NCBI RefSeq assembly: GCF_015240255.1
Contig: NZ_CP061205.1
Location: 1,385,501 to 1,449,500, forward strand
Reading direction: 5' to 3'
From: Kordiimonas pumila
Lineage (GTDB): Bacteria; Pseudomonadota; Alphaproteobacteria; Sphingomonadales; Kordiimonadaceae
Length of the DNA stretch: 64,000 bases
In this document: positions 1-64,000 of the stretch, one piece after another
Position numbering within the stretch: the first letter of the stretch is position 1
Layout: each line of letters starts with the position of its first letter
Notes under the pieces: model-generated
Told to the model about the DNA's origin: nothing
What the model saw: only the letters and a program-made list of their open reading frames with translations
Database searches by the model: none
Program-made: the position numbers and the translations under genes

Positions 1-5
1 TATAA

Positions 6-141
6 TACACACTCTATGCGGCACGGAAAATCCCCACGTTTGACTATGTCTATATCCTACCTGAGAAATTCTGTTTATCAATTGCCTTAAAAAGGTTGCC
101 TCACATTCTTAAAATCATCATGGACAGACTAAAGCCATAGG
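6..141 (+). other. Possible 3' remnant of a coding sequence
   Basis: An open frame of about 44 codons runs from just after a TAA at 3-5 to a TAG at 139-141. Its translation has a natural-looking composition (motif YVYILPEKF, then a basic helical tail) and no convincing start codon. It could be the decayed end of a glycosyltransferase or sulfotransferase gene lying to the left, or simply chance. The rest of 1-183 is AT-rich leader to the sulfotransferase gene. Nothing here identifies a family. Confidence 0.2.
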
Positions 142-183
142 CGATATGGTGCGAGCTAATTACAGGAAAGAAAGTTTCGGTTT

Positions 184-855
184 ATGCAGCATCCATCAGG
201 TGGGTATGTTTTTGTTGTGACCTACGGCAGGTCTGGTTCTACTGTTTTGCAAACAGTGCTTCAGTCAATTGATGGTTATCATATTAGGGGTGAAAATAAC
301 CAGCTTTTGCAGCCGATTTTTGAGGCATATAAGCTTGCTTTTGTAGCGCGACACGAGCACGGCAAAACTAATCCAACACCAGAAAAGCCGTGGTACGGCG
401 CTAATATGATTGACCCTGTACGCTATGCAGAGCGCCTGTGTGCCCTGTTTGTAGAAGAGATTTTGCAACCAACCGAGAATGCCCGTGTTGTTGGCTTTAA
501 GGAAATTCGTTTTCATCAGGTTGGTGACGGTGAGTTTGAAAACTTCCTGAATTTCATGAACCATTTTTTCCCGGGTACAAAGTTTATTTTTAATACCCGC
601 AACTGGCAGGACGTGGCCCGGTCAAGCTGGTGGAGAACCATGAGCCCAGAAAAGGTGCGCAGCATGGTCGAATCCTGCGATAGCCTGTATGCGGCTTATG
701 CAGCAAAATATCCTGAGCGGTCATACCTGATGAAATACGAGCATTTTAAAGGTAACGCGGGCGCGTTTGCGGGCCTTTTTGACTTTCTAGGGGAAAGTTT
801 TGATGAAGATTGCATACGAAAAGTGATCAATAAAGAATTGAATCACTGTAAATAA
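184..855 (+). CDS. Sulfotransferase family protein
   Basis: The 223-residue product opens with a strand-loop-helix whose motif YGRSGSTVL (residues 14-22) is the 5'-phosphosulfate-binding loop of PAPS-dependent sulfotransferases. A second region, FNTRNWQDVARSSWW, resembles the 3'-phosphate-binding segment with its conserved Arg and Ser. It would move sulfate from PAPS to a carbohydrate or other hydroxyl acceptor in the cytoplasm. AGGAAAG about 12 bases upstream of the ATG is a plausible ribosome site. The gene converges on the glycosyltransferase operon with only six bases between stop codons. By context the acceptor may be the surface polysaccharide, but the sequence alone does not show it. 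The length is short but acceptable for the family. Confidence 0.75.
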   Translation: MQHPSGGYVFVVTYGRSGSTVLQTVLQSIDGYHIRGENNQLLQPIFEAYKLAFVARHEHGKTNPTPEKPWYGANMIDPVRYAERLCALFVEEILQPTENARVVGFKEIRFHQVGDGEFENFLNFMNHFFPGTKFIFNTRNWQDVARSSWWRTMSPEKVRSMVESCDSLYAAYAAKYPERSYLMKYEHFKGNAGAFAGLFDFLGESFDEDCIRKVINKELNHCK

Positions 856-861
856 CCTGAC

Positions 862-3831
862 TTAGAACATACTATCCGTATCAGTATGATAGCCATCAAA
901 GCTACCTTTAAGGCGGCTGGCATTTAAAGATTTCCGGATGGTAATATCAGCTTGGCTAACCTTGTTTTCTTTACCCCAGTTTTCATCGTGCTGGTTACTG
1001 CTTTCAATGGTTTTTTGCAGTTGCTCTTCATTTTTAATGAGCGTGTACCCAAAGAAGTGGCTGAAAAAAGCAGCTTCTATTTTGCTGCGTTCATAGGTCT
1101 CATTCTCGTCATAGTCATGGCTGTGGTAAACAACAGCCTGAATGGCATATACTTTACCGTAGCCGGCTTTTATGATGTCATCTGCCCATACCTGATCTTC
1201 GCCAAACTTGATAGCGCGGTAAGGAATCTCTTTCCACACACTACGGCGCATACAACTGTTGTTATCGCTGTAAAAATGCAAGCGCTGTAACCACACTGGA
1301 TCGGCATTTTCATACCGCAGTTTGTCGCTGTTGCGGTCCAGGTATAGTGGTGCTTTTGCCATGTTGTCGAAATGGGCGTTTAAGTCACGTTTGGTAAAGG
1401 GTGATGCTTCAGGCCATGCCAGATGTTTGCCAAACGCGCCTGCCGCATTTGGAAACCGTTCAATAGCGGTGACTAAATTATGGAGCCAGCGGTTATTGGC
1501 GGGCAGGGCATCGTGGGTTAGAAAAGCTATAAAGTCACCGGTTGTAAGCTCTACCCCCAAATTGCGTGTTCCGCCGTGGTTGAAATCCTCTTTAGCGATT
1601 TGGTGCAGCTTCACAGCTGGGTATTTTGCAACTATTTCAAGCGTGCTATCCGTCGAGCCGCTATCTATAACCAAAACCTCAAAGGGCCAGTCTGTTTGCT
1701 GGTCCATAACGGCTTCAAGCACTTTTTCAAACACGGTACCAGCGTTCAGTGTAGGTATAACCACAGAAGCTTTTATGCCAGTGCTAGAAAGTATTGCTGG
1801 TTTTTTAAGGGTTCTTTTTTTGTTTTCAAACAAGCTTTCTAGCCGTTGCTGAAAGGCAGTTTCAATAAGTTTGGCAGATTGATCCCAGCTAAAGCTGCGT
1901 ACCCATTCAAGCGCTGCTTTAGACTGTTTTCGGCGTTTGCTATCATTTTGCAATAGCGACAGGATTGCTTCCGCGATCGCTTTTGGGTGTGGTGCCGCAA
2001 AGGTTACGACGGTATCTGGGAAAATGGCTCGTGTGCTTTCACCGTCAAGCTCGACAATAGGCAAGCCACAAGCCATCATTTCCTGTGGTACCAGTGAATA
2101 ATTGGTAGCTGAAAAAACAACACCAATATCGGCTTTTTGGAAAATGGTTGCGAGTTTTTCGGGCGCTGCCACACCGTGATCTACAAAAGGGAAAGAAGCT
2201 GTGGTGAAATTCAGCGGTGCCCCAAAAAAATGTACTTCAAAATCAGCACCGGTTTTTGCAAGTTCTTCAAGGGCAAGCATGCCAAGCTCAACTGCCCGCC
2301 GGGCTGTAAAATAGCGGGCATAAAAAGCAATACGGGGACGTTTGTTTTCTTTTTTCTTTGGTACAGGGAAGTATAGTTTGGTATCCGCCGCCAGCCAAAA
2401 GGCTTTTGCCCAGCGCCCATATTTTTCTGTCATGATCTTTTGCAGCCACGGGCTTGCGCAAATACAGTCCAGATCTTCTCTATAGGTTTGTTCAGCCGTA
2501 AGAAAAGCAGACCCCATAGGGTGGAATGCGGGCTCATAGTCTTGAACAAAATAAAACCTGCGTTTAAAATTGGATGCAGATAAAACCGGCCACACAGTCC
2601 AGCAGTCAGTAGCGATTATGATATCACCCTTCGCTTTTTCAAAGCGCTTGTCGAGAAATTTAACCCTACCGTTGAAATTTTGAAAATGCTTGAGAATATC
2701 ATCGTGCGCGTCTGTTTCGCTTGTGTGCATGGTGGGGTTGTACAGCCAAATTGTTTGCCTGTGCCCCATGCGCTCTAGGTATTCTGTCATACGGAAAATG
2801 GTCATGTGGCCGCCGCCACCTGCTGCAAAATCAGGGATAACCCAGTGAATTTTCAGGGAAGTGCTGTCAAATGTCAGTTTCTGGGGGGCCAGTTCGCTTT
2901 TTGTATAGTCAATCAAGCCTCTTAGACCCGGATCAATGGGTAGCTTTGCCGAACCATTGGTTCTGGTTTTTTTGACAACAGGCTTGGGCATGGGTTCACC
3001 AATCCCAAAACCATTTTGAATATAGTGCTTCAGTGCGCTTGTTTCGCCCGGTGACAGGTTTTTGTGCCGCTTGAAATAGGCGCGTGGGCAAAAGGTTGGC
3101 GCAGGCATGAAGCCTTGCTGTTCGCCGCTTTTCAGATAGTGGACAAACGGATTTTCTTTGCCAACCTGCTTTGCGTAGGTTTGCCTGTACCATGCTGTTT
3201 CAAATACAGGGTTTGGTTTTCTGTTCTGGGCGTGGCCCCTTGTTACAAAATGGTAGAGTGGGTTTATATAATTTTCCCTGTCCCAGAAGTCGGCATAGTA
3301 TTTTTTATACCATTCTGGGTTAAACAGATCACTTTCTGCAATGAGACGCATGTCTTTTAATAGTTTTGCCCCATCACTGCTTTTTTGAAGCTGGCGCGGA
3401 AAAGCAACTTTTCCGGTATAGACACCTTCCTGAAGATAGTGCTGCAGGGGGCATATATCCGCTTTCAAAACTTCGGGGTATTCTTGCAAATATAAGGTGG
3501 TAGAAAAAACACTGGAGGGGTCTTTGCCATTTTTCCAGCCTATCAAGGCATAATGGAGTAAGGCCGGACCTTTATATTTTTTGGTGCCTTTTGCATGACC
3601 CCTATACCACACTGGGTCAAAATAAGGGCTGGGGTGATAGCCTGCTTTTTCGCCGATCGTTAAATAATGCTCAAGCGGTGAGTTACCGGCTTTGGCCGCT
3701 TCCGGGTAGCGGGTCGCATACCATTCGAATTGAAAAAGCCCTGATGTTAGTAGATATTCTCTAACAACTCTTGGGGAGAGGTGATCTTTTTTATGAAAAA
3801 GACGTAAAGCAGCTGATAAAATTTTTTTCAT
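862..3831 (-). CDS. Large bifunctional glycosyltransferase (WsaF-like GT4 plus GT2), with N-terminal repeats
   Basis: The protein has about 989 residues from the ATG at 3831; TTG at 3846 and GTG at 3843 would add five. Three parts are visible. Residues about 33-285 hold some six tandem repeats of about 40 residues with the pattern F..xWYxxxY...PLxHYxxxG...G..P.P. Next is a GT-B fold like the rhamnosyltransferase WsaF, with HWVIPDF, GGGGHMTIFR and YFVQDYEP. A GT2 domain from about residue 685 has SVVIPTLNAG, VIDSGSTDST and NHGGTRNLG, typical of rhamnosyltransferases. It is the last gene of the rfbCBDA operon, so dTDP-L-rhamnose is the likely donor for at least one domain. The two domains could add consecutive sugars. 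No signal peptide or membrane segment is seen, so it should act at the cytoplasmic face of the membrane. Confidence 0.85.
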   Translation of the reverse strand: MKKILSAALRLFHKKDHLSPRVVREYLLTSGLFQFEWYATRYPEAAKAGNSPLEHYLTIGEKAGYHPSPYFDPVWYRGHAKGTKKYKGPALLHYALIGWKNGKDPSSVFSTTLYLQEYPEVLKADICPLQHYLQEGVYTGKVAFPRQLQKSSDGAKLLKDMRLIAESDLFNPEWYKKYYADFWDRENYINPLYHFVTRGHAQNRKPNPVFETAWYRQTYAKQVGKENPFVHYLKSGEQQGFMPAPTFCPRAYFKRHKNLSPGETSALKHYIQNGFGIGEPMPKPVVKKTRTNGSAKLPIDPGLRGLIDYTKSELAPQKLTFDSTSLKIHWVIPDFAAGGGGHMTIFRMTEYLERMGHRQTIWLYNPTMHTSETDAHDDILKHFQNFNGRVKFLDKRFEKAKGDIIIATDCWTVWPVLSASNFKRRFYFVQDYEPAFHPMGSAFLTAEQTYREDLDCICASPWLQKIMTEKYGRWAKAFWLAADTKLYFPVPKKKENKRPRIAFYARYFTARRAVELGMLALEELAKTGADFEVHFFGAPLNFTTASFPFVDHGVAAPEKLATIFQKADIGVVFSATNYSLVPQEMMACGLPIVELDGESTRAIFPDTVVTFAAPHPKAIAEAILSLLQNDSKRRKQSKAALEWVRSFSWDQSAKLIETAFQQRLESLFENKKRTLKKPAILSSTGIKASVVIPTLNAGTVFEKVLEAVMDQQTDWPFEVLVIDSGSTDSTLEIVAKYPAVKLHQIAKEDFNHGGTRNLGVELTTGDFIAFLTHDALPANNRWLHNLVTAIERFPNAAGAFGKHLAWPEASPFTKRDLNAHFDNMAKAPLYLDRNSDKLRYENADPVWLQRLHFYSDNNSCMRRSVWKEIPYRAIKFGEDQVWADDIIKAGYGKVYAIQAVVYHSHDYDENETYERSKIEAAFFSHFFGYTLIKNEEQLQKTIESSNQHDENWGKENKVSQADITIRKSLNASRLKGSFDGYHTDTDSMF

Positions 3832-3907
3832 AAACAGATGCACCAACGTTAATTATAGTTTTACACCCACAGATAAAACTATAATGACCTTTAAATCCGC
3901 CCCCGTG

Positions 3908-6304
3908 CTAACCAGCGGTTATACAGTCTTTATTCGGCACTGCAAGAAACATATGTGTTGGTTCTTGAGCAAGAAAGGCCGGAGAGTAGCAATCATCCAT
4001 TACTAAAATATGACTCCATTTTTCTTGCATTACTTTTCTCTCAATATCAACACGTTTGGTTTTTTCTGTGCTTTGTGCATCATAGCCACGGCTTTTAGAT
4101 TCGTGATGTTGAAATGTGATGTGCGGGCAGTAAAGGTTTACAAAGCCCTTATGTTTAACGGCCAGGCTAAAATCCACATCATTAAAGGCAACAGCAAGGC
4201 CTGCTGCATCAAAGCCGCCAGCATCATTATAAACACTTCGGCGACAGCCCATAAAAGCCCCGATAATAGCGGAAGTGTTATGGCAAAGTTTGCTTCTGTT
4301 GCCGTAACCACCTGCACCGGGTGGCTGGTTATAAGCTTCTTTTAGAACAATAGCCGTGGGATGCAGCACATAGCCTGCATATTGCAAGGTGCCATCTTCA
4401 AATAACAGGCGCGCACCAACAAGGCCAATTTCAGGCCGGTTTAGCTGTGCGCGCAAGGTATGATCCCAGCCTTTGTCCATCGCGACTGTGTCGTTATTTA
4501 GAAACAGGAGATAGTCTGCATCTGTTTCAGTAACGGCACGGTTATTGATTTCGGCCCAATTAAACGGTGCATCGTGCACCAGAACCCGAATGCCATCCAT
4601 ATTATCGGCTTCCCGCAGCCACTGTTTGGTTTCGGCCTCTTGGCTACCATTATCCATGATAATAATTTCTGTCTGGTATGGGTATTCTAGGGTGCGGCGA
4701 ATACTGTCAATACAGGTGCGTAGCAGCGGCAAGGCATCTTTGGTTGGGATAATAATGGCGAGCTTTGGCATCGTATCGTCAAGCGGCCAGTTTACTGTAT
4801 AAGTGTCGGCGAGGTTGCCGCCGTAATAGTCGCTATGGGGCACTGCTATGGCCTTTGGGGCTTTCAGCTTCAGAAAGGCATTGAGTGCGGCCTCTGCGCT
4901 ACCGGCCGATACGGAGGGGCGTTCCTTGTAATGCCACAAAACATGCGGGATATGATGGAAAGCGTTTTTGCCTTTTGCTGCATAGAGCCTGAGCCACAGG
5001 TCATACCATATGGCGGTTTTCATATTTTGTACCAGTCCGCCCAGCTCTGTCAGGGCGGTGCGGCGCACTGCAAAAGCGCAGGCATAACCTGGTCGCTGCA
5101 AGAGCATGTCGATATCAAAGGCGCTTTTGAAAACAGGGCTATGGTGGGTGTCGCACGGTTTTATGCTGTCATGGTCTGCAAAAAACAGTGCGGCTTCCGG
5201 GTTTGCAAGTGCCGCAGCTTGAATCCATGCAGCTATATCATCATGCAGCTCGGTTTTGCTATCATAGATGATGATCAGGTCTTCTGTTGCGGTTACGGCA
5301 GCGGTTGGGCTGTTGACCGATACAATAGTAGGTGCTTTTTTAGGTAAACTGGGCGCACGTGCTGTTTTGTACAGCGCTTTAAAGCCTGCATATTCGGTTA
5401 CCGGAAAAGCGGCATATTGCTGAAGGTTTGGTAGTGCCCCTTCAATTTTTGTCAACGTTTCAAAGAGTGCATCTGCCGCCGGAGCCGCCGTGATTTCAAG
5501 CTGTTTGCGTGTTTCAGCAAGCTCAAGCACAAGTGACTGCACATAGTGTGCATTTTTTGCGCTGACGGGCGCATATTCACGCGGCCTGCAAATGGGGTTG
5601 CCGCTTTCATGGTCGTATATGGTAATGACAAGGCTATCCATTTCCTGCTGGTGTTGGGGCAGGTGCAGGTCATGGGTAAAGCCATAACGGCCTTGGCCGC
5701 CGTATATTTCCTGAACATCACGGCGAAGCGAGCCTGTTTGGCTGCTGCCTGCGTAGGTGTCATTTACAAATATATCCAGCATAATGGGCCGGTCAGGCAT
5801 TTCTGTATCAACGGCGTAACCTGACAGGTGTGTCCCTTCAAGCTGTTCTAGTCGGCCTGTTAAAGTATGGTTGGAGCTTTGGATGCATTCTTGTAGCCGT
5901 GCTTTTAGCCATGCCGTTTCAAGGTGGGGTAAGGCCGCATCCAGAACCCTTAAAAACCGGGGGGCCTGCATGGCACAAACCAGTGCCGAAAAATGGTTTT
6001 GTAGCAGTGGGCCACTAGTAACAGTGTGGCTGAAGTGTTGTTGTAAACCACCCTGAATTAGGCTTTGCTGGTACGTGCTATAGCTCTGCTGTAATGGCTT
6101 GCGCCCAAGGCTAAGCGGCATCAGAATATCGCGGTAAAAAGCCCGCGATGCGATGAGCGACTTGGCAGCGCCAAATATACTAAGGTCAAGGCGCTTGGTA
6201 ATTTCTGTGGTGTCTTCCGGTTCGTGCCCCAAGCACAGCAAAAACAGAAACCGAATGTCTGCTTCTGTAATGCGTTTAGGCTGTTTTTTGAACCATGCCC
6301 ACAT
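3908..6304 (-). CDS. Glycosyltransferase family 2 protein with long N-terminal extension
   Basis: The product has 798 residues. The first about 60 residues (ITEADIRFLFLLCLGHEP, then an SRAFYRDIL segment) resemble the DUF4214-type helical module found on bacterial glycosyltransferases. A middle region of about 350 residues includes a second, degenerate GT2-like stretch (DLIIIYDSKTELHDD, ALFFADHDSI). The C-terminal GT2 catalytic domain has LAIIIPTKDA, IIIMDNGS, LFLNNDT (the metal-binding region) and GFDAAGLAVAFNDVDFSL, a rhamnosyltransferase-like acceptor-side motif. It starts two bases after the rfbA stop, so it is translated from the dTDP-rhamnose operon. It probably elongates the same polysaccharide. 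The donor and linkage cannot be read from the sequence. Confidence 0.83.
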   Translation of the reverse strand: MWAWFKKQPKRITEADIRFLFLLCLGHEPEDTTEITKRLDLSIFGAAKSLIASRAFYRDILMPLSLGRKPLQQSYSTYQQSLIQGGLQQHFSHTVTSGPLLQNHFSALVCAMQAPRFLRVLDAALPHLETAWLKARLQECIQSSNHTLTGRLEQLEGTHLSGYAVDTEMPDRPIMLDIFVNDTYAGSSQTGSLRRDVQEIYGGQGRYGFTHDLHLPQHQQEMDSLVITIYDHESGNPICRPREYAPVSAKNAHYVQSLVLELAETRKQLEITAAPAADALFETLTKIEGALPNLQQYAAFPVTEYAGFKALYKTARAPSLPKKAPTIVSVNSPTAAVTATEDLIIIYDSKTELHDDIAAWIQAAALANPEAALFFADHDSIKPCDTHHSPVFKSAFDIDMLLQRPGYACAFAVRRTALTELGGLVQNMKTAIWYDLWLRLYAAKGKNAFHHIPHVLWHYKERPSVSAGSAEAALNAFLKLKAPKAIAVPHSDYYGGNLADTYTVNWPLDDTMPKLAIIIPTKDALPLLRTCIDSIRRTLEYPYQTEIIIMDNGSQEAETKQWLREADNMDGIRVLVHDAPFNWAEINNRAVTETDADYLLFLNNDTVAMDKGWDHTLRAQLNRPEIGLVGARLLFEDGTLQYAGYVLHPTAIVLKEAYNQPPGAGGYGNRSKLCHNTSAIIGAFMGCRRSVYNDAGGFDAAGLAVAFNDVDFSLAVKHKGFVNLYCPHITFQHHESKSRGYDAQSTEKTKRVDIERKVMQEKWSHILVMDDCYSPAFLAQEPTHMFLAVPNKDCITAG

Positions 6305-6306
6305 AG

Positions 6307-7185
6307 TTAATAACCGGAAGGGCCATATTTAAGGATATGCTTAAGGTATGTGCCGTAGCTGTTTTTATATTCGCCCGCCATTTCTGCGAGCTTGGCATCG
6401 TCTATAAAACCACCACGCCATGCCACTTCCTCGGGGCAGGCGATTTTCAGGCTTTGGCGCGCTTCAATTGTTTGCACAAAGTGGCTTGCCTGCAAGAGAC
6501 TGTCAACAGTGCCTGTGTCAAGCCATGCTGTACCGCGTAGCAGTTTGATGACGTTCAGGTCGCCCCGGTTCATATAAACTTCATTGACCGTGGTTATTTC
6601 CAGCTCACCGCGCGCGGATGGCTTAATCGATTTAGCAATATCAACCACGTCTTTATCGTAAAAATATAGGCCGGTTACAGCAAGGTTGCTTTTTGGGGCT
6701 TTGGGCTTTTCCTCAATCGAAAGCGCGCGACCATCAGGCCCCATTTCAACCACACCAAAATCTTCGGGGTTGCCAACAGGGTAGGCAAAGACATAAGCGC
6801 CCTTTTCCACACTACCAGCTTTTTTCAGATACTGCGTGAAGCCTGCTGCATAAAAAATATTATCACCGAGCGCGAGTGCAGAGGGTTGGCCATTTACAAA
6901 TTTTTCGCCGATCAGAAACGCCTGCGCTAGTCCTTCAGGGTTTGGCTGCTCGGCATATTGTATCTCAATGCCCCACTGGCTGCCATCACCCAGCAAATCA
7001 CGGTATAGGGGCAGGTGGTGCGGTGTGCTGATAATCAGCACTTCCCGAATGCCCGCAAGCATAAGGGTGGTCAGCGGGTAATAAATCATCGGCTTGTCAT
7101 AAACAGGCAATAACTGTTTGCTGATTGATTTGGTGATCGGGTGCAGTCGTGTCCCTAAACCGCCAGCCAGAATAATACCTTTCAT
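6307..7185 (-). CDS. rfbA: Glucose-1-phosphate thymidylyltransferase
   Basis: This enzyme joins glucose-1-phosphate and dTTP to dTDP-glucose, the first step of dTDP-L-rhamnose synthesis. The 292 residues match the usual length. The nucleotide-binding signature [13 protein letters not shown] lies at residues 6-18, followed by [16 protein letters not shown] and later ALGDNIFY and GTAWLDTGT, all diagnostic of RmlA. A good ribosome site (AGGGGGA) precedes the ATG. It is fourth in the operon, 56 bases after rfbD and two bases before the large glycosyltransferase. RmlA is normally feedback-inhibited by dTDP-rhamnose; that is family knowledge, not visible here. Confidence 0.97.
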
Positions 7186-7241
7186 GAAATCCCCCTTGGA
7201 TCACAGGCTATAAAGCCTGTTTGTGTAAATGTTTTTAAAGC

Positions 7242-8138
7242 TTAGCCGAGTAGGCCTTCTTCGAAAAGCCGTTTGATACAGTGTGCCGTGCTGTCTTGCC
7301 AGCTGGGCATGGTAAAGCCATATGTTTTTTCAAATTTATCACAGTTTAGCCTGCTGTTCGCGGGGCGTTTTGCTTTTGTAGGGTATTCAGCCGTTGTAAG
7401 CGGGTTCAGCGTGGGTACAGGATGACCGTATTTAGCGGCTTCCTTGAAAATTTCAGCAGCAAAACCGTGCCAGCTTGTACTGCCTGTGCCTGCCAGATGG
7501 AAAACCCCTGCGTGTTTTTTATCTGGCTCTCCACTGGTTAATACATCCAGTACATGCAGGCATGCGGCCGCAATGTCCGCTGCATAGGTTGGGTTGCCTA
7601 GCTGGTCGCTTACCACACCGAGTGTGTCTTTGGTTTTGGCAAGGTTCAGCATGGTTTTTAGAAAGTTTTTCCCGAAAGGGCTATAGACCCATGCTGTACG
7701 CAGAATAACCGCTTTGGTATTTTCGGCCTTAACAGCGATTTCGCCAGCAAGTTTGCTGTGGCCGTAAACACCGGTTGGTCGCACCGGATCTTTTTCTGTG
7801 TAAGGTGTTTTTTTCAGGCCGCCAAAAACATAGTCGGTTGAAATATGGACAAAAGGTACCTGCATTTTGTGAGCAATGCGCGCCAACTTGCCTGCGCCGT
7901 CTGCATTGATGGCAAGCGCGGTGGTGGCATCGTCTTCGGCGGCATCAACCGCGGTATAGGCGGCGGCATTGATGATTGCAGTGGGCTTATGGTCTGCTAT
8001 ATAGCTTTCAAGGTTTGCAAGGTTGGCCAGATCAAAATCAGGCCTTCCTGCTGCTATATAGTCCAGTCCTTTTGCCTTTGCAGCTTCCTGTAGGGAAAGG
8101 GCAACCTGCCCAGAGCCGCCAGCAATAAAAATGCGCAT
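7242..8138 (-). CDS. rfbD: dTDP-4-dehydrorhamnose reductase
   Basis: It reduces dTDP-4-keto-L-rhamnose to dTDP-L-rhamnose with NAD(P)H, the last step of the pathway. The protein is 298 residues. The N-terminal Rossmann motif IAGGSGQVA (residues 5-13) is followed by NAAAYTAVDAAE, STDYVFGG and the catalytic YGHSKLAGE, in the order expected for RmlD of the extended SDR family. The gene starts four bases after the rfbB stop, implying coupled translation. The gene order rfbC-rfbB-rfbD-rfbA is a common arrangement. Confidence 0.96.
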   Translation of the reverse strand: MRIFIAGGSGQVALSLQEAAKAKGLDYIAAGRPDFDLANLANLESYIADHKPTAIINAAAYTAVDAAEDDATTALAINADGAGKLARIAHKMQVPFVHISTDYVFGGLKKTPYTEKDPVRPTGVYGHSKLAGEIAVKAENTKAVILRTAWVYSPFGKNFLKTMLNLAKTKDTLGVVSDQLGNPTYAADIAAACLHVLDVLTSGEPDKKHAGVFHLAGTGSTSWHGFAAEIFKEAAKYGHPVPTLNPLTTAEYPTKAKRPANSRLNCDKFEKTYGFTMPSWQDSTAHCIKRLFEEGLLG

Positions 8139-8142
8139 GATA

Positions 8143-9192
8143 TTATTTGCCTTTCAAGACGCCCTTGCGTTCCGCCGCATGGGTGCGCAGTGGTGCCCAC
8201 CACCATTCATTTTCCAGATACCATACAATAGTCTTTTCAATGCCGGTTTCAAAGGTTTCCCGTGCTTTCCAGCCCAGCTCTGTCTCTAGTTTGCTGGCAT
8301 CAATCGCATAGCGGGCATCATGGCCGGGCCTGTCTGTTACAAAGGTAATCTGGTCTGCATAAGGGGCATTTTTAGGGCGCAGCCTGTCAAGCGTTTCACA
8401 GATGCGGGTAACAACCTCAAGGTTTGTGCGCTCGTTCCTGCCGCCTACATTATATTTTTCGCCTAACCTGCCTTTTGTTAGCACAGTAAAGAGCGCGGCG
8501 GCGTGGTCATCAACAAACAGCCAGTCTCGAATATTGGTGCCGTCACCGTAGATAGGCAGGGGCTGGCCGTCGAGGGCATTCAGTATAACCAGTGGAATGA
8601 GTTTTTCAGGCAGGTGGTACGGCCCGTAATTGTTCGAGCAATTGCTGATAACCGCCGGGAAACCATATGTATGATACCATGCATTTGCCAAATGATCAGC
8701 TGATGCTTTAGAGGCCGAATAAGGCGAACTTGGGTCATAAGGGGTTGTTTCCTGAAACAGGCCTTCAGCCCCTAAACTGCCATAAACCTCATCGGTTGAA
8801 ACGTGCAGGAAACGGAAAGCTGCTTTGGCTGCTTCGCTGAGTGTGCCCCAATAGCTGCGTGCAGCTTCCAGCATGTTAAAGGTGCCAATAATATTGGTGT
8901 TAATAAAGTCTGCGGCACCAGTGATCGAGCGGTCAACATGGCTTTCCGCCGCTAGGTGCATCACACCGTCGGGCTTGTGTGCGGTAAATACACTGTCAAG
9001 CGCAGGTCTGTCGCAGATATCCACCTGTTCAAAATGGTAAAGTGGGCTGTTTTCAATTTCCTTAAGGCTTGCAAGGTTGCCAGCGTATGTAAGCTTGTCA
9101 ACATTCACAACACTGTGCCCGAGTTCCTGCACCAGATAACGGCAGACAGCAGAACCGATAAATCCAGCCCCTCCTGTAACAAGTATTTTCAT
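8143..9192 (-). CDS. rfbB: dTDP-glucose 4,6-dehydratase
   Basis: It converts dTDP-glucose to dTDP-4-keto-6-deoxyglucose using bound NAD+. The 349-residue protein shows the NAD motif [10 protein letters not shown] near residue 7, [10 protein letters not shown], the catalytic [10 protein letters not shown] with the Asp-Glu pair specific to these dehydratases, YSASKASAD as the YxxxK site, and [10 protein letters not shown]. All are standard for RmlB and the length is normal. It is second in the rhamnose operon, 18 bases after rfbC. Confidence 0.97.
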
Positions 9193-9210
9193 GCCCGGTG
9201 CTTTCTCTAT

Positions 9211-9774
9211 CTATTCATTAAAAATGTAAGGTGATGTAAAATCACGAAATTTTTGTAGTTTTTGGTCTTTTGCAGACAAAATAGCTTTGTCTTCACCCAC
9301 GGGCCAGTCGATCGCTAGGTCAGGGTCATTGTATATAATGCCACTATCACTTTCCGGGGCGTAATAGGCGCTTACTTTATAGCAAAACTCGGTATTGGCC
9401 TCGAGCGTGCAAAAACCGTGGGCAAAGCCTGCTGGTACCCAAAGTTGTTTCCAGTTTTCGCCAGATAGTTCAACCGACAGGTGCTGGCCGTAGGTGGGGG
9501 AGCCAACACGCAGATCAACCACCACATCCAGCACACGCCCATTTGGTACCCGCACCAGTTTGCCCTGTGCGTGTGGTGGCAATTGAAAGTGCAACCCGCG
9601 AATTACGCCCATATCTTTTGAAAAAGAATGGTTGTCCTGAATCAGCTCAACACCGGGCACAGCCTCGGCAAATTGTACTTTGCTAAATGTTTCAGAGAAA
9701 AAACCACGATCATCACCGTGACGTTTTGGGGTAAACAAATATACACCCGGAAGGGCAAGTTCTTCAATTAACAT
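9211..9774 (-). CDS. rfbC: dTDP-4-dehydrorhamnose 3,5-epimerase
   Basis: This cupin-fold enzyme epimerises C3 and C5 of dTDP-4-keto-6-deoxyglucose. The 187 residues match RmlC, with DDRGFFSETF, the active-site His in RGLHFQLPPHAQGKLVRV, VPAGFAHGFCTLE, and the catalytic Tyr region FCYKVSAYY. It is the first gene of the minus-strand operon, so the promoter should lie in the 121-base gap at 9775-9895, which it shares with the divergent GT4 gene. That gap is AT-rich and has a short GACTG/CAGTC inverted repeat near 9792-9810. Confidence 0.96.
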   Translation of the reverse strand: MLIEELALPGVYLFTPKRHGDDRGFFSETFSKVQFAEAVPGVELIQDNHSFSKDMGVIRGLHFQLPPHAQGKLVRVPNGRVLDVVVDLRVGSPTYGQHLSVELSGENWKQLWVPAGFAHGFCTLEANTEFCYKVSAYYAPESDSGIIYNDPDLAIDWPVGEDKAILSAKDQKLQKFRDFTSPYIFNE

Positions 9775-9895
9775 TAAATGACCTGAAGTATGACTGGATT
9801 TAATACAGTCGCCTTTATATTAAAATGATGTTTAAATTAAAAGAACGATTTAGATTTTAATCATTGAGTAGCTTTGGGGACAGTATAGACAGTTT

Positions 9896-11065
9896 ATGCT
9901 AAATCAACTTGAAAAATATGGGTCGGTTCGGTCTTTTACGGAAACCTGCATGGACGGTGCCTTGGCGCTAGCCGCTGAAGGGTATAATCTGGAGGGACGG
10001 GAAAAAGGCTATTTGCTTGCCTTTTATCCTGAGGATAAAAGAAACCCATTTCAACATATGCTGTATGCGTCGGCATTTCAAAATGGTTTTGCCTGTTTCC
10101 CTGTGGGCAGGCTTGACGATGTGGCACTTGCTCCTGACGGCGTAAAGCTTATTCTACATTTACACTGGGTACACAGAATATTTGACACGGTTGAAACTGC
10201 GGCAGCGGCCAAAGCTGCAAGCTGGCAGTTTTTAAACCTGTTAGACAATATCCAGTCAAGCGGCCACAAACTATTGTGGACCATTCATAACCGGGTATCG
10301 CATGAAAGTGTGTTTGAGGAGGAAGAATATAGCCTTAGGTCGCTTATTGCGGCGCGGGCTGACTTTTTGCATATCATGAACCCGGAAAGTGCATCCCTGT
10401 GTGCGCCGCACTATAGTGTACCTGCGGATAAAACCTTTATCGTGCCCCATCCTTCCTATACCGGGGTGTACAGCAATTACATGTCACGCAGTACAGCTAG
10501 GTTTCAGCTAGGCCTTGGTGAAAATGAAACAGTATTTTTGCTTTTTGGAAAAATGCTCCCACAAAAAGGCGCGCGCGAGTTTTTAGCCCGGCTTGATTCG
10601 CTACAGGCAGCGTTTGACGGCGACGCTCGCATTTTGCTTGTAGGTCGCTCTAGTACGCCAGAGTTTACCGAGGAAATACTGGGTTTAACGGCAGGTAGGC
10701 CTGATGTTTTGTCAGTAAGGTCTTTTGTGGATGACCAGAATGTACAATTATATTTTCAGGCCGCAGATGTGGTTATGTGCCCTTATATAAACGGCCTTAA
10801 TTCCGGTGTTCTGATGACCGCCGCCAGCTTTGGTAAGCCCATTGTTACATCAAGAGATTTTAAAGCTGTGTTTGAAGGGATTGAAGACCATATTGCGTTC
10901 TTTGATACCGGCCCGGGCATGAAAGGGGTGGTGCAAGGATCTCTTAAAGCGGCGGCAACGGCAAAAGACCCTGAAGCCTGCAACACTATTAAAGCATGGG
11001 CAGAGAGTCGCCAGCCAGCGCTGGTTTCAAACCGGTTTTTTGAAGCGTTGCGGAGCAGACTGTGA
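9896..11065 (+). CDS. GT4-family glycosyltransferase
   Basis: The 389-residue GT-B protein has an N-terminal half with LILHLHWVHRIFD and LLWTIHNRVSHES, as in GumH- or AceB-like mannosyltransferases. The C-terminal nucleotide-sugar half has FLLFGKMLPQKGAREFL, ILLVGRSS and VVMCPYINGLNSGVLMTAASFGKPIV, the region carrying the donor-binding acidic and Gly residues of GT4. The donor is unknown. GDP-mannose is plausible because manC lies two genes downstream. The gene is divergent from the rhamnose operon and overlaps the next gene by four bases (GTGA), so the two products are translationally coupled. Confidence 0.82.
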   Translation: MLNQLEKYGSVRSFTETCMDGALALAAEGYNLEGREKGYLLAFYPEDKRNPFQHMLYASAFQNGFACFPVGRLDDVALAPDGVKLILHLHWVHRIFDTVETAAAAKAASWQFLNLLDNIQSSGHKLLWTIHNRVSHESVFEEEEYSLRSLIAARADFLHIMNPESASLCAPHYSVPADKTFIVPHPSYTGVYSNYMSRSTARFQLGLGENETVFLLFGKMLPQKGAREFLARLDSLQAAFDGDARILLVGRSSTPEFTEEILGLTAGRPDVLSVRSFVDDQNVQLYFQAADVVMCPYINGLNSGVLMTAASFGKPIVTSRDFKAVFEGIEDHIAFFDTGPGMKGVVQGSLKAAATAKDPEACNTIKAWAESRQPALVSNRFFEALRSRL

Positions 11066-12018
11066 GCGCCTTGGCTGATTACAGAAAGCTAACAGGAAGT
11101 GATTTTCTAGCTTCGCGTTTCGGCGTTTTTGGCATGTTGCATCCGCAAAAAATACTATTGGCACGGCGACCCTTGAAACGGTTTTTCCTGCTGGGGCGTG
11201 CCCGTTTGCGCTGTTTAGACATTGAAGCCCTAACCACACAGCGGGGCGGTGTGCGCGGCGCTGTAGAGGTTCGCATTCGGTATTTCACCATATGGGGCAG
11301 GGAAATAAAACAGGCAGAGCAGACACAGCTTTTGTTTGCTGACCCTGTGAATAATGCGGGATTGCAGCGCATATGGCTTTCTGGGCGCAAAGGTGGTCCG
11401 TTGGCGCTGTTTTCAATTGCGCGTACATCAAATGGGGCACCTGTTGGCATTACCAGCAGTTTTCAGCTTAAGCACCACAGTGTTGATGTGGAAGATGTTG
11501 CTGTTGCCGAAATTTTGCGATGCCGCGATGAACTGTTACTGCTTTCTGCCTACGAAAAAGCGGAAGACGACGGCGCGCCTGAGCGTGCGCTGCGTATTTT
11601 GGCACGCTTGGCATTTTTGTGGCAAAAACCATCTACTCAGCGCGCCATGACCTATATACGAGATGTGCGGCAGCTTGTGGCGCATGGGTTTAAAGTGAAA
11701 GGCGTTAAGGCCTTGGTGGGCCATGCAGGGAGCGGCACGTATAAGTATGTATCCTTATTTGCTGCAGTAAAGGGTTCAGACGTTCTCCTTAGCCGAAAGA
11801 TTGCCTATGAAGCACAGCGACTGGCAGTGGAAATGCAAAAATCTGGCTCTGACACAGTAGAGGTTGCTGAAGGGTCGGACCTTTTGATACGCTTGATTGT
11901 GGCCTATAATCTTGGAGTGAAAATTTCGGTGCAAACAACACATATGGGTACGCTGCCTTTATGGGTGTCAGAGGTAGAAGCTGCTGAATTTGTTGAAACT
12001 GTTAAAAAGCTTCATTGA
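11062..12018 (+). CDS. Unrecognised protein of the polysaccharide locus
   Basis: I do not recognise this 318-residue protein. It starts with GTG inside the stop codon of the upstream glycosyltransferase. The N-terminal third is basic (KILLARRPLKRFFLLGRARLR), the middle is beta-rich (AVEVRIRYFTIWGREI, GAPVGITSSFQLKHH), and the C-terminal third is helical with ATYIRDV-like and YKYVSLFAAVKGSD segments. No signal peptide, transmembrane span or known catalytic motif stands out. Coupling to a GT4 gene and position before manC suggest a role in making or modifying the polysaccharide, perhaps as a partner of the glycosyltransferase. That is inference from context only. Confidence 0.7.
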   Translation: MSALADYRKLTGSDFLASRFGVFGMLHPQKILLARRPLKRFFLLGRARLRCLDIEALTTQRGGVRGAVEVRIRYFTIWGREIKQAEQTQLLFADPVNNAGLQRIWLSGRKGGPLALFSIARTSNGAPVGITSSFQLKHHSVDVEDVAVAEILRCRDELLLLSAYEKAEDDGAPERALRILARLAFLWQKPSTQRAMTYIRDVRQLVAHGFKVKGVKALVGHAGSGTYKYVSLFAAVKGSDVLLSRKIAYEAQRLAVEMQKSGSDTVEVAEGSDLLIRLIVAYNLGVKISVQTTHMGTLPLWVSEVEAAEFVETVKKLH

Positions 12019-12080
12019 CCGTATCGATAATCTAACCCTATCTTCATCAGAATACCAAAAGGTAGCAAGCTGAGGAACTT

Positions 12081-13514
12081 ATGAAGAAAACGATCTATCC
12101 TGTCATTCTGTCTGGTGGTTCGGGATCACGGCTGTGGCCCATGTCGCGGTCAAAGTACCCAAAACAGTTCCTGCCAATGCTGGGGACAAAAAGCCTGTTT
12201 ACTTTAACGCTGGAACGTGTGGGTGAAACATACGGGTTTGGCGCACCGCTGGTGGTTGCTAACGAGCATCACCGTTTTATCATTAATGAGCAGGCTGCAA
12301 AAGTGGATGTGAGCCTGCAATCAGTCCTGTTGGAGCCGGTAGGGCGTAATACCGCGCCCGCTGTGGCTGTGGCGGCCCTTAAGATCGCGAAGGTTGACCC
12401 AGACGCCTTGCTGCTGTTCCTGCCGTCAGACCATGTTATTTTGGATATGCCGGGCTTTCATAAAGCTGTTAATACAGCAGCATGTGCCGCCAAGAAAGGC
12501 TATTTGGTATGTTTTGGCATGACACCAACACGCCCGGAAACTGGCTATGGCTATATTAATGCTGGCTCTGAAATTGAGGGCGCGAAGGGTGCGCGTATCA
12601 TAAGCGCTTTTCAGGAAAAGCCAAACGCTGAAACGGCTGCCAAGTATCTGGAAGCAGGCACCTATAGCTGGAATAGCGGCATGTTTATGTTTGCGGCCAG
12701 CACTATTTTAGCGGAATTTAAAGAGCATCAGCCAGCCATGCTGAAAGCTGCTGAAAAAGCTCTGAAAAGCGCAGTGCCGGACCTTAACTTTTTACGTATG
12801 GGTGAAAAAGAATTTAGCGCTGTACCTGCCGACAGCATCGATTATGCCATTATGGAAAAAACCAGCCGTGCGGCAGTTGTACCGGCAGAGTTCGGCTGGT
12901 CTGATGTGGGTAGTTTTTCAGCACTCGCTGATGTGCAAACACCAGACCAGAACGGTAATGTGCTAGTGGGTGACGTGCTGGCGCTTGATAGCCATAACTG
13001 TTTTATTCATGCGGGCGAGAAGCTTGTGTCTACCATTGGGGTGGATGATCTTATCGTGGTGGCAACAGACGACGCTGTAATGGTGGCCCCTAAGGATCGT
13101 GATCAGGACGTTAAAAGGCTGGTAGATAGCCTGAAGGCTAGTGGACGGCCAGAAGTGGATTTTCATAGCACTGTTTACCGCCCGTGGGGCAACTACCGCA
13201 CACTGGCCGTTGGCAGCCGCTATCAGGTGAAAGAAATTGAAGTGTACCCCGGCAAGCGCTTAAGCCTGCAAAAGCACCATCACCGGGCTGAGCACTGGAT
13301 TATTGTGGAAGGCTCTGCTGTGATAACACGCGACGCTGAAACCCACTTGCTGAGCGAAAATCAGTCAATTTATTTGCCGCTTGGCGCTGTGCACCGGCTT
13401 GCAAACCCCGGTAAAATACCGCTCAGGCTAATTGAGGTTCAATCAGGCAGTTATTTGGGTGAAGATGATATTGTAAGACTTGAGGATGATTTTAACCGCG
13501 AAAAAGAGAAATAG
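12081..13514 (+). CDS. manC: Mannose-1-phosphate guanylyltransferase / mannose-6-phosphate isomerase
   Basis: The 477-residue type II PMI/GMP enzyme makes GDP-mannose. The N-terminal nucleotidyltransferase domain opens with LSGGSGSRLWPMSRSKYPKQF, and has LEPVGRNTAPA, FLPSDHVI and FGWSDVGSF. The C-terminal cupin domain (about residues 355-470) has YRPWGNYR, GKRLSLQKHHHRAEHWIIVEG and the metal-binding His/Glu set of phosphomannose isomerases. The length is standard for the bifunctional form. It starts 62 bases after the unknown gene, with GAGG as ribosome site. Together with pgi downstream it links fructose-6-phosphate to GDP-mannose for the polysaccharide. Confidence 0.95.
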   Translation: MKKTIYPVILSGGSGSRLWPMSRSKYPKQFLPMLGTKSLFTLTLERVGETYGFGAPLVVANEHHRFIINEQAAKVDVSLQSVLLEPVGRNTAPAVAVAALKIAKVDPDALLLFLPSDHVILDMPGFHKAVNTAACAAKKGYLVCFGMTPTRPETGYGYINAGSEIEGAKGARIISAFQEKPNAETAAKYLEAGTYSWNSGMFMFAASTILAEFKEHQPAMLKAAEKALKSAVPDLNFLRMGEKEFSAVPADSIDYAIMEKTSRAAVVPAEFGWSDVGSFSALADVQTPDQNGNVLVGDVLALDSHNCFIHAGEKLVSTIGVDDLIVVATDDAVMVAPKDRDQDVKRLVDSLKASGRPEVDFHSTVYRPWGNYRTLAVGSRYQVKEIEVYPGKRLSLQKHHHRAEHWIIVEGSAVITRDAETHLLSENQSIYLPLGAVHRLANPGKIPLRLIEVQSGSYLGEDDIVRLEDDFNREKEK

Positions 13515-13524
13515 GAGCTGTGTT

Positions 13525-13977
13525 ATGAAAGCGATTTTATCAGGACTAATGGTTGCGGGTTTTGTGCTTTTTCAAACTCCTGTAGCAGCAGAAGAAATGC
13601 AGCATCCTGAAAAACTTTCCAAGGATGAAATTGCGGGCGCTATCTTCAAAGACCCCCGTTTGGTTATCCACCAGTATGAAAGTGAGCTTGGCCCCTACGA
13701 AACACAGGATGTGGAAACATTCCTTTCAAGCGACAAGAAGTTTGATAGCGGCATGTATAAATCAGGCCCAGTGCGGATGGCGCTTGACCCATACGGTGTG
13801 GACGAATTTATGTATTTTCTGGAAGGCGGCGTTACCCTTACATCGGATGACGGCACCGTTACCGAGATAAAAGCGGGTGATGCCGTGACCATAGGCAAGG
13901 AATGGAAAGGCGTTTGGGAAACTAAAGGTTATACCAAAATATATGTTATATATTCCCCTGATGCACCGATTGAATAA
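13525..13977 (+). CDS. Secreted small cupin protein
   Basis: The ATG at 13525 has GGAGCTG just upstream and gives 150 residues. An upstream in-frame ATG at 13480 lies inside manC and is unlikely to be used. A clear Sec signal peptide ends around VAA-EE (residue 22). The rest is one cupin domain of the Cupin_3 (EutQ/ureidoglycine aminohydrolase-like) type, with EFMYFLEGGVTLTSDDG and GDAVTIGKEWKGVWET followed by KIYVIYSP. It starts ten bases after manC, so it is probably in the same operon, and it should act in the periplasm. The ligand is unknown. It converges on an exported molybdoenzyme with six bases between them. Confidence 0.75.
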   Translation: MKAILSGLMVAGFVLFQTPVAAEEMQHPEKLSKDEIAGAIFKDPRLVIHQYESELGPYETQDVETFLSSDKKFDSGMYKSGPVRMALDPYGVDEFMYFLEGGVTLTSDDGTVTEIKAGDAVTIGKEWKGVWETKGYTKIYVIYSPDAPIE

Positions 13978-13983
13978 GGCCGG

Positions 13984-14757
13984 TTATAAGCCTGCGTACC
14001 ACTGAAAACCCTTGTCTTCCCAGTAACCGCCGCCACCCTTGCCAACATGGCGCAGGGTGTTGGCTGCCTCAATACGCTCGATATATTTTGCGTTTTTATA
14101 GCCGATTTGTAGCTCAACCCGTAACCTGATGGGCGCGCCGTGCTGTACCGGCAGTGGCTCGCCGTTCATTTCGTACGCCAGAATTGTTTGGGGGTGAAAA
14201 GCATCAAACAAATCGATGCTTTCATAATAATAGTTTTTGCCGTCGCCGTCAGAACAGTGAAAAATAATGAAGCGCGTATCAGGCTTTAGCCCTGCCATCA
14301 TGAGAATAGTGGCAAGTGGCACGCCTTTCCACTGACCCACGGCGGACCAGCCTTCATCGCAGTTATGCTGGGTAATCTGGCTGCGTGCTGGCATGCTTTT
14401 AATATCATCCAGCTTTAGCGACAAGGGCCGTTCAACCATGCCGTCTACGGCAAGCCGCCAATTTGTAAAGCTATTATCAAGCCAGCGCTGGTATGTGTCG
14501 CCCGCTGGTTTATGGGTGCCGTTTGAGGGGAAGGTCGCCGATATTTCACTGGCAGGCAGTTCGCGCACAAGTGGCTTGTGTGCCAGCATTAGGCGCTGCG
14601 ATTTCATGGTCAGGCTGCGGCCAAAATCAAGCAATTCCCTAAAGGTTGGGGTGTCCGGCTGTTGCTGGCAGCCGCTTAGGAAAAGCCCGGTAGGCACAAG
14701 CGGCAAGGCTGTGCCGTATGAAAGCAATTTACGGCGGGTAATAAGAGGTTTGCTCAT
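13984..14757 (-). CDS. Exported molybdopterin-dependent oxidoreductase (sulfite oxidase/YedY fold)
   Basis: The 257-residue protein has a twin-arginine-like N-terminus (TRRKLLS) followed by a lipobox FLSGC (Cys30), so it may be a Tat-exported lipoprotein. The sulfite-oxidase-fold domain includes QHNCDEGWSAVGQWKGVPLA, where Cys133 would be the molybdenum ligand, and HGAPIRLRVELQIGYKNAKY, the usual pterin-binding region. It overlaps the upstream cytochrome gene by four bases, so the membrane cytochrome is the obvious electron partner. It is shorter than the MsrP encoded at 55428 and lacks MsrP's N-terminal segment. The substrate is unknown; oxidation or reduction of a sulfur or nitrogen compound in the periplasm is possible. 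Confidence 0.83.
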   Translation of the reverse strand: MSKPLITRRKLLSYGTALPLVPTGLFLSGCQQQPDTPTFRELLDFGRSLTMKSQRLMLAHKPLVRELPASEISATFPSNGTHKPAGDTYQRWLDNSFTNWRLAVDGMVERPLSLKLDDIKSMPARSQITQHNCDEGWSAVGQWKGVPLATILMMAGLKPDTRFIIFHCSDGDGKNYYYESIDLFDAFHPQTILAYEMNGEPLPVQHGAPIRLRVELQIGYKNAKYIERIEAANTLRHVGKGGGGYWEDKGFQWYAGL

Positions 14758-15578
14758 TTTTTCTTTTCCTCCGGCACAGTGAACCAGCCGGTTATCATGC
14801 TGCGCATTTCATTGATAAAGCCTGCAACAAAAAGCTGGATAAAGTGAATGATAACAAAAGCAACGAGGCCGCTTGCCGCGATAAAGTGAATTGTGCGGGC
14901 AGATTGCCGGCCGCCAAACAGGGTAAAAAGCTCAGGGAACACAGCGGTTACCGCATTCGACATGGTAAGCCCTGTTAAAATCATGACGGGTAATAAGATA
15001 AAAACAACAGTGATATAGGCCAGCTTTTGCAGAAGGTTATAGTTTTTTGCCGCTTCGCCGTGGTGGCGCTTAAAGCGCAGGTGCAACCATAGGTCAGCAG
15101 CTATATGGCGTAGTTTAAGCTGTGCACGGGAAGGTGTGAAATTCCGCCAGAAATGGCGGCTGATCAGGCCGTATAGCAAATACACAACAATATTGATGGC
15201 AAAAAGCCATGCTGCCAGAAAGTGCCAATCGCGCCCCAGCGCCAAGCTGCGGTTGGACGGCAGGGTTACCAAAGGTGGGAAAGCATAGCTGCGCATCCGG
15301 CCATTTTCTTCACGCGTTATGCCAAGAATACCGGTTACGTCAAATTCCATAGAACCAATGGTAAGGGTGCTACGGTCAGATACAGCATCTTTAGCAGGTG
15401 CCGTGATAGCGATAAAGCTGTCCATGCCGTGATGGCCGCTTTCGCCCCAGTAGAGGGCCGGGTGGTAATTAAAGATCTGCAAACCGCTCATGAGTAGTAC
15501 TATAAACGCGACAACATTCAGCCAGTGCCAGATACGAACCGGTAACCTGTGTCGGTAAATTGTTTCTTTTTTCGCCAT
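14754..15578 (-). CDS. Cytochrome b561-family membrane protein
   Basis: I take the ATG at 15578 (AGGAC upstream) rather than a TTG at 15617, giving 274 residues. The sequence begins with YRHRLPVRIWHWLNVVAF, the first helix of the bacterial cytochrome b561 / Ni-hydrogenase b-type family with its heme-ligating His. Further helices are WHFLAAWLFAINIVVYLLYG, a span around VVFILLPVMILTGL, and IHFIAASGLVAFVIIHFIQL, with paired His that could bind two hemes. A periplasmic loop of about 90 residues after helix 1 is unusual. Translational coupling to the molybdoenzyme suggests it passes electrons between quinone and that enzyme. It is unrelated to MsrQ. Confidence 0.85.
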   Translation of the reverse strand: MAKKETIYRHRLPVRIWHWLNVVAFIVLLMSGLQIFNYHPALYWGESGHHGMDSFIAITAPAKDAVSDRSTLTIGSMEFDVTGILGITREENGRMRSYAFPPLVTLPSNRSLALGRDWHFLAAWLFAINIVVYLLYGLISRHFWRNFTPSRAQLKLRHIAADLWLHLRFKRHHGEAAKNYNLLQKLAYITVVFILLPVMILTGLTMSNAVTAVFPELFTLFGGRQSARTIHFIAASGLVAFVIIHFIQLFVAGFINEMRSMITGWFTVPEEKKK

Positions 15579-15630
15579 AGCCCACGTCCTGTGTTTATGC
15601 CCTAGATGACGGAACAAGGCGTGCTTTGCC

Positions 15631-17259
15631 TTACGGTTTTTTTAGGTCGCCAAAAAATGCACCATGGGGCGGCAGGTAAATATCGTGGTCACAGTCAGAG
15701 GCAGTTTTAAAGCCGTGCCCATAAAGGCTGGTTAGGGTTCCATCTGCGGGTACATCAAGAATGACCACTTCGTCGTTAAAATTAAAGCAACATAAAATGG
15801 TTTGCTCCGGGGCCTTTCGAAGGAAGGCAAGGCTACCGTCTGGTGTGTCGATAAATTCTATATCACCGTATAAAAGCGCGGGCTGGTCTTTGCGCCACGC
15901 CATAAAGGTTTTAAATAGGGTGAGCACAGATTCAGGGTTATCTTCCTGTTCTGATACAGCAAGGGCGTAATGCTCCTCTGGTACCGGTAGCCACGGCTTG
16001 GCAGTGGAAAAGCCCGCATTATCAGCAGCGGAATTCCACGGTATGGGAGTGCGGCAGCCGTCCCTGCCATGAAATTCAGGCCAAAACTGAATGCCGTATG
16101 GGTCGCGCATATCACGCGGGTGGATAGTGGCTTCGGTTAGGCCTAGTTCCTGCCCTTGATAGCAGCAAACAGAGCCACGCAGCGATGCAGAAAGAGCAGT
16201 GTAAAGCTTGGCAAGCTCTGGCGTGCCGTGAATGCCACCCCAGCGCGATAAAACACGGGGTACATCATGGTTGCTGATCGCCCAGCATGCCCAGTCCCCA
16301 GCCATGTGGCGTTCTTGTTCTTCTACCGTATAGCGAATGTGATGGGTGGAGAAATCATCCACTAGAAGTTCAAAACTATAGCCCGTGTGCAGGCGGCGGT
16401 GGCTTTCGGTATATTCGCGGATGGTTTTAATCGCGTCTTCCGAATTGATCTCGCCCATGAGGGCAACGCCGTTATATTGGTCTGTCAGGTCTCGAAGGCG
16501 CTCCAGAAATACAAGGTTTTCGGGCTGGGTGTTATCATAAATATGATACTGCGCTGCATAGGGGTTTGTTGGGCTAAAGCCACGCCCACGGCGCTCTTCC
16601 ATCGGCTTTAAAGGGTTGTCGCGCAGGAGTTTGTCATGAAAGCAGAAATTGATGGCATCTAGCCTGAAACCGTCGACACCTCGGTCCAGCCAGAATTTGG
16701 TTTCCTGTAACATTTGGTCCTGCACTTCGGGGTTATGGTAGTTCAGGTCCGGCTGCGACTTTAGAAAGTTGTGCAGATAATATTGTTTGCGGGTTTTGTT
16801 CCATTTCCATGCCGGACCACCAAAGATGGAAAGCCAGTTATTGGGTTCAAACCCTTCTTCATTAGGGTTTGCCCAAACATACCAGCTTGCTTTGGGGTTG
16901 GTTCTGCTTGATTTGCTTTCGATAAACCACGGATGGCTGCTTGATGTGTGGCTAAGAACCTGATCGATAATAAGCTTCAGGCCGTGTTTGTGGGTTTCTT
17001 TTACCAACTTGTCAAAGTCTGCCATGGTGCCAAACATAGGGTCAATAGCGCGGTAATCGCTTATGTCATAGCCGAAATCTTTCATCGGCGATTTGAAAAA
17101 CGGAGATACCCAGATCGCGTCTACGCCGAGATCGGCAATATATCCAAGTTTATCAAGAATGCCGGGCAGGTCCCCAATACCGTCGCCGTTACTGTCCATC
17201 AGGCTGCGGGGATAAATTTGATAAATAATTGCGTTATGCCACCAGTCTGTTTTGGGCAT
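15631..17259 (-). CDS. GH13 alpha-glucosidase
   Basis: The 542-residue glycoside hydrolase family 13 enzyme hydrolyses alpha-glucosidic bonds of maltose, isomaltose or similar oligosaccharides. The (beta/alpha)8 barrel opens with WWHNAIIYQIYPRSL. The catalytic residues are visible: nucleophile Asp201 in DGFRLDAINF, acid/base Glu270 in ALMGEINSED, and Asp332 in AISNHDVPR. The QIYPRS start and GDGIGDLPGI are typical of oligo-1,6-glucosidase/alpha-glucosidase subfamilies. No signal peptide is present, so it is cytoplasmic. It lies between galU and the cytochrome gene on the same strand. An 11-bp inverted repeat precedes it. Confidence 0.92.
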   Translation of the reverse strand: MPKTDWWHNAIIYQIYPRSLMDSNGDGIGDLPGILDKLGYIADLGVDAIWVSPFFKSPMKDFGYDISDYRAIDPMFGTMADFDKLVKETHKHGLKLIIDQVLSHTSSSHPWFIESKSSRTNPKASWYVWANPNEEGFEPNNWLSIFGGPAWKWNKTRKQYYLHNFLKSQPDLNYHNPEVQDQMLQETKFWLDRGVDGFRLDAINFCFHDKLLRDNPLKPMEERRGRGFSPTNPYAAQYHIYDNTQPENLVFLERLRDLTDQYNGVALMGEINSEDAIKTIREYTESHRRLHTGYSFELLVDDFSTHHIRYTVEEQERHMAGDWACWAISNHDVPRVLSRWGGIHGTPELAKLYTALSASLRGSVCCYQGQELGLTEATIHPRDMRDPYGIQFWPEFHGRDGCRTPIPWNSAADNAGFSTAKPWLPVPEEHYALAVSEQEDNPESVLTLFKTFMAWRKDQPALLYGDIEFIDTPDGSLAFLRKAPEQTILCCFNFNDEVVILDVPADGTLTSLYGHGFKTASDCDHDIYLPPHGAFFGDLKKP

Positions 17260-17298
17260 CGGCCTTTTCTTGTTGTCGTGATTTGTGTGTTTCGGTTC

Positions 17299-17330
17299 AG
17301 GGTTACGGCCAGTTTAACAGCCATAACCCT
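17299..17330. repeat. Inverted repeat between galU and the alpha-glucosidase gene
   Basis: Arms AGGGTTACGGC (17299-17309) and GCCATAACCCT (17320-17330) pair over 11 positions with one G-T wobble around a ten-base loop. It sits in the 110-base gap. No T-run follows on either strand, so a simple terminator is unlikely; an operator or an mRNA-processing hairpin is possible. Confidence 0.5.
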
Positions 17331-17369
17331 CTATGCAACCCATTATATAAAAAGATATAAACAGGTGTT

Positions 17370-18239
17370 TTACTGGAATGTGATCAGCTCTTTTATGCGG
17401 CTTGCAAGGTGGGGGTCTTCTGCTGCAAACGAAAGGTTCGCCATCAACCAACCAATTTTGCTACCACAGTCAAACCGGCGCCCTTCAAAATTAAGGGCAT
17501 GGAAAGGCTGTTCACCTATCAGCTTTTCAAGGGCGTCTGTTAGCTGTATTTCGCCGCCTGCACCAATTTGCTTTTCTGCTAGTTTGTCCATCACTTCCGG
17601 CTGCAGGATATAGCGTCCCACCACAGCTTCGGTTGAGGGGGCATCCTCAGGGTGTGGTTTTTCCACAAGGCCCGTTACCTCGATCAGGTTTTTGGTTTTT
17701 GTGCCGGGGGTAATAACGCCGTATTTACTGGTGTCCTCGCGGGGTACATTCATGGTGGCAACAATGTTACCGCCTACTTCGTTATAGGCTTCAACCATTT
17801 GCTTTAGCACGCCGGGCTTGCCTTTAATCAGGTCATCGGGCAGCGCAACAGCAAAGGGTGAACCATTCACAAAGGCACGGGCGCACCAAATGGCGTGGCC
17901 AAGACCGCGTGGGCGCATCTGGCGCACATAGGTGATACGGCCTTCCTCAAGCAGCATCGAGCGGGAAATTTCCAAGGCTTCATCCTTGCCTTTTTCCTGC
18001 AAGATTTTTTCAAGCTCGTACGCATGGTCAAAATGGTCTTCCATTACCTGCTTGTTACGGCCTGTTACCATGATGATCTCGTCAATGCCTGCCTCAAGGG
18101 CTTCTTCTACCGCATACTGGATCAGGGGCCGGTCAAGCACAGGCAGCATTTCCTTTGGTATGGCTTTGGTTGCAGGCAAAAACCGGGTGCCAAGGCCCGC
18201 AACAGGTAGAACGATTTTTTTAATTGGCTTATGCATCAA
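17370..18239 (-). CDS. galU: UTP-glucose-1-phosphate uridylyltransferase
   Basis: It makes UDP-glucose from UTP and glucose-1-phosphate for polysaccharide and glycolipid synthesis. The 289 residues match GalU: IVLPVAGLGTRFLPATKAIPKEMLPV near the N-terminus, ALPDDLI, VGRYIL and RRFDCGSKIGWL. It follows pgi by 32 bases on the same strand and precedes the alpha-glucosidase, giving a small glucose-phosphate cluster next to the sugar-nucleotide genes. Confidence 0.96.
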   Translation of the reverse strand: MMHKPIKKIVLPVAGLGTRFLPATKAIPKEMLPVLDRPLIQYAVEEALEAGIDEIIMVTGRNKQVMEDHFDHAYELEKILQEKGKDEALEISRSMLLEEGRITYVRQMRPRGLGHAIWCARAFVNGSPFAVALPDDLIKGKPGVLKQMVEAYNEVGGNIVATMNVPREDTSKYGVITPGTKTKNLIEVTGLVEKPHPEDAPSTEAVVGRYILQPEVMDKLAEKQIGAGGEIQLTDALEKLIGEQPFHALNFEGRRFDCGSKIGWLMANLSFAAEDPHLASRIKELITFQ

Positions 18240-18271
18240 ATATTCCCTTCGGGCTTATGCCCAGATTTTTA

Positions 18272-19543
18272 TTAAAGTTCACCAAGGTATTTTCGTGTTA
18301 AAATTTTGCCTTCTTCCACGGCTGGCTGGTCGTAGGCATCAACCCCCATCAGGTGGGCGGTGATAACGGTTTCCAACATAAAAGAGGCAAAAAGCCCGCC
18401 CAGATTCTCTTCCGACAGGCTGTCGATTACAATTTCCCGTACCAAACGCCCTTTGGCGCGCAGTGTATCCTGTGTAGCACGCGACTGGCATGTAACCATA
18501 TCGCCAATGGTGCGGCCCGCCATATAGGTAAGGCCGTATTTTTCGGCGGCAGCCACATCTATGCGCGGGCCTTTACCGTAGCTTGGCACCGTTACAATAG
18601 TGCAGAATTTGTCGTTAGGCCCATCAAGGAAAAGCTGCATCTGGCTATGCTGGTCCACGGGGCCTACCGCACGAATAGGGGTGGTGCCAAGGCCGTTTTT
18701 ACCAAGGCTTTCTGCCCATAACTGCCCGTGCCAGCGTGTAAAAGCGCGCAGGCTTTCGGCGTAAGGCATGATTAAAACCTGTGTAACACCCAGGTTTTCA
18801 TTCAGGGTTTGGATAAGGGCTGCGCCTACAACAGCGGCCGACATAGCAGGGTCTGCCGAGAAAGCATCACACACTGCCTTAGCGCCGTTTCTAAAGTCTT
18901 TTACAGAAAGGCCAGCAACAGCCACAGGTACCATGCCAACATTGGTTAACACACTAAAGCGCCCGCCCACATCTGTTGGGTGATCAAGAATAAGGCTACC
19001 AAGGTCATCGCCGTATGTGCGAAGGGCACGTTTGCCTGGCTCGGTAATGAAAGAAAAATGGTCTTTCATTGGTTTCTGCGTGCCTGCATTTTCAAGCCAC
19101 TGGCGGCAGGCCAGAAGCTGGGCAAGGGTTTCACCCGTTGTACCTGATTTTGAAATCGCTAGTATATGCGTCTCAAGAGGATCAAGGCTTGCAAACAGAT
19201 GGTCCATCAGGAACGGATCAAGGCTGTCTGGTGTATAAATTTTTGTACCAAGGCCTTTTGTATAAGCCGCAAGTGCAGTAGCGGCTTGCGCACCAAGGCT
19301 TGACCCACCCGTGCCGAGAATAACCAGATTAGAGAAGCCGCTTGTTATATGAGCCGCCAGCTTTTCAATGCCAGCAGTATCTGGCCCGCCTGCCGCTTGT
19401 GTCAGGCATGGCAAAAGGCCATTACCCGCAAAGTTTTTTGCAAAGACCGTCGCTTTGTTAAGGTTTTCGGCATAAGCACCAGCAAGGCCTAAAGCCTCTA
19501 TCTGTTGCTGGAGTGATGTATCGCCAAAAGCAAATTTAAACAT
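18272..19543 (-). CDS. pgi: Glucose-6-phosphate isomerase, short form
   Basis: It interconverts glucose-6-phosphate and fructose-6-phosphate. At 423 residues it is clearly shorter than the roughly 550-residue E. coli type but matches the short forms seen in many alphaproteobacteria and in Gram-positives. The SIS-fold motifs are present: LVILGTGGSSLGAQ, ILAISKSGTTGETLAQ, GGRFSVLTNVG and VDQHSQMQLFLDGP, the last covering an active-site His/Gln region. The ribosome site CAGGGAAAG precedes the ATG. It heads the pgi-galU-glucosidase run. Confidence 0.93.
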   Translation of the reverse strand: MFKFAFGDTSLQQQIEALGLAGAYAENLNKATVFAKNFAGNGLLPCLTQAAGGPDTAGIEKLAAHITSGFSNLVILGTGGSSLGAQAATALAAYTKGLGTKIYTPDSLDPFLMDHLFASLDPLETHILAISKSGTTGETLAQLLACRQWLENAGTQKPMKDHFSFITEPGKRALRTYGDDLGSLILDHPTDVGGRFSVLTNVGMVPVAVAGLSVKDFRNGAKAVCDAFSADPAMSAAVVGAALIQTLNENLGVTQVLIMPYAESLRAFTRWHGQLWAESLGKNGLGTTPIRAVGPVDQHSQMQLFLDGPNDKFCTIVTVPSYGKGPRIDVAAAEKYGLTYMAGRTIGDMVTCQSRATQDTLRAKGRLVREIVIDSLSEENLGGLFASFMLETVITAHLMGVDAYDQPAVEEGKILTRKYLGEL

Positions 19544-19632
19544 TTTCTTTCCCTGTTACAGTGCCCTTAGGCGCTTTATTATATCGTATCAGGCGTGGCT
19601 TTTTTGTGTTTATGGTACCTTTTAAATGCATT

Positions 19633-20244
19633 TTACGGCATGTTGCGGTTCGCCTCGCGGAACCACAGGTTAAAGGCCCATTTTTCACCGTCAATAACAG
19701 GGCACCCTGCGTGCAGGCTATTCGGGTGCCTGTTTGTTGTGCCGTCATAACAATTATGAAAAACCAGCAGTTTTCCGCGTTCTGCTGCTATCTTTATTTT
19801 TAGCTTGGGAAACTCTGTACCGCCGCCTTTTTTAACGGTGTTCAGGTACCCAAGAACAGTTGTCAGGCGCTGGCCGCCCCGTTTCATATTCCTGTCGCCG
19901 GCCTCTGTGCCGGGCTGAAAAGCATCAAAGTGGGCCTTATATTCCGCATTAATACCATAGCGGATAAGCTGAAAGCTTTCAGCGTGGCTAAGTGGTAAGC
20001 CGACAAGGCCGGCAATGCGTTGCGCCAATTTGGTTGTTACTTCATCCGCCTTATGGTTGATCCAGCACAGGTCATTGGTGCGCCCTTGTGACACCACCCC
20101 CTCTTTTTCGCCAGAAACAAAAGCCCGTGTCATTCCATTGGTGCCGCCAAGCGCAATCATATGATCGCATTCTTTGGGGGTCATGAAATTATCAAGAGTA
20201 TAAACCCTTGGTTCCAAGTTAAGATCAATAATTGCACGTTTCAT
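19633..20244 (-). CDS. 2-oxoglutarate/Fe(II) dioxygenase, prolyl-4-hydroxylase type
   Basis: The 203-residue protein fits the P4Hc family. The iron-binding facial triad is visible as His105 and Asp107 in YKAHFDAFQPG and His178 in NSLHAGCPV, with Lys188 (GEKWAFNLWFRE) for 2-oxoglutarate. RGGQRLTTVLGYLN and GGGTEFP are standard family segments. It would hydroxylate prolines or another side chain in the cytoplasm. The target is unknown. It stands alone on the minus strand, upstream of pgi and divergent from a small lipoprotein gene. Confidence 0.88.
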   Translation of the reverse strand: MKRAIIDLNLEPRVYTLDNFMTPKECDHMIALGGTNGMTRAFVSGEKEGVVSQGRTNDLCWINHKADEVTTKLAQRIAGLVGLPLSHAESFQLIRYGINAEYKAHFDAFQPGTEAGDRNMKRGGQRLTTVLGYLNTVKKGGGTEFPKLKIKIAAERGKLLVFHNCYDGTTNRHPNSLHAGCPVIDGEKWAFNLWFREANRNMP

Positions 20245-20444
20245 AAACAGGCCGACACTATAATAACAAACTCTTACTCTGCAAATATTACGGTTATTTG
20301 TACAGAGGGCAGATATAAAATATCCATAAGGATATGCTAAATATACTCAATTTCCCTAAAAGTGAAAAAGCGGGTGACATAGGTATGCATACTGATTTAT
20401 GAATATAGGGCTTAATATCTTGTGAATACAGGGGGAATCTTGAG

Positions 20445-20894
20445 ATGCTGAAAACAATCGTAAGTGCTGTTGCTGCCATGACAGTATTGTGCAGTTGCCA
20501 GATGTCAGCCCAAGGGTCAGAACCAACCGAGGCTGTAGCGGCTTATGACGGCACGGGCGTGCAGCCACCAAAAGAAATCCTCTTGCAGGAAGGCAAGACC
20601 ATTGGCGATATAAAATTGCCTAAAGGCTCAGCTATAGATGCTAAAAAATCTATCATTCTGGGTAGCGGGCCTAATTCATTTGGTAAAATTTATGCCGGTG
20701 TCAAAGCTGACAGCGAGATGGTAACGCGCTTTTTTCTGGATAATATGCCTGCAGATGGCTGGGAGCTGATCAGCGAATTTCAGGCAGACGATACCACGCT
20801 CACATACCAGAAGCCCACCCGTGTTGTAATTGTGCTTATAGAACGGGGCTCGCGCTCAACCAGTGTGCGGATTACACTAACACCGCGCAGTTAA
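20445..20894 (+). CDS. Small predicted lipoprotein of unknown function
   Basis: The 149-residue product begins with a hydrophobic signal and a lipobox-like VLCSC (Cys18), followed by a polar linker. The mature part has a compact alpha/beta look: ADSEMVTRFFLDNMPADGWEL, then TTLTYQKPTRVVIVLIERG and VRITLTPR, a pattern common in small envelope lipoproteins. GGGGGAATCTTGAG provides a good ribosome site. It is monocistronic, with a 200-base AT-rich gap upstream and a strong hairpin downstream. I cannot assign a function. Confidence 0.7.
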   Translation: MLKTIVSAVAAMTVLCSCQMSAQGSEPTEAVAAYDGTGVQPPKEILLQEGKTIGDIKLPKGSAIDAKKSIILGSGPNSFGKIYAGVKADSEMVTRFFLDNMPADGWELISEFQADDTTLTYQKPTRVVIVLIERGSRSTSVRITLTPRS

Positions 20895-20911
20895 AGGTCG
20901 AACACGTCACT

Positions 20912-20942
20912 AAAAGAAAAGGGGCCTTAAATGTAAGGCCCC
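20912..20942 (-). terminator. Rho-independent terminator for the autotransporter gene
   Basis: GGGGCCTTA and TAAGGCCCC form a perfect nine-pair stem with loop AATG. Read on the minus strand it is followed by TTTTCTTTT, so it ends the gene whose stop is at 20994. It may also serve the convergent lipoprotein gene. Confidence 0.8.
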
Positions 20943-20993
20943 AGTTTGGTTACTGGCTCTTTAGCTGGCCAGTGGCGTTTATACGTGTGTATT

Positions 20994-22904
20994 CTAGAAC
21001 GTAACGTTCAGGCCAACATGGAAGGTGTCACCCTTTTTCAGGTCTGTCGCCCACAGGCGGCTATAGCGTGTGGTAACAGCAACCTTGTCAGAGAACATCA
21101 TTTTCACGCCTGCTTCTGCGCTGTAGCGGTCTTTTGCGGTTGCCACTGTTTTGATAGTGGCGGGTGCCGCTGTGTTACCAGAAAGCTGCGCAGTCAGGTC
21201 GTGGCTATCACCCTTTGTGCGGTAACGCCATGCTGTGCCGGCAAAAGGCTGCACTTCAACAGAGTTCCCAATTCTGAAACTTGGCGCCTCAATAAGGGTG
21301 TTACTTTCGATCCACTGTGATGTTTTGTTTTGTCCACCGTAGGTAAGGCCAAGGCCCGGCACGCCTGTTTCGCTGTAGCCGTTTAGGTCAACCTTGCCGT
21401 AATAGTAAGTGCCATCGAGGCGTATGTTAAAAGCGCCGATTTGGTAGTTGGTGGCAAGGCCCGCACCAATGTTCCAGAACTCGCCTTTTGTTTTGCCGCC
21501 AGCAATGTAGTTCGGCAGGCCTGTGTCGCGGTTGATGTCTTTTACTCTTGCGTCACCGTATTGGCCGGTCAGGGTAAAGTTTAGTTTTGGTACCCCGTAT
21601 GATGCCCACGCGTGCAGCGCTTTGGTTGATGCCTTGAAGCTGCTTTCGCCGCTGAGTTCTGCCTCAGTGTCCATAAAGCTAATGCTGCCGCCCACATAGA
21701 GCCTGTCTGAAAGCGCGGTTTCAAGGCCCACAAGGCCGCCTTTCATCGTGAGGTCCATGCTTGGGTTTGTGCCTAAGCCTTTCATTTCTGGTGTAGCGTA
21801 CAGTACATCAGCAAAAAGGTTCAGCTTGCCTGCAGATGTTTTGCCAATGTGGCGGTTTAGTTTGGTTTGTGCCATTTCAGCACTAAACTGTACTGCGTCA
21901 GGCATGCGGCTTGTCATGCGCGCGGCACTGCCGTTTGCGCCCGCAAGCGTGGCAGACCACCAGCGCGCCACATAGGAATGGCCTTTTTCTGTCATGTGCA
22001 GGCCATCAAGGAAGAGATGGCGGTTTTGCCCGGCTTTGTCAGCGGCGCAAATGGCCCCTGTGTCTGAGTTAAGGCAGGCTGTATCTGTATTATCAAAACC
22101 AAGGGTGCTCGCATTCTCTGTCAGGTAGGCCATCAAGTCAGCGTACTTCAGTGTTACGACATTAATGTCGCCTGTTAGGCCACTTTCCGCGATGGCGCTT
22201 GTCATCGCATCGTTTACAGCGCTTACCATGTCCCCTAATGCGGCTTGTGTTTCCGTATCGCCTGTAAAAATAGGCGCATACTGGAGCGGTTGCAGTTCTG
22301 AAATGATAACGGTTTTAATGCCTGTGGCAGATAGTGTTTCGATGTTCTCTAAGGTTGCGCCGATCACGTCTGTAGCAATGCTTTCGGCATCTTCACCAGC
22401 TTCCATGCGGTCTAGGAAGTCGTTCGCGCCTGCAATCATGAAGGCTACGTCATTTGTATTTGGGGTGATGGAACCTGCGCTCACAAGATCACGAAAGGCT
22501 TCTGTTTGCACGAGCACGCCTGTTTCAACGCCGTAGGGCACAAGGTCGCCGCCCCGTGTCATATGTGCACCTGAAATGGCAAAGTTAATATTGTTTGTAT
22601 TGAGATCAGGGTCGAGAATAATATCAACATCACGGCCCATCATTTCAGCCCATATAAGGCCGTTTGAATCGCGCTCAAAGCCATTATTTGATGAGTTGGG
22701 GTAAAAATCTTCACCGCGTGAGCCAACAATGGCGCTAAAGTTACCTTGGCCAAGGTTGCTATCACCAAAGAAATACCAGTTGCCGTCCCCTGCATCAGCG
22801 GCGGCTTGCCCCGTGATCAGTGTAAGAGCGCTACAGCATGCAAGAAGCGTGTTTCTTGTGTTTTGGGTAAGCGAAAGGGTTCGCTGAAAATATCTGCGTT
22901 TCAT
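20994..22904 (-). CDS. GDSL-type esterase autotransporter
   Basis: The 636-residue protein has a long signal peptide (cleavage near QAAA-DAG) and a GDSL esterase passenger. Block I is YFFGDSNLG, with Ser49 the likely nucleophile and GDSN replacing GDSL. Block III is AFMIAGANDFLD, and block V is FLDGLHMTEKGHSY, carrying the Asp-x-x-His dyad. From about residue 340 a 12-strand autotransporter barrel follows, ending in GLNVTF with the C-terminal Phe recognised by the BAM complex. It resembles EstA-type outer-membrane esterases of normal length. It lies 105 bases downstream of a GlxA-type regulator on the same strand. Confidence 0.9.
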   Translation of the reverse strand: MKRRYFQRTLSLTQNTRNTLLACCSALTLITGQAAADAGDGNWYFFGDSNLGQGNFSAIVGSRGEDFYPNSSNNGFERDSNGLIWAEMMGRDVDIILDPDLNTNNINFAISGAHMTRGGDLVPYGVETGVLVQTEAFRDLVSAGSITPNTNDVAFMIAGANDFLDRMEAGEDAESIATDVIGATLENIETLSATGIKTVIISELQPLQYAPIFTGDTETQAALGDMVSAVNDAMTSAIAESGLTGDINVVTLKYADLMAYLTENASTLGFDNTDTACLNSDTGAICAADKAGQNRHLFLDGLHMTEKGHSYVARWWSATLAGANGSAARMTSRMPDAVQFSAEMAQTKLNRHIGKTSAGKLNLFADVLYATPEMKGLGTNPSMDLTMKGGLVGLETALSDRLYVGGSISFMDTEAELSGESSFKASTKALHAWASYGVPKLNFTLTGQYGDARVKDINRDTGLPNYIAGGKTKGEFWNIGAGLATNYQIGAFNIRLDGTYYYGKVDLNGYSETGVPGLGLTYGGQNKTSQWIESNTLIEAPSFRIGNSVEVQPFAGTAWRYRTKGDSHDLTAQLSGNTAAPATIKTVATAKDRYSAEAGVKMMFSDKVAVTTRYSRLWATDLKKGDTFHVGLNVTF

Positions 22905-23009
22905 AAGTCTATCCTTTTAGTCGTAACTTGGGCCGTTTATCCGGCGTTTCGTGGCCTTGCCATATTCGGAAAGGCCGTTTTGTGTGGTTATGTTCCTGCT
23001 GTCAGTTTT

Positions 23010-24032
23010 TTATGATTTTTCTTTAAGTGTGCTAAACCTCTCCCTGTATTCAGTGGCAGAAATGCCAAGCTGACGCATGAAGGTGCGCCTCATGCGCTCG
23101 GGGTTATTGAAGCCTGTTTTTAGGGCAATCTGTTCTATGGAAGTGTCCGTGTGCTCTAGTTCTGCTTTTGCAGCCTGAAAGCGGGCGGCTTCAACATAGT
23201 TGGCGGGTGTCATCCCAATTTCTTTGTTAAACTTACGGGCAAATGACCGCTCTGACATATGGGCGCATGCCGCAAGTGATGTCACGGTCAGCGGTTCGTG
23301 CAAATTTTGCAAAATATGATCAAGCACGCGGGTGAGCGATGGGTCTTGCGCCTTTTGAGCAATAAGCTGCGAACTAAACTGGGACTGTCCGCCGGGGCGC
23401 ACCATATACATTACATTATAGCGCGCTACCTGCAGGGCTATGTCGTGACCCCAGTCATGTTCTACAATCGCAAGGGCAAGGTCCATACCGGTGGTTACAC
23501 CCGCTGACGTCCATACATTGCCGTCTTGCACGTAAATGGCGTCAGGCTCTAGGCGCACTTCCGGGTATTTTTCTGCCATAATAGGGCACCACCACCAGTG
23601 TGTTGTGGCGCGCCTGCCGTTTAGAATGCCAATTTCTGCCAGAATAAGCGCGCCTGTGCATATGGAAATAACCCGCTTTGCTGAGCGTGCTGTCTGGCGA
23701 ACATAGCTCATTAATTTTGGGCTTTTCAGAGCATCAAGTGTGCCGTGCCCACCTGCAATAATAAGGGTGTCAATGGGCCTTGTGTCCTCTAAGGCTTCAT
23801 CAAAGCTTGTATCGGCATAAACATACATGCCGCTTGAAGTTTGCAGTTTGCCTTTCTTTTCGGCCACTACAAACAAATCGTATCCTGCGGTATTTTTATC
23901 CAAAAATAACCGGGTGCCTGAAAGTATTTCAAGGGGGCCGATTACATCCAGAATATGGCTGTTGGGGTATGCCACCATGGCAACCCTGCGTACGCCGTTA
24001 TGTGTTTGGCTGATATGTTGTGTCTTTGTCAT
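23010..24032 (-). CDS. GlxA-family transcriptional regulator (DJ-1/PfpI plus AraC)
   Basis: The 340 residues contain an N-terminal DJ-1/PfpI amidotransferase-like domain (VAMVAYPNSHILDVIGPLEIL, IAGGHGTLDA, ISICTGALILAEIGIL with the elbow Cys) and a C-terminal AraC/XylS double helix-turn-helix (LTVTSLAACAHMSERSFARKF, then DTSIEQIALKTGFNNPERMRRTF). It binds DNA, probably in response to a small ligand sensed by the PfpI domain. The downstream autotransporter esterase is a possible target. The effector is unknown. Confidence 0.9.
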   Translation of the reverse strand: MTKTQHISQTHNGVRRVAMVAYPNSHILDVIGPLEILSGTRLFLDKNTAGYDLFVVAEKKGKLQTSSGMYVYADTSFDEALEDTRPIDTLIIAGGHGTLDALKSPKLMSYVRQTARSAKRVISICTGALILAEIGILNGRRATTHWWWCPIMAEKYPEVRLEPDAIYVQDGNVWTSAGVTTGMDLALAIVEHDWGHDIALQVARYNVMYMVRPGGQSQFSSQLIAQKAQDPSLTRVLDHILQNLHEPLTVTSLAACAHMSERSFARKFNKEIGMTPANYVEAARFQAAKAELEHTDTSIEQIALKTGFNNPERMRRTFMRQLGISATEYRERFSTLKEKS

Positions 24033-24130
24033 AGTCTGAAAATACTGTCAGACAGCAAAAACGGATAGGTCAAAAATCCCACGTTTTCTGCCAAAGCAAA
24101 AAAAGCTGCATAAATACTAGGGTTTTGGCT

Positions 24131-24155
24131 AAAAAAATGGGGGCATATAGCCCCC
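24131..24155 (-). terminator. Terminator of the propionate operon
   Basis: GGGGGC and GCCCCC flank loop ATATA at 24139-24155. On the minus strand the stem is followed by ATTTTTTT, a classic intrinsic terminator, about 30 bases past the mutase stop codon. Confidence 0.85.
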
Positions 24156-24184
24156 TTTAGTGGTGTCAGAACCGTATAATATTC

Positions 24185-26326
24185 TTAGATGTCTACTTCT
24201 TCACCCGGCAGGGGCGGCATGTTATGCCCCAGCGTTGTTAGCATGTGGGGTACGGCGTCCATAATATTGGTGCCGGGGCCAAATATGTGGGCAACACCCT
24301 GTTCTTTAAGCGCCGCATAGTCTTGCTGAGGAATAACACCGCCGGCGATTATACGGATATGTTTTGCATTCCGCTTCTCCAGTTCTTCCCTTAGGGCTGG
24401 CACCAGTGTCAAGTGGCCTGCGGCAAGCGAGGAAACCCCCACCATGTCTACCTTGTCTGCAACTGCTTTGTCTGCAACTTCAGCCGGTGTTTGAAAGAGG
24501 GGGGTCATCAACACCTTAAAGCCAAGGTCAGACAAAGCAGCCGCAACTGTTTTCACGCCTCGGTCGTGGCCGTCTTGCCCAATTTTAGCAAGCAGAACAG
24601 TAGGCCTTTTACCGCGAGAGGCTGCGAAATTTTCAACTTCGCCGATTAGGAAATCAAATTTTGCATCTTTTGACGCTGTCATTCTATAGACACCGGGGCT
24701 AGGCTTTAAGCCAGCCTTATGGCGGTTAAATGCCTTTTCCATAGCGTCAGACATTTCGCCGAGTGTCGCACGCACCCGCGCTGCTTTCACGCAGAGGTCC
24801 AGCAAGTTCGCTTTGCCCGCAGCGCCGTCGGCAAGGGCTTTAAGGGCGGCTTTAACATCGTCTTCATTTCTGGTGTCGCGCAGTTTTTTAAGGCGTTCTT
24901 TTTGCTGCCGGATAACCGACTGGTTATCAATTTCCAGAATTTCAACCGGGTCTTCGTCAGTGAGCTTGTATTTGTTAACGCCGACAATAACTTCATTACC
25001 GGTATCAATATCAGCTTGGCGATTAATGGCGGCTTCTTCAATCAGTTTCTGCGGGAAACCAGCTTCAACCGCTTTGGTCATGCCCCCCAGTTTTTCAACT
25101 TCATCAATCAGCTTGCGGGCTTCTGTCACCAGTTCGTTGGTCAGGTGTTCGATCAGGTACGAGCCACCAAGGGGGTCAACCGTGTTGGTTATGCCGGTTT
25201 CTTCCTGAATGATAAGCTGGGTATTACGGGCAATACGTGCTGAAAAGTCTGTCGGTAGGGCTATGGCTTCGTCGAGCGCGTTTGTGTGCAGCGACTGTGT
25301 ACCGCCAAATACAGCGGCCATAGCTTCAATTGTGGTGCGGACCACATTATTATACGGGTCTTTTTCAGTGAGGCTCACGCCAGATGTTTGGCAGTGGGTG
25401 CGCAGCATCATAGATTTTTCTGATTTCGCGCCTAAATCTTTGGTGTAATGCGCCCACAGGGTGCGTGCAGCCCTTAGTTTCGATACTTCCATCAGGAAGT
25501 TCATGCCAATGGCAAAGAAAAAGCTCAGGCGCGGAGCGAAGCTGTCAATGTTACGGCCACGGGCCACAGCGGTGCGCACATATTCGATACCGTCTGCGAT
25601 CGTAAAGGCCAGTTCTTGCGCTTGTGTGGCGCCCGCTTCCTGCATGTGGTAGCCGCTGATAGAGATCGAGTTGAACTGCGGCATATTATCGGACGTATAT
25701 TCAATAATATCTGCAATAATACGCATGCTGGGTTCTGGTGGGTAAATATAGGTGTTACGCACCATAAATTCTTTTAAGATGTCATTCTGAATGGTGCCAG
25801 CAAGTTTGTCTTGGCTTACGCCCTGTTCTTCTGCCGCAATAATATAAAAGGCAAGAATAGGTAGTACCGCGCCGTTCATGGTCATAGAAACTGACATTTC
25901 GTCAAGCGGAATACCATCAAACAGCACTTTCATGTCTTCGATGCTGTCGATCGCAACGCCAGCCTTGCCCACGTCCCCCACAACAAGTGGGTTGTCGCTG
26001 TCGTAGCCCCGGTGGGTTGCCAGATCAAAGGCAACAGACAGGCCCTTTTGCCCAGCCGCTAGGTTGCGGCGGTAAAAGGCATTGCTTTCTTCGGCTGTTG
26101 AAAAGCCCGCATACTGCCTGATGGTCCACGGGCGGCCTGCATACATGGTGGCCTTTACCCCGCGTGTGAACGGGAAAAAGCCCGGTACACCAGGGTCCAA
26201 ATGCTCGGTATCTTCTTTGGTGTAAAGAGGGTTCAGGTCAATGCCTTCTCGGGTCTGCCAGACAAGGGCATCCGGGTTTTTACCGCGCAGTTCTTTTTCT
26301 GCCAGATTACGCCAGTTTTTTAACAT
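24185..26326 (-). CDS. Methylmalonyl-CoA mutase
   Basis: The single-chain, B12-dependent mutase has 713 residues and isomerises (R)-methylmalonyl-CoA to succinyl-CoA, so propionyl-CoA can enter the TCA cycle. The catalytic barrel shows [30 protein letters not shown] and [15 protein letters not shown]. The C-terminal cobalamin domain has [10 protein letters not shown], with the DxHxxG His that ligates cobalt, then GVSSLAAGH and IAGGVIP. Its start codon overlaps the pccA stop by seven bases, so the genes are translationally coupled. No small subunit is needed for this homodimeric class. The MeaB chaperone and the epimerase are not in the window. Confidence 0.96.
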
Positions 26327-28281
26327 GCTTCAAATTCCATAATAACAGTATCGACAGCAAGCTGCGCGCCTTGTTCCGCATGAATTTTGGTTACAATAGC
26401 CTTTTTCACAGCATGAAGCACATTTTCCATTTTCATGGCTTCCAGAATTGCGAGAGATTGCCCCGCCTGCACGATATCGCCTTCTTTTACCAGCAGGGAT
26501 GTTAGCACGCCCGGCATAGGGCATATCAGCATATTGCTGGTATCAGCCTCTACCTTTTCCGGCATGTGGGCCAGCAAGGGGCTAAGCGCAGGGCGGCATA
26601 CAAAAACCTGTACCATAAGATCGCGGAAGCTAATTTTCCAGCCGCCAGGTTGCGGCGTAACCTGATAGATATTGCTTGTATCGCCGATTATAAGTTTTGC
26701 AAGCCTGTCGCCCGGTGACCACTCAAGGGTGGCAGGGGAGGTCGCAATATCAACCGGGTATGTTTCGCGGTCAATCACCACATGCCAATCAGTTGGGGCT
26801 TCAAGGTGCTCATCCAGTTGGCCGCTAATCGCCAGCTGGCGGCGTTTTTCGCGGTATGTTAACAGGCTGGCGAGTATTGCAATGGTTTTCTTTTCATCAG
26901 CGGTGGCAATGCGGTAGTCAAACCCGTCTGGGAATTCCTCCGCAATGAAATTGGTGCTAATGTTGCCAGAACGCCAGCGTGGGTGCTGCATAATGGACGA
27001 GAGGAACGGTATATTGTGCTGAATGCCATCAATGTAAGACTGGTCCAGCGCTTCTGCCATGGCATCTGTCGCGGCTTCACGGGTTGGCGCATGGGTGCAA
27101 AGCTTCGAGATCATCGGGTCATAATACATCGAAATGTCAGACCCTTCTGTGACACCCGTATCGTTCCTAAGCGTTATACCGCCTTCTGATTTTTCTGAAG
27201 GCATGTTAAAGCGGCGCAACCGACCAATAGAGGGCAGGAACTCCTTAAAGGGGTCTTCCGCGTATATCCGGCTTTCAATTGCCCAGCCGTTTATTTTTAG
27301 GTCTTTCTGCGTGAACGGCAGGTTTTCGCCCGCTGCCACACGGATCATCTGTTCCACAAGGTCAACACCTGTGATCAGTTCGGTTACAGGGTGTTCCACT
27401 TGCAGGCGTGTGTTCATTTCAAGGAAATAAAAGTTGCGGTCAACATCGACGATAAATTCAACAGTACCAGCACTGTGATAACCGCAGGCTTTGGCAAGGG
27501 CGACAGATTGCTCGCCCATTGCCTTGCGTGTTGCGGCATCAAGGAAGGAAGAGGGCGCTTCCTCAACCACTTTTTGGTTGCGGCGCTGGATAGAGCATTC
27601 CCGCTCGTGCAGGTAAACGGTGTTACCGGCTTTGTCTGCCAGTATCTGAATTTCAATATGCCGCGGGTTAACAATAAACTTTTCAATAAGGATACGGTCG
27701 TCACCAAAAGCATTGGCCGCCTCTGATTTGGCGCGGGCAAAGCCTTCGCGGGCCTCTGCCTCGTCCCATGCAACACGCATGCCTTTGCCGCCGCCACCTG
27801 CTGATGCCTTTATCATAACAGGATAGCCAATTTCGCCTGCAATTTTAAGGGCGTGGTCGGCATCCTCTATGACGTCAGGGCTACCGGGTACGGTAGAAAC
27901 ACCTGCTTCTGCCGCAAATATTTTAGATTCTATTTTGTCGCCCATCACCTTAATGGCTTTTTCGCCGGGACCAATAAACGCGATACCTTCTTTTGCAAGC
28001 GCTTGCATAAAGGATGCTTTTTCAGACAGGAACCCGTAACCGGGGTGTACGGCTTCGGCCCCTGTTTGTTTGCAGGCAGCGATAATTTTATCGGCAATCA
28101 GGTACGACTGCGCGGCAACAGATGGGCCAATGTGTACAGCCTCGTCTGCCATTTCCGTGTGCATGGCACGTGCGTCAGCGTCTGAATATACGGCAACGGT
28201 TTTAATGCCCATTTTCTGGGCTGACTTTATCACACGGCAGGCAATTTCACCGCGGTTGGCAATCAGGATTTTTTTAAACAT
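26320..28281 (-). CDS. pccA: Propionyl-CoA carboxylase, biotin-carrying alpha subunit
   Basis: The 653-residue protein has biotin carboxylase and biotin carboxyl carrier domains. It opens with [17 protein letters not shown], has the ATP-grasp glycine loop [11 protein letters not shown] and [14 protein letters not shown], and near the C-terminus [13 protein letters not shown], whose second Lys carries biotin. The middle PCC-specific BT domain (about residues 500-570) separates it from acetyl-CoA carboxylase AccC. It carboxylates biotin for transfer to propionyl-CoA by PccB. The gene lies between pccB (20-base gap) and the mutase (overlap), one operon. Confidence 0.95.
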
Positions 28282-28301
28282 ATCTTCAGCCTACTGTGAA
28301 A

Positions 28302-29834
28302 TTATAACGGGATATTGTCGTGTTTTTTGGGCGGGTTCTGTTGTTTCTTTTTCTTGAGAACCTGCAAGGAATGCGCAATACGGCGGCGGGTTGAATGCGG
28401 CATGATCACCTCATCCACATACCCGCGTGATGCCGCCACAAACGGGTTGGCGAACCGGTCTTCATAGTCGCTGATACGTTTCTGGATTTTTTCTGGGTCG
28501 CCCAGCTCTGAGCGGTACAAAATCTCAACCGCACCCTTTGCGCCCATCACGGCGATCTCGGCCGTGGGCCACGCATAGTTCACATCGCCGCGCAAATGCT
28601 TTGATGACATCACGTCGTAGGCGCCGCCGTATGCTTTGCGGGTAATGACAGTAACTTTCGGCACGGTTGCCTCGGCGTAGGCAAACAATAGTTTCGCGCC
28701 GTGCACAATAATACCGCCGTGTTCCTGCGCGGTGCCGGGCAGGAAGCCGGGCACGTCCACAAGGGTTACAATAGGGATATTAAACGCATCACAGAAACGC
28801 ACAAACCGTGCGGCCTTGCGGGCAGAGTTTATATCAAGGCAGCCCGCCAGCGCCATGGGCTGGTTTGCCACCACACCAACCGTTTCACCGCCAATACGAA
28901 TAAAGGCGGTAATGATATTTTGGGCATAGTCTGGCTTAATCTCGAACACATCGCCTTCGTCTGCGATTTTTTCAACCAGCTCTTTCATGTCGTACGGCGC
29001 GTTGGGGTTTGCGGGGATCAACGTGTCGAGCGACATTTCAATGCGGTCTGATTGGTCAAATGTTGGTCGCTTCGGGGCTTTTTCGAGCGCACTTAACGGC
29101 AAAAAGTCAATCAGGCGGCGAATTTCAGAGATGGCTTCAACGTCATTTTCAAAAGCGCCGTCTGCAACGGATGATTTTTTAGTGTGGGCGCTCGCGCCGC
29201 CCAGTTCTTCCTGCGTAACAGTTTCGTTGGTTACTGTTTTCACCACATCAGGGCCGGTTACAAACATATAGCTCGAGTCGCGCACCATAAAGGTGAAATC
29301 AGTGATCGCGGGGGAATACACCGCGCCGCCCGCGCAAGGTCCCATAATAAGGGAAATTTGCGGCACACTGCCGGAAGCCAGTGTATTTTTAAGGAAAATG
29401 TCGGCATACCCACCAAGGGCCGCAACGCCTTCCTGAATCCGGGCGCCGCCGCTGTCGTTCAGGCCAATAATGGGGGCACCGTTCTGGACGGCTGCATCCA
29501 TAACCTTACATATTTTCTGGGCATGGGTTTCAGAAAGCGAACCACCAAATACGGTGAAATCCTGACTGAAAGCATAAACAAGGCGGCCATTAACGGTGCC
29601 GTGGCCTGTAACCACGCCGTCGCCCATGTAGGATTGCTCATCAAGGCCAAAGTCCTGACACCGATGGGTTACGAACATGTCGTATTCCTCGAACGAGCCT
29701 TCATCAAATAAAAGCTCAAGGCGTTCACGCGCTGTAAGCTTGCCTTTTTTGTGCTGTGCATCAATCCTGTGTTGGCCGCCGCCAAGACGTGCTGCCTCGC
29801 GTTTTTCGCTCAGCACTTCGAGTATGGTGTTCAT
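28302..29834 (-). CDS. pccB: Propionyl-CoA carboxylase beta subunit
   Basis: The 510-residue carboxyltransferase moves CO2 from biotin to propionyl-CoA, giving methylmalonyl-CoA. Typical segments are [63 protein letters not shown] and [18 protein letters not shown], with the two crotonase-like oxyanion regions. GGGGCGGG lies upstream of the ATG. It is the first gene of the pccB-pccA-mcm operon and is divergent from the pccR-type regulator. The 124-base shared gap carries TTTGCAAA repeats. Confidence 0.96.
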
Positions 29835-29917
29835 ATCCCGCCCCTACATTAAAAGTTATCCTACCATAACGCCTGAATCCTGCTTTGATAACCGTTGAAA
29901 GTGTACACAATTAATGT

Positions 29918-29947
29918 TATGCAAATTTGCAAATACAATTTTGCAAA
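29918..29947. promoter_or_regulatory. TTTGCAAA repeat cluster, candidate PccR operator
   Basis: Two perfect TTTGCAAA sites lie at 29926-29933 and 29940-29947, six bases apart, and a near copy TATGCAAA at 29918-29925 abuts the first. As I recall, PccR/ScfR regulators of alphaproteobacteria bind paired TTTGCAAA boxes near propionyl-CoA carboxylase genes. The site here ends 11 bases before the regulator ATG and faces pccB, so it could repress the regulator and activate the operon. A possible -35 (TTGAAA, 29895-29900) lies upstream for the regulator. Confidence 0.8.
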
Positions 29948-29958
29948 AAAGTGTAAAG

Positions 29959-31374
29959 ATGAAACATTCAAAACATTATATAGGCCGAAAATTACGCTCG
30001 ATCAGGCGCGATAGTGATTTATCGCAAGCTGTGTTTGCTGAAAAGCTTGGCCTTTCGACCAGCTACCTGAACCAGTTAGAGAATAACCAGCGCCCGGTAA
30101 CAGCAACGGTTTTGTTGGCGCTTGCAGAAAGCTTCGGCGTTGATATCACCAGCTTAGCCGGTCACGATGATGACCGGCTGGTCGCTGACTTGCGCGAAGT
30201 ATTGGCTGACCCGGTTTTTCAAAATACACGTTACCCGGTGCAGGATATAAAATTTCTGGTTAGTAATCTGCCTGAAATTGCCAAGGGCATTATTGAATTG
30301 CACCAACGGTTTCACCAGTCGAACGAGCGTTTGCTGGAACTGGATGATACTGTGCGCCGCAGTGACACATTGGTGCAGCCCACACCGTATGAGGAAGTGC
30401 GTGACTTTTTCCATTACCGCGACAATTATATTCATGCCCTTGATAAGGCGGCAGAGGCTTTAGCTGAGAAAATTGGGGGCACTGGTGCTGGGCGGCTAGA
30501 GGCTTTGAAGGCATATATAGAAACAACTCACGGCGTGAAGGTGGAACTGGTGGCTGCTGATAGCGACAGGGGGGTGCTGCGCCGGTATAGCAGTGCAGAC
30601 AAAACCCTGAAACTTTCGGCGCATTTGCATGCGGGTTCACAGTTTTTTCATTTGGCACACCAGCTTGCGCTCTTTGAGCAAAAAAGCATTATGGATACGC
30701 TTATCCGCGAGGCTGGTTTTAAAACCCGGCAGGCAGAAAGCGTTTGCCAAACCGGGCTTGCCAACTATTTTGCGGGCGCGCTTCTTTTGCCGTACGAGCA
30801 GTTTTTGTCGGCGGCAAAAACATGCCGCCATGACTTGAAGCTGCTGGAGATACGCTTTGGGGCAACACTAGAGCAGGTCGCCCACAGGCTAAGCACGTTG
30901 CAGCGCCCGGATGCGCGGGGCATTCCGTTCTTTTTCGTGCGGGTGGACAGGGCCGGAAATATCACGAAACGCCACAGCGCCACCAAGCTAACCTTCGCGC
31001 GGTTTGGTTCTGCTTGCCCACTATGGAATGTGTACCGTGCCTTTGGGAGTGGCAGCGGGATTGACCGTCAACTTGCCGAAACACCAGACGGCGTGCGCTA
31101 TTTGTGCCTTGCTGCTCCTATCATTAAAGAAGGCGGCGCATACGGCGAACCAAGCCAGCATTTTGCCATTGCGCTTGGCTGCGAGGTGAAGCACGCGTCT
31201 GATATTGTGTATGCAGATGATCTGGTTATGGGCAACGACAGGCTTTATGAGCCCATTGGCATTAGCTGCCGGTTGTGCGAACGCACCAATTGCAGCCAGC
31301 GCGCAGTGCCGCCTATCGACCGCACTTTTGAGGTAAACCCCAATGTGCGCAAGCTGGTGCCGTACGAGGTTTAA
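29959..31374 (+). CDS. pccR: Short-chain fatty acyl-CoA regulator (ScfR family)
   Basis: From the ATG at 29959 the protein has 471 residues; an upstream frame from 29914 would read through the operator and is unlikely. An XRE helix-turn-helix (about residues 4-60, GRKLRSIRRDSDLSQAVFAEKLGLSTSYLNQLE) is followed by an IrrE/ImmA-like domain in which the protease HExxH is absent (FHLAHQLALFEQ). A C-terminal domain follows with CRLCERTNC (a CxxCxxxxC set) and RKLVPYEV. This order defines ScfR regulators such as PccR, which sense acyl-CoAs and control propionyl-CoA use. It is divergent from pccB and converges on glmS with two bases between stop codons. Confidence 0.9.
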   Translation: MKHSKHYIGRKLRSIRRDSDLSQAVFAEKLGLSTSYLNQLENNQRPVTATVLLALAESFGVDITSLAGHDDDRLVADLREVLADPVFQNTRYPVQDIKFLVSNLPEIAKGIIELHQRFHQSNERLLELDDTVRRSDTLVQPTPYEEVRDFFHYRDNYIHALDKAAEALAEKIGGTGAGRLEALKAYIETTHGVKVELVAADSDRGVLRRYSSADKTLKLSAHLHAGSQFFHLAHQLALFEQKSIMDTLIREAGFKTRQAESVCQTGLANYFAGALLLPYEQFLSAAKTCRHDLKLLEIRFGATLEQVAHRLSTLQRPDARGIPFFFVRVDRAGNITKRHSATKLTFARFGSACPLWNVYRAFGSGSGIDRQLAETPDGVRYLCLAAPIIKEGGAYGEPSQHFAIALGCEVKHASDIVYADDLVMGNDRLYEPIGISCRLCERTNCSQRAVPPIDRTFEVNPNVRKLVPYEV

Positions 31375-31376
31375 CG

Positions 31377-33191
31377 TTACTCCACTGTCACGGATTTAGC
31401 GAGGTTACGGGGCTGGTCAACATCAGTGCCTTTTTCTACAGCGGCGTAATATGCCAGTAACTGCACCGGAATGGCATAGAGTATTGCGGATGACAGGAAC
31501 CCGGCAGAGGGCATTTTAAGCTGGGCGAACATGCCCTCCTGTTTGGTTTCCGAATCACTGAACATTACAACTTTGCCTTGGCGGGCCATAATTTCCTGTA
31601 GGTTAGACAGGGTTTTATCAAAAAGGCTATCTTCGGGTGCAATGCCAATAACGGGCACGTGTTCATCAATGAGCGCGATAGGCCCGTGCTTCAGTTCGCC
31701 AGCCGCATAGCCTTCAGCATGAATGTAACTGATTTCTTTTAGCTTTAAGGCGCCTTCCATGGCGATCGGGTAATGAATACCGCGCCCGACAAACAATATG
31801 TCTCGGGCGGTGCTGATGCTGCGGGCAATGCCTTGCAGAGCTTCGTCGTGGTGCAATACTTCGGCCATAAGGGCCGGGATATGGTTAAGTTCTTTCACAT
31901 AGCCTGCTTCTTCATTGCTGTTGATCTCGCCTTTTGCTGAAGCAAGTTTAACCGCGAGCGACGCAAGTACGGCTAACTGGCACGTGAAGGCTTTGGTGCT
32001 GGCTACGCCGATCTCTGGCCCCGCATGAATAGGCAATACGACATCGGCTTCGCGTGCCATGGTGGAACCGGGCATGTTTACAAGGGCCGCAATATGCTGG
32101 CCTGCAGCTTTCGCATGCCTTAGAGCGGCAAGGGTATCGGCTGTTTCACCTGACTGGCTAATGAAAATGGCAAGACCGCCCTCGGTATAAACTGGCTCGC
32201 GGTAGCGGAACTCAGAGGCGATATCTACATCAACCGGTATGCGGGCTAACTGCTCTATCCAGTAGCGCGCCACTTCTGCGGCATAGTAGCTGGTGCCGCA
32301 GGCAATAAGGGTAATGCGGGGAATGTTCGCAAGGTCAAAGGGGGTTTCAGGCAGGCAAACGGTGCCAGCATTTGGGTCTAGGTACCTACCAAGGGCCTGC
32401 GCCACCACGGTGGGTTGCTCGAAAATCTCTTTTTGCATGAAATGGCGGTAATTGCCTTTGTCCACCATGGTTGCTGCAACCTGGCTTATGGTGGTGGGGC
32501 GGGAAACCGGGGTGCCGTCTTCATCAAAAACCTGCACGGTTTCGCGTGATAGCGTGGCATAGTCACCTTCTTCCAGATAAATCAGCCGGTTTGAAAGGCT
32601 TGCGAGCGCTGTTGCGTCAGATCCAACGTAATTTTCGCCTTCGCCGTAACCAATAACCAGCGGGCTACCTCTGCGGGCGCCGAACATCAGGTTTTCTTCG
32701 CCGTTCACCAGCACACAGAGAGCAAAAGCACCTTCTAGTTTACCAAGTGTTTTGGTAAAGGCCTCAAGCGGTGTGGCGCCTTCATCCAGATAGTGGGTCA
32801 TCAGGCTGGCAACAACTTCGGTGTCTGTTTCGCTTTCAAACACCATGCCTGCGGCGATCATGTCATCCTTCAGGGTGCGGAAATTTTCAATAATGCCGTT
32901 ATGCACCAGTGCTACGCGGTGTGTCATGTGGGGGTGAGCATTTGCTTTTGTGGGCTGGCCGTGGGTTGCCCAGCGGGTGTGGCCTATGCCTGCCATACCG
33001 TCAAGGGGTTCTGCGGCCAGAACAAGTTCCAGCTCTTTCAGCTTGCCGGGTGCGCGGCGACGTTCAAGCTTACCGTCACTTAATACAGCAATACCAGCGC
33101 TATCATACCCCCTGTATTCAAGCCGCTTGAGACTTTCAACAAGCCTGTCTGTAACCGGGGCCTTGCCAAGAATGCCAACAATACCACACAT
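31377..33191 (-). CDS. glmS: Glutamine-fructose-6-phosphate aminotransferase (isomerizing)
   Basis: The 604-residue enzyme makes glucosamine-6-phosphate, the entry to UDP-GlcNAc. The N-terminal Ntn glutaminase starts MCGIVGILG with the catalytic Cys after Met1, and has RWATHGQPT and GNYRHFMQKEI. Two SIS domains follow (ACGTSYYAAEVARYW, ISQSGETADTLAAL), ending DQPRNLAKSVTVE, the invariant C-terminus. It starts six bases after glmU, a common bacterial pairing. I saw no room for a glmS ribozyme in that gap. Confidence 0.97.
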   Translation of the reverse strand: MCGIVGILGKAPVTDRLVESLKRLEYRGYDSAGIAVLSDGKLERRRAPGKLKELELVLAAEPLDGMAGIGHTRWATHGQPTKANAHPHMTHRVALVHNGIIENFRTLKDDMIAAGMVFESETDTEVVASLMTHYLDEGATPLEAFTKTLGKLEGAFALCVLVNGEENLMFGARRGSPLVIGYGEGENYVGSDATALASLSNRLIYLEEGDYATLSRETVQVFDEDGTPVSRPTTISQVAATMVDKGNYRHFMQKEIFEQPTVVAQALGRYLDPNAGTVCLPETPFDLANIPRITLIACGTSYYAAEVARYWIEQLARIPVDVDIASEFRYREPVYTEGGLAIFISQSGETADTLAALRHAKAAGQHIAALVNMPGSTMAREADVVLPIHAGPEIGVASTKAFTCQLAVLASLAVKLASAKGEINSNEEAGYVKELNHIPALMAEVLHHDEALQGIARSISTARDILFVGRGIHYPIAMEGALKLKEISYIHAEGYAAGELKHGPIALIDEHVPVIGIAPEDSLFDKTLSNLQEIMARQGKVVMFSDSETKQEGMFAQLKMPSAGFLSSAILYAIPVQLLAYYAAVEKGTDVDQPRNLAKSVTVE

Positions 33192-33197
33192 AGGGTT

Positions 33198-34574
33198 TTA
33201 TCCTTTTGACTTGTTCGCTTTTTCAGCGGCTTTTTTGGTTCTGAATGTGGTGGCATATCCGGCACTTTCATGCTGTTTGCCGCGCGCAACACCAAGAGCA
33301 TCTGGTGAAACATCCTGTGTAATGACACTGCCCGCGCCGATAATCGCACCGTCACCTATTTTTACCGGAGCTACTAGGGCGCTGTTACTGCCAATGAAAG
33401 CGCCAGCGCCGATGATGGTTTGATATTTCAGGAAACCATCATAATTGCAGGTAATGGTACCCGCGCCGATATTGGCATCTGCACCAATGGTGGCATCGCC
33501 TATATAGGACAGGTGGCTAACCTTTGCACCTGTGTCGATTGTTGCTTTTTTTACTTCCACAAAATTACCGATTTTTGCATCTGCACCGATATCGGCGCCG
33601 GGCCTGAGGCGGGCAAAGGGGCCAATACTGGCACCAGCTTTTATGTACGCCCCTTCAAGGTGGCTGTAGGCCTTAATGGTTGCGCCAGTTTCAATGGTAA
33701 CGCCAGGGCCAAAAAATACACCGGGTTCGATCGTTACATCATGGGCAATTTTGGTATCTGCACTGAAATATACTGTGTCAGGGTCTGTCATGGTGACGCC
33801 AGCATCAAGTGCGGCGCGCCGCCATTTTGTTTGCAGCACTTTTTCTGCGTGTGCCAAATCTGCGCGGCTGTTGATGCCCAGCACGTCAGCCTCATCGGCT
33901 TCCACAACCTGCACTGTTTGGCCGTCTTTGCGGGCAAGGGCAACAAGATCAGTCAGGTAATATTCACCAGCGGCATTCTCATTTGAAAGCGCATGCAGCC
34001 ATTTTTGTGCGTGTGTGCCATTGATCACCATCATGCCGGAATTGCAGAGGGTTACGGCACGTTCAGCATCGCTGGCATCTTTATATTCAACAATACGTTC
34101 AAGGCAGCCATCCGCCCCTACAATCATGCGGCCATAGCGACCAGCGTCAGCGGGGGTGAAGCCAAGGGCAACAATGCCAGTACCAGCTTCAACAGCTTTT
34201 GCGGTCATTGTTTGCATAATGGAAAGCGGAATGAAGGGTACATCGCCAAATAATACAATGACAGGGCCAGTGATAGCCCCCATGGCATCAACGGCCACAC
34301 GGGCGGCATGGCCTGTACCTAATTGTTCTGCCTGCGTAACAAACTTGGCATGAGGGTAAGCCGCTTCCAGTTGCTCCTTACCGCTCCCCACGACCAGAAT
34401 GGTTTCTTTGGTGCCGAGTGCTGAAACGGTTTCCATCAGATAGGAAAGCATGGGCTTACCACCTACAGCATGTAAAACCTTGTGCAGGCTAGATTTCATG
34501 CGGGTGCCTTTGCCTGCCGCAAGGATAATGACATTGATACCTGTGTCAGCCATAGATCGGGTAAGGCCTTTCAT
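33198..34574 (-). CDS. glmU: Bifunctional UDP-GlcNAc pyrophosphorylase / GlcN-1-P acetyltransferase
   Basis: The 458-residue protein acetylates glucosamine-1-phosphate and then uridylates it. The N-terminal uridyltransferase has ILAAGKGTRMKSSLHKVLH, VLFGDVPFI and NSGMMVI. The C-terminal left-handed beta-helix has many hexapeptide repeats and the acetyltransferase segment NYDGFLKYQTIIGAGAFIGS. An internal ATG at 34553 is an alternative start that would drop seven residues; neither has a strong ribosome site. It is transcribed with glmS and supplies peptidoglycan and lipopolysaccharide precursors. Confidence 0.96.
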   Translation of the reverse strand: MKGLTRSMADTGINVIILAAGKGTRMKSSLHKVLHAVGGKPMLSYLMETVSALGTKETILVVGSGKEQLEAAYPHAKFVTQAEQLGTGHAARVAVDAMGAITGPVIVLFGDVPFIPLSIMQTMTAKAVEAGTGIVALGFTPADAGRYGRMIVGADGCLERIVEYKDASDAERAVTLCNSGMMVINGTHAQKWLHALSNENAAGEYYLTDLVALARKDGQTVQVVEADEADVLGINSRADLAHAEKVLQTKWRRAALDAGVTMTDPDTVYFSADTKIAHDVTIEPGVFFGPGVTIETGATIKAYSHLEGAYIKAGASIGPFARLRPGADIGADAKIGNFVEVKKATIDTGAKVSHLSYIGDATIGADANIGAGTITCNYDGFLKYQTIIGAGAFIGSNSALVAPVKIGDGAIIGAGSVITQDVSPDALGVARGKQHESAGYATTFRTKKAAEKANKSKG

Positions 34575-34689
34575 CTTTCAGTTGCCAAAACGTTGCGCGA
34601 GCATAGCGCCCTATCAAGCAAAATTCGAAGAAAATTTAGTGAAAAATATTAGCGGTCAGCATTTTACCTGCATACGCCTGTTTTTCAGG

Positions 34690-35724
34690 CTATGGTTTGG
34701 GGGGTATATCGTCCAGCATTTCTGTCGCCGGAATAAGGTGCCAGCTTGCCTTGCTGCCTTTTATAGCGGCTTCTTTGTCCTTCCGCCGCCAGTAAGCCTG
34801 AATAATGGTGTGGCGCAGGTTTTTCCAGCCGGGAACGATCAGGCCCGGTAAAGGGTTAAACGGTGTATGACGGCTAAAGGCCCATATCTCAAGCCGAGAT
34901 GCCCCCGCTTTTGCCTTGCCGCGCCCATGAAAGCCGTTAGTGTTCGCAATAACAAGGCTGCCAGCCGTGACTGTAACCGCTGTGGGTTTTGGCAGGTTCA
35001 TTGAAGCAAGGTCGTCTTCCGTTGCGCGCAGGCTGCCTTTTTCGGAATATTTGTCGGCCCTGGTATCTGGCTGGGTAGAGCGCTCATATTCCCATGCAAG
35101 CCGTAACGGTGTGAAATGGTGCGACCCTCGTACATAGGTGAAAGGGCCATTTTTATCTTTAACATCTTCAAGAAATAACCATGCCTTCATGGTGGGGTGA
35201 AAAGTATCGCTGTGCATGCTTTTTTGCGGATCACTACCTTTACCGTTCCTGATGCGTTGTACGTACAGGAGAGGGGCCATCAGTTTGCCGCCCGCATAGC
35301 TCAGGTATTTGGCGAGGGTAGGGTTTTCTGTCAGGGCTTTTAGAGCCGGGTAATTTTCAGTGGCAGCTTTATCGAGCAGAATACGCTGTGTTGCAGTGTT
35401 GCCCTGTGTTAACTGCCGCACAGGGCCGGTGTGTCCCGCAATGTCACGGCGCAAGGCCTTTACCTGCTTTTTGCTTATAAAATCTGGTATAACAACAAAG
35501 CCATTACGGCGATATTCTTTGCGGTACTCTTTTGGCATAAGGGGGCTTAACATTAGCCACCGGCATTGCATAACAAAGTGAGCAAGCTTCACCCTTAGTA
35601 TATGCAGCCCTAGCCGGTTCAGTGTAGTTGAGCCAATAACAGGATTGTCCCGAAAGGACTTTGCCCCGGTTACAAGCGCAAGCATATAAAATGGCAACTT
35701 TAACAGAGTAGTTATTGTTTTCAT
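34690..35724 (-). CDS. Phytanoyl-CoA dioxygenase-like protein
   Basis: The 344-residue protein fits the PhyH family of 2-oxoglutarate/Fe(II) oxygenases. A basic, partly hydrophobic N-terminus of about 60 residues precedes the core. The core has YRRNGFVVIPDFIS, the iron ligands His171 and Asp173 (KSMHSDTFHPTMKAW), VRGSHHFTPLR, and the distal His266 in NTNGFHGRGK with Arg in ASRLEIW for the co-substrate. The metal triad is complete, so an active hydroxylase is expected. The substrate is unknown and no neighbour names it. It lies upstream of glmU on the same strand, separated by 115 bases. Confidence 0.82.
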   Translation of the reverse strand: MKTITTLLKLPFYMLALVTGAKSFRDNPVIGSTTLNRLGLHILRVKLAHFVMQCRWLMLSPLMPKEYRKEYRRNGFVVIPDFISKKQVKALRRDIAGHTGPVRQLTQGNTATQRILLDKAATENYPALKALTENPTLAKYLSYAGGKLMAPLLYVQRIRNGKGSDPQKSMHSDTFHPTMKAWLFLEDVKDKNGPFTYVRGSHHFTPLRLAWEYERSTQPDTRADKYSEKGSLRATEDDLASMNLPKPTAVTVTAGSLVIANTNGFHGRGKAKAGASRLEIWAFSRHTPFNPLPGLIVPGWKNLRHTIIQAYWRRKDKEAAIKGSKASWHLIPATEMLDDIPPKP

Positions 35725-35958
35725 GGCCTGTACACAATTGTGCTTCCGGGCTGTTGCAATATAATCGCTGTATTATAGCTGTTACAATAATATGGCAAGC
35801 ACAGGATATAATTACTGCGTTAAACAAGGTTACGGCGTATAATAAAACCTATGGTCATGTTTTTAACAAAATTGTCCGTAAAGCTTTATCCTGTTTTACA
35901 GAGTGCTATATACATCGCTGCACTTGCTGTAGCAGGGGAACCCTAGTGGAGGCTATTT

Positions 35959-36813
35959 ATGAATATTGGTATTAAAGCGTTTGTTGGACTTGTTGGCTGT
36001 ATTGGGGCAAGCATGGTTGCTGGCTTTTCTGCCCACGCTGAAGGCGCGTCTATTAAACTTTATGCGCTTGATTGCGGCGAGATTGAAATGCTCGATCTTG
36101 GTCTTTTTTCACGGGAAGGCAAATATGACGGCCAGAAAAACTCTGCTGTGGATACGTGTTTCCTAATTCGGCACCCTGACGGCGACATGCTGTGGGATAC
36201 AGGCTTGCCGGAAGGTTTAAATGCCTTGCCAGAAGGGCTGATTAATGGCCCGTTTCATATCAAGGTACCGGTTAAACTTACTGATCAGCTTCAAGAGCTG
36301 GGCATGACACCTGCGGATATTGAAATTTTGAGCATTTCCCATTCCCATTTTGATCATGTGGGCAATGCAGGCCTGTTTGCCCGTGCCAAGTTTGTCGTGA
36401 ACGCTAATGAATATGATCATATGTTCCGCGATGAAGCCCGTGCAGACGAACAGACATTTGCATCCTATAAGGCGCTGGAAAATGCGAAAACCGTTAAGAT
36501 TACAGATCGCTATGATGTGTTCGGCGATGGCAGTGTGGAGATTATTCCAACCCCGGGCCATACACCCGGCCATTCGTCCCTGCTCGTGCGGTTGCCAAAT
36601 AGCGGCGCGGTTTTGCTCACAGGCGATATGTACCACCTGACCCGCGCACGGGAACTGCGTACAGTACCCAGATTTAATACAGACCCAGAGCAAACACTTG
36701 TTTCAATGGATGTGTTTGAGGATTTGGCGGAAATTGAAAGTGCCCGTGTGGTTATTCAGCATGAAAAGGCTGATTTTCAAGATTTCCCCAAATTCCCTGA
36801 ATATCTTGACTAG
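35959..36813 (+). CDS. Exported metallo-beta-lactamase-fold hydrolase, N-acyl homoserine lactonase-like
   Basis: The 284-residue protein has a signal peptide (cleavage near SAHA-EG). The MBL signature HSHFDH (His128, His130, Asp132, His133) is followed by a metal His in TPGHTPGHSS and the bridging Asp in LLTGDMYHL. The LYALDCGEIEMLDLGLFS start and NSAVDTCFLIRHPDGDMLWDTG are typical of the AHL-lactonase-like branch. It could open lactone rings in the periplasm, including quorum signals, but other substrates are equally possible. GGAGG sits before the ATG. The 234-base upstream gap is AT-rich without a recognisable element. Confidence 0.85.
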   Translation: MNIGIKAFVGLVGCIGASMVAGFSAHAEGASIKLYALDCGEIEMLDLGLFSREGKYDGQKNSAVDTCFLIRHPDGDMLWDTGLPEGLNALPEGLINGPFHIKVPVKLTDQLQELGMTPADIEILSISHSHFDHVGNAGLFARAKFVVNANEYDHMFRDEARADEQTFASYKALENAKTVKITDRYDVFGDGSVEIIPTPGHTPGHSSLLVRLPNSGAVLLTGDMYHLTRARELRTVPRFNTDPEQTLVSMDVFEDLAEIESARVVIQHEKADFQDFPKFPEYLD

Positions 36814-36831
36814 AGCATTTGTAGAATAAAT

Positions 36832-36864
36832 AAAAAAAGCCTTCCAGTTTTGGAGGGCTTTTTT
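36832..36864. terminator. Bidirectional terminator
   Basis: AAGCCTTCCA (36837-36846) and TGGAGGGCTT (36851-36860) form a ten-pair stem with one G-T pair and loop GTTT. It is flanked by an A-run on the left and a T-run on the right, so it can end both the hydrolase gene and the convergent serine hydrolase gene. Confidence 0.85.
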
Positions 36865-36886
36865 GTTTACGGCGTATGTATGCAAG

Positions 36887-38131
36887 CTATTGAGGTGCCG
36901 TAATATGTTGGCGTATGGCAGTTAATAGCTGGTGATTTTCTTTGGCAAAATCGCCGCTGCCACGCTCAGGCCAGTAGCTTAATTTTACAATCACCGTGTT
37001 TGTTTTGGGGTCAACAGAGATAAACTGACCATGAATGCCAACGGCTTCGTATATCTCGGTGCCTAGAAAGGTCCACCACTGGTAGCCATAGCCGCGCGGC
37101 GTACCGGATAGCACTGGATCGCTGCCCGTATAGGTGGTGGATGTCTTCACCCAGTTTGCGGGCACCACCTGTTTGCCGTCTATGCTGCCACCGTTTAGCA
37201 TAAGCTGGCCAATGCGGGCATAGTCAACAAGGGTAGCATTAAAGCCACCGCCTGCAAAAGCCTGCCCCGTGCCGGGTTTACCGTCGAGCATCCAGTAAGC
37301 AGATTTCTGCATGCCTGCGGGCTTCCAGAGCATATCTTCTGTATATTGAGCGAGAGGCACGCCTGTTGCTACCTCAATAACCCGGCCTAAAATGCAGGAT
37401 GTAAGCGTGGAATAGTTAAAGCTTTCGCCTTGGTCACTGTCGCGGTTCAGGCCAAGGGTGCGTATGTCTGTAAAGCGCTTTTCACCGCGAAACAGGGATT
37501 GGTCGGCAAGTATGTTTACATCCGGTGTACCTGTTAGGGTATATTCGCTGTAGCTGGTACCAGCCCGTTGCATCAGCATGTTTTTAAGGGTCACGCCTTC
37601 AAAGGCTGTATCTTTAAATTCGGGCAGATACATATCAACCGTATCATCAAGGCTATTGATAGCGCCTTGTTCAAGCGCAATCCCAAACAGGATAGATGTA
37701 ACAGACTTGGCCATCGACCAGGATATAAAGCGGCTGTCAGGGTTTGAGGCATTTAGATATTGTTCATACAGTATTTTGCCGTCTTTCATGACGAGTAAAG
37801 CATTGGTATGAGTGTGGCGAAGGGCATCTTGCAACCCCATTGTGGTGTTTCCCAGTGTTACACTGAAATCAAGCGATACGGGATCAGAAGCAAGCGGTTC
37901 ACCCGGCAATGCTGCCACGCTGTCCGTGTAGAAGAAGTCATCCATGCTGCGAAAGCTTACAGCGCTGATGGTATAATCTTCCACATGGCGGCGGGCGGCC
38001 ACAATGCCGCCTTCTGCGGTTTCTGAACTATTACTGCCACAGGCTGCTATTATAAGCATAAGGGGCGCTATTATACCCGCTTTTAACATGTGCTTTTTAA
38101 GGTATGTGTGATGGGTGTATGCGTTTTTCAT
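36887..38131 (-). CDS. Serine hydrolase of the beta-lactamase/class C family, lipoprotein
   Basis: The 414-residue protein has a lipobox (LIIAAC, Cys31). The catalytic SxxK is Ser139-Met-Ala-Lys142 in SRFISWSMAKSVTS. The second motif, normally YxN, reads YST (FNYSTLTSC), and the third, normally KTG, reads HGQ (AVGIHGQFISVDP). This fits COG1680-type esterases and amidases rather than true beta-lactamases. It should act at the periplasmic face of the envelope. It is a clear paralogue of the gene just upstream (38151-39419), with 19 bases between them, so the pair arose by tandem duplication. Confidence 0.87.
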   Translation of the reverse strand: MKNAYTHHTYLKKHMLKAGIIAPLMLIIAACGSNSSETAEGGIVAARRHVEDYTISAVSFRSMDDFFYTDSVAALPGEPLASDPVSLDFSVTLGNTTMGLQDALRHTHTNALLVMKDGKILYEQYLNASNPDSRFISWSMAKSVTSILFGIALEQGAINSLDDTVDMYLPEFKDTAFEGVTLKNMLMQRAGTSYSEYTLTGTPDVNILADQSLFRGEKRFTDIRTLGLNRDSDQGESFNYSTLTSCILGRVIEVATGVPLAQYTEDMLWKPAGMQKSAYWMLDGKPGTGQAFAGGGFNATLVDYARIGQLMLNGGSIDGKQVVPANWVKTSTTYTGSDPVLSGTPRGYGYQWWTFLGTEIYEAVGIHGQFISVDPKTNTVIVKLSYWPERGSGDFAKENHQLLTAIRQHITAPQ

Positions 38132-38150
38132 GTGCGGTTCTTTCAGGCTG

Positions 38151-39419
38151 TTAATGCTGTGTTACATAGGTGCGGATAGCATCGAACAGCGCTCTGTTAT
38201 CCATTTCATACTGAAGGCCGCCTTTGTCGGGCCAGTAGCTTAGCTTTACAATCACGGTGTTTGTGTCTGGGTCGACCGAAATATACTGGCCGTAAACGCC
38301 TATAGCCTCGAAAATATGGGTGTCAATAAAGGTCCACCACTGATGCTGGTAACCCCGGTTTTCGATCGGAATAAGCACTTCAGTGCTTTTATAAATAGTG
38401 GATTCTGTAACCCAGCTTTCAGGCACAACCTGCGTGTTGTTTATATAGCCTTTGTTCAGCATCATCAGGCCGATGCGGCCAAAATCACGCAGGACTGCGT
38501 TAAAGCCTCCGCCCGCAAAGGCCTGGCCCTCGCCTAGTTTGCCGTCCAGCAACCAGTAAGCAGGCATTTGCATACCTGCAGGTTGCCACAGGGCTTTCTC
38601 TGTGTAGTTGGCAAGTGACATGCCTGTTGCTTCTTCCACTACACGACCAAGGAGGGAGGCTGTCAGGGTAGAATAGTTGAATACCGCACCCTGTTCGCTG
38701 GTGCGTGTTAGGCCGAGTGTGCTTACATCTGTGAAGCGTTTTTCACCTGTTACCAGCGAATGGTCTTTCAGTATATTTATATGGGAAATACCGTTTGACC
38801 CCATTTCGTCATAGCTGGTGCCAGCCCGCATTTGCAGCATGTTTTTCAGGGTTACATCTTCAAATACGGTGCCTTTTGCCTCGGGTACATACATACCAAC
38901 AGTATCATCAAGACTTTTAATAAGGCCTGCCTCCAGTGCCTTACCCATAAGGATAGAGGTAACAGACTTCGCAATCGACCATGAGATAAAGCGACTATCA
39001 GGGTTTGCGCCGTTTCTATATTCTTCGTAAACAATTTTGCCGTCTTTTATCACCAGAAGGGCATTTGTATCTGTGTAAGTTAGCGCTTCAGGAAGCGACA
39101 TGGTCTTGCCTGCTATGGGTACGCTTATATCCAGCGGCGCTAAAGCGGTAGCGATTGGCTTGCCGGGCTTGGCAGTAACCGGGGCCGTGTTGAAAAACGC
39201 ATCCATACTGCGGAATGAAACCGGGCTTATGGTATAGTCTGCAACATGTTTTCGGGCCATAAACACGTTGGATTTTTCAGAGAGCTCCGGGTGTTCTTGT
39301 GCGGGCGCTGCTGTTACAGTGGGAAGAGCTAAAAGGGCATTCAGTGTTATGCTGTATGCCAGAATATGAAACCATTTTTGTTTTATCTTATGGTGCTTTA
39401 TATACGGTGAAGGCTGCAT
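38151..39419 (-). CDS. Serine hydrolase of the beta-lactamase/class C family, secreted paralogue
   Basis: The 422-residue protein closely matches its downstream neighbour across the whole domain (shared VADYTISPVSFRSMDAFF-like start, ALLVIKDGKI, SRFISWSIAKSVTS, SVDPDTNTVIVKLSYWPDKG). SxxK is Ser148-Ile-Ala-Lys151; YST replaces YxN and YGQ stands where the neighbour has HGQ. Instead of a lipobox it has a basic N-terminus, a hydrophobic stretch and a probable signal-peptidase I site near TAA-AP, so the two copies differ in anchoring. A 14-bp palindrome lies 22 bases upstream of its start codon. Confidence 0.87.
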   Translation of the reverse strand: MQPSPYIKHHKIKQKWFHILAYSITLNALLALPTVTAAPAQEHPELSEKSNVFMARKHVADYTISPVSFRSMDAFFNTAPVTAKPGKPIATALAPLDISVPIAGKTMSLPEALTYTDTNALLVIKDGKIVYEEYRNGANPDSRFISWSIAKSVTSILMGKALEAGLIKSLDDTVGMYVPEAKGTVFEDVTLKNMLQMRAGTSYDEMGSNGISHINILKDHSLVTGEKRFTDVSTLGLTRTSEQGAVFNYSTLTASLLGRVVEEATGMSLANYTEKALWQPAGMQMPAYWLLDGKLGEGQAFAGGGFNAVLRDFGRIGLMMLNKGYINNTQVVPESWVTESTIYKSTEVLIPIENRGYQHQWWTFIDTHIFEAIGVYGQYISVDPDTNTVIVKLSYWPDKGGLQYEMDNRALFDAIRTYVTQH

Positions 39420-39441
39420 TTTATCTCTCCCCTAAATTATC

Positions 39442-39455
39442 CGAACATATGTTCG
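39442..39455. promoter_or_regulatory. Perfect 14-bp palindrome upstream of the serine hydrolase pair
   Basis: CGAACATATGTTCG is a perfect palindrome in the 134-base gap between the hydrolase start (39419) and the LysR stop (39554). It looks like a dimeric repressor operator. It matches 13 of 14 positions of the LexA/DinR box of Gram-positives and also resembles TetR-type sites. No cognate regulator is identified. Confidence 0.55.
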
Positions 39456-39553
39456 TATTTTGTTAAATCAGAAAATTTCGAAAATTTCAAGAGAAACAGG
39501 TTTTTTAGGTTTTACGAACCAGAATTGTGAGTATAGCTTAGCTGGTGAAATAG

Positions 39554-40450
39554 TTAGCGGTGGCCCATCAGAACAGGGCGTTCACCAGATATAAGGTTTG
39601 CCATAAAGTTCCACACACATTCCATATGGGGCATATGGCGGGTATCTTCGTGCATCGTGAGCCATAGTTCACGGGTGATGCTCACTTCGCCCGGCAGCAC
39701 GGTGGTTAGCACTTTCATGCGGTCTGCAAGGTAGCAGGGCAAAAGGGCGATCCCTAGGCCAGATTCAGCAACATTGGCCTGTCCGGTTACGCTGGTGGTG
39801 CGCATAATAATTTTGGGGTCGGGTATGGCTTTATCGAGAAGCTGTAGTTCTGGCAGGGGCTGCAAGTCGTCTATATACCAGATAAAATGATGCTGCCTCA
39901 GGTCAGACAGCTGCACAATAGGCGGGCGCTGCTGTAGGTACGCGGGGGCCGCATATAGCCCAAGTCGGTAATCTCCCAGTTTTTCACTCATTACACGGCC
40001 GTGGTCGTGCCGCGCTAGTGTAATAGCGGCGTCTGCATCGCGCCGGGTAAAGGAAAACTGCCGTGTCTCTGCCACCAGCTCCAGCATAATGCCGGGGTTG
40101 TAGGCATGAAAGTTTTTGCAGTGGCGGGCAAAAAATTGGCTGCCAAATGCTTCCGGTGTGGCAAGGCGGACTACACCGCGTGGCCCTTCTTTTGCGGGGG
40201 TTATGTCATCCATCAGCGCAATGGACTTTGCTTCCATTTCTTCTGCATGAATAAGCAGCCGCCTACCTTCTGCTGTCAGGCTGTATGCCCGGTTGGTGCG
40301 GTCAAACAGAATAATGCCCAGCTTTTCCTCTAGCGCCGTAATGCGGCGGGCAACGGTAGTATGGTCAACCCCTAAATGCATGCCAGCGTGCGATAGCCTG
40401 CCCCTGCGCGACAGCTCTAGAAAATATCGAAGGTCGTTCCAGTCAAACAT
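39554..40450 (-). CDS. LysR-family transcriptional regulator
   Basis: The ATG at 40450 (MFDWNDLRYFLELS) gives 298 residues; the frame extends 31 codons further upstream but that part does not look like a LysR N-terminus. The winged helix spans about residues 3-62 (RRGRLSHAGMHLGVDHTTVARRITALEEKLG), followed by the effector domain with VRLATPEAFGSQF and ESGLGIALLPCYLADR. It is divergent from mmsA across a 249-base gap, the typical layout for a LysR activator of valine-catabolic genes. Confidence 0.9.
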   Translation of the reverse strand: MFDWNDLRYFLELSRRGRLSHAGMHLGVDHTTVARRITALEEKLGIILFDRTNRAYSLTAEGRRLLIHAEEMEAKSIALMDDITPAKEGPRGVVRLATPEAFGSQFFARHCKNFHAYNPGIMLELVAETRQFSFTRRDADAAITLARHDHGRVMSEKLGDYRLGLYAAPAYLQQRPPIVQLSDLRQHHFIWYIDDLQPLPELQLLDKAIPDPKIIMRTTSVTGQANVAESGLGIALLPCYLADRMKVLTTVLPGEVSITRELWLTMHEDTRHMPHMECVWNFMANLISGERPVLMGHR

Positions 40451-40699
40451 ATAAGGTGTACCTGTGTGGCTTGTGTCTGTATTATTTGTGCAAAAATACA
40501 CAAAGTAAAGTGCAAAACTTCTTAGTGACATGCGTATTTTCACAAAGTATGGTCTGGCTCAACGGTAAGCATGTCAGGTAGCCCAAAACTACCCGCCAAA
40601 ATACCTACGGGGAATGGGTGTACCTAACGATACAAACTTATGAAGGCGCTTTGGCCGTAGTGGCAGGGTGCCCAGTGTCATAACTGGTGGAGATAACCA

Positions 40700-42205
40700 A
40701 TGTACGAACGTCATCATTTTGTCGGCGGTAAAGAAGTTGAAGGCACTTCTGGTCGCTTTGGCCCTATTTTTAATCCGTCAACTGGCGAACAGGCTGGCAA
40801 GGTTGCGCTGGCAACCAAGGCTGAAGTTGAAAACGCTATTGCAACAGCAGAAGCTGCTTTCCCTGCTTGGTCTGGCACGTCTGTTGTAAAGCGCGCACGG
40901 GTGCTGCAAGATTTGGTGCAGATACTGTACCGCGAAAAAGATGCACTGGCTGCGGCGCTTTCATCTGAGCACGGTAAAGTATTTTCTGACGCACAGGGCG
41001 ATGTGCAGCGCGGTCTGGAAGTTGCAGAATTTGCGCAGGGCATTCCGCACCTTTTGAAGGGCGAATACAGTGATAACGTTTCAACTGGCATTGATATGTA
41101 CAGCATGCGCAAGCCGCTTGGTGTTGTGGCTGGTATCACGCCGTTTAACTTTCCTGCGATGATCCCCTTGTGGATGAGCTGTGTGGCGATTGCCTGCGGC
41201 AATACTTTCGTGATGAAGCCATCTGAAAAAGACCCAACAGTGCCGCTGATGTTTGCCAAATGCTGGAAAGAAGCTGGCCTGCCTGACGGCGTGTTTAACG
41301 TGATTAACGGCGATAAGGAATCGGTTGATACAATCTGTACTGACCCGCGCGTGAAAGCGGTTTCTTTTGTGGGTTCAACGCCTATTGCTCAGTATGTGTA
41401 CGCAACAGCCACAGCCCACGGCAAACGCTGTCAGGCTATGGGCGGCGCTAAAAACCACATGCTTATTATGCCAGATGCCGACCTCGACCAAGTGGCAGAT
41501 GCGCTTATCGGTGCGGCTTATGGCTCTGCGGGCGAGCGCTGCATGGCGATCTCTGTTGCTGTGCCTGTTGGTAAAGCCGTGGCAGACAAAATGGTTGAGA
41601 TGCTCAAGCCACGTGTTGAAGAACTGAAAGTTGGCCATTCGATGGACCCACTGGCAGAAATGGGCCCGCTTGTAACGGCAGATCACCTTGCGAAAGTACG
41701 GGGTTATATTGACCTTGCAGAAACCGAAGGCTCTGACCTTGTGGTTGACGGTCGTGCGTTTAAATACAACATGCAGGGCTATGAGAACGGCTATTATCTT
41801 GGTGGTACACTGCTTGATAATGTAAAGCCGGGTATGCGGTCATATAAAGAAGAGATTTTCGGCCCAACACTGCAAATTCTGCGGACAGAAAGTTTTGAAG
41901 AAGCGCTGCGTCTGCCATCCGAGCATGAATACGGTAATGGTACGTCTATTTTTACCCGTGACGGTGATACGGCCCGTGAATATGCAAACCGGGTTGAAGT
42001 GGGCATGGTTGGTGTGAATGTGCCAATCCCTGTGCCACTTGCATTCCATTCCTTTGGTGGCTGGAAAGGCTCTGCCTTTGGCGACATTAACCAGCACGGT
42101 ATGGAAGGCGTTCGTTTCTATACCAAAACCAAAACGGTTACATCTCGCTGGCCAACTGGCATTCGTGCTGGTGCAGAGTTTGTAATTCCTACCTTGAACG
42201 GTTAA
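40700..42205 (+). CDS. mmsA: Methylmalonate-semialdehyde dehydrogenase (CoA-acylating)
   Basis: It converts methylmalonate semialdehyde to propionyl-CoA and CO2 with NAD+ and CoA, the final step of valine breakdown. The 501-residue ALDH-fold protein has GVVAGITPFNFPAMIPLWM, FVMKPSEKDPTVP, FVGSTPIAQYVY and the catalytic Cys in GSAGERCMAISVAVPVG. The C-terminal VPIPVPLAFHSFGGWKGS is specific to MmsA. GGAGATAACCA is a strong ribosome site. A terminator follows at once, so it may be transcribed alone under the LysR regulator. Confidence 0.96.
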   Translation: MYERHHFVGGKEVEGTSGRFGPIFNPSTGEQAGKVALATKAEVENAIATAEAAFPAWSGTSVVKRARVLQDLVQILYREKDALAAALSSEHGKVFSDAQGDVQRGLEVAEFAQGIPHLLKGEYSDNVSTGIDMYSMRKPLGVVAGITPFNFPAMIPLWMSCVAIACGNTFVMKPSEKDPTVPLMFAKCWKEAGLPDGVFNVINGDKESVDTICTDPRVKAVSFVGSTPIAQYVYATATAHGKRCQAMGGAKNHMLIMPDADLDQVADALIGAAYGSAGERCMAISVAVPVGKAVADKMVEMLKPRVEELKVGHSMDPLAEMGPLVTADHLAKVRGYIDLAETEGSDLVVDGRAFKYNMQGYENGYYLGGTLLDNVKPGMRSYKEEIFGPTLQILRTESFEEALRLPSEHEYGNGTSIFTRDGDTAREYANRVEVGMVGVNVPIPVPLAFHSFGGWKGSAFGDINQHGMEGVRFYTKTKTVTSRWPTGIRAGAEFVIPTLNG

Positions 42206-42209
42206 ATTA

Positions 42210-42248
42210 ATGGCTTCCATTGGGACATCCAGTGGGAGCCATATTTTT
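42210..42248 (+). terminator. Terminator of mmsA
   Basis: Arms at 42210-42223 and 42229-42242 pair over 14 positions, two of them wobble, around loop GACAT, and ATTTTT follows. It begins five bases after the mmsA stop and separates mmsA from the downstream peptidase gene. Confidence 0.88.
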
Positions 42249-42352
42249 CTAGAGGTAAAACATAATAGTTTTAATAGTTTACAGTGACTTCTGGTTGATA
42301 TGGCAAGGGCAGGCACGCCCGGAAAAATATTCGAAAGCAGGGATTGATTCTC

Positions 42353-45142
42353 ATGAAGATCACTAAACTATTGTTAGGATGCACAGCAGTAGCGCTGTTA
42401 GCTGGCTGCCAGCCGGAATCGCCAACCAAACTGGTGATGGATGAAAAGGCTGAGCCGGGGCTGGATATGGAAATCCAGCTACCATATGAAAAATTCGAGC
42501 TAGCAAATGGCCTGCGTGTGATTGTGCACGAAGACAGAAAAGCGCCTATCGTGGCTGTGGGCATCTGGTATCATGTTGGTTCCAAGGACGAGCCAGAAGG
42601 AAAGACCGGCTTTGCACACTTGTTTGAACATCTGATGTTCAATGGCAGTGAAAATTATAACGACGAATATTTCAAACCGTTTGAGGCTGTGGGCGCAACT
42701 GCGATGAACGGCACAACATGGTTTGACCGGACAAATTATTTTGAAAATGTACCCACCCCAGCACTTGAAATGGCGCTCTGGATGGAAAGTGACCGCATGG
42801 GCCACTTGGTTGGGGCCATTGATCAGGCCAAGCTTGATGAGCAGCGCGGTGTTGTGCAAAACGAAAAGCGGCAGGGCGATAACCAGCCATACGGGCTTGT
42901 TGAATACCGCCAGCTTGAAGGTCTGTTTCCTGTTGGGCACCCGTACCGTCATTCAACCATTGGGTCGATGGACGATCTGAATAATGCTTCTCTTGACGAC
43001 GTAAAAAGCTGGTTCAACCAGTATTACGGTGCGGCGAACACGGTTATTGTGCTGGCGGGTGATATTGATGTGGCAACCGCCAAGCCACTGATGGAAAAAT
43101 ACTTTGGTGATATTGCGGCGGGCCCGGCACTAAAGCAGCATAAAGCATGGGTCCCAACCCGGCTTCATGACACCGTGGAAGAGATGGTAGACCCGTCTGC
43201 CCCGCAAGTGCGTATTTCGCGCAACTGGGCTGTGGCACCGCGCACCACAAAAGATGCAGCTATTCTCAATTTGGCGGCGGATATTCTGGGCGGCGGTAAA
43301 AACTCCCGCCTGTATCAGGCGCTGGTTTACAACAACCAGCTTGCAACCAGCATTAGTGCCAGTATTCAGCCATTTGAACTATCGAGCATGTTTGAAATTC
43401 AGATTGACCTGAAAGAAGGCAGCGACCCTGTTGAGGTTGAAGCCCTTATGAATGCTGAACTGGATAAGTTTTTTGCTTCAGGCCCAACAGCAGATGAATT
43501 GAAGCGCGCTAAAACCAGCTTGCTTGCAAATACCATCCGGGGGCTGGAGCAAATTGGTGGTTTTGGCGGCAAGGCAACAGCACTGGCGCAGGCCGAGCTT
43601 TATGCGGGTGACGCTGGCTTTTATAAAAAGTCGCTCGACTGGATAAACATGGCAACCGCTACAGAAGTACAGACAGCTGCAAATGATTGGCTTGGACAGG
43701 GTTTTTACCAGCTTACCATAAAGCCAGAGCCTAAGTATGCCACGGCGGCAACGGTGGTAGACAGAAGCAAGGGCCTTCCAGCCGTTGGTGAAATGCCAGA
43801 CCTGACCTTTCCTGCCATTGAAGAAACCACCCTTGAAAACGGCATGCGTGTTGTTGTGGCGAACCGCCCAACAGTACCGGTTGTTACCATGGCAATGCAG
43901 TTTGACGCAGGCTATGCAGCAGACAGTGGCAGGCCACTTGGTACAGCAAGCTTTGCGCTTGCAATGCTGGATGAAGGTACAAAATCAAAGTCTGCTCTTG
44001 AAATTTCGGCAGAAGCTGAAAGCCTTGGTGCAAACCTCAGTACAGGCTCTAACCTTGATATGAGCATGGTGAATGTTTCTGCATTGAAGCCAAATCTGGA
44101 TGCCAGCCTTGCGCTTGCGGCAGATGTGGTGCGGAACCCGGCGTTTGACCAAACAGAGATGGACCGCTTGCGCCAGCGCTGGATAGCGGGCATTGGGCAG
44201 GAAAAAGCCCAGCCGGTGCAGCTTGCCCTAAGAACATTACCGCCGCTTCTGTACGGTACAGAACATTCTTACGGTGTGCCTTACACAGGTACAGGCACAG
44301 AAGCCTCAATCACAGGGTTAACCCGCGATGATCTGGTGAAGTTCCACAGCGACTGGATCAGGCCTGATAACGCTACGATCTTTATGGTCGGTGATATTAC
44401 GCTTGATGAAGCGAGAGCGGCGCTTGAAAAAGCGTTTGGCAACTGGCAGGCACCAGCGGCTGCTATTCCGGTTAAAAATATTGGCACGGCAGCAGCCCCT
44501 GAAAAGGGCCGGGTTATCATTATGGATAAACCGGGTTCGCCGCAGTCGCTTATTCTGGCGGGGCACCTGTTCCCGTCAACCGGTGATGAAAACAATCTTG
44601 TACAGGAAATGGCAAACGATATTCTGGGCGGCGAATTCACTAGCCGTGTGAATATGAACTTAAGGGAAGACAAGGGCTGGGCTTACGGCGCTTATACCTT
44701 CACGACAGATGCCAGAGGCCAGCGTATGTGGCTGGTTTATGCCCCTGTTCAAACCGACAAAACCAAAGAGTCCCTAGCAGAACTTGAGAAAGAGTTTACA
44801 GCCTACCTCACAGACAAGCCTGCAACGGACGCGGAATTGGCACGTATTGTCGCCAATCGCATTAACAGCATGCCCGGACAGTTTGAAACTGCTGGATCAG
44901 TGCTGGGTAGCCTGCTGTCAAATGACAGATTTGGCCGCGATAACGACTATGTGCCAAGCCTTAAAGCCAAATACGAAGGCCTACAGATTGATGACATCAA
45001 GAAACAAGCTCTTGAAACTATCAAGCCTGACAGCCTGACATGGCTTATTGTGGGCGACCGCACCCAGATTGAAGCGGGTATCCGTGATCTTGGCCTTGGC
45101 GATATTGAGGTTTGGGACAAAAACGGTAACCGCATCGACTAA
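42353..45142 (+). CDS. M16 family metallopeptidase, lipoprotein
   Basis: From the ATG at 42353 (a TTG nine bases upstream is less likely) the protein has 929 residues. It has a lipobox LLAGC (Cys19), so it is anchored in the envelope. It is a full two-lobe M16B-type zinc protease. The first lobe carries the inverted zinc motif HLFEH (His89-Glu92-His93 in TGFAHLFEHLMFNGS) with a downstream Glu in LDEQRGVVQNEKRQ. The second lobe, from about residue 490, lacks the motif, as is normal. It degrades peptides in the periplasm. It sits inside the valine gene cluster without an obvious metabolic link. Confidence 0.92.
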   Translation: MKITKLLLGCTAVALLAGCQPESPTKLVMDEKAEPGLDMEIQLPYEKFELANGLRVIVHEDRKAPIVAVGIWYHVGSKDEPEGKTGFAHLFEHLMFNGSENYNDEYFKPFEAVGATAMNGTTWFDRTNYFENVPTPALEMALWMESDRMGHLVGAIDQAKLDEQRGVVQNEKRQGDNQPYGLVEYRQLEGLFPVGHPYRHSTIGSMDDLNNASLDDVKSWFNQYYGAANTVIVLAGDIDVATAKPLMEKYFGDIAAGPALKQHKAWVPTRLHDTVEEMVDPSAPQVRISRNWAVAPRTTKDAAILNLAADILGGGKNSRLYQALVYNNQLATSISASIQPFELSSMFEIQIDLKEGSDPVEVEALMNAELDKFFASGPTADELKRAKTSLLANTIRGLEQIGGFGGKATALAQAELYAGDAGFYKKSLDWINMATATEVQTAANDWLGQGFYQLTIKPEPKYATAATVVDRSKGLPAVGEMPDLTFPAIEETTLENGMRVVVANRPTVPVVTMAMQFDAGYAADSGRPLGTASFALAMLDEGTKSKSALEISAEAESLGANLSTGSNLDMSMVNVSALKPNLDASLALAADVVRNPAFDQTEMDRLRQRWIAGIGQEKAQPVQLALRTLPPLLYGTEHSYGVPYTGTGTEASITGLTRDDLVKFHSDWIRPDNATIFMVGDITLDEARAALEKAFGNWQAPAAAIPVKNIGTAAAPEKGRVIIMDKPGSPQSLILAGHLFPSTGDENNLVQEMANDILGGEFTSRVNMNLREDKGWAYGAYTFTTDARGQRMWLVYAPVQTDKTKESLAELEKEFTAYLTDKPATDAELARIVANRINSMPGQFETAGSVLGSLLSNDRFGRDNDYVPSLKAKYEGLQIDDIKKQALETIKPDSLTWLIVGDRTQIEAGIRDLGLGDIEVWDKNGNRID

Positions 45143-45235
45143 TGGTTTTTTAAAGTATCTCGTGGGGCTTTGGCCCTGCGGGAAAGACTATTGTTATATG
45201 GCTGAAGGCTGGGCCAGACTGTTCAGGAGACGAGA

Positions 45236-46375
45236 ATGGATTTTTCCTTGAATGAGGACCAGCGCGCAATTCAGGATATGGCGCGGGCTTTTACGGCAGA
45301 TCAGATTACACCGAATGCAAGCAAATGGGATGAAGACCATATCTGGCCGGTGGATGTTGCAAAAGCGGCTGGTGAGCTTGGCTTTGGCAGTATTTATGTA
45401 AGCGAGGAAGCGGGTGGTTGCGGCCTGAGCCGGGTAGAATCCGTTCTGGTATTTGAGCAGCTTTCCTATGGTTGCCCTGCAACCTCTGCGATGTTTTCTA
45501 TTCATAATATGGCCACATGGATGGTGGATGCTTTTGGGTCTGATGACTTGAAAGCACGGGTGATGCCAGAGCTTGTAACACTTGAAAAAATGGCAAGTTA
45601 CTGCCTCACTGAACCGGGTGCAGGGTCTGACGCAGCGGCGCTTAAAACCCGTGCGGTAAAAGACGGTGACACGTATATTTTAAACGGCGCGAAGGCCTTT
45701 ATTTCAGGCTCGGGTGATAGCGATTATTACGTGGTTATGGCCCGCACGGGCGAGGACGGCCCCAAGGGTATAAGCTGCTTTCTTATTGAGAAAGGCACAC
45801 CGGGCCTTTCCTTTGGCGCACGGGAGAAAAAACTTGGTTGGAACTGTCAGCGCACAGCAACCGTAAACTTCGATGATTGCCGCGTGCCTGCGGGCAATAT
45901 GCTGGGCATAGAAGGGCAAGGGTTCAAAATTGCCATGCAGGGCCTTGACGGCGGGCGTTTGAATATCGGGGCATGCTCGATTGGTGGGGCACAGCGCGCG
46001 CTGGATGAAGCGGTGGCCTACACCAAAGATCGCAAACAGTTTGGCAAAGCAATTGCCGGTTTCCAGAACACCCAGTTTAAGCTTGCCGATATGGCGACAG
46101 AACTAGAAGCGGCCCGCCTGCTGTTATATGCAGCGGCACAGAAAGTGGCGAACAAAGCACCAGATGCAGCGGCTGCTTCCGCTATGGCAAAACGCTTTGC
46201 AACTGATACCGGTTTTGATGTGGTAAACGCGGCCCTGCAATTACACGGCGGCTATGGCTACCTTAGCGATTATCCGATTGAAAAACTACTACGCGATCTG
46301 CGTGTGCACCAAATTCTTGAAGGCACAAACGAGATTATGCGCGTTGTGATCAGCCGTGAACTTTTGAAGGACTAA
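45236..46375 (+). CDS. Acyl-CoA dehydrogenase, probably isobutyryl-CoA dehydrogenase
   Basis: The 379-residue flavoenzyme oxidises a branched acyl-CoA, most likely isobutyryl-CoA to methacrylyl-CoA in valine catabolism. It has MDFSLNEDQRAIQDMARAF, YCLTEPGAGSDAAALKT (FAD/substrate loop), GGRLNIGACSIGGAQRALDEA, TKDRKQFGKAI and the catalytic-base region ILEGTNEIMRVVISREL, with Glu in EGTNE. The specificity call rests on the neighbours, the HIBYL-CoA hydrolase and mmsB. AGGAGACGAG is the ribosome site. It starts a tight three-gene run with spacings of 4 and 21 bases. Confidence 0.9.
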   Translation: MDFSLNEDQRAIQDMARAFTADQITPNASKWDEDHIWPVDVAKAAGELGFGSIYVSEEAGGCGLSRVESVLVFEQLSYGCPATSAMFSIHNMATWMVDAFGSDDLKARVMPELVTLEKMASYCLTEPGAGSDAAALKTRAVKDGDTYILNGAKAFISGSGDSDYYVVMARTGEDGPKGISCFLIEKGTPGLSFGAREKKLGWNCQRTATVNFDDCRVPAGNMLGIEGQGFKIAMQGLDGGRLNIGACSIGGAQRALDEAVAYTKDRKQFGKAIAGFQNTQFKLADMATELEAARLLLYAAAQKVANKAPDAAAASAMAKRFATDTGFDVVNAALQLHGGYGYLSDYPIEKLLRDLRVHQILEGTNEIMRVVISRELLKD

Positions 46376-46379
46376 TCCC

Positions 46380-47432
46380 GTGGAAGACGAAATATTATTT
46401 GAAGAAAAAGGCACTATTGGCCTTATTACCCTTAATCGCCCAAAGGCGCTGAACAGCCTGACACAAAACATGTGCGCGCTGGTGCGGGTGCAGTTAGAGA
46501 AATGGCGGCTTACGCCTTCTGTAAAGGCTGTGGTTGTTGTTGGCAGCGGCGAAAAAGCCTTCTGTGCTGGTGGAGATGTGGTGAAGGTCTCTAGTTCTTA
46601 TCAGGCAGGTTCTGATGAATGGCGCGGCTTTTTCTACGACGAATATTTGATGAATATTGCAATCAGTGAGTTCCCAAAACCTTACATTAGCTTTGTTGAT
46701 GGTATTGTTATGGGCGGCGGTGTTGGTATTTCCATTCCTGGTGATTTCTGGGTTGCGACAGAGAAAACCCTGTTTGCCATGCCGGAAACCGGCCTTGGCC
46801 TATTCCCTGATGTAGGGGGTGGCTGGTTCCTGCCGCGCCTTCCGGGTGAGGCTGGCATGTATTTGGCGCTTACCGGTGCCCGGCTTAAAACACCAGACCT
46901 TTATGCCCTTGGTATTGCCAGTCATACGGTGCTTTCTGTGAATGTACCGCTGATTATAGAGGCACTGGCTGAGGCAAGTATCGCTTCAAACAATGATGTT
47001 GCAGATATTTTAGACACTTTCCATAGCGACCCGGAACCCGCGCCGCTATCGCCGTATTTTGAAGATATCGACGACCATTTCGATCATGCCAGTGTTGAAG
47101 CTGTGGTTGCATCTCTGGAAGCGGATAACCGTGAATGGGCGCAGAAGCAGGCTGGTATTATCGCCACAAAATCACCCACAAGCTTAAAGGTAACCTTTGC
47201 ACAGCTTCAGCGCGGTGCAGCGCTGGAAACCTTTCGCGAGAATATGGCAATGGAATACCGGGTCGTGAACCATATGATGGCCCACCCTGATTTTCATGAA
47301 GGGGTGCGCGCGCTTCTTATCGATAAAGACAATAGTCCGAAATGGTCACCAGCCACACTGGATGCTGTGAAAGACAGCGAAGTGGAAAGCTTTTTTGAAA
47401 GTTTGGGCAGGCTTGATTTGCTCGCGAAATAA
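46380..47432 (+). CDS. 3-hydroxyisobutyryl-CoA hydrolase (crotonase fold)
   Basis: The 350-residue protein starts with GTG four bases after the dehydrogenase stop. It has the crotonase fold (IGLITLNRPKALNSLT, EKAFCAGGDVVKV, DGIVMGGGVGISIPGDF with the oxyanion-hole glycines, PETGLGLFPDVGGGWFLPRLPG). The length of about 350 and the C-terminal segment VRALLIDKDNSPKWSPATL distinguish HIBYL-CoA hydrolases from 260-residue enoyl-CoA hydratases. It releases 3-hydroxyisobutyrate for MmsB. It may also act as a hydratase, but the missing hydratase could equally be elsewhere on the chromosome. Confidence 0.92.
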   Translation: MEDEILFEEKGTIGLITLNRPKALNSLTQNMCALVRVQLEKWRLTPSVKAVVVVGSGEKAFCAGGDVVKVSSSYQAGSDEWRGFFYDEYLMNIAISEFPKPYISFVDGIVMGGGVGISIPGDFWVATEKTLFAMPETGLGLFPDVGGGWFLPRLPGEAGMYLALTGARLKTPDLYALGIASHTVLSVNVPLIIEALAEASIASNNDVADILDTFHSDPEPAPLSPYFEDIDDHFDHASVEAVVASLEADNREWAQKQAGIIATKSPTSLKVTFAQLQRGAALETFRENMAMEYRVVNHMMAHPDFHEGVRALLIDKDNSPKWSPATLDAVKDSEVESFFESLGRLDLLAK

Positions 47433-47453
47433 AAGAAATAGGGAATATAAAAC

Positions 47454-48344
47454 ATGACAACAGTTGCATTCATCGGCCTTGGTAACATGGGCCTTCCAAT
47501 GGCGAAAAACCTTTTAAAAGCAGGCATGCATGTGCAGGGCTTTGACCTTGCAGAAACTGCGCGTGCTGGCCTTGTAACAGCGGGGGGCAGTGCCTCTGCT
47601 GCTGTTGCAGATGCTGTGGTCGGTGCTGATATCGTTATCAGCATGCTGCCATCAGGTAAAATTGTAAGCGCGGTTTATGAAGGTGAGGACGGTGTTTTTG
47701 CAAACGCTGAAAAAGGCGCGCTGTTCATTGATAGTTCCACCATTGATGTGGCAACCAGCCGTGATATTTCTGCTAAAGCCAAAGAACTTGGCTTCGATAT
47801 GGTGGATGCGCCCGTGTCTGGTGGTGTGGGCGGCGCAGCTGCCGGTACACTCGCTTTTATGGTGGGGGGCAGCAAGGATGCTTTCAAACGTGCTGAGCCT
47901 GTGCTTGACCCAATGGGCGCAAAAATTGTGCACTGCGGTGATAGTGGTACAGGGCAGGCGGCAAAAGCCTGCAATAACATGCTGCTTGCCATTTCCATGA
48001 TTGGTGTATCAGAGGCCTTCAACCTTGGCCGGTCGCTTGGGCTTGATGATCAGGTGTTTTTTGATGTGGCTTCTAATGCGTCTGGCCAGTGCTGGTCGCT
48101 GACAACCTATTGCCCTGTACCGGGGCCCGTGCCAACGTCGCCGGCTAACAACGATTATAAACCGGGTTTTGCAACAGCTCTGATGCTGAAAGACTTAAAT
48201 CTAGCTATGGCAGCAGCGGGTGAAACAGCAACAGATACACCGCTTGGTAAGCTTAGCCGCGATATTTATACCGCAATGGATAGTGCAGGCCACGGCGGTA
48301 CAGATTTTTCAGGCGTGATAAACTATCTCGCTAAAGGCAAATAA
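47454..48344 (+). CDS. mmsB: 3-hydroxyisobutyrate dehydrogenase
   Basis: The 296-residue NAD-dependent enzyme oxidises 3-hydroxyisobutyrate to methylmalonate semialdehyde, the MmsA substrate. It has FIGLGNMGLPMAKNLLKAG (Rossmann glycine loop), SMLPSGKIV, FIDSSTIDVATS, DAPVSGGVGGAAAGTLAFMVGG and the catalytic Lys in AAKACNNMLLA. It is last in the plus-strand valine run and ends at a convergent hairpin terminator. Confidence 0.95.
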   Translation: MTTVAFIGLGNMGLPMAKNLLKAGMHVQGFDLAETARAGLVTAGGSASAAVADAVVGADIVISMLPSGKIVSAVYEGEDGVFANAEKGALFIDSSTIDVATSRDISAKAKELGFDMVDAPVSGGVGGAAAGTLAFMVGGSKDAFKRAEPVLDPMGAKIVHCGDSGTGQAAKACNNMLLAISMIGVSEAFNLGRSLGLDDQVFFDVASNASGQCWSLTTYCPVPGPVPTSPANNDYKPGFATALMLKDLNLAMAAAGETATDTPLGKLSRDIYTAMDSAGHGGTDFSGVINYLAKGK

Positions 48345-48356
48345 GTTTGGTGCCAG

Positions 48357-48384
48357 TTTTAGGGTGGGCTTTCCTGCCCTAAAA
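48357..48384. terminator. Bidirectional hairpin between mmsB and the LuxR gene
   Basis: TTTTAGGG and CCCTAAAA form the outer eight pairs, and TGGG/CCTG extends the stem to twelve with wobble pairs around loop CTTT. The stem overlaps the stop codon of the minus-strand LuxR gene and has its own A and T ends, so it can work in both directions. Confidence 0.75.
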
Positions 48385-49110
48385 CCGCATGACTGCAGAT
48401 TGCTGCTGTCTTTCTGGCCTTGCCATATAGCTGTCACTTGACGCGATATTATGGCCAGATGCCCCGTAGCGTATAACCGCCTGTGTTCGGTTTGAAACAC
48501 CCATGACCTTGAATATAGCGTGCATATGCGCTTTTACCGTGCCTTCTGCAATTCTGAGGCGGGCGGCTATTTCTTTGTTTGGCAGGCCAGCGGCAGCCAT
48601 GGCCAGAATTTGTTTCTGGCGGTAAGAAAGCTTTGTTAGATCAATCGATGGTTCATGGGCATCAATATTTTTCCGAAAGCGCGAAAATTCAGTGTTGATT
48701 GATTGCTGGATGCCAGTGCCAACGGTGGTGGGTGCTTTTGCTTGAAACGCATCTGCTGGCAAATGCAGGGCTTTCCTGATTGCCGCGATCAATTCTGGTA
48801 CGGCTGCACTGCGCGGTAGCACAGTGGTGCCCAAAAACCGGAAAGCCGTATCACCCGGTGCATTTGTTATCACCAGTATGCTAACACCAGGGTAAAGCCT
48901 GCGGATCAGTTTTATCCAGTCGCTGGCTGGGTTTTTCATGCTGTCAGCATGCAGTACAATTAGTGATACATCTGTATAACTTGCTGTTTTCGAGAGAAAG
49001 TCCTGCTCGGTGCCAATTTCAATAATGTCAGTAAAGCGCCCTGCAAGGGCCACAACTTCTCTAACTGAAAGGCGGTATAGCTCTTCCCCGTCTATTATAA
49101 GTGCTTTCAT
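48379..49110 (-). CDS. LuxR-family regulator with degenerate receiver domain
   Basis: The 243-residue protein has an N-terminal receiver-like fold and a C-terminal LuxR/FixJ helix-turn-helix (about residues 170-228: LSYRQKQILAMAAAGLPNKEIAARL, AEGTVKAHMHAIFKVMGVSNRTQAVI). The receiver lacks key residues: the acidic pair is reduced to IIDGEE, the strand that should hold the phosphate-accepting Asp reads LIVLHAD with His54 in its place, and the conserved Lys reads LPRSA. Phosphorylation is therefore doubtful. No sensor kinase is adjacent. It is divergent from the M20 hydrolase and ast genes across 326 bases, so it could regulate arginine catabolism. Confidence 0.88.
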   Translation of the reverse strand: MKALIIDGEELYRLSVREVVALAGRFTDIIEIGTEQDFLSKTASYTDVSLIVLHADSMKNPASDWIKLIRRLYPGVSILVITNAPGDTAFRFLGTTVLPRSAAVPELIAAIRKALHLPADAFQAKAPTTVGTGIQQSINTEFSRFRKNIDAHEPSIDLTKLSYRQKQILAMAAAGLPNKEIAARLRIAEGTVKAHMHAIFKVMGVSNRTQAVIRYGASGHNIASSDSYMARPERQQQSAVMRF

Positions 49111-49436
49111 TGTATCCTCTTTTGCTGTCGCGCTAATCGGCTGACGGGCTGGCAGGATGTAAAACTGAAAACAGCTTCCTGCTGTGCTTTATGGCGTTTA
49201 TGGCTTGCCCGCCAGAGATGGGAAAGCCTGTTCCCCAGAACTTTCCCACTGAAACCATAGCAAAAACGGGATGAATACTGAGGCTTATTAGATGAAGTGA
49301 GTAAAAATTGCGATAAAGCGAGCAAAGTCTCGTAAATGCTAAATTTTGGCCCGAAATACATAGCAGGCAAATTACAGATAGTGTTATGGTGCCGACCTTG
49401 TAATTCTTTAGTCAGGTTAAAAATCAGGTTTCTTTA
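49111..49436. other. Intergenic region between the LuxR and M20 genes
   Basis: This 326-base gap holds the divergent promoters of the regulator and the M20 hydrolase. A minus-strand frame of 87 codons (49107-49370) exists but has a low-complexity, basic translation and runs into the LuxR start, so I do not call it a gene. The only notable element is the inverted repeat listed separately. The last 70 bases are AT-rich. Confidence 0.6.
49219..49248. promoter_or_regulatory. Inverted repeat TGGGAAAG-N14-CTTTCCCA
   Basis: The eight-base arms at 49219-49226 and 49241-49248 are perfect complements separated by 14 bases. It lies about 110 bases upstream of the LuxR start and about 190 bases upstream of the M20 start. 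It could be an operator for a dimeric regulator or a hairpin in a leader transcript. Confidence 0.45.
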
Positions 49437-50699
49437 ATGTCCAGTATTGTAAATGCCTTTTCCAACAAAGATGCTTGCGCAGCGGCGCTAGAGCAGGTCA
49501 GCGAACGCCAGTTAGAAATGGTTGCGCTTGTTGAGGCATGGTCAAAAATAAACAGCGGTAGCCGTAATTTGGTGGGCCTTGACACGATGGAAGCCGAAAT
49601 TGTGAAAGCCTTTGAGCCGCTAGGCGCTGAAGTGGCTTATATACAGCTGCCTGACGGTGAAATGGTGAATGCCAAGGGTCAGGTTGAGACCATGAAAAAC
49701 GGTAGATGTATCCGTATTTTCAAGCGGCCAACGGCGAACAGAAAAGTACTGCTTACAGGCCATACAGATACGGTTTTTGCCGTCGATCACCCTTTTCAGG
49801 CCCCCAAATATCTGGATGATATTACCCTGAATGGCCCTGGTGTGGCTGATATGAAGGGCGGTATTATTGTGATGTTGAATGCTCTAAAGGCGTTTGAAGA
49901 AACGCCAGACGCTGCAAGTGTGGGCTGGGAAGTGCTGTTGTCGCCCGACGAGGAAACCGGCTCTCTTGCTTCGGGTGCTATACTCGCTGAGCGGGCTAAA
50001 ACTGCTGATATTGGCCTTACATACGAACCAGCACTTGCGGACGGCACCCTTGCTGGTGCGCGCAAAGGCAGTGGTAATTATACGGTTGTGGTGCAGGGCA
50101 AGGCGGCGCATGCAGGCCGCGAATTTCATGTGGGCCGTAATGCTGTTGTCGCTTTATCTCAGATTGTAGGTGAACTTGCGTCACTTACAGGCGGCAGGCC
50201 AGAGCTAACCGTTAACCCTGCTGTTGTTCAGGGCGGGGTTGCAGCAAATGTGGTGCCTGATATGGCATGGTGCCGGTTTAATGTACGTCTCAAAGAACCT
50301 GAAGATGCGATCTGGTTTGAAAATAAGGTACAGAATATTATCGACAAAGCAAATGCCGTTGAGGGTTATAGCGTGATGTTGCACGGCGGTATTAACCGAC
50401 CGCCTAAAGCGCTTACACCGGCGAATTTGCTGTTGATGGAAAAAATTAAACTATGCGGCGCTGATCTGGGTATTGATGTAAACTATGTGCCAACAGGTGG
50501 GTGCTGCGAAGGAAATAACCTTGCTGCAGCAGGGTTGCCAAATGTTGATACACTCGGCGTTAGGGGCGGTAAAATTCATTCGGCAGAAGAATTTGCCCTT
50601 ATTGACAGTTTTTCAGAACGTGCCAAATTATCGGCGCTCATTCTGATGGCTTTTGCAAATGGTCTTTTGGATGACGTTGTAAAAGCAAAGGCCCATTGA
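49437..50699 (+). CDS. M20-family metallohydrolase next to the ast genes
   Basis: The 420-residue protein belongs to the M20/CPG2-like group of dizinc peptidases and deacylases. The metal and catalytic residues are visible: His109 in LLTGHTDTVF, bridging Asp138 in GPGVADMKGG, the general-base pair Glu172-Glu173 in SPDEETGS, and a metal-region segment TGGCCEGNNLAAAGLP. The dimerisation lid sits about residues 210-320. It has no signal peptide, so it is cytoplasmic. It directly precedes astA-astD-astB, while AstE is absent from the window, so cleavage of N-succinylglutamate is an attractive guess. The usual AstE belongs to the unrelated M14 family. Confidence 0.85.
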   Translation: MSSIVNAFSNKDACAAALEQVSERQLEMVALVEAWSKINSGSRNLVGLDTMEAEIVKAFEPLGAEVAYIQLPDGEMVNAKGQVETMKNGRCIRIFKRPTANRKVLLTGHTDTVFAVDHPFQAPKYLDDITLNGPGVADMKGGIIVMLNALKAFEETPDAASVGWEVLLSPDEETGSLASGAILAERAKTADIGLTYEPALADGTLAGARKGSGNYTVVVQGKAAHAGREFHVGRNAVVALSQIVGELASLTGGRPELTVNPAVVQGGVAANVVPDMAWCRFNVRLKEPEDAIWFENKVQNIIDKANAVEGYSVMLHGGINRPPKALTPANLLLMEKIKLCGADLGIDVNYVPTGGCCEGNNLAAAGLPNVDTLGVRGGKIHSAEEFALIDSFSERAKLSALILMAFANGLLDDVVKAKAH

Positions 50700-50706
50700 G
50701 GCCAAA

Positions 50707-50785
50707 GGCAACCGGGGCCCTGAAGAGTTGCCCGGACGTCTGGACCAAACGAAGATGCAACATAGATAAAAATCTTGTTTGGTCC
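50707..50785 (+). promoter_or_regulatory. Two-hairpin leader before astA
   Basis: The 106-base gap after the M20 gene holds GGCAAC/GTTGCC (50707-50712 with 50727-50732) and then a long stem. The long stem pairs arm GGACCAAACGAAGAT (50742-50756) with ATCTTGTTTGGTCC (50772-50785), 14 pairs plus a bulged G. No T-run follows, so it is not an ordinary terminator. It ends about 20 bases before the astA start and could affect mRNA stability or translation. Confidence 0.6.
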
Positions 50786-50805
50786 CGAAAATAAGGAAAA
50801 ATCAC

Positions 50806-51843
50806 ATGTTTGTGGTTCGACCCTCACGAATGAATGATCTGGACGGGTTACAGGCTCTCGCTCAGAAAACAGGAATAGGTTTCACATCACTGCCTGATGA
50901 TCGCCCTACACTTAAAAAGAAACTTCAAGCGTCGATCGAAGCGTTTGAAAGTGACGGCGATACAGCAACCAGCAACAGCTATCTTCTGATGATGGAAGAT
51001 ACCAAGACAGGTAAGATAGTCGGCACTGCCGCTATCATTGTCGGTGTGGGTTTAGAGCGCCCTTTTTATAATTACCGTTTACTGCGTCAAACGCAGGTTT
51101 GTTATGATCCGCCAACACGGGTTGATACAGAACTTTTGCACCTCGCAAATGATTTTTCGCTGGATACAGAGGTTGCGACCCTGTTTCTGGATCCTGATTA
51201 CAGGCGCGACAACCTTGGTAAGCTGCTTGCCAAAGCACGCTATATGTTTATTGCATCACATCCTGAACGCTTTACTGACCGTGTGTTTGCAGAAATGCGC
51301 GGCTGGGTGGATGAAAATAATAATTCCCCCTTTTGGGAGGCTATTGGTCGTCATTTCTTTGGGATGGACTTTAAAACGGCTGATGAAATAAATGGCATGG
51401 GCAACAGCCAGTTTATTGCTGATCTTATGCCTAAGTTCCCCATTTATACAGCCTTACTGCCTGAGGCGGCACAAGAAGTTATTGGCCGCCCGCAAGATGC
51501 AGCACGCCCAGCTTATCGCTTGCTTGAAAAAGAAGGTTTCCGCTATACAGGCGCGGTTGATATTTTTGATGCTGGCCCCGTGCTGGAGGTTGATAAAAGC
51601 CTGATCTGGACAGCGAGAAACAGCATCGAGGCAACTCTTGGCGGTACAGTTGACGGGGTGACAGAAAACCCGGCTTACCTTATCGCGAACCCTGACCTTA
51701 AAAATTTCCGTGTCACAATGGCGCATGTTGTTGATGGTTCAAGGGGTGTTTGGCTATGCAGCGATGCAGCCCAAGCCTTGGACCTGAAAGAAGGAGATGC
51801 CCTTCTGTATGCACCAATTGAAAAAGCACGTATAGCCGAATAG
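50806..51843 (+). CDS. astA: Arginine N-succinyltransferase
   Basis: It transfers succinyl from succinyl-CoA to arginine, the first step of the AST pathway of arginine catabolism. The ATG at 50806, preceded by AAGGAAAA, gives 345 residues (MFVVRPSRMNDLDGLQALA), the family length. FLDPDYRRDNLGKLLAKARYMF and FAEMRGWVDENNNSPFWEAIGRHFFGMDF are hallmark segments of the GNAT-like AstA. It precedes astD by ten bases. Only one AstA chain is present, so it is the homomeric form. Confidence 0.95.
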   Translation: MFVVRPSRMNDLDGLQALAQKTGIGFTSLPDDRPTLKKKLQASIEAFESDGDTATSNSYLLMMEDTKTGKIVGTAAIIVGVGLERPFYNYRLLRQTQVCYDPPTRVDTELLHLANDFSLDTEVATLFLDPDYRRDNLGKLLAKARYMFIASHPERFTDRVFAEMRGWVDENNNSPFWEAIGRHFFGMDFKTADEINGMGNSQFIADLMPKFPIYTALLPEAAQEVIGRPQDAARPAYRLLEKEGFRYTGAVDIFDAGPVLEVDKSLIWTARNSIEATLGGTVDGVTENPAYLIANPDLKNFRVTMAHVVDGSRGVWLCSDAAQALDLKEGDALLYAPIEKARIAE

Positions 51844-51853
51844 GGGTTTAAAA

Positions 51854-53332
51854 ATGACACATTATATAAATGGTAACTGGCAGCAAGGCGCTGGCCAGAC
51901 CTTCAAATCGTTTGATCCTTCAAACGGGTCTGAAATATGGACAGGTAGTGAAGCAACGGCAGCGCAGGTAAACGAAGCTGTGCTGGCGGCAGAAAGTGCC
52001 TTTGAAACATGGGGGTTCACGCCTCTTGATGAGCGGCTTGCCATTATTCGGCGCTATGCAGAGCTTCTGGTGGAAAAACGCCCGGAACTGGCAGAGCTTA
52101 TCGCCCGTGAGGCCGGTAAAACATTGTGGGATGCAACCGGTGAAGCAACCGCAATGGCTGGCAAAATCGAGATATCGATCAAAGCACACACTGAGCGCAC
52201 GGGCGAGCGCGAGGCTGTTAACGGGCTTATAAAATCACGGCTTTCTCACAGGCCACACGGTGTAATGGCGGTTTTTGGGCCGTATAATTTCCCCGGCCAT
52301 TTGCCAAACGGGCATATTGTACCGGCGCTTATTGCCGGTAACACTGTGGTGTTTAAGCCAAGCGAGATAACGCCAGCCGTTGCTGACTATATGGTAAAAG
52401 TGTGGGCAGAGGCTGGTCTGCCTAAAGGTGTGCTGAACCTTGTACAGGGTGGGCGCGATACAGGCGCGGCACTTTTGGCGGCAGAGGGTATTAACGGCCT
52501 TCTGTTTACCGGTAGTGCTAAAACCGGGCTTTTCATGGCACGCACTCTGCTAGAACGACCGCAGGTTATTCAGGCACTTGAAATGGGCGGTAATAACCCG
52601 CTTATTGTTGCTGAGGTGGAAGACAAAACCGCAGCAGCGGTTATGACCATTCTTTCAGCTTTTGTAAGCTCTGGTCAGCGTTGCACATGTGCTAGGAGGC
52701 TCATTGTGCCGACAGGTGCTGAAGGTGATGCTTTTGTTGAAGCTTTAAAAGTAGCAATGGCAAAAATTACAGTGGGCGCATGGGATGATGCCGAGCAAAG
52801 CTTTATGGGACCGGTTGTTAGCAAGCATGCTGCTGGTGTGGTGCTGGCCGCTCAGAAAAACCTTATTGATAACGGTGCTGAGGCGCTGGTGCCTGTTACG
52901 CAGTTAGCGCGCGGTGATGCTTTCCTGTCGCCAGGTTTGCTTGATGTAACCCATACGAAAGACCGGCCAGATGAAGAAGTGTTTGGCCCTATGTTACAGC
53001 TTATTCGGGTGCCAGATTTTGCGGCGGCTATCAAGGAAGCTAATAATACCAAGTATGGTTTGGCCTCTGGGCTTATTTCCGATTCTACAGAGCTGTATAA
53101 CCAGTTTTTCCCGCGTGCGAAGGCAGGCATTGTGAACTGGAACCAGCAGTTAACGGGTGCAGCCTCCACGGCACCGTTTGGTGGTATAGGTTGGTCGGGC
53201 AACCACCGGCCAAGCGCTTATTATGCAGCTGATTACTGCGCCCATGCTGTTGCAACCATGGAGCAGGCAGAAGGCAAGGTCGCTGTTGCTGCCATGCCGA
53301 TTGGCTTAAAGCTTGACGGTGAGGGTGCATAA
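51854..53332 (+). CDS. astD: Succinylglutamate-semialdehyde dehydrogenase
   Basis: The 492-residue NAD-dependent aldehyde dehydrogenase oxidises N-succinylglutamate 5-semialdehyde, the fourth step of the AST pathway. It has HRPHGVMAVFGPYNFPGHLPNG, FKPSEITPAVA, FTGSAKTG and the nucleophilic Cys in SSGQRCTCARRL, a form typical of AstD. Its stop codon overlaps the astB start by one base (TAATG). Confidence 0.95.
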   Translation: MTHYINGNWQQGAGQTFKSFDPSNGSEIWTGSEATAAQVNEAVLAAESAFETWGFTPLDERLAIIRRYAELLVEKRPELAELIAREAGKTLWDATGEATAMAGKIEISIKAHTERTGEREAVNGLIKSRLSHRPHGVMAVFGPYNFPGHLPNGHIVPALIAGNTVVFKPSEITPAVADYMVKVWAEAGLPKGVLNLVQGGRDTGAALLAAEGINGLLFTGSAKTGLFMARTLLERPQVIQALEMGGNNPLIVAEVEDKTAAAVMTILSAFVSSGQRCTCARRLIVPTGAEGDAFVEALKVAMAKITVGAWDDAEQSFMGPVVSKHAAGVVLAAQKNLIDNGAEALVPVTQLARGDAFLSPGLLDVTHTKDRPDEEVFGPMLQLIRVPDFAAAIKEANNTKYGLASGLISDSTELYNQFFPRAKAGIVNWNQQLTGAASTAPFGGIGWSGNHRPSAYYAADYCAHAVATMEQAEGKVAVAAMPIGLKLDGEGA

Positions 53333-54666
53333 TGTGGCAGGAAGTAAACTTTGACGGCCTTGTTGGCCCTGTTCATAATTATGCTGGGCTTTCATACGGT
53401 AATGTGGCGTCTGCCAGTAATAAGGGGCTGGTTGCCAACCCGCTTGAGGGCGTGCTTGAAGGTCTTGAAAAAGCACGTTTTTTAAGCGGTCTTGGTATGG
53501 TGCAGGGGGTTTTGCCCCCGCATGACCGGCCTCATATCAGTACGCTGCGCAAGCACGGGTTTAGCGGTTCTGACGCTGAAATATTAGCGGCGGCATGGCG
53601 GGAAAACCCGGCCCTTATCAGGAATGTGACATCAGCCTCCACCATGTGGACAGCAAATGCAGCGACAGTTTCGCCCAGTCCTGATACGGCAGATGGCCGT
53701 GTGCATTTTACGCCTGCCAATTTGGCAGCCATGTATCACCGTTCTATTGAGGCACCAACAACGGCTAGAATACTGCAAGCCATGTTCCCGGAAGGGCAGA
53801 ATTTTGCCCACCATGCGCCGCTTGAAGGTGGCACGCACATGGGCGACGAGGGTGCTGCAAACCATAACCGTTTTTGCGCTGAATACGGTGAGGTGGGTGT
53901 TGCGCTTTATGTTTATGGGCGCGGCGCTTTTGAAAATGCGGCAGAATTGAAGTTCCCAGGTAGGCAAACCCGCGAGGCAAGCGCCGCTGTTGCCCGCCAG
54001 CATGCGACAGCACCAGAGAAAACCCTTTTTGCACGGCAAAGCAGCAGGGCAATTAATACGGGCGCTTTCCATAATGATGTGGTGGCCGTTTCAAACCGCA
54101 ATAGCTTTTTCTATCATGAGCATGCCTTTGATAGCCCTGATGCACTTGAGGCTGATATTCAAAACGCAATGGGCGATGTGGAAATGCAGTTTGTGCGGGT
54201 GCTGGAAAGCGAAGTGCCGCTTGCTGACGCTGTAAAGTCGTACCTTTTTAACAGCCAGCTTTTAAGTGTGCCAAACAGAAAAGGCATGACCCTTATATTA
54301 CCGCGAGAGGTTGAGGAAACTGCATCTACAAAGGCATATGTGGAGGGGCTTGTTTCATCTGGTGGGCCTATAGGGCAGGCTGAAATACTGGATGTGCGGC
54401 AAAGCATGCGTAATGGAGGCGGGCCAGCGTGCCTTAGGCTTCGTGTTGTGTTAAGTGACGAGGAACTGGCCGCAATGGGCGCTAATAGCCTTCTTGATGA
54501 CACGCTATATGAAACACTGAAGGTCTGGGCGAAAAAATATTACCGTGACCGGTTGATGCCAGAGGACCTTGGTGATGTAAAACTGATGGAGGAATCGTTT
54601 TTTGCTATGGACGAGCTGACACAAATTTTGCGTCTTGGTAGTGTGTTCGACTTTCAGCGCGGGTAA
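53332..54666 (+). CDS. astB: N-succinylarginine dihydrolase
   Basis: The 444-residue enzyme of the amidinotransferase fold hydrolyses N-succinylarginine to succinylornithine, CO2 and ammonia. It begins WQEVNFDGLVGPVHNYAGLSYGN, the family signature, and carries the catalytic His in FHNDVVAVSN and Cys in NGGGPACLRLRVV. It ends the plus-strand ast run. Neither astC nor astE follows; succinylornithine transamination may be done by ArgD elsewhere. Confidence 0.95.
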   Translation: MWQEVNFDGLVGPVHNYAGLSYGNVASASNKGLVANPLEGVLEGLEKARFLSGLGMVQGVLPPHDRPHISTLRKHGFSGSDAEILAAAWRENPALIRNVTSASTMWTANAATVSPSPDTADGRVHFTPANLAAMYHRSIEAPTTARILQAMFPEGQNFAHHAPLEGGTHMGDEGAANHNRFCAEYGEVGVALYVYGRGAFENAAELKFPGRQTREASAAVARQHATAPEKTLFARQSSRAINTGAFHNDVVAVSNRNSFFYHEHAFDSPDALEADIQNAMGDVEMQFVRVLESEVPLADAVKSYLFNSQLLSVPNRKGMTLILPREVEETASTKAYVEGLVSSGGPIGQAEILDVRQSMRNGGGPACLRLRVVLSDEELAAMGANSLLDDTLYETLKVWAKKYYRDRLMPEDLGDVKLMEESFFAMDELTQILRLGSVFDFQRG

Positions 54667-54688
54667 CGTTCAATGTAACGTATTTATG

Positions 54689-54716
54689 GGCCGGGTGTTT
54701 TATCCCGGCCTTTTTT
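54689..54716 (+). terminator. Terminator of the ast operon
   Basis: GGCCGGG and CCCGGCC (54689-54695 with 54704-54710) flank loop TGTTTTAT, and TTTTTT follows. It is a textbook intrinsic terminator 22 bases after the astB stop. Confidence 0.93.
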
Positions 54717-55272
54717 ATATGTCGCTAACTGACCCAAGCTGGGTGACAATGTCGTTATCTGTAATACCGTTACGGTGATAATGATCTGCGGTTTCTCGTG
54801 GTAAAGAACTGTATTTCACAACACCAATAAAATAGCGCGGCTCATTGTTTTTATCCAGTAAAGGCAAGTGAATGGCGCGTTGAAGTCGCAGGGACCCTGA
54901 TGGCAGTTGAAAAGGGTGTTCCAAATACCCAGCAGAGGCACTTTCTGAAAGGCTGGTGAAATAATTACTGTAAGTTTGCTGCAAGGCAGCGTAGCTTGTC
55001 TGGAGAATATTTTCACCGGTTGTTTCCCGGTCCAAGTATTCCCTAAGACTAGTTCCTGCAACGCGGGTTACAATGCAGTTCTGGTCAAGACGTTCATAAA
55101 GGAATACGGTTCTAAGGAACTTACCTAATTTTATAGGGTTAAAGCTATCCTTTCTTGGGCACTGTATAGAATCAGTTTTTGGCAAATTATTCCAAATACC
55201 TACAAGTGTAGATGCTTCTTCACAGAAATGTATGCTTTTATTAAATTCTACCATTGCTAGACTGTATTTCAA
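54715..55272 (-). CDS. PAS-domain protein (PAS_5 type)
   Basis: The 185-residue protein looks like one PAS_5 domain. After a short start, the WNNLPKTDSIQCPRKDSFNPIKLGKFL stretch (CPRKDSFNP being the recognisable core) is followed by VFLYERLDQNCIVTRVAGTSL and then a beta-rich end (GSLRLQRAIHLPLLDKN, YFIGVVKYSS). No output domain is attached, so it may be a stand-alone sensor or an adaptor. It converges on astB across the terminator. The ligand and partner are unknown. Upstream, 55273-55427 is very AT-rich. Confidence 0.75.
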   Translation of the reverse strand: MKYSLAMVEFNKSIHFCEEASTLVGIWNNLPKTDSIQCPRKDSFNPIKLGKFLRTVFLYERLDQNCIVTRVAGTSLREYLDRETTGENILQTSYAALQQTYSNYFTSLSESASAGYLEHPFQLPSGSLRLQRAIHLPLLDKNNEPRYFIGVVKYSSLPRETADHYHRNGITDNDIVTQLGSVSDI

Positions 55273-55427
55273 AAAAAATAAACTTCAATCATTTTTATTA
55301 AATAAAATTTAACTATATTTTTAAGTAACTTTCTTTTTTTGATCACGAAAATGGTAACAAGACGTTACTGGACCTTGGAAAATAAGGCGCTATTCTAAGC
55401 TGCATATTGTTGCAGGAGATATATAGT

Positions 55428-56387
55428 ATGCTGATAAAACACCGTGAAAACTGGCATGCCAGTGAAAATGAAGTGACATCAGAACAGCATTATCTGAATC
55501 GCAGGCATTTTATACGCTCTGCGACGGGGGGTGTTTTAGCTGCAACGGCACTGGGTGTCAGCCAGACTGTATTTGCAAGGGAAAACCGGACCCTTCAGCC
55601 ACTGACTTACAGCAAAACAGCTTACAATCCGGGCGAAGACTTAACACCGGAAGATGCCATCACAAGCTATAATAATTTTTACGAGTTTGGGCTGGATAAA
55701 AGCAATCCCTCTGAAAATGCCTGGCGGCTTGAGCCAAAGCCATGGAGTGTTAAAGTCTCTGGCATGGTGGATGCGCCGGGTGATTATGCCTTTGAAGACC
55801 TTATTGATATGAAGGCACTTGAGGAACGTATTTACAGGCTGCGCTGCGTTGAGGGTTGGTCCATGGTTGTTCCGTGGATAGGGGTTCCGCTTGCAAGTGT
55901 TTTGAAAAAGCTTGGGCCACAATCTGGTGCTAAGTATGTTGCGTTTGAGACACTTGCTGATCGTGACCAAATGCCGGGTATTAGGTACCCTGTACTAGAC
56001 TGGCCGTATGTTGAAGGATTAACGCTACCTGAGGCCATGAATGAATTGGCTTTCATCGCGGTTGGCCTGTACGGTAAGGAAATCCCGAATCAGAACGGTG
56101 CACCGCTAAGGCTTGTCGTGCCTTGGAAATATGGTTTTAAGTCAATAAAGTCGATTGTTAGTATTAAATTAACAGACCGGAAACCAGCAACAAGCTGGAA
56201 TAAATCCGCCAGTAACGAATATGGGTTTTACTCGAACGTAAACCCTGAGGTAGACCACCCACGCTGGAGCCAGGCAAGAGAAAGGCGCATTGGTGAGTTT
56301 AGCCGCCGTAAAACCTTGATGTTTAACGGGTACGGCGAACAAGTGGCGCACCTTTATACTGGGCTAGATTTGGAAAAGAACTTCTAG
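55428..56387 (+). CDS. msrP: Protein-methionine-sulfoxide reductase, catalytic molybdoprotein subunit
   Basis: The ATG at 55428, with GCAGGAGAT upstream, gives 319 residues; the frame extends seven codons further but without a ribosome site. A Tat signal (NRRHFIRS, then a hydrophobic core ending near VFA-RE) precedes the sulfite-oxidase-fold domain. Cys140 in YRLRCVEGWSMVVPW is the molybdenum ligand. QNGAPLRLVVPWKYGFKSIKSI binds the pterin. It reduces oxidised methionines in periplasmic proteins using electrons from MsrQ. A GTAAC/GTTAC repeat lies at 55354-55368 in the promoter gap. Confidence 0.94.
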   Translation: MLIKHRENWHASENEVTSEQHYLNRRHFIRSATGGVLAATALGVSQTVFARENRTLQPLTYSKTAYNPGEDLTPEDAITSYNNFYEFGLDKSNPSENAWRLEPKPWSVKVSGMVDAPGDYAFEDLIDMKALEERIYRLRCVEGWSMVVPWIGVPLASVLKKLGPQSGAKYVAFETLADRDQMPGIRYPVLDWPYVEGLTLPEAMNELAFIAVGLYGKEIPNQNGAPLRLVVPWKYGFKSIKSIVSIKLTDRKPATSWNKSASNEYGFYSNVNPEVDHPRWSQARERRIGEFSRRKTLMFNGYGEQVAHLYTGLDLEKNF

Positions 56388-56389
56388 GT

Positions 56390-57049
56390 ATGGCGCTTTT
56401 TAGTCAGAAAAACCTGCGGCGTTACGGTAAGCCGTTTGTGTTTGCCCTGTTTTTAATTCCAGCTGTATGGCTCATTTATAATTGGGTGCAAGCTTATGCC
56501 GGTGCGCCGCACGACCTTGGGTTTAACCCGCAGGAAACGTCTAACCGCTTCACGGGGGATTGGGCCTTGCGGATACTACTTTTGTCTCTTGCTCTGACGC
56601 CGCTATCCCTGCTTACCGGGTCGCCGCGCTGGATATTATTTCGCCGCATGACCGGGTTATTTGCATTCTTTTATGTGTGCCTACATATCACCAGTTATAT
56701 ATGGCTTGATATGCAGTTTGACTGGTCTGAGCTGTGGACCGATGTTGTAAAACGTATTTATATTACAGTTGGCTTTACGGCGCTGTTATGCCTGTTGCCG
56801 CTTGCTATAACCAGCACGGCGGGGTGGGTAAGGCGGCTTGGGGCTAAGCGCTGGCAAAAACTGCACAAGCTTGTGTATGCTGTGGGGGTTCTTGCGGTTA
56901 TTCATTTTATTATGATGCGCAAGGGTTTTCAGTTTGAACCCCTTATATACGGTGCAGTGCTCGCTGGCTTAATGGTCTTTCGCTTGCCTATGGTAAAGAG
57001 CTGGCTACGGCGTCGCACCCAGCAAAAGCCTATTAACGCGGGCGTTTAG
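56390..57049 (+). CDS. msrQ: Heme b membrane subunit MsrQ
   Basis: The 219-residue integral membrane protein starts two bases after msrP. It belongs to the ferric-reductase-like transmembrane domain family. It has six hydrophobic spans, with WALRILLLSLALTPLSLLTG, FFYVCLHITSYIWLD (heme-ligand His) and WQKLHKLVYAVGVLAVIHFIMM (two further His). It passes electrons from quinone or flavin to MsrP. It overlaps the convergent MaoC-type gene by 17 bases at the 3' end. Confidence 0.93.
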   Translation: MALFSQKNLRRYGKPFVFALFLIPAVWLIYNWVQAYAGAPHDLGFNPQETSNRFTGDWALRILLLSLALTPLSLLTGSPRWILFRRMTGLFAFFYVCLHITSYIWLDMQFDWSELWTDVVKRIYITVGFTALLCLLPLAITSTAGWVRRLGAKRWQKLHKLVYAVGVLAVIHFIMMRKGFQFEPLIYGAVLAGLMVFRLPMVKSWLRRRTQQKPINAGV

Positions 57050-57485
57050 CAACCATATAGTTTGACGTTACTTCCATCAACTTTTCACCCTTGTCGTTGA
57101 AAACAGTGGTGTGGTCTTTGACAAGGCCTAGTTCGGGGCGCGATTTACTATCCCGCTTTTCAAGTAGTTTTGCCGTTGCAGAGAGTGTATCCCCCGGGAA
57201 AACAGGTTTTAACCACCTTAAATTGTCAATGCCGGGAGACCCCAGCCCTGCAAGGCCTTCGTCTGCCATTCTGTCCACCATCATACGCATTAACATGGCA
57301 GATGTGTGCCAGCCACTGGCGCAAAGCCCCCCAAAAACAGATTTTTTGGCAAGCTCTTCATCTGTGTGAAAATACTGTGGGTCATACTTTTGGGCAAACT
57401 CTATCACCTCTTCTTTTGTGACTTTGTATGACCCAAAAGTAACTTCTCGGCCAACTTCTAAATCTTCAAAAAAAAGCTTGTACAT
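57033..57485 (-). CDS. MaoC-type hotdog-fold dehydratase
   Basis: The ATG at 57485 (MYKLFFEDLEVGREVTFG) gives 150 residues; a longer frame from 57572 adds 29 residues of non-family sequence and overlaps the divergent gene. The (R)-hydratase motif is present: FAQKYDPQYFHTDEELAKKSVFGGLCASGWHT, whose Asp and His are the catalytic pair. It probably hydrates enoyl-CoA or dehydrates (R)-3-hydroxyacyl-CoA. It overlaps the end of msrQ tail to tail. No acyl-CoA partner is adjacent, so the substrate is open. Confidence 0.88.
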   Translation of the reverse strand: MYKLFFEDLEVGREVTFGSYKVTKEEVIEFAQKYDPQYFHTDEELAKKSVFGGLCASGWHTSAMLMRMMVDRMADEGLAGLGSPGIDNLRWLKPVFPGDTLSATAKLLEKRDSKSRPELGLVKDHTTVFNDKGEKLMEVTSNYMVAKRPR

Positions 57486-57549
57486 AAATGGTAACCCTGA
57501 TTGTTGTGTTATACAGTTTGGCTCATAGAAGAATATAGGGTGTTTTAGA

Positions 57550-57912
57550 GTGAAAGCGATAGGCGGCATCATTATTTTTATCGTTCTTGTTGGCTTTGCC
57601 TCGTGGGTAATAGAGCTGTCTTCAGTACCCGTTATGCCGTCTATTGCCGTGATGGTTGGGTTGCTTGTTTTTTTACGTATCTATGGCCGTGTGCCAGCTC
57701 TTTTAGATGCGGGGGCAAACAGCCTGTTCAGGCTATTTCCGCTTTTGTTCATTCCCCCTGTTGTTATGGTTGTAGCGGTAAAAGATTTGCTGCTGACAAA
57801 TATGGCGGCGCTTTTGTTTGCTGTTACAGCCAGTTGTCTGCTGGGCCTTGCTACCTCGGCTTTTATATACAGGCTGTTTGCCCGCAGGCAAAAAGGCAAG
57901 GTGGTAAAATGA
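57550..57912 (+). CDS. CidA/LrgA family membrane protein
   Basis: The 120-residue protein starts with GTG and has four hydrophobic spans (IGGIIIFIVLVGFASWVIE, VPVMPSIAVMVGLLVFLRI, LFRLFPLLFIPPVVMVVAV, LLFAVTASCLLGLATSAFIY). FPLLFIPPVVMVV is the recognisable CidA/LrgA core. The family has been described as holin-like and as part of export of small carbon acids such as pyruvate; which applies here is unknown. It overlaps the LrgB gene by four bases (ATGA). Confidence 0.85.
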   Translation: MKAIGGIIIFIVLVGFASWVIELSSVPVMPSIAVMVGLLVFLRIYGRVPALLDAGANSLFRLFPLLFIPPVVMVVAVKDLLLTNMAALLFAVTASCLLGLATSAFIYRLFARRQKGKVVK

Positions 57913-58592
57913 CGGCGTTTTACTGGTTTGCGGCGACACTGTTTCTTTATGCTGTTGCTGACATACTGTACCAGAAATCGGGGCATAAGGCATTTTTGCA
58001 CCCAGTTTTTATACCGGTTTTTGTGCTGGTATCGGTTTTTTGTATTTTCAATATGCCGCTCGAACCATTTGTGGCGGGAACCTATGTTTTTACTATTTTG
58101 CTGGCTGCTGCTGTAGCGGCGCTTGCGCTGCCCCTGTACCGCAATCTTTCTGCTCTCAAGCGTGATCCTGCGGCTATTTTGGCTGCAATTGCTGGCGGTT
58201 CCATCAGTAGCACGGGCAGCGCGTTGGTGGTCGCCTATTTCCTGCATGCCCCGCCCGAACTTATGGCCAGCCTTGCGACAAAATCTGTCACCACGCCGAT
58301 AGCGGTAGAAATTGTCAGGGTTATTGGCGGTATACCGTCTGTTGCAGCGGCTACAGTTATTATTGCGGGTCTATTTGTTGCTGTTTTCGGGCCGGGGTTT
58401 TTGCGATTGCTGGGTGTTGATGATGACCTGAGTATGGGGCTTGCGCTCGGCACTGTTGGCCACGGGCTTGGTATGGCGGAAAGTGTTCGTAGAAGTGACC
58501 TGATGGGGGCTGCCGCGGCATTTTCCATGGCCTCAAATGGGCTTGTAACAGCTCTCATGTTACCCATTTTATGGCCGTACCTAATAAATTAA
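57909..58592 (+). CDS. LrgB/CidB family membrane protein
   Basis: The true start is the ATG at 57909 inside the stop of the CidA-like gene, giving 227 residues (MTAFYWFAATLFLYAVADILYQKSG). The frame is open for another 102 codons upstream but that is a shadow of cidA. The family signature is clear: SISSTGSALVVAYFLHAPPELMASLATKSVTTPIAVEI, then GIPSVAAATVIIAGLF and LGTVGHGLGMAESVRRS. Six to seven membrane spans are expected. It works with the preceding protein. Confidence 0.92.
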   Translation: MTAFYWFAATLFLYAVADILYQKSGHKAFLHPVFIPVFVLVSVFCIFNMPLEPFVAGTYVFTILLAAAVAALALPLYRNLSALKRDPAAILAAIAGGSISSTGSALVVAYFLHAPPELMASLATKSVTTPIAVEIVRVIGGIPSVAAATVIIAGLFVAVFGPGFLRLLGVDDDLSMGLALGTVGHGLGMAESVRRSDLMGAAAAFSMASNGLVTALMLPILWPYLIN

Positions 58593-58753
58593 GAGAGAAA
58601 TTCAAGTAATTCTTATAGTAAAGTTTTTATTAATTTTGCTTTGCTGTTAATATATTGAAAACTATTGATGATTTATACTTGCATAATTACACCTATAGCG
58701 ATGGGGCGAGTGTAAAATATTTGACGGGTGCATATTAGGCTGTTGGGTATTAT

Positions 58754-59422
58754 TTGAGTACACGTGTGATGGTACGAGTAAAAGATGGTCGGTCGCTGTT
58801 GGGGGGGTTATCCCTTATCGTTGCAGGTATTGTCCTGAGCGCGATGTCGTACCTATATTTTGAGCAAGCATATACGGGCTCTGGTATTCTACGTGCGCGC
58901 TGGCTCTGGGAAATTATCCTTAATTTGCAGATTTTCTGCCTAGCCACTATGTGGTTTTGTTATCTGGAGCGTATCAACGGCCCTGACCCTATTGTTGCGG
59001 TGCAAATGCGAATGCGCCTTGCCCTTAGCTTATTTGCGGTTCTTGTGCCCACATGGATTGCGCTTCTTAGTGCATATTTGGGTTGGTTTTATGTGCTGCC
59101 GGGTAAAAACACCATAGATGCTTTATTGGGAACGATGGTTGTGTTCTGGACATTTGCCTCACTTATGCCACGGCTTTGGAAACGGAGGAGAGGCGCTGAT
59201 GATAAGCGCGTGAGACTTATACTGCGCCGCAAGTTTCATATAGCATGGTCATTACCTCTGATCGGTGCAGGGGCTGTCATTATTATTGATTTGATAAGGC
59301 GTGAAAATACGAGCTACTTATGGCTGCCTTTTTTACTCTATACGCAGGCAGCGGTTCCTTACATTAGGAGCGGCCTTGTAACCGTTTCAGCAGAAGAAGA
59401 ATACAGCACTGAAAACGATTAA
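58754..59422 (+). CDS. Unrecognised six-span membrane protein
   Basis: The 222-residue protein begins with TTG at 58754, or an ATG at 58769 that drops five residues; no clear ribosome site is seen for either. Six hydrophobic spans are visible (LLGGLSLIVAGIVLSAMSYL, IILNLQIFCLATMWFCYL, LALSLFAVLVPTWIALLSAYL, ALLGTMVVFWTFASLM, AWSLPLIGAGAVIIIDLI, LWLPFLLYTQAAVPYI). There is a basic loop (RLWKRRRGADDKRVR) and an acidic tail. I do not recognise a family. It converges on the PepSY gene with a four-base overlap. The 161 bases upstream are AT-rich with no clear motif. Confidence 0.65.
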   Translation: MSTRVMVRVKDGRSLLGGLSLIVAGIVLSAMSYLYFEQAYTGSGILRARWLWEIILNLQIFCLATMWFCYLERINGPDPIVAVQMRMRLALSLFAVLVPTWIALLSAYLGWFYVLPGKNTIDALLGTMVVFWTFASLMPRLWKRRRGADDKRVRLILRRKFHIAWSLPLIGAGAVIIIDLIRRENTSYLWLPFLLYTQAAVPYIRSGLVTVSAEEEYSTEND

Positions 59423-60657
59423 GGCGTTTTTCTTTTTTTCAGGTTTCTCGCTTTTCGTTTTTTAAGCCAGATAATAACACCTGTAACGGAAAGCATAGCG
59501 ATAACCAGCCCCATACCTGAAATAAGAATACGGCCCGGCAACCCAAGGATGCGCCCTGAGTGTACAGGGAACTGAGCCTGTACAAAAATATCTGCTGCGG
59601 TGCCTTTCCACGGCTCAAAACTGCCCAGTTCACGACCATCTGAACTGTCAAAATACAAGGCCTTGTGGCCTACACCACCTGCGCCGTGGCCGTCCTCAGG
59701 GTTAGAAAACTCTATCCTGTATATGCCAAAGTTCCGAGCGTAAAATATGCTTGATGCAGGCTCCTGCCAGCCATGCGTACCAGCCTGTTCCTTTGCCTTT
59801 GCAATAATAGCAGCTTTACTGATAAGCGGCGTAATATACTGGTTATCAGCCGTTGGTATGCGGCTATCATAAGGCGAGGGCGTGACATCAGAAACCAGTG
59901 TCATAACCGGGTAAAAAACTTCCCGGTAAAGATTAAGGGAAAAGGCAGTGAAGGCGACAACAAATAAAAGGCCCCATGTCCACAGGCTGAAAGCCCGGTG
60001 CAGGTCAAAATTCAGCTTGTAGCCGCCAGCGCGCCAGCGTATCAGCCATGCAGGCTTCCAGCGCTGCCACCATGATTTTAGTGACTGTGCCGCAGGCTTT
60101 TTTCGCTGCCTTCGGGGGAGTGTCAGGATAAATCCGCTAAAGCAGTCCAGTGTCCAAAGCAAGGCTATGATGCCAAGCAGCCACACGCCCCACCTGTCTA
60201 TCCCCCACATTTCGGGGATATGTAAACTATAATGCAGTACATAGAGAAAGGAGACAAAGTTTTCTGTGGTGATTGGCCACACGGTGCCCCAATATCGGGT
60301 TCCCAGTTCTTTTTTGCTTACTGGGTCTATAAATATCTGGTTGAAATGTGCGGGGTAAAGCTCACCTGTTTCCGGGTTGGTTTTAGGCGCAACAAATAGT
60401 TCGAGTGCATGGCCTTTTTCCGTGATCAGCGGGGCATAAAGCACTTCCATTTCGGGGTACTTTTGTTCAATAGATTGTATTATTTCAAGAACAGGGTGCG
60501 GTGTACCCTGTGTTTGTGTCTCAACCAGATGCGGGTTTAGCCATGCATCAAGTTCGTGATCCCATGAAATAATAGCGCCGGTCAGCCCTGTTACAAACAG
60601 GAAGGCGGCTATTGTTAAGCCAACCCAGCGATGCAGATACACAAAAATTGTACGCAT
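59419..60657 (-). CDS. PepSY-associated membrane protein, iron-uptake linked
   Basis: The 412-residue protein fits the PepSY_TM family (PiuB-like). The first span is YLHRWVGLTIAAFLFVTGLTGAIISWDHELD with its conserved His and a WDHELD loop. A large periplasmic PepSY part (YPEMEVLYAPL, FIDPVSKKELGTRYWG) follows, then VLHYSLHIPEMWG, a span with FNFDLHRAFSLWTWGLLFVVAFTAF-type sequence, and a last span VIAMLSVTGVIIWL. Such proteins often accompany TonB siderophore receptors and may reduce ferric complexes. It lies downstream of the receptor gene on the same strand, behind a hairpin. Confidence 0.88.
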   Translation of the reverse strand: MRTIFVYLHRWVGLTIAAFLFVTGLTGAIISWDHELDAWLNPHLVETQTQGTPHPVLEIIQSIEQKYPEMEVLYAPLITEKGHALELFVAPKTNPETGELYPAHFNQIFIDPVSKKELGTRYWGTVWPITTENFVSFLYVLHYSLHIPEMWGIDRWGVWLLGIIALLWTLDCFSGFILTLPRRQRKKPAAQSLKSWWQRWKPAWLIRWRAGGYKLNFDLHRAFSLWTWGLLFVVAFTAFSLNLYREVFYPVMTLVSDVTPSPYDSRIPTADNQYITPLISKAAIIAKAKEQAGTHGWQEPASSIFYARNFGIYRIEFSNPEDGHGAGGVGHKALYFDSSDGRELGSFEPWKGTAADIFVQAQFPVHSGRILGLPGRILISGMGLVIAMLSVTGVIIWLKKRKARNLKKRKTP

Positions 60658-60690
60658 GTTTTAGTCTACTTATTAAATGGCCCATATGGT

Positions 60691-60731
60691 AAAATGGATG
60701 GCTTATAATTCTTGTCGAATAAAGCCATCCA
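60691..60731 (-). terminator. Hairpin between the receptor and PepSY genes
   Basis: TGGATGGCTT (60695-60704) pairs fully with AAGCCATCCA (60722-60731). Read on the minus strand the stem is followed by TTTTACC, a short T-run. It lies 20 bases after the receptor stop and may end or attenuate transcription into the PepSY gene. Confidence 0.65.
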
Positions 60732-60751
60732 CTTGCCCCCGTTGTGCAGCC

Positions 60752-62929
60752 TTAGAATTTATACTGGGCTTTTACGCTAAAGCTGCGTGGTTCGCCGTAA
60801 GCAAGCTGGCTATAAAAACCAATTTGGCTGTAATAGGTTTTATCAAACAGGTTTTCCACATTCGCTTGCAGGGAAATCTGCTCGTTAACCTCAAAGCGCG
60901 CCATCAGGTTTGCTAAAATATAGCCTTCCTGCTCAAGCCGGTCAGGTGCAGCTGTTAGGGGGTTTGTAGCATTAGTATAGTTGCTCCCTTCCCAGTTAAT
61001 GCCGCCGCCTACTGTTAGCCTGTCTAGCTCACCCGGCAGGGTATAAGTGCTAAACAGTTTAAATATTTTGCGGGGGTGCGATGTGTTTACAGCATCACCG
61101 TTTGCGTCCTCAGCTTTAAACTGGGTATAGCCCATGCTCATGTTCAAACCGGGTAGAATTTCACCCACAACCTCAAGCTCGAAGCCTTTACTTTTGGTGC
61201 CTTGGGCAGCGCGCGATGCTTCAAATATAGTGCCGGGGATCAGGTAGCCGGTGTCGGGCTGCGCCAGATTATCCTGCTCGATAAGGAACAAGGTTGCTGT
61301 TGTGTGCAGGGCATCATCTAGGAAGGTGCTTTTCAAACCAACCTCATAGCTTTTCCCCGTGAGAGGCGGCAGAAAGTCACCATTTCGGTCGCGGCTGTTT
61401 TGGGGTTCGAAAATTTCTGTATAGCTTGCATAAACAGTGTGGTTTTCAGCGAGTGTATAAAGCGCCCCAGCGTAAGGGATAAACACGCCGCTATCACCGT
61501 AATCACGCACGGTGCCGTATAGCTGGCCTTTTTGCTGCCATTCTGAAAGACGCCCTCCTACAACCAGTTTCAACGCATCGCTGACATTCAGGCGTGTGGC
61601 CGCGTAAAAGCCGGTTTGCGTGGTATCATAATCACCGTCAACAGCGCCGGTGGCTGCAAATGTTGGTTCAGGGTATGAGCCGTCCCACGTGTTAAAGTTA
61701 CCGATTGGTGCTATGTCTGTAGCCGCAAAAGTGAGTGCTTCTGAATGCTGCTTGCTATGCAGGCCACCAAAAACCAGTTCGTGACTGCGCCCAAACAGAT
61801 TGACGGTGCCGGTAAGCTGAAAATCAATACTGTTTTGTTTGCTACTTGTTTTAGCCCGGTAAGGGGAGGCCCCAAGGCCAAGGCCGGTATCTATGTCTGG
61901 CGTGCCGTAAAGATACAGCAGTTTCAGGTCAGCGGATGTTTCATTCCGGTTCAGGTTCAGTTTTGCCTGCCAGCCACCAGCAAAATCATAAATCAGGCTT
62001 GCAAAATAATTTTCAGTTTTTGATGCCCAGAAAGACCAGTCAGGCGCTATCGTTTTTGTGCGGTCCCAATCTGTTCTGGTACCGTCGCTGTGCCATGTGG
62101 GTAGGCCGCCCCATGTTGAGCCTTTTGGGTTATTATCTTGGTAGCTTGCGCCAGCACGGATAAGGAAATGATCTGTAACGTCGGCTTCCAGTACACCGTA
62201 TAGAACAGTTTTTTCATTGCTGCCCCAGTCACGGAAAGAATCGCCGTCGCGGTATTTAGCAACAACACGTCCGCGAATAGAGCCATCCTTATTCAGCGGC
62301 GTGCTGACATCGGCTGTTATGCCGTATGTATCCCAGCTACCGGCATCAACCGCAATGCTGCCTTTAAATTCGCGGCTGCTAGCTTGTTTTCTCACCAAAT
62401 TGATCGAAGCAGAGGGGTCGCCAGCGCCAGTTAGCAGGCCAGTCGCGCCGCGCACAATTTCAATGCGCTCATAAAGGGCTGTATCAACCTGTGTTTCGCC
62501 AGAATCACCGCCAGGGCTCCACGCCAAAGGCACACCGTCAAGCTGGTAGTTCTGAATGGCAAAACCGCGTGCTGAAAAGCCAAAGCGGGAACTATCATAT
62601 TCCTTTGCAGAAACACCAACAGCGTTCATCACAATATCGGTTAAGGAGTTAAGGTTTTGGTCTTCAATACGCTGAAATGTCATTACAGATACGGATTGCG
62701 GTGTTTCCTGCAACGATAAACCAAGGCCTGTTGCCGAATCCAGCCTGTCGTTTGTTGTATATGAACCGGTGACGATAATCTCTTCCATATCGTCTGCTGT
62801 TTTTGTACTGGCTGCCTGAGCAATCTGAGGTGTTACAGCGCTTAAGGCACATGATGTAACAAGGCCTAGCAGAATACGGTTTTTTCTGTAGGTTGAAGGC
62901 GTCAGGTACTGATAACAACTGGAAGGCAT
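60752..62929 (-). CDS. TonB-dependent siderophore receptor
   Basis: The 725-residue outer-membrane receptor has a signal peptide (cleavage near AQAA-STK) and a TonB-box-like EEIIVTGSY. The plug domain contains ETPQSVSVMTFQRIEDQNLNSLTDIV and YQLDGVPL, ERIEIVRGATGLLTGAGDPSASINLVRK, typical of ferric-siderophore receptors of the FhuE/FpvA group. A 22-strand barrel ends in SVKAQYKF. It imports a ferric siderophore with energy from TonB-ExbBD, which is not in this window. A 19-bp palindrome like a Fur box lies 65 bases upstream of the start. The siderophore cannot be named from sequence. Confidence 0.95.
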   Translation of the reverse strand: MPSSCYQYLTPSTYRKNRILLGLVTSCALSAVTPQIAQAASTKTADDMEEIIVTGSYTTNDRLDSATGLGLSLQETPQSVSVMTFQRIEDQNLNSLTDIVMNAVGVSAKEYDSSRFGFSARGFAIQNYQLDGVPLAWSPGGDSGETQVDTALYERIEIVRGATGLLTGAGDPSASINLVRKQASSREFKGSIAVDAGSWDTYGITADVSTPLNKDGSIRGRVVAKYRDGDSFRDWGSNEKTVLYGVLEADVTDHFLIRAGASYQDNNPKGSTWGGLPTWHSDGTRTDWDRTKTIAPDWSFWASKTENYFASLIYDFAGGWQAKLNLNRNETSADLKLLYLYGTPDIDTGLGLGASPYRAKTSSKQNSIDFQLTGTVNLFGRSHELVFGGLHSKQHSEALTFAATDIAPIGNFNTWDGSYPEPTFAATGAVDGDYDTTQTGFYAATRLNVSDALKLVVGGRLSEWQQKGQLYGTVRDYGDSGVFIPYAGALYTLAENHTVYASYTEIFEPQNSRDRNGDFLPPLTGKSYEVGLKSTFLDDALHTTATLFLIEQDNLAQPDTGYLIPGTIFEASRAAQGTKSKGFELEVVGEILPGLNMSMGYTQFKAEDANGDAVNTSHPRKIFKLFSTYTLPGELDRLTVGGGINWEGSNYTNATNPLTAAPDRLEQEGYILANLMARFEVNEQISLQANVENLFDKTYYSQIGFYSQLAYGEPRSFSVKAQYKF

Positions 62930-62993
62930 GATGAAATTCCCTTTACACTAATGTGCACTCATGGTGGTAATTCACACTGAATGCTTATATGCA

Positions 62994-63012
62994 ATTAATA
63001 ATGATTATTAAT
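62994..63012. promoter_or_regulatory. Fur-box-like 19-bp palindrome
   Basis: ATTAATAATGATTATTAAT is a perfect palindrome around a central G, with the length and AT/ATGAT character of Fur boxes. It sits 65 bases upstream of the siderophore receptor start, the expected place for iron-dependent repression. An Irr- or RirA-type site is an alternative in alphaproteobacteria, but RirA boxes look different. Confidence 0.75.
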
Positions 63013-63174
63013 ATTAGAAAAGGCTTATTGCATATTGTTCTTAACAAGGCAAGGGGGGCGTAAAAGACTTTTTTGAAAAGATTTTTTATTTAAATGTAAA
63101 TAAAAACAAAAGGTTACCTGAGGTATTGCTGAATGGGTTGTTTTTGATTAAGCGTAAATACTTGTGTAGCGGGC

Positions 63175-63223
63175 AAAAAAATACCGCCTGAATAGCTATA
63201 TAAAGCTAGAAGATCAGGCGGTA
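63175..63223 (-). terminator. Terminator of ychF
   Basis: TACCGCCTGA (63182-63191) and TCAGGCGGTA (63214-63223) form a perfect ten-pair stem. The loop holds a second small stem (TAGCT/AGCTA). On the minus strand it ends in a run of seven T, 17 bases after the ychF stop codon. Confidence 0.88.
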
Positions 63224-63240
63224 AAATATTCTTTTAGAGA

Positions 63241-64000
63241 TTAGTTAGCAAACCGGAAGTGCAGAACGTCGCCGTCTACTACCAGATATTCTTTGCCTTC
63301 CAGACGCATCTTGCCTGCATCTTTCGCCCCTTGCTCACCGCCTAAGGTTACATACTCATTGTAGGCAATGGTTTCAGCGCGGATAAAGCCTTTTTCAAAG
63401 TCAGTATGGATCACCCCTGCGGCTTGCGGTGCCTTGGTGCCTTTGGTGATTGTCCATGCACGGGCTTCTTTGGGGCCAACAGTGAAATAGGTGATTAGTT
63501 CCAAAAGGTCGTAGCCTGCGCGAATAACGCGGGCGAGGCCAGTTTGGCCAAGGCCAAGAGTTTCTAAAAACTCGGCTTTCTCTGCATCATTATCAAGCTG
63601 TGCAATTTCTGATTCGACCGCCGCAGAAATAATAACACATCCAGCACCTTGTTTGGCCGCCATCTCAGCAACAGCTGTAGAAAACGCGTTGCCTTCAGCG
63701 GCGCTATCTTCATCCACGTTGCAGATATAAAGGATAGGCTTGCCGGTTAACAGTTGCATGCCTTGCAGAACCTTTGCTTCTTCTTCGTCTTTAACATCCA
63801 CTATCCGCGCAGGTTTGCCGTCTTTCAATAGTGGTATGATCTTGTCGATCAGGGCCATAATAGCAATGGCTTCCTTGTCGCCGCCGCGCACCCGGCGCCC
63901 AAGACCGTGGATACGGCCCTCTAGGCTTTCAAGGTCTGCAAGCATCAGCTCTACTTCAATGGTTTCTGCGTCAGATACTGGGTCAACGCGGCCATCAACA
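63241..64000 (-). CDS. ychF: Redox-regulated ATPase/GTPase YchF (partial)
   Basis: Only the C-terminal about 253 residues lie in the window; the reading frame stays open to the right edge, where it reads VDGRVDPVSDAETIEVEL, so the N-terminal G domain is outside. The visible part includes ADLESLEGRIHGLGRR, LLTGKPILYICNVDE (the Asn-x-Asp/Glu ATP-specific region of this Obg-like family) and a C-terminal TGS domain (RAWTITKGTKAPQAAGVIHTDFEKGFIRAE, then YLVVDGDVLHFRF), the conserved end. YchF/OLA1 binds ATP and the ribosome and affects stress responses. It ends at a strong terminator. Confidence 0.95.
   Translation of the reverse strand, partial: VDGRVDPVSDAETIEVELMLADLESLEGRIHGLGRRVRGGDKEAIAIMALIDKIIPLLKDGKPARIVDVKDEEEAKVLQGMQLLTGKPILYICNVDEDSAAEGNAFSTAVAEMAAKQGAGCVIISAAVESEIAQLDNDAEKAEFLETLGLGQTGLARVIRAGYDLLELITYFTVGPKEARAWTITKGTKAPQAAGVIHTDFEKGFIRAETIAYNEYVTLGGEQGAKDAGKMRLEGKEYLVVDGDVLHFRFAN

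Follow-up and report, generated by a model that had tools for sequence, protein, structure and literature searches.

Which enzyme completes the arginine succinyltransferase (ast) pathway in Kordiimonas pumila, where three ast genes lie side by side and the gene for AstE, the last enzyme of the pathway, is not among them? We analyzed a 64,000-nucleotide stretch of contig NZ_CP061205.1, hereafter the window, together with the rest of the 4.04-Mb genome and sets of other bacterial genomes. A candidate for the missing step is an M20-type hydrolase coded at the head of the cluster.

An ast cluster headed by an M20 hydrolase

AstA, AstD and AstB, all members of the pathway, are present in the window. 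As the preliminary description had it, their genes are contiguous with the M20 hydrolase gene in front: the ORFs were found at the positions in Table 1, with NCBIfam matches over cut-off. The run M20-astA-astD-astB lies on one strand, with successive gaps of 106, 10 and -1 bp in ORF coordinates. AstA scored 386.7 bits against the subfamily model TIGR03243 (cut-off, 284.35) and 355.9 bits against the narrower equivalog TIGR03244, which is under the cut-off of 391; its Pfam AstA score was 415.5. AstD reached 705.6 bits with TIGR03240 (cut-off, 579.3), and AstB reached 591.2 bits with TIGR03241 (cut-off, 538.3) and 626.8 with Pfam AstB. The astA ORF is listed as beginning at a TTG codon, at 50779. 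No AstC-type aminotransferase was found among ten other ORFs of the window scanned at E 1e-60.

Table 1 Features of the ast locus, in window coordinates
Feature	Coordinates	Strand	Basis
LuxR-family (GerE) regulator, divergent from M20	48379..49110	-	GerE domain (Pfam)
Intergenic stretch, regulator to M20	49111..49436	.	Gap between ORFs
M20 dizinc hydrolase (NF005602/PRK07338), candidate N-succinylglutamate desuccinylase	49437..50699 (420 aa)	+	NCBIfam, Pfam, position, residues
astA, arginine N-succinyltransferase (AstA)	50806..51843	+	TIGR03243 and Pfam AstA matches
astD, succinylglutamate-semialdehyde dehydrogenase	51854..53332	+	TIGR03240 match
astB, N-succinylarginine dihydrolase	53332..54666	+	TIGR03241 and Pfam AstB matches

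Relatives of the GerE-type regulator (35 to 60% identity) are found in 29 other locus records, divergent from and just upstream of the M20 gene, and this kept position makes the protein a candidate regulator of the operon. Judging from the layout, the stretch between the two divergent genes probably contains the promoter of the operon.

The M20 protein belongs to NF005602/PRK07338 (549.3 bits; cut-off, 357), a family named just "hydrolase" in NCBIfam, with no specific function there. It is composed of Peptidase_M20 and M20_dimer domains. Its metal and catalytic residues, H109, D138, E172, E173, E197 and H381, were identical in 86 of 86 rows of a family alignment and have the same amino acids opposite them in an alignment with carboxypeptidase G2, which bears out the earlier remark that all visible metal residues are in place. 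With both domains, the predicted dizinc ligands and the catalytic Glu, the protein has the makeup of an M20 metallopeptidase or deacylase. R209, R228, R284, R321 and K324 were likewise invariant (86/86), and such a set of basic residues would suit a substrate with three carboxylates. A few of the 86 rows repeat a single contig, and the M20 entries of L070 and L073 are matched stretches with one stop each, written X.

Other families fit less well. The next best, "glutamate carboxypeptidase" NF004788, gave 197.1 bits (cut-off, 349), the ArgE/DapE model TIGR01910 gave 91.6 bits (cut-off, 217.6), and the remaining ArgE and DapE models listed were also under their cut-offs, so that the protein is a member of none of them. 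Five NF005602 matches in other genomes were under cut-off: G357, G408, G460 and G496, all with AstE, scored 272 to 285 bits and were tallied as M20 negative, and G617 has neither AstE nor AstB. The under-cut-off proteins of L063, L064 and L161 share 31 to 35% identity with the window protein and depart from it at several positions specific to the family; R228, C357, T372 and, mostly, K324 separate the M20 group from the three paralogs examined.

That AstE is missing from the window, as first described, was confirmed by profile searches, and the genome-wide search for an M14-type AstE that the description had called for found none over cut-off. Two models were used to look for a hidden AstE: PF04952 gave no matches in the genome, and TIGR03242 gave only a partial match of 22.9 bits (cut-off, 305.65). 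The M20 protein itself does not qualify as AstE by TIGR03242. We also considered that the AstE model might fail in bacteria with the M20 enzyme; at E 0.001, their genomes yield only partial matches of 19 to 31 bits.

Linkage of M20 to ast genes and its distribution relative to AstE

All 48 M20 relatives in named records are directly upstream of astA. In 77 of the 79 locus records with both genes, at least three of which repeat an already counted contig, M20 is upstream of astA at a distance of no more than 200 bp (median gap, 5 bp). Of 142 genomes in a class draw, 3 have an NF005602 protein, each time coded no more than about 2.7 kb from astB and on its strand. These counts and those of the phylum and order draws led us to reject chance linkage; in one M20 genome, G278, the gene is unlinked to ast. 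Similar unnamed hydrolases had been suspected near ast genes of other alphaproteobacteria, rightly so, and such loci reach further, to gammaproteobacteria (for which we take the order of G432) and one planctomycete.

The linkage recurs where AstE is missing, a test that had also been proposed. The phylum draw and one order draw together contain 125 genomes with AstB: 47 of these have M20, 75 have AstE, none has both, and 3 have neither. The phylum draw of 398 genomes included 102 with AstB (35 with M20 only, 65 with AstE only, 0 with both, 2 with neither), and the order draw of 110 included 34 (13, 20, 0 and 1, respectively). AstE was tallied at E 1e-20, at which 58 of 77 matches in the phylum draw and 16 of 23 in the order draw were over the curated cut-off; up to four NF005602 or five AstE first-look candidates per genome were scored in the phylum draw. 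Counted as family codes over both draws, 12 have M20, 18 AstE, 0 both and 2 neither (Fisher P = 4e-7). No genome reached the AstE cut-off among the 27 examined for named M20 loci (28 of the 48 loci).

The distribution of the two enzymes tracks taxonomic families. An AstB tree was built from 100 rows gathered in several fetches (41 AstE, 56 M20, 3 neither). On it, the M20/AstE label must change 7 times, with at least 4 of these changes forced by starred branches. Named Kordiimonadales rows were thinned for this tree, some near-identical rows were kept, and the row of L054, with no enzyme, is below the score threshold. Only 4 phylogenetically independent pairs fall on starred branches, compared with 9 when every branch is used; in these 4, M20 and AstE never changed in the same direction and changed in opposite directions in 3.1 on average, numbers too small for significance.

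Both enzymes are missing from four genomes with AstB: G110, G482, G592 and, from the class draw, G116. G116 (L055) has a full astA-astD-astB run, with a metallo-beta-lactamase-fold protein as the divergent neighbor. In G110 (L054), astB is head to head with a gene whose product shows M14-like motifs by eye; it had no NCBIfam matches at E 1e-5 and no Pfam matches at E 0.01, and its HHalign probability with AstE was 49.8. G482 (L053) has astB and no other ast matches, and in G592 (L160) astB was the only query to match. Separately, the ureohydrolase next to the cluster of G501 looked by eye like an arginase; it scored over cut-off as an agmatinase instead, and we therefore draw little from it.

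Proposed function of the M20 hydrolase and alternatives

Given the operon, the absence of AstE from the searches, the mutual exclusion of the two enzymes, the conserved predicted dizinc site and a predicted fold like that of carboxypeptidase G2, the NF005602 family very probably represents an N-succinylglutamate desuccinylase, the last ast enzyme, as a non-orthologous replacement of AstE. Comparative genomics thus strongly supports the replacement first suggested for this locus, and it is from such data that we infer the substrate and the reaction. The steps of the ast pathway are established. AstA would succinylate arginine, AstB would open succinylarginine to N2-succinylornithine, an aminotransferase of the AstC/ArgD type encoded elsewhere would yield the semialdehyde, and AstD would oxidize it to N-succinylglutamate. 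The M20 enzyme would then hydrolyze the amide, using two metal ions and E172 as the general-base glutamate, to release succinate and glutamate.

The main rival is that M20 removes succinate from N2-succinylornithine, much as ArgE, also an M20 enzyme like DapE, deacetylates N2-acetylornithine. In that case, arginine would be converted to ornithine via a succinyl carrier, bypassing AstC, AstD and AstE. We regard it as the main rival because seven of nine fetched loci of family f2 (L069 and L151 to L156), a family in the window's order that we take for Sphingomonadaceae, have M20-astA-astB with no astD within the approximately 5.5 to 8 kb fetched on each side. However, that scheme would leave astD idle, and the gene forms part of the run in 43 of the 48 named-record loci, in the other alphaproteobacterial loci L142 to L147 and in the remaining two f2 loci (L068 and L148). 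In L051, M20 adjoins astD with no astA match between them, and in L052, L058 and L060, it keeps astA-astD while astB is on another contig or was not found. The predicted fold is also closer to carboxypeptidase G2 (Z about 43) than to ArgE (Z 31.6 to 32.6), and the charged pocket residues do not differ between lineages with linked astD and those that lack the linkage. Succinylornithine as the substrate in place of succinylglutamate is very improbable. That M20 acts, perhaps in addition, on N2-succinylornithine and that f2-like lineages turn arginine into ornithine by this shortcut is very unlikely; to our knowledge, no such shortcut has been described for the ast pathway.

Alternatively, M20 might feed or tidy the pathway, for instance by freeing arginine or glutamate that is bound in peptides or folates, with the last step left to a housekeeping enzyme such as DapE. 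Enzymes like carboxypeptidase G2 do cleave peptide-like amides, and DapE already processes a succinyl amide. Such a role nevertheless leaves unexplained both the tight coupling of M20 to astA and its exclusion of AstE (M20 over cut-off together with AstE in 0 of 398 genomes of the phylum draw and 0 of 110 of the order draw), and no signal peptide is apparent by eye on the M20 protein. We consider it very unlikely.

Least probable, and very unlikely, is that the distant M14-type protein L001, encoded at 906 kb in the genome, is the real desuccinylase and M20 is otherwise engaged in arginine use: L001 has a match to PF24827, the catalytic domain of AstE/AspA (120.8 bits; cut-off, 25), and aligns to the AstE profile with an HHalign probability of 94.5, but it scores as low as 22.9 bits with TIGR03242, is closer to DoeB (60.9 bits, itself far under the cut-off of 402.7), has an N terminus that looks exported by eye and is encoded far from ast. 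As a general substitute for AstE, proteins of this type were rejected because in 9 of those 27 genomes with named M20 loci a search at E 0.001 finds nothing of the AstE family.

With a desuccinylase role, a family known just as "hydrolase" would gain a function, and arginine catabolism would no longer have a gap in many alphaproteobacteria, such as Kordiimonas with its kin and, from the controls, Caulobacter vibrioides, or in some gammaproteobacteria. This would also be a clean case of non-orthologous replacement, one reaction served by two unrelated kinds of zinc hydrolase with at least four switches on the AstB tree, and pathway prediction tools could score these ast pathways as complete. 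Databases such as the Fitness Browser or GapMind may already contain a desuccinylase assignment for this family. In the open-licence literature searched, including passages of PMC9007349 and PMC5082436, no paper proposes that role for it, and the word "desuccinylase" is absent from the main text of PMC9007349.

Comparison with known systems

The proposed reaction of M20 and its place in the pathway are those of AstE (TIGR03242, M14-type), yet the two lack sequence-profile similarity (HHalign probability of M20 with the AstE profile, 0.1). They also differ in gene order. M20 comes ahead of astA; among the fetched loci with a directly linked AstE, that gene is mostly found after astB.

DapE and ArgE are M20 deacylases, and DapE takes succinate off an amino acid. 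The M20 protein is of the same type but scores far under their cut-offs, and the fold matches are at Z about 34 for DapE, level with a tripeptidase as the next after the best, and about 32 for ArgE.

The best match of the predicted fold is carboxypeptidase G2 (1cg2 and 6xj5), with Z scores of 42.8 to 43.2 over 383 to 385 residues. Both proteins have the M20 fold and the same metal residues, although their identity is only 24 to 25%. Carboxypeptidase G2 frees glutamate from an amide and is known for its action on folates.

Organization of the M20-ast operon

The Kordiimonas pumila genome is a single contig of 4.04 Mb, in which an M20 hydrolase gene, astA, astD and astB lie co-oriented at window positions 49437-54666, with gaps of 106, 10 and -1 bp in the ORF listing. 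All four genes were supported by NCBIfam and Pfam profiles, which together with the coordinates bear out the preliminary description of M20 as heading contiguous astA, astD and astB. The M20 protein is a member of NF005602/PRK07338, a family that NCBIfam calls merely 'hydrolase'; its second-best NCBIfam model, 'glutamate carboxypeptidase', scored well under cut-off. Among records with species names, it is closest to Kordiimonas proteins (67-76% identity).

The flanking LuxR-family (GerE) protein is a candidate regulator of arginine catabolism. Side by side with this, relatives of the flanking proteins were seen in other locus records: LuxR-family proteins (35-60% identity) at the same position in 29, mostly Kordiimonadales-like, PAS_5 proteins in 14 and MsrP-like proteins in 21.

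Features in and around the ast clusters
Feature	Locus (genome)	Coordinates	Strand	Basis or remark
LuxR-family (GerE) regulator	window	48379-49110	-	divergent from M20-ast operon
PAS_5 protein	window	54715-55272	-	Pfam; downstream of astB
MsrP/MsrQ-like pair	window	55407-57049	+	by eye
AstE/AspA-domain protein	L001 (own genome, 906 kb)	1243-2346		PF24827, 120.8 bits; source of the AstE-model match
M20-astA-astD	L052 (G501)	4810-10093		no astB match in genome
Amino-acid dehydrogenase-like gene	L058	10387-11433		divergent from M20; best model Trp_DH_ScyB, under cut-off
Amino-acid dehydrogenase-like gene	L060	10550-11593		as for L058
Complete astA-astD-astB run	L055 (G116)	5149-9158		
Protein head to head with astB	L054 (G110)	7268-8485	-	HGNE and DIHS motifs, judged by eye to resemble those of M14 AstE/AspA

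The absence of AstE, noted earlier for the window, extends to the whole genome: Pfam PF04952 gave zero matches, and TIGR03242 (AstE) yielded no more than a partial match, at 22.9 bits against a cut-off of 305.65. The protein behind this match is encoded ~0.53 Mb from the ast cluster, is nearer DoeB than AstE (60.9 bits, itself under the DoeB cut-off) and has an N-terminus that looks exported by eye.

Linkage of M20 to ast genes and mutual exclusion with AstE

The window M20 protein, a query picked independently of neighbour genes and reaching close relatives only, was used for a pattern scan of the genome_contigs collection, which yielded 48 loci in records carrying species names; judged by these titles, they include Thalassolituus, Oceanobacter, Marinagarivorans, Pseudomaricurvus and one planctomycete. 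In each of the 48, M20 immediately precedes astA and shares its strand (gaps of -22 to 188 bp), and the complete M20-astA-astD-astB order was found in 43; of the remaining five, four are truncated at contig ends and L007 shows no astB. For 28 of these 48 loci the source genome was submitted to an AstE search, which covered 27 genomes; the AstE cut-off was reached in 0 of the 27. Weak AstE-model matches resembling the L001 protein occurred in 18 of the 27. Among all fetched records with M20 and astA, at least three of which repeat one contig, the gap was at most 200 bp in 77 of 79 (median, 5 bp). Five M20 loci (L051, its repeat L074, L056, L077 and L078) gave no astA match at the threshold used.

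In a phylum-wide draw of 398 genomes, with NF005602 counted over its cut-off and AstE at E 1e-20 (58 of the 77 AstE genomes were over the TIGR03242 cut-off), AstB was present in 102, NF005602 in 36 and AstE in 77. Recurrence of M20-ast linkage where AstE is missing, earlier suggested as a check, was found: the 102 AstB genomes comprised 35 with M20 only, 65 with AstE only, none with both and two with neither (Fisher p 2.6e-25), and in 32 of the 35, M20 and astB were co-oriented and 1.0-3.2 kb apart. Genomes without AstB included one with M20 (G501) and 12 with AstE. Four further genomes, scored M20-negative with NF005602 at 272-285 bits, under cut-off, all carry AstE.

Both solutions occur in the part of the tree around genome G432, and 110 genomes were therefore drawn from its order, taken to be gammaproteobacterial. 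The 34 AstB genomes there divided into 13 with M20, 20 with AstE, none with both and one with neither (16 of 23 AstE genomes were over the model cut-off); M20 was within ~5.4 kb of astB in 10 of the 13 and on separate contigs in three, as derived by hand. Counted by family code over both draws, the distribution was 12 M20, 18 AstE, 0 both and 2 neither (Fisher p 4e-7). Among 14 control genomes, AstB was accompanied by AstE in E. coli and by NF005602 in Caulobacter vibrioides. From what was observed (the operon, the lack of AstE, the exclusion, the predicted fold and the active-site residues) we infer substrate and reaction: where an ast cluster lacks AstE, the desuccinylation of N-succinylglutamate is very probably carried out by the M20 family, a role for which no statement was found in the open-licence literature searched.

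A class draw (142 genomes) contributed one extra AstB genome with neither enzyme, G116, in which no NF005602 was detected at E 1e-90 and no AstE at E 1e-10. The L054 protein, with no match in Pfam or NCBIfam, is possibly a third solution to the last step.

Broken-up clusters and evolutionary history

Several broken-up clusters point to a place for M20 at the end of the pathway. M20 remains with astA-astD in G413 and G503, where astB is on a different contig, and in G501, where an astB match is absent at E 1e-30; in G432, astD and astB adjoin M20 with no astA match adjacent. Against this reading count seven of nine fetched loci of family f2, taken for Sphingomonadaceae (L069, L151-L156), which have M20-astA-astB without astD within 5.5-8 kb on either side; astD is present in the other two (L068, L148). 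The G501 cluster is possibly an ornithine-only form of the pathway. Close to it lie a ureohydrolase gene of the agmatinase family (193.7 bits against a cut-off of 174.3) and, similar to those of L058 and L060, an amino-acid dehydrogenase-like gene.

When mapped on a 100-row AstB tree, the M20/AstE label requires seven changes, at least four of them forced by starred branches, indicating that the swap occurred several times or that clusters moved between lineages. Independent pairs numbered four on starred branches and nine on all branches; in the starred-branch pairs, too few for significance alone, M20 and AstE were opposite in 3.1 on average and never changed in the same direction.

Fold and active site of the M20 protein

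The AlphaFold model of M20 is confident (pLDDT 94.6, pTM 0.91). Among solved structures, carboxypeptidase G2 matches it best (Z 42.8-43.2 over 383-385 residues) and is also ranked top by Foldseek; a tripeptidase and DapE follow (Z ~34). The preliminary description found all visible metal residues in place. In 86 of 86 rows, some of which repeat a contig, the metal-site and base positions H109, D138, E172, E173, E197 and H381 are identical, as are R209, H225, R228, N271, R284, R321, K324, C357, N360, N361 and T372. A clustering of basic residues would suit N-succinylglutamate, with its three carboxylates, as a substrate. In three paralogs located outside ast clusters the metal site is retained, but R228, C357 and T372 are not, and two of the three also differ at K324 and R321. 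N271, R284 and R321 of M20 align to residues 275, 288 and 324 of carboxypeptidase G2 (numbered by hand).
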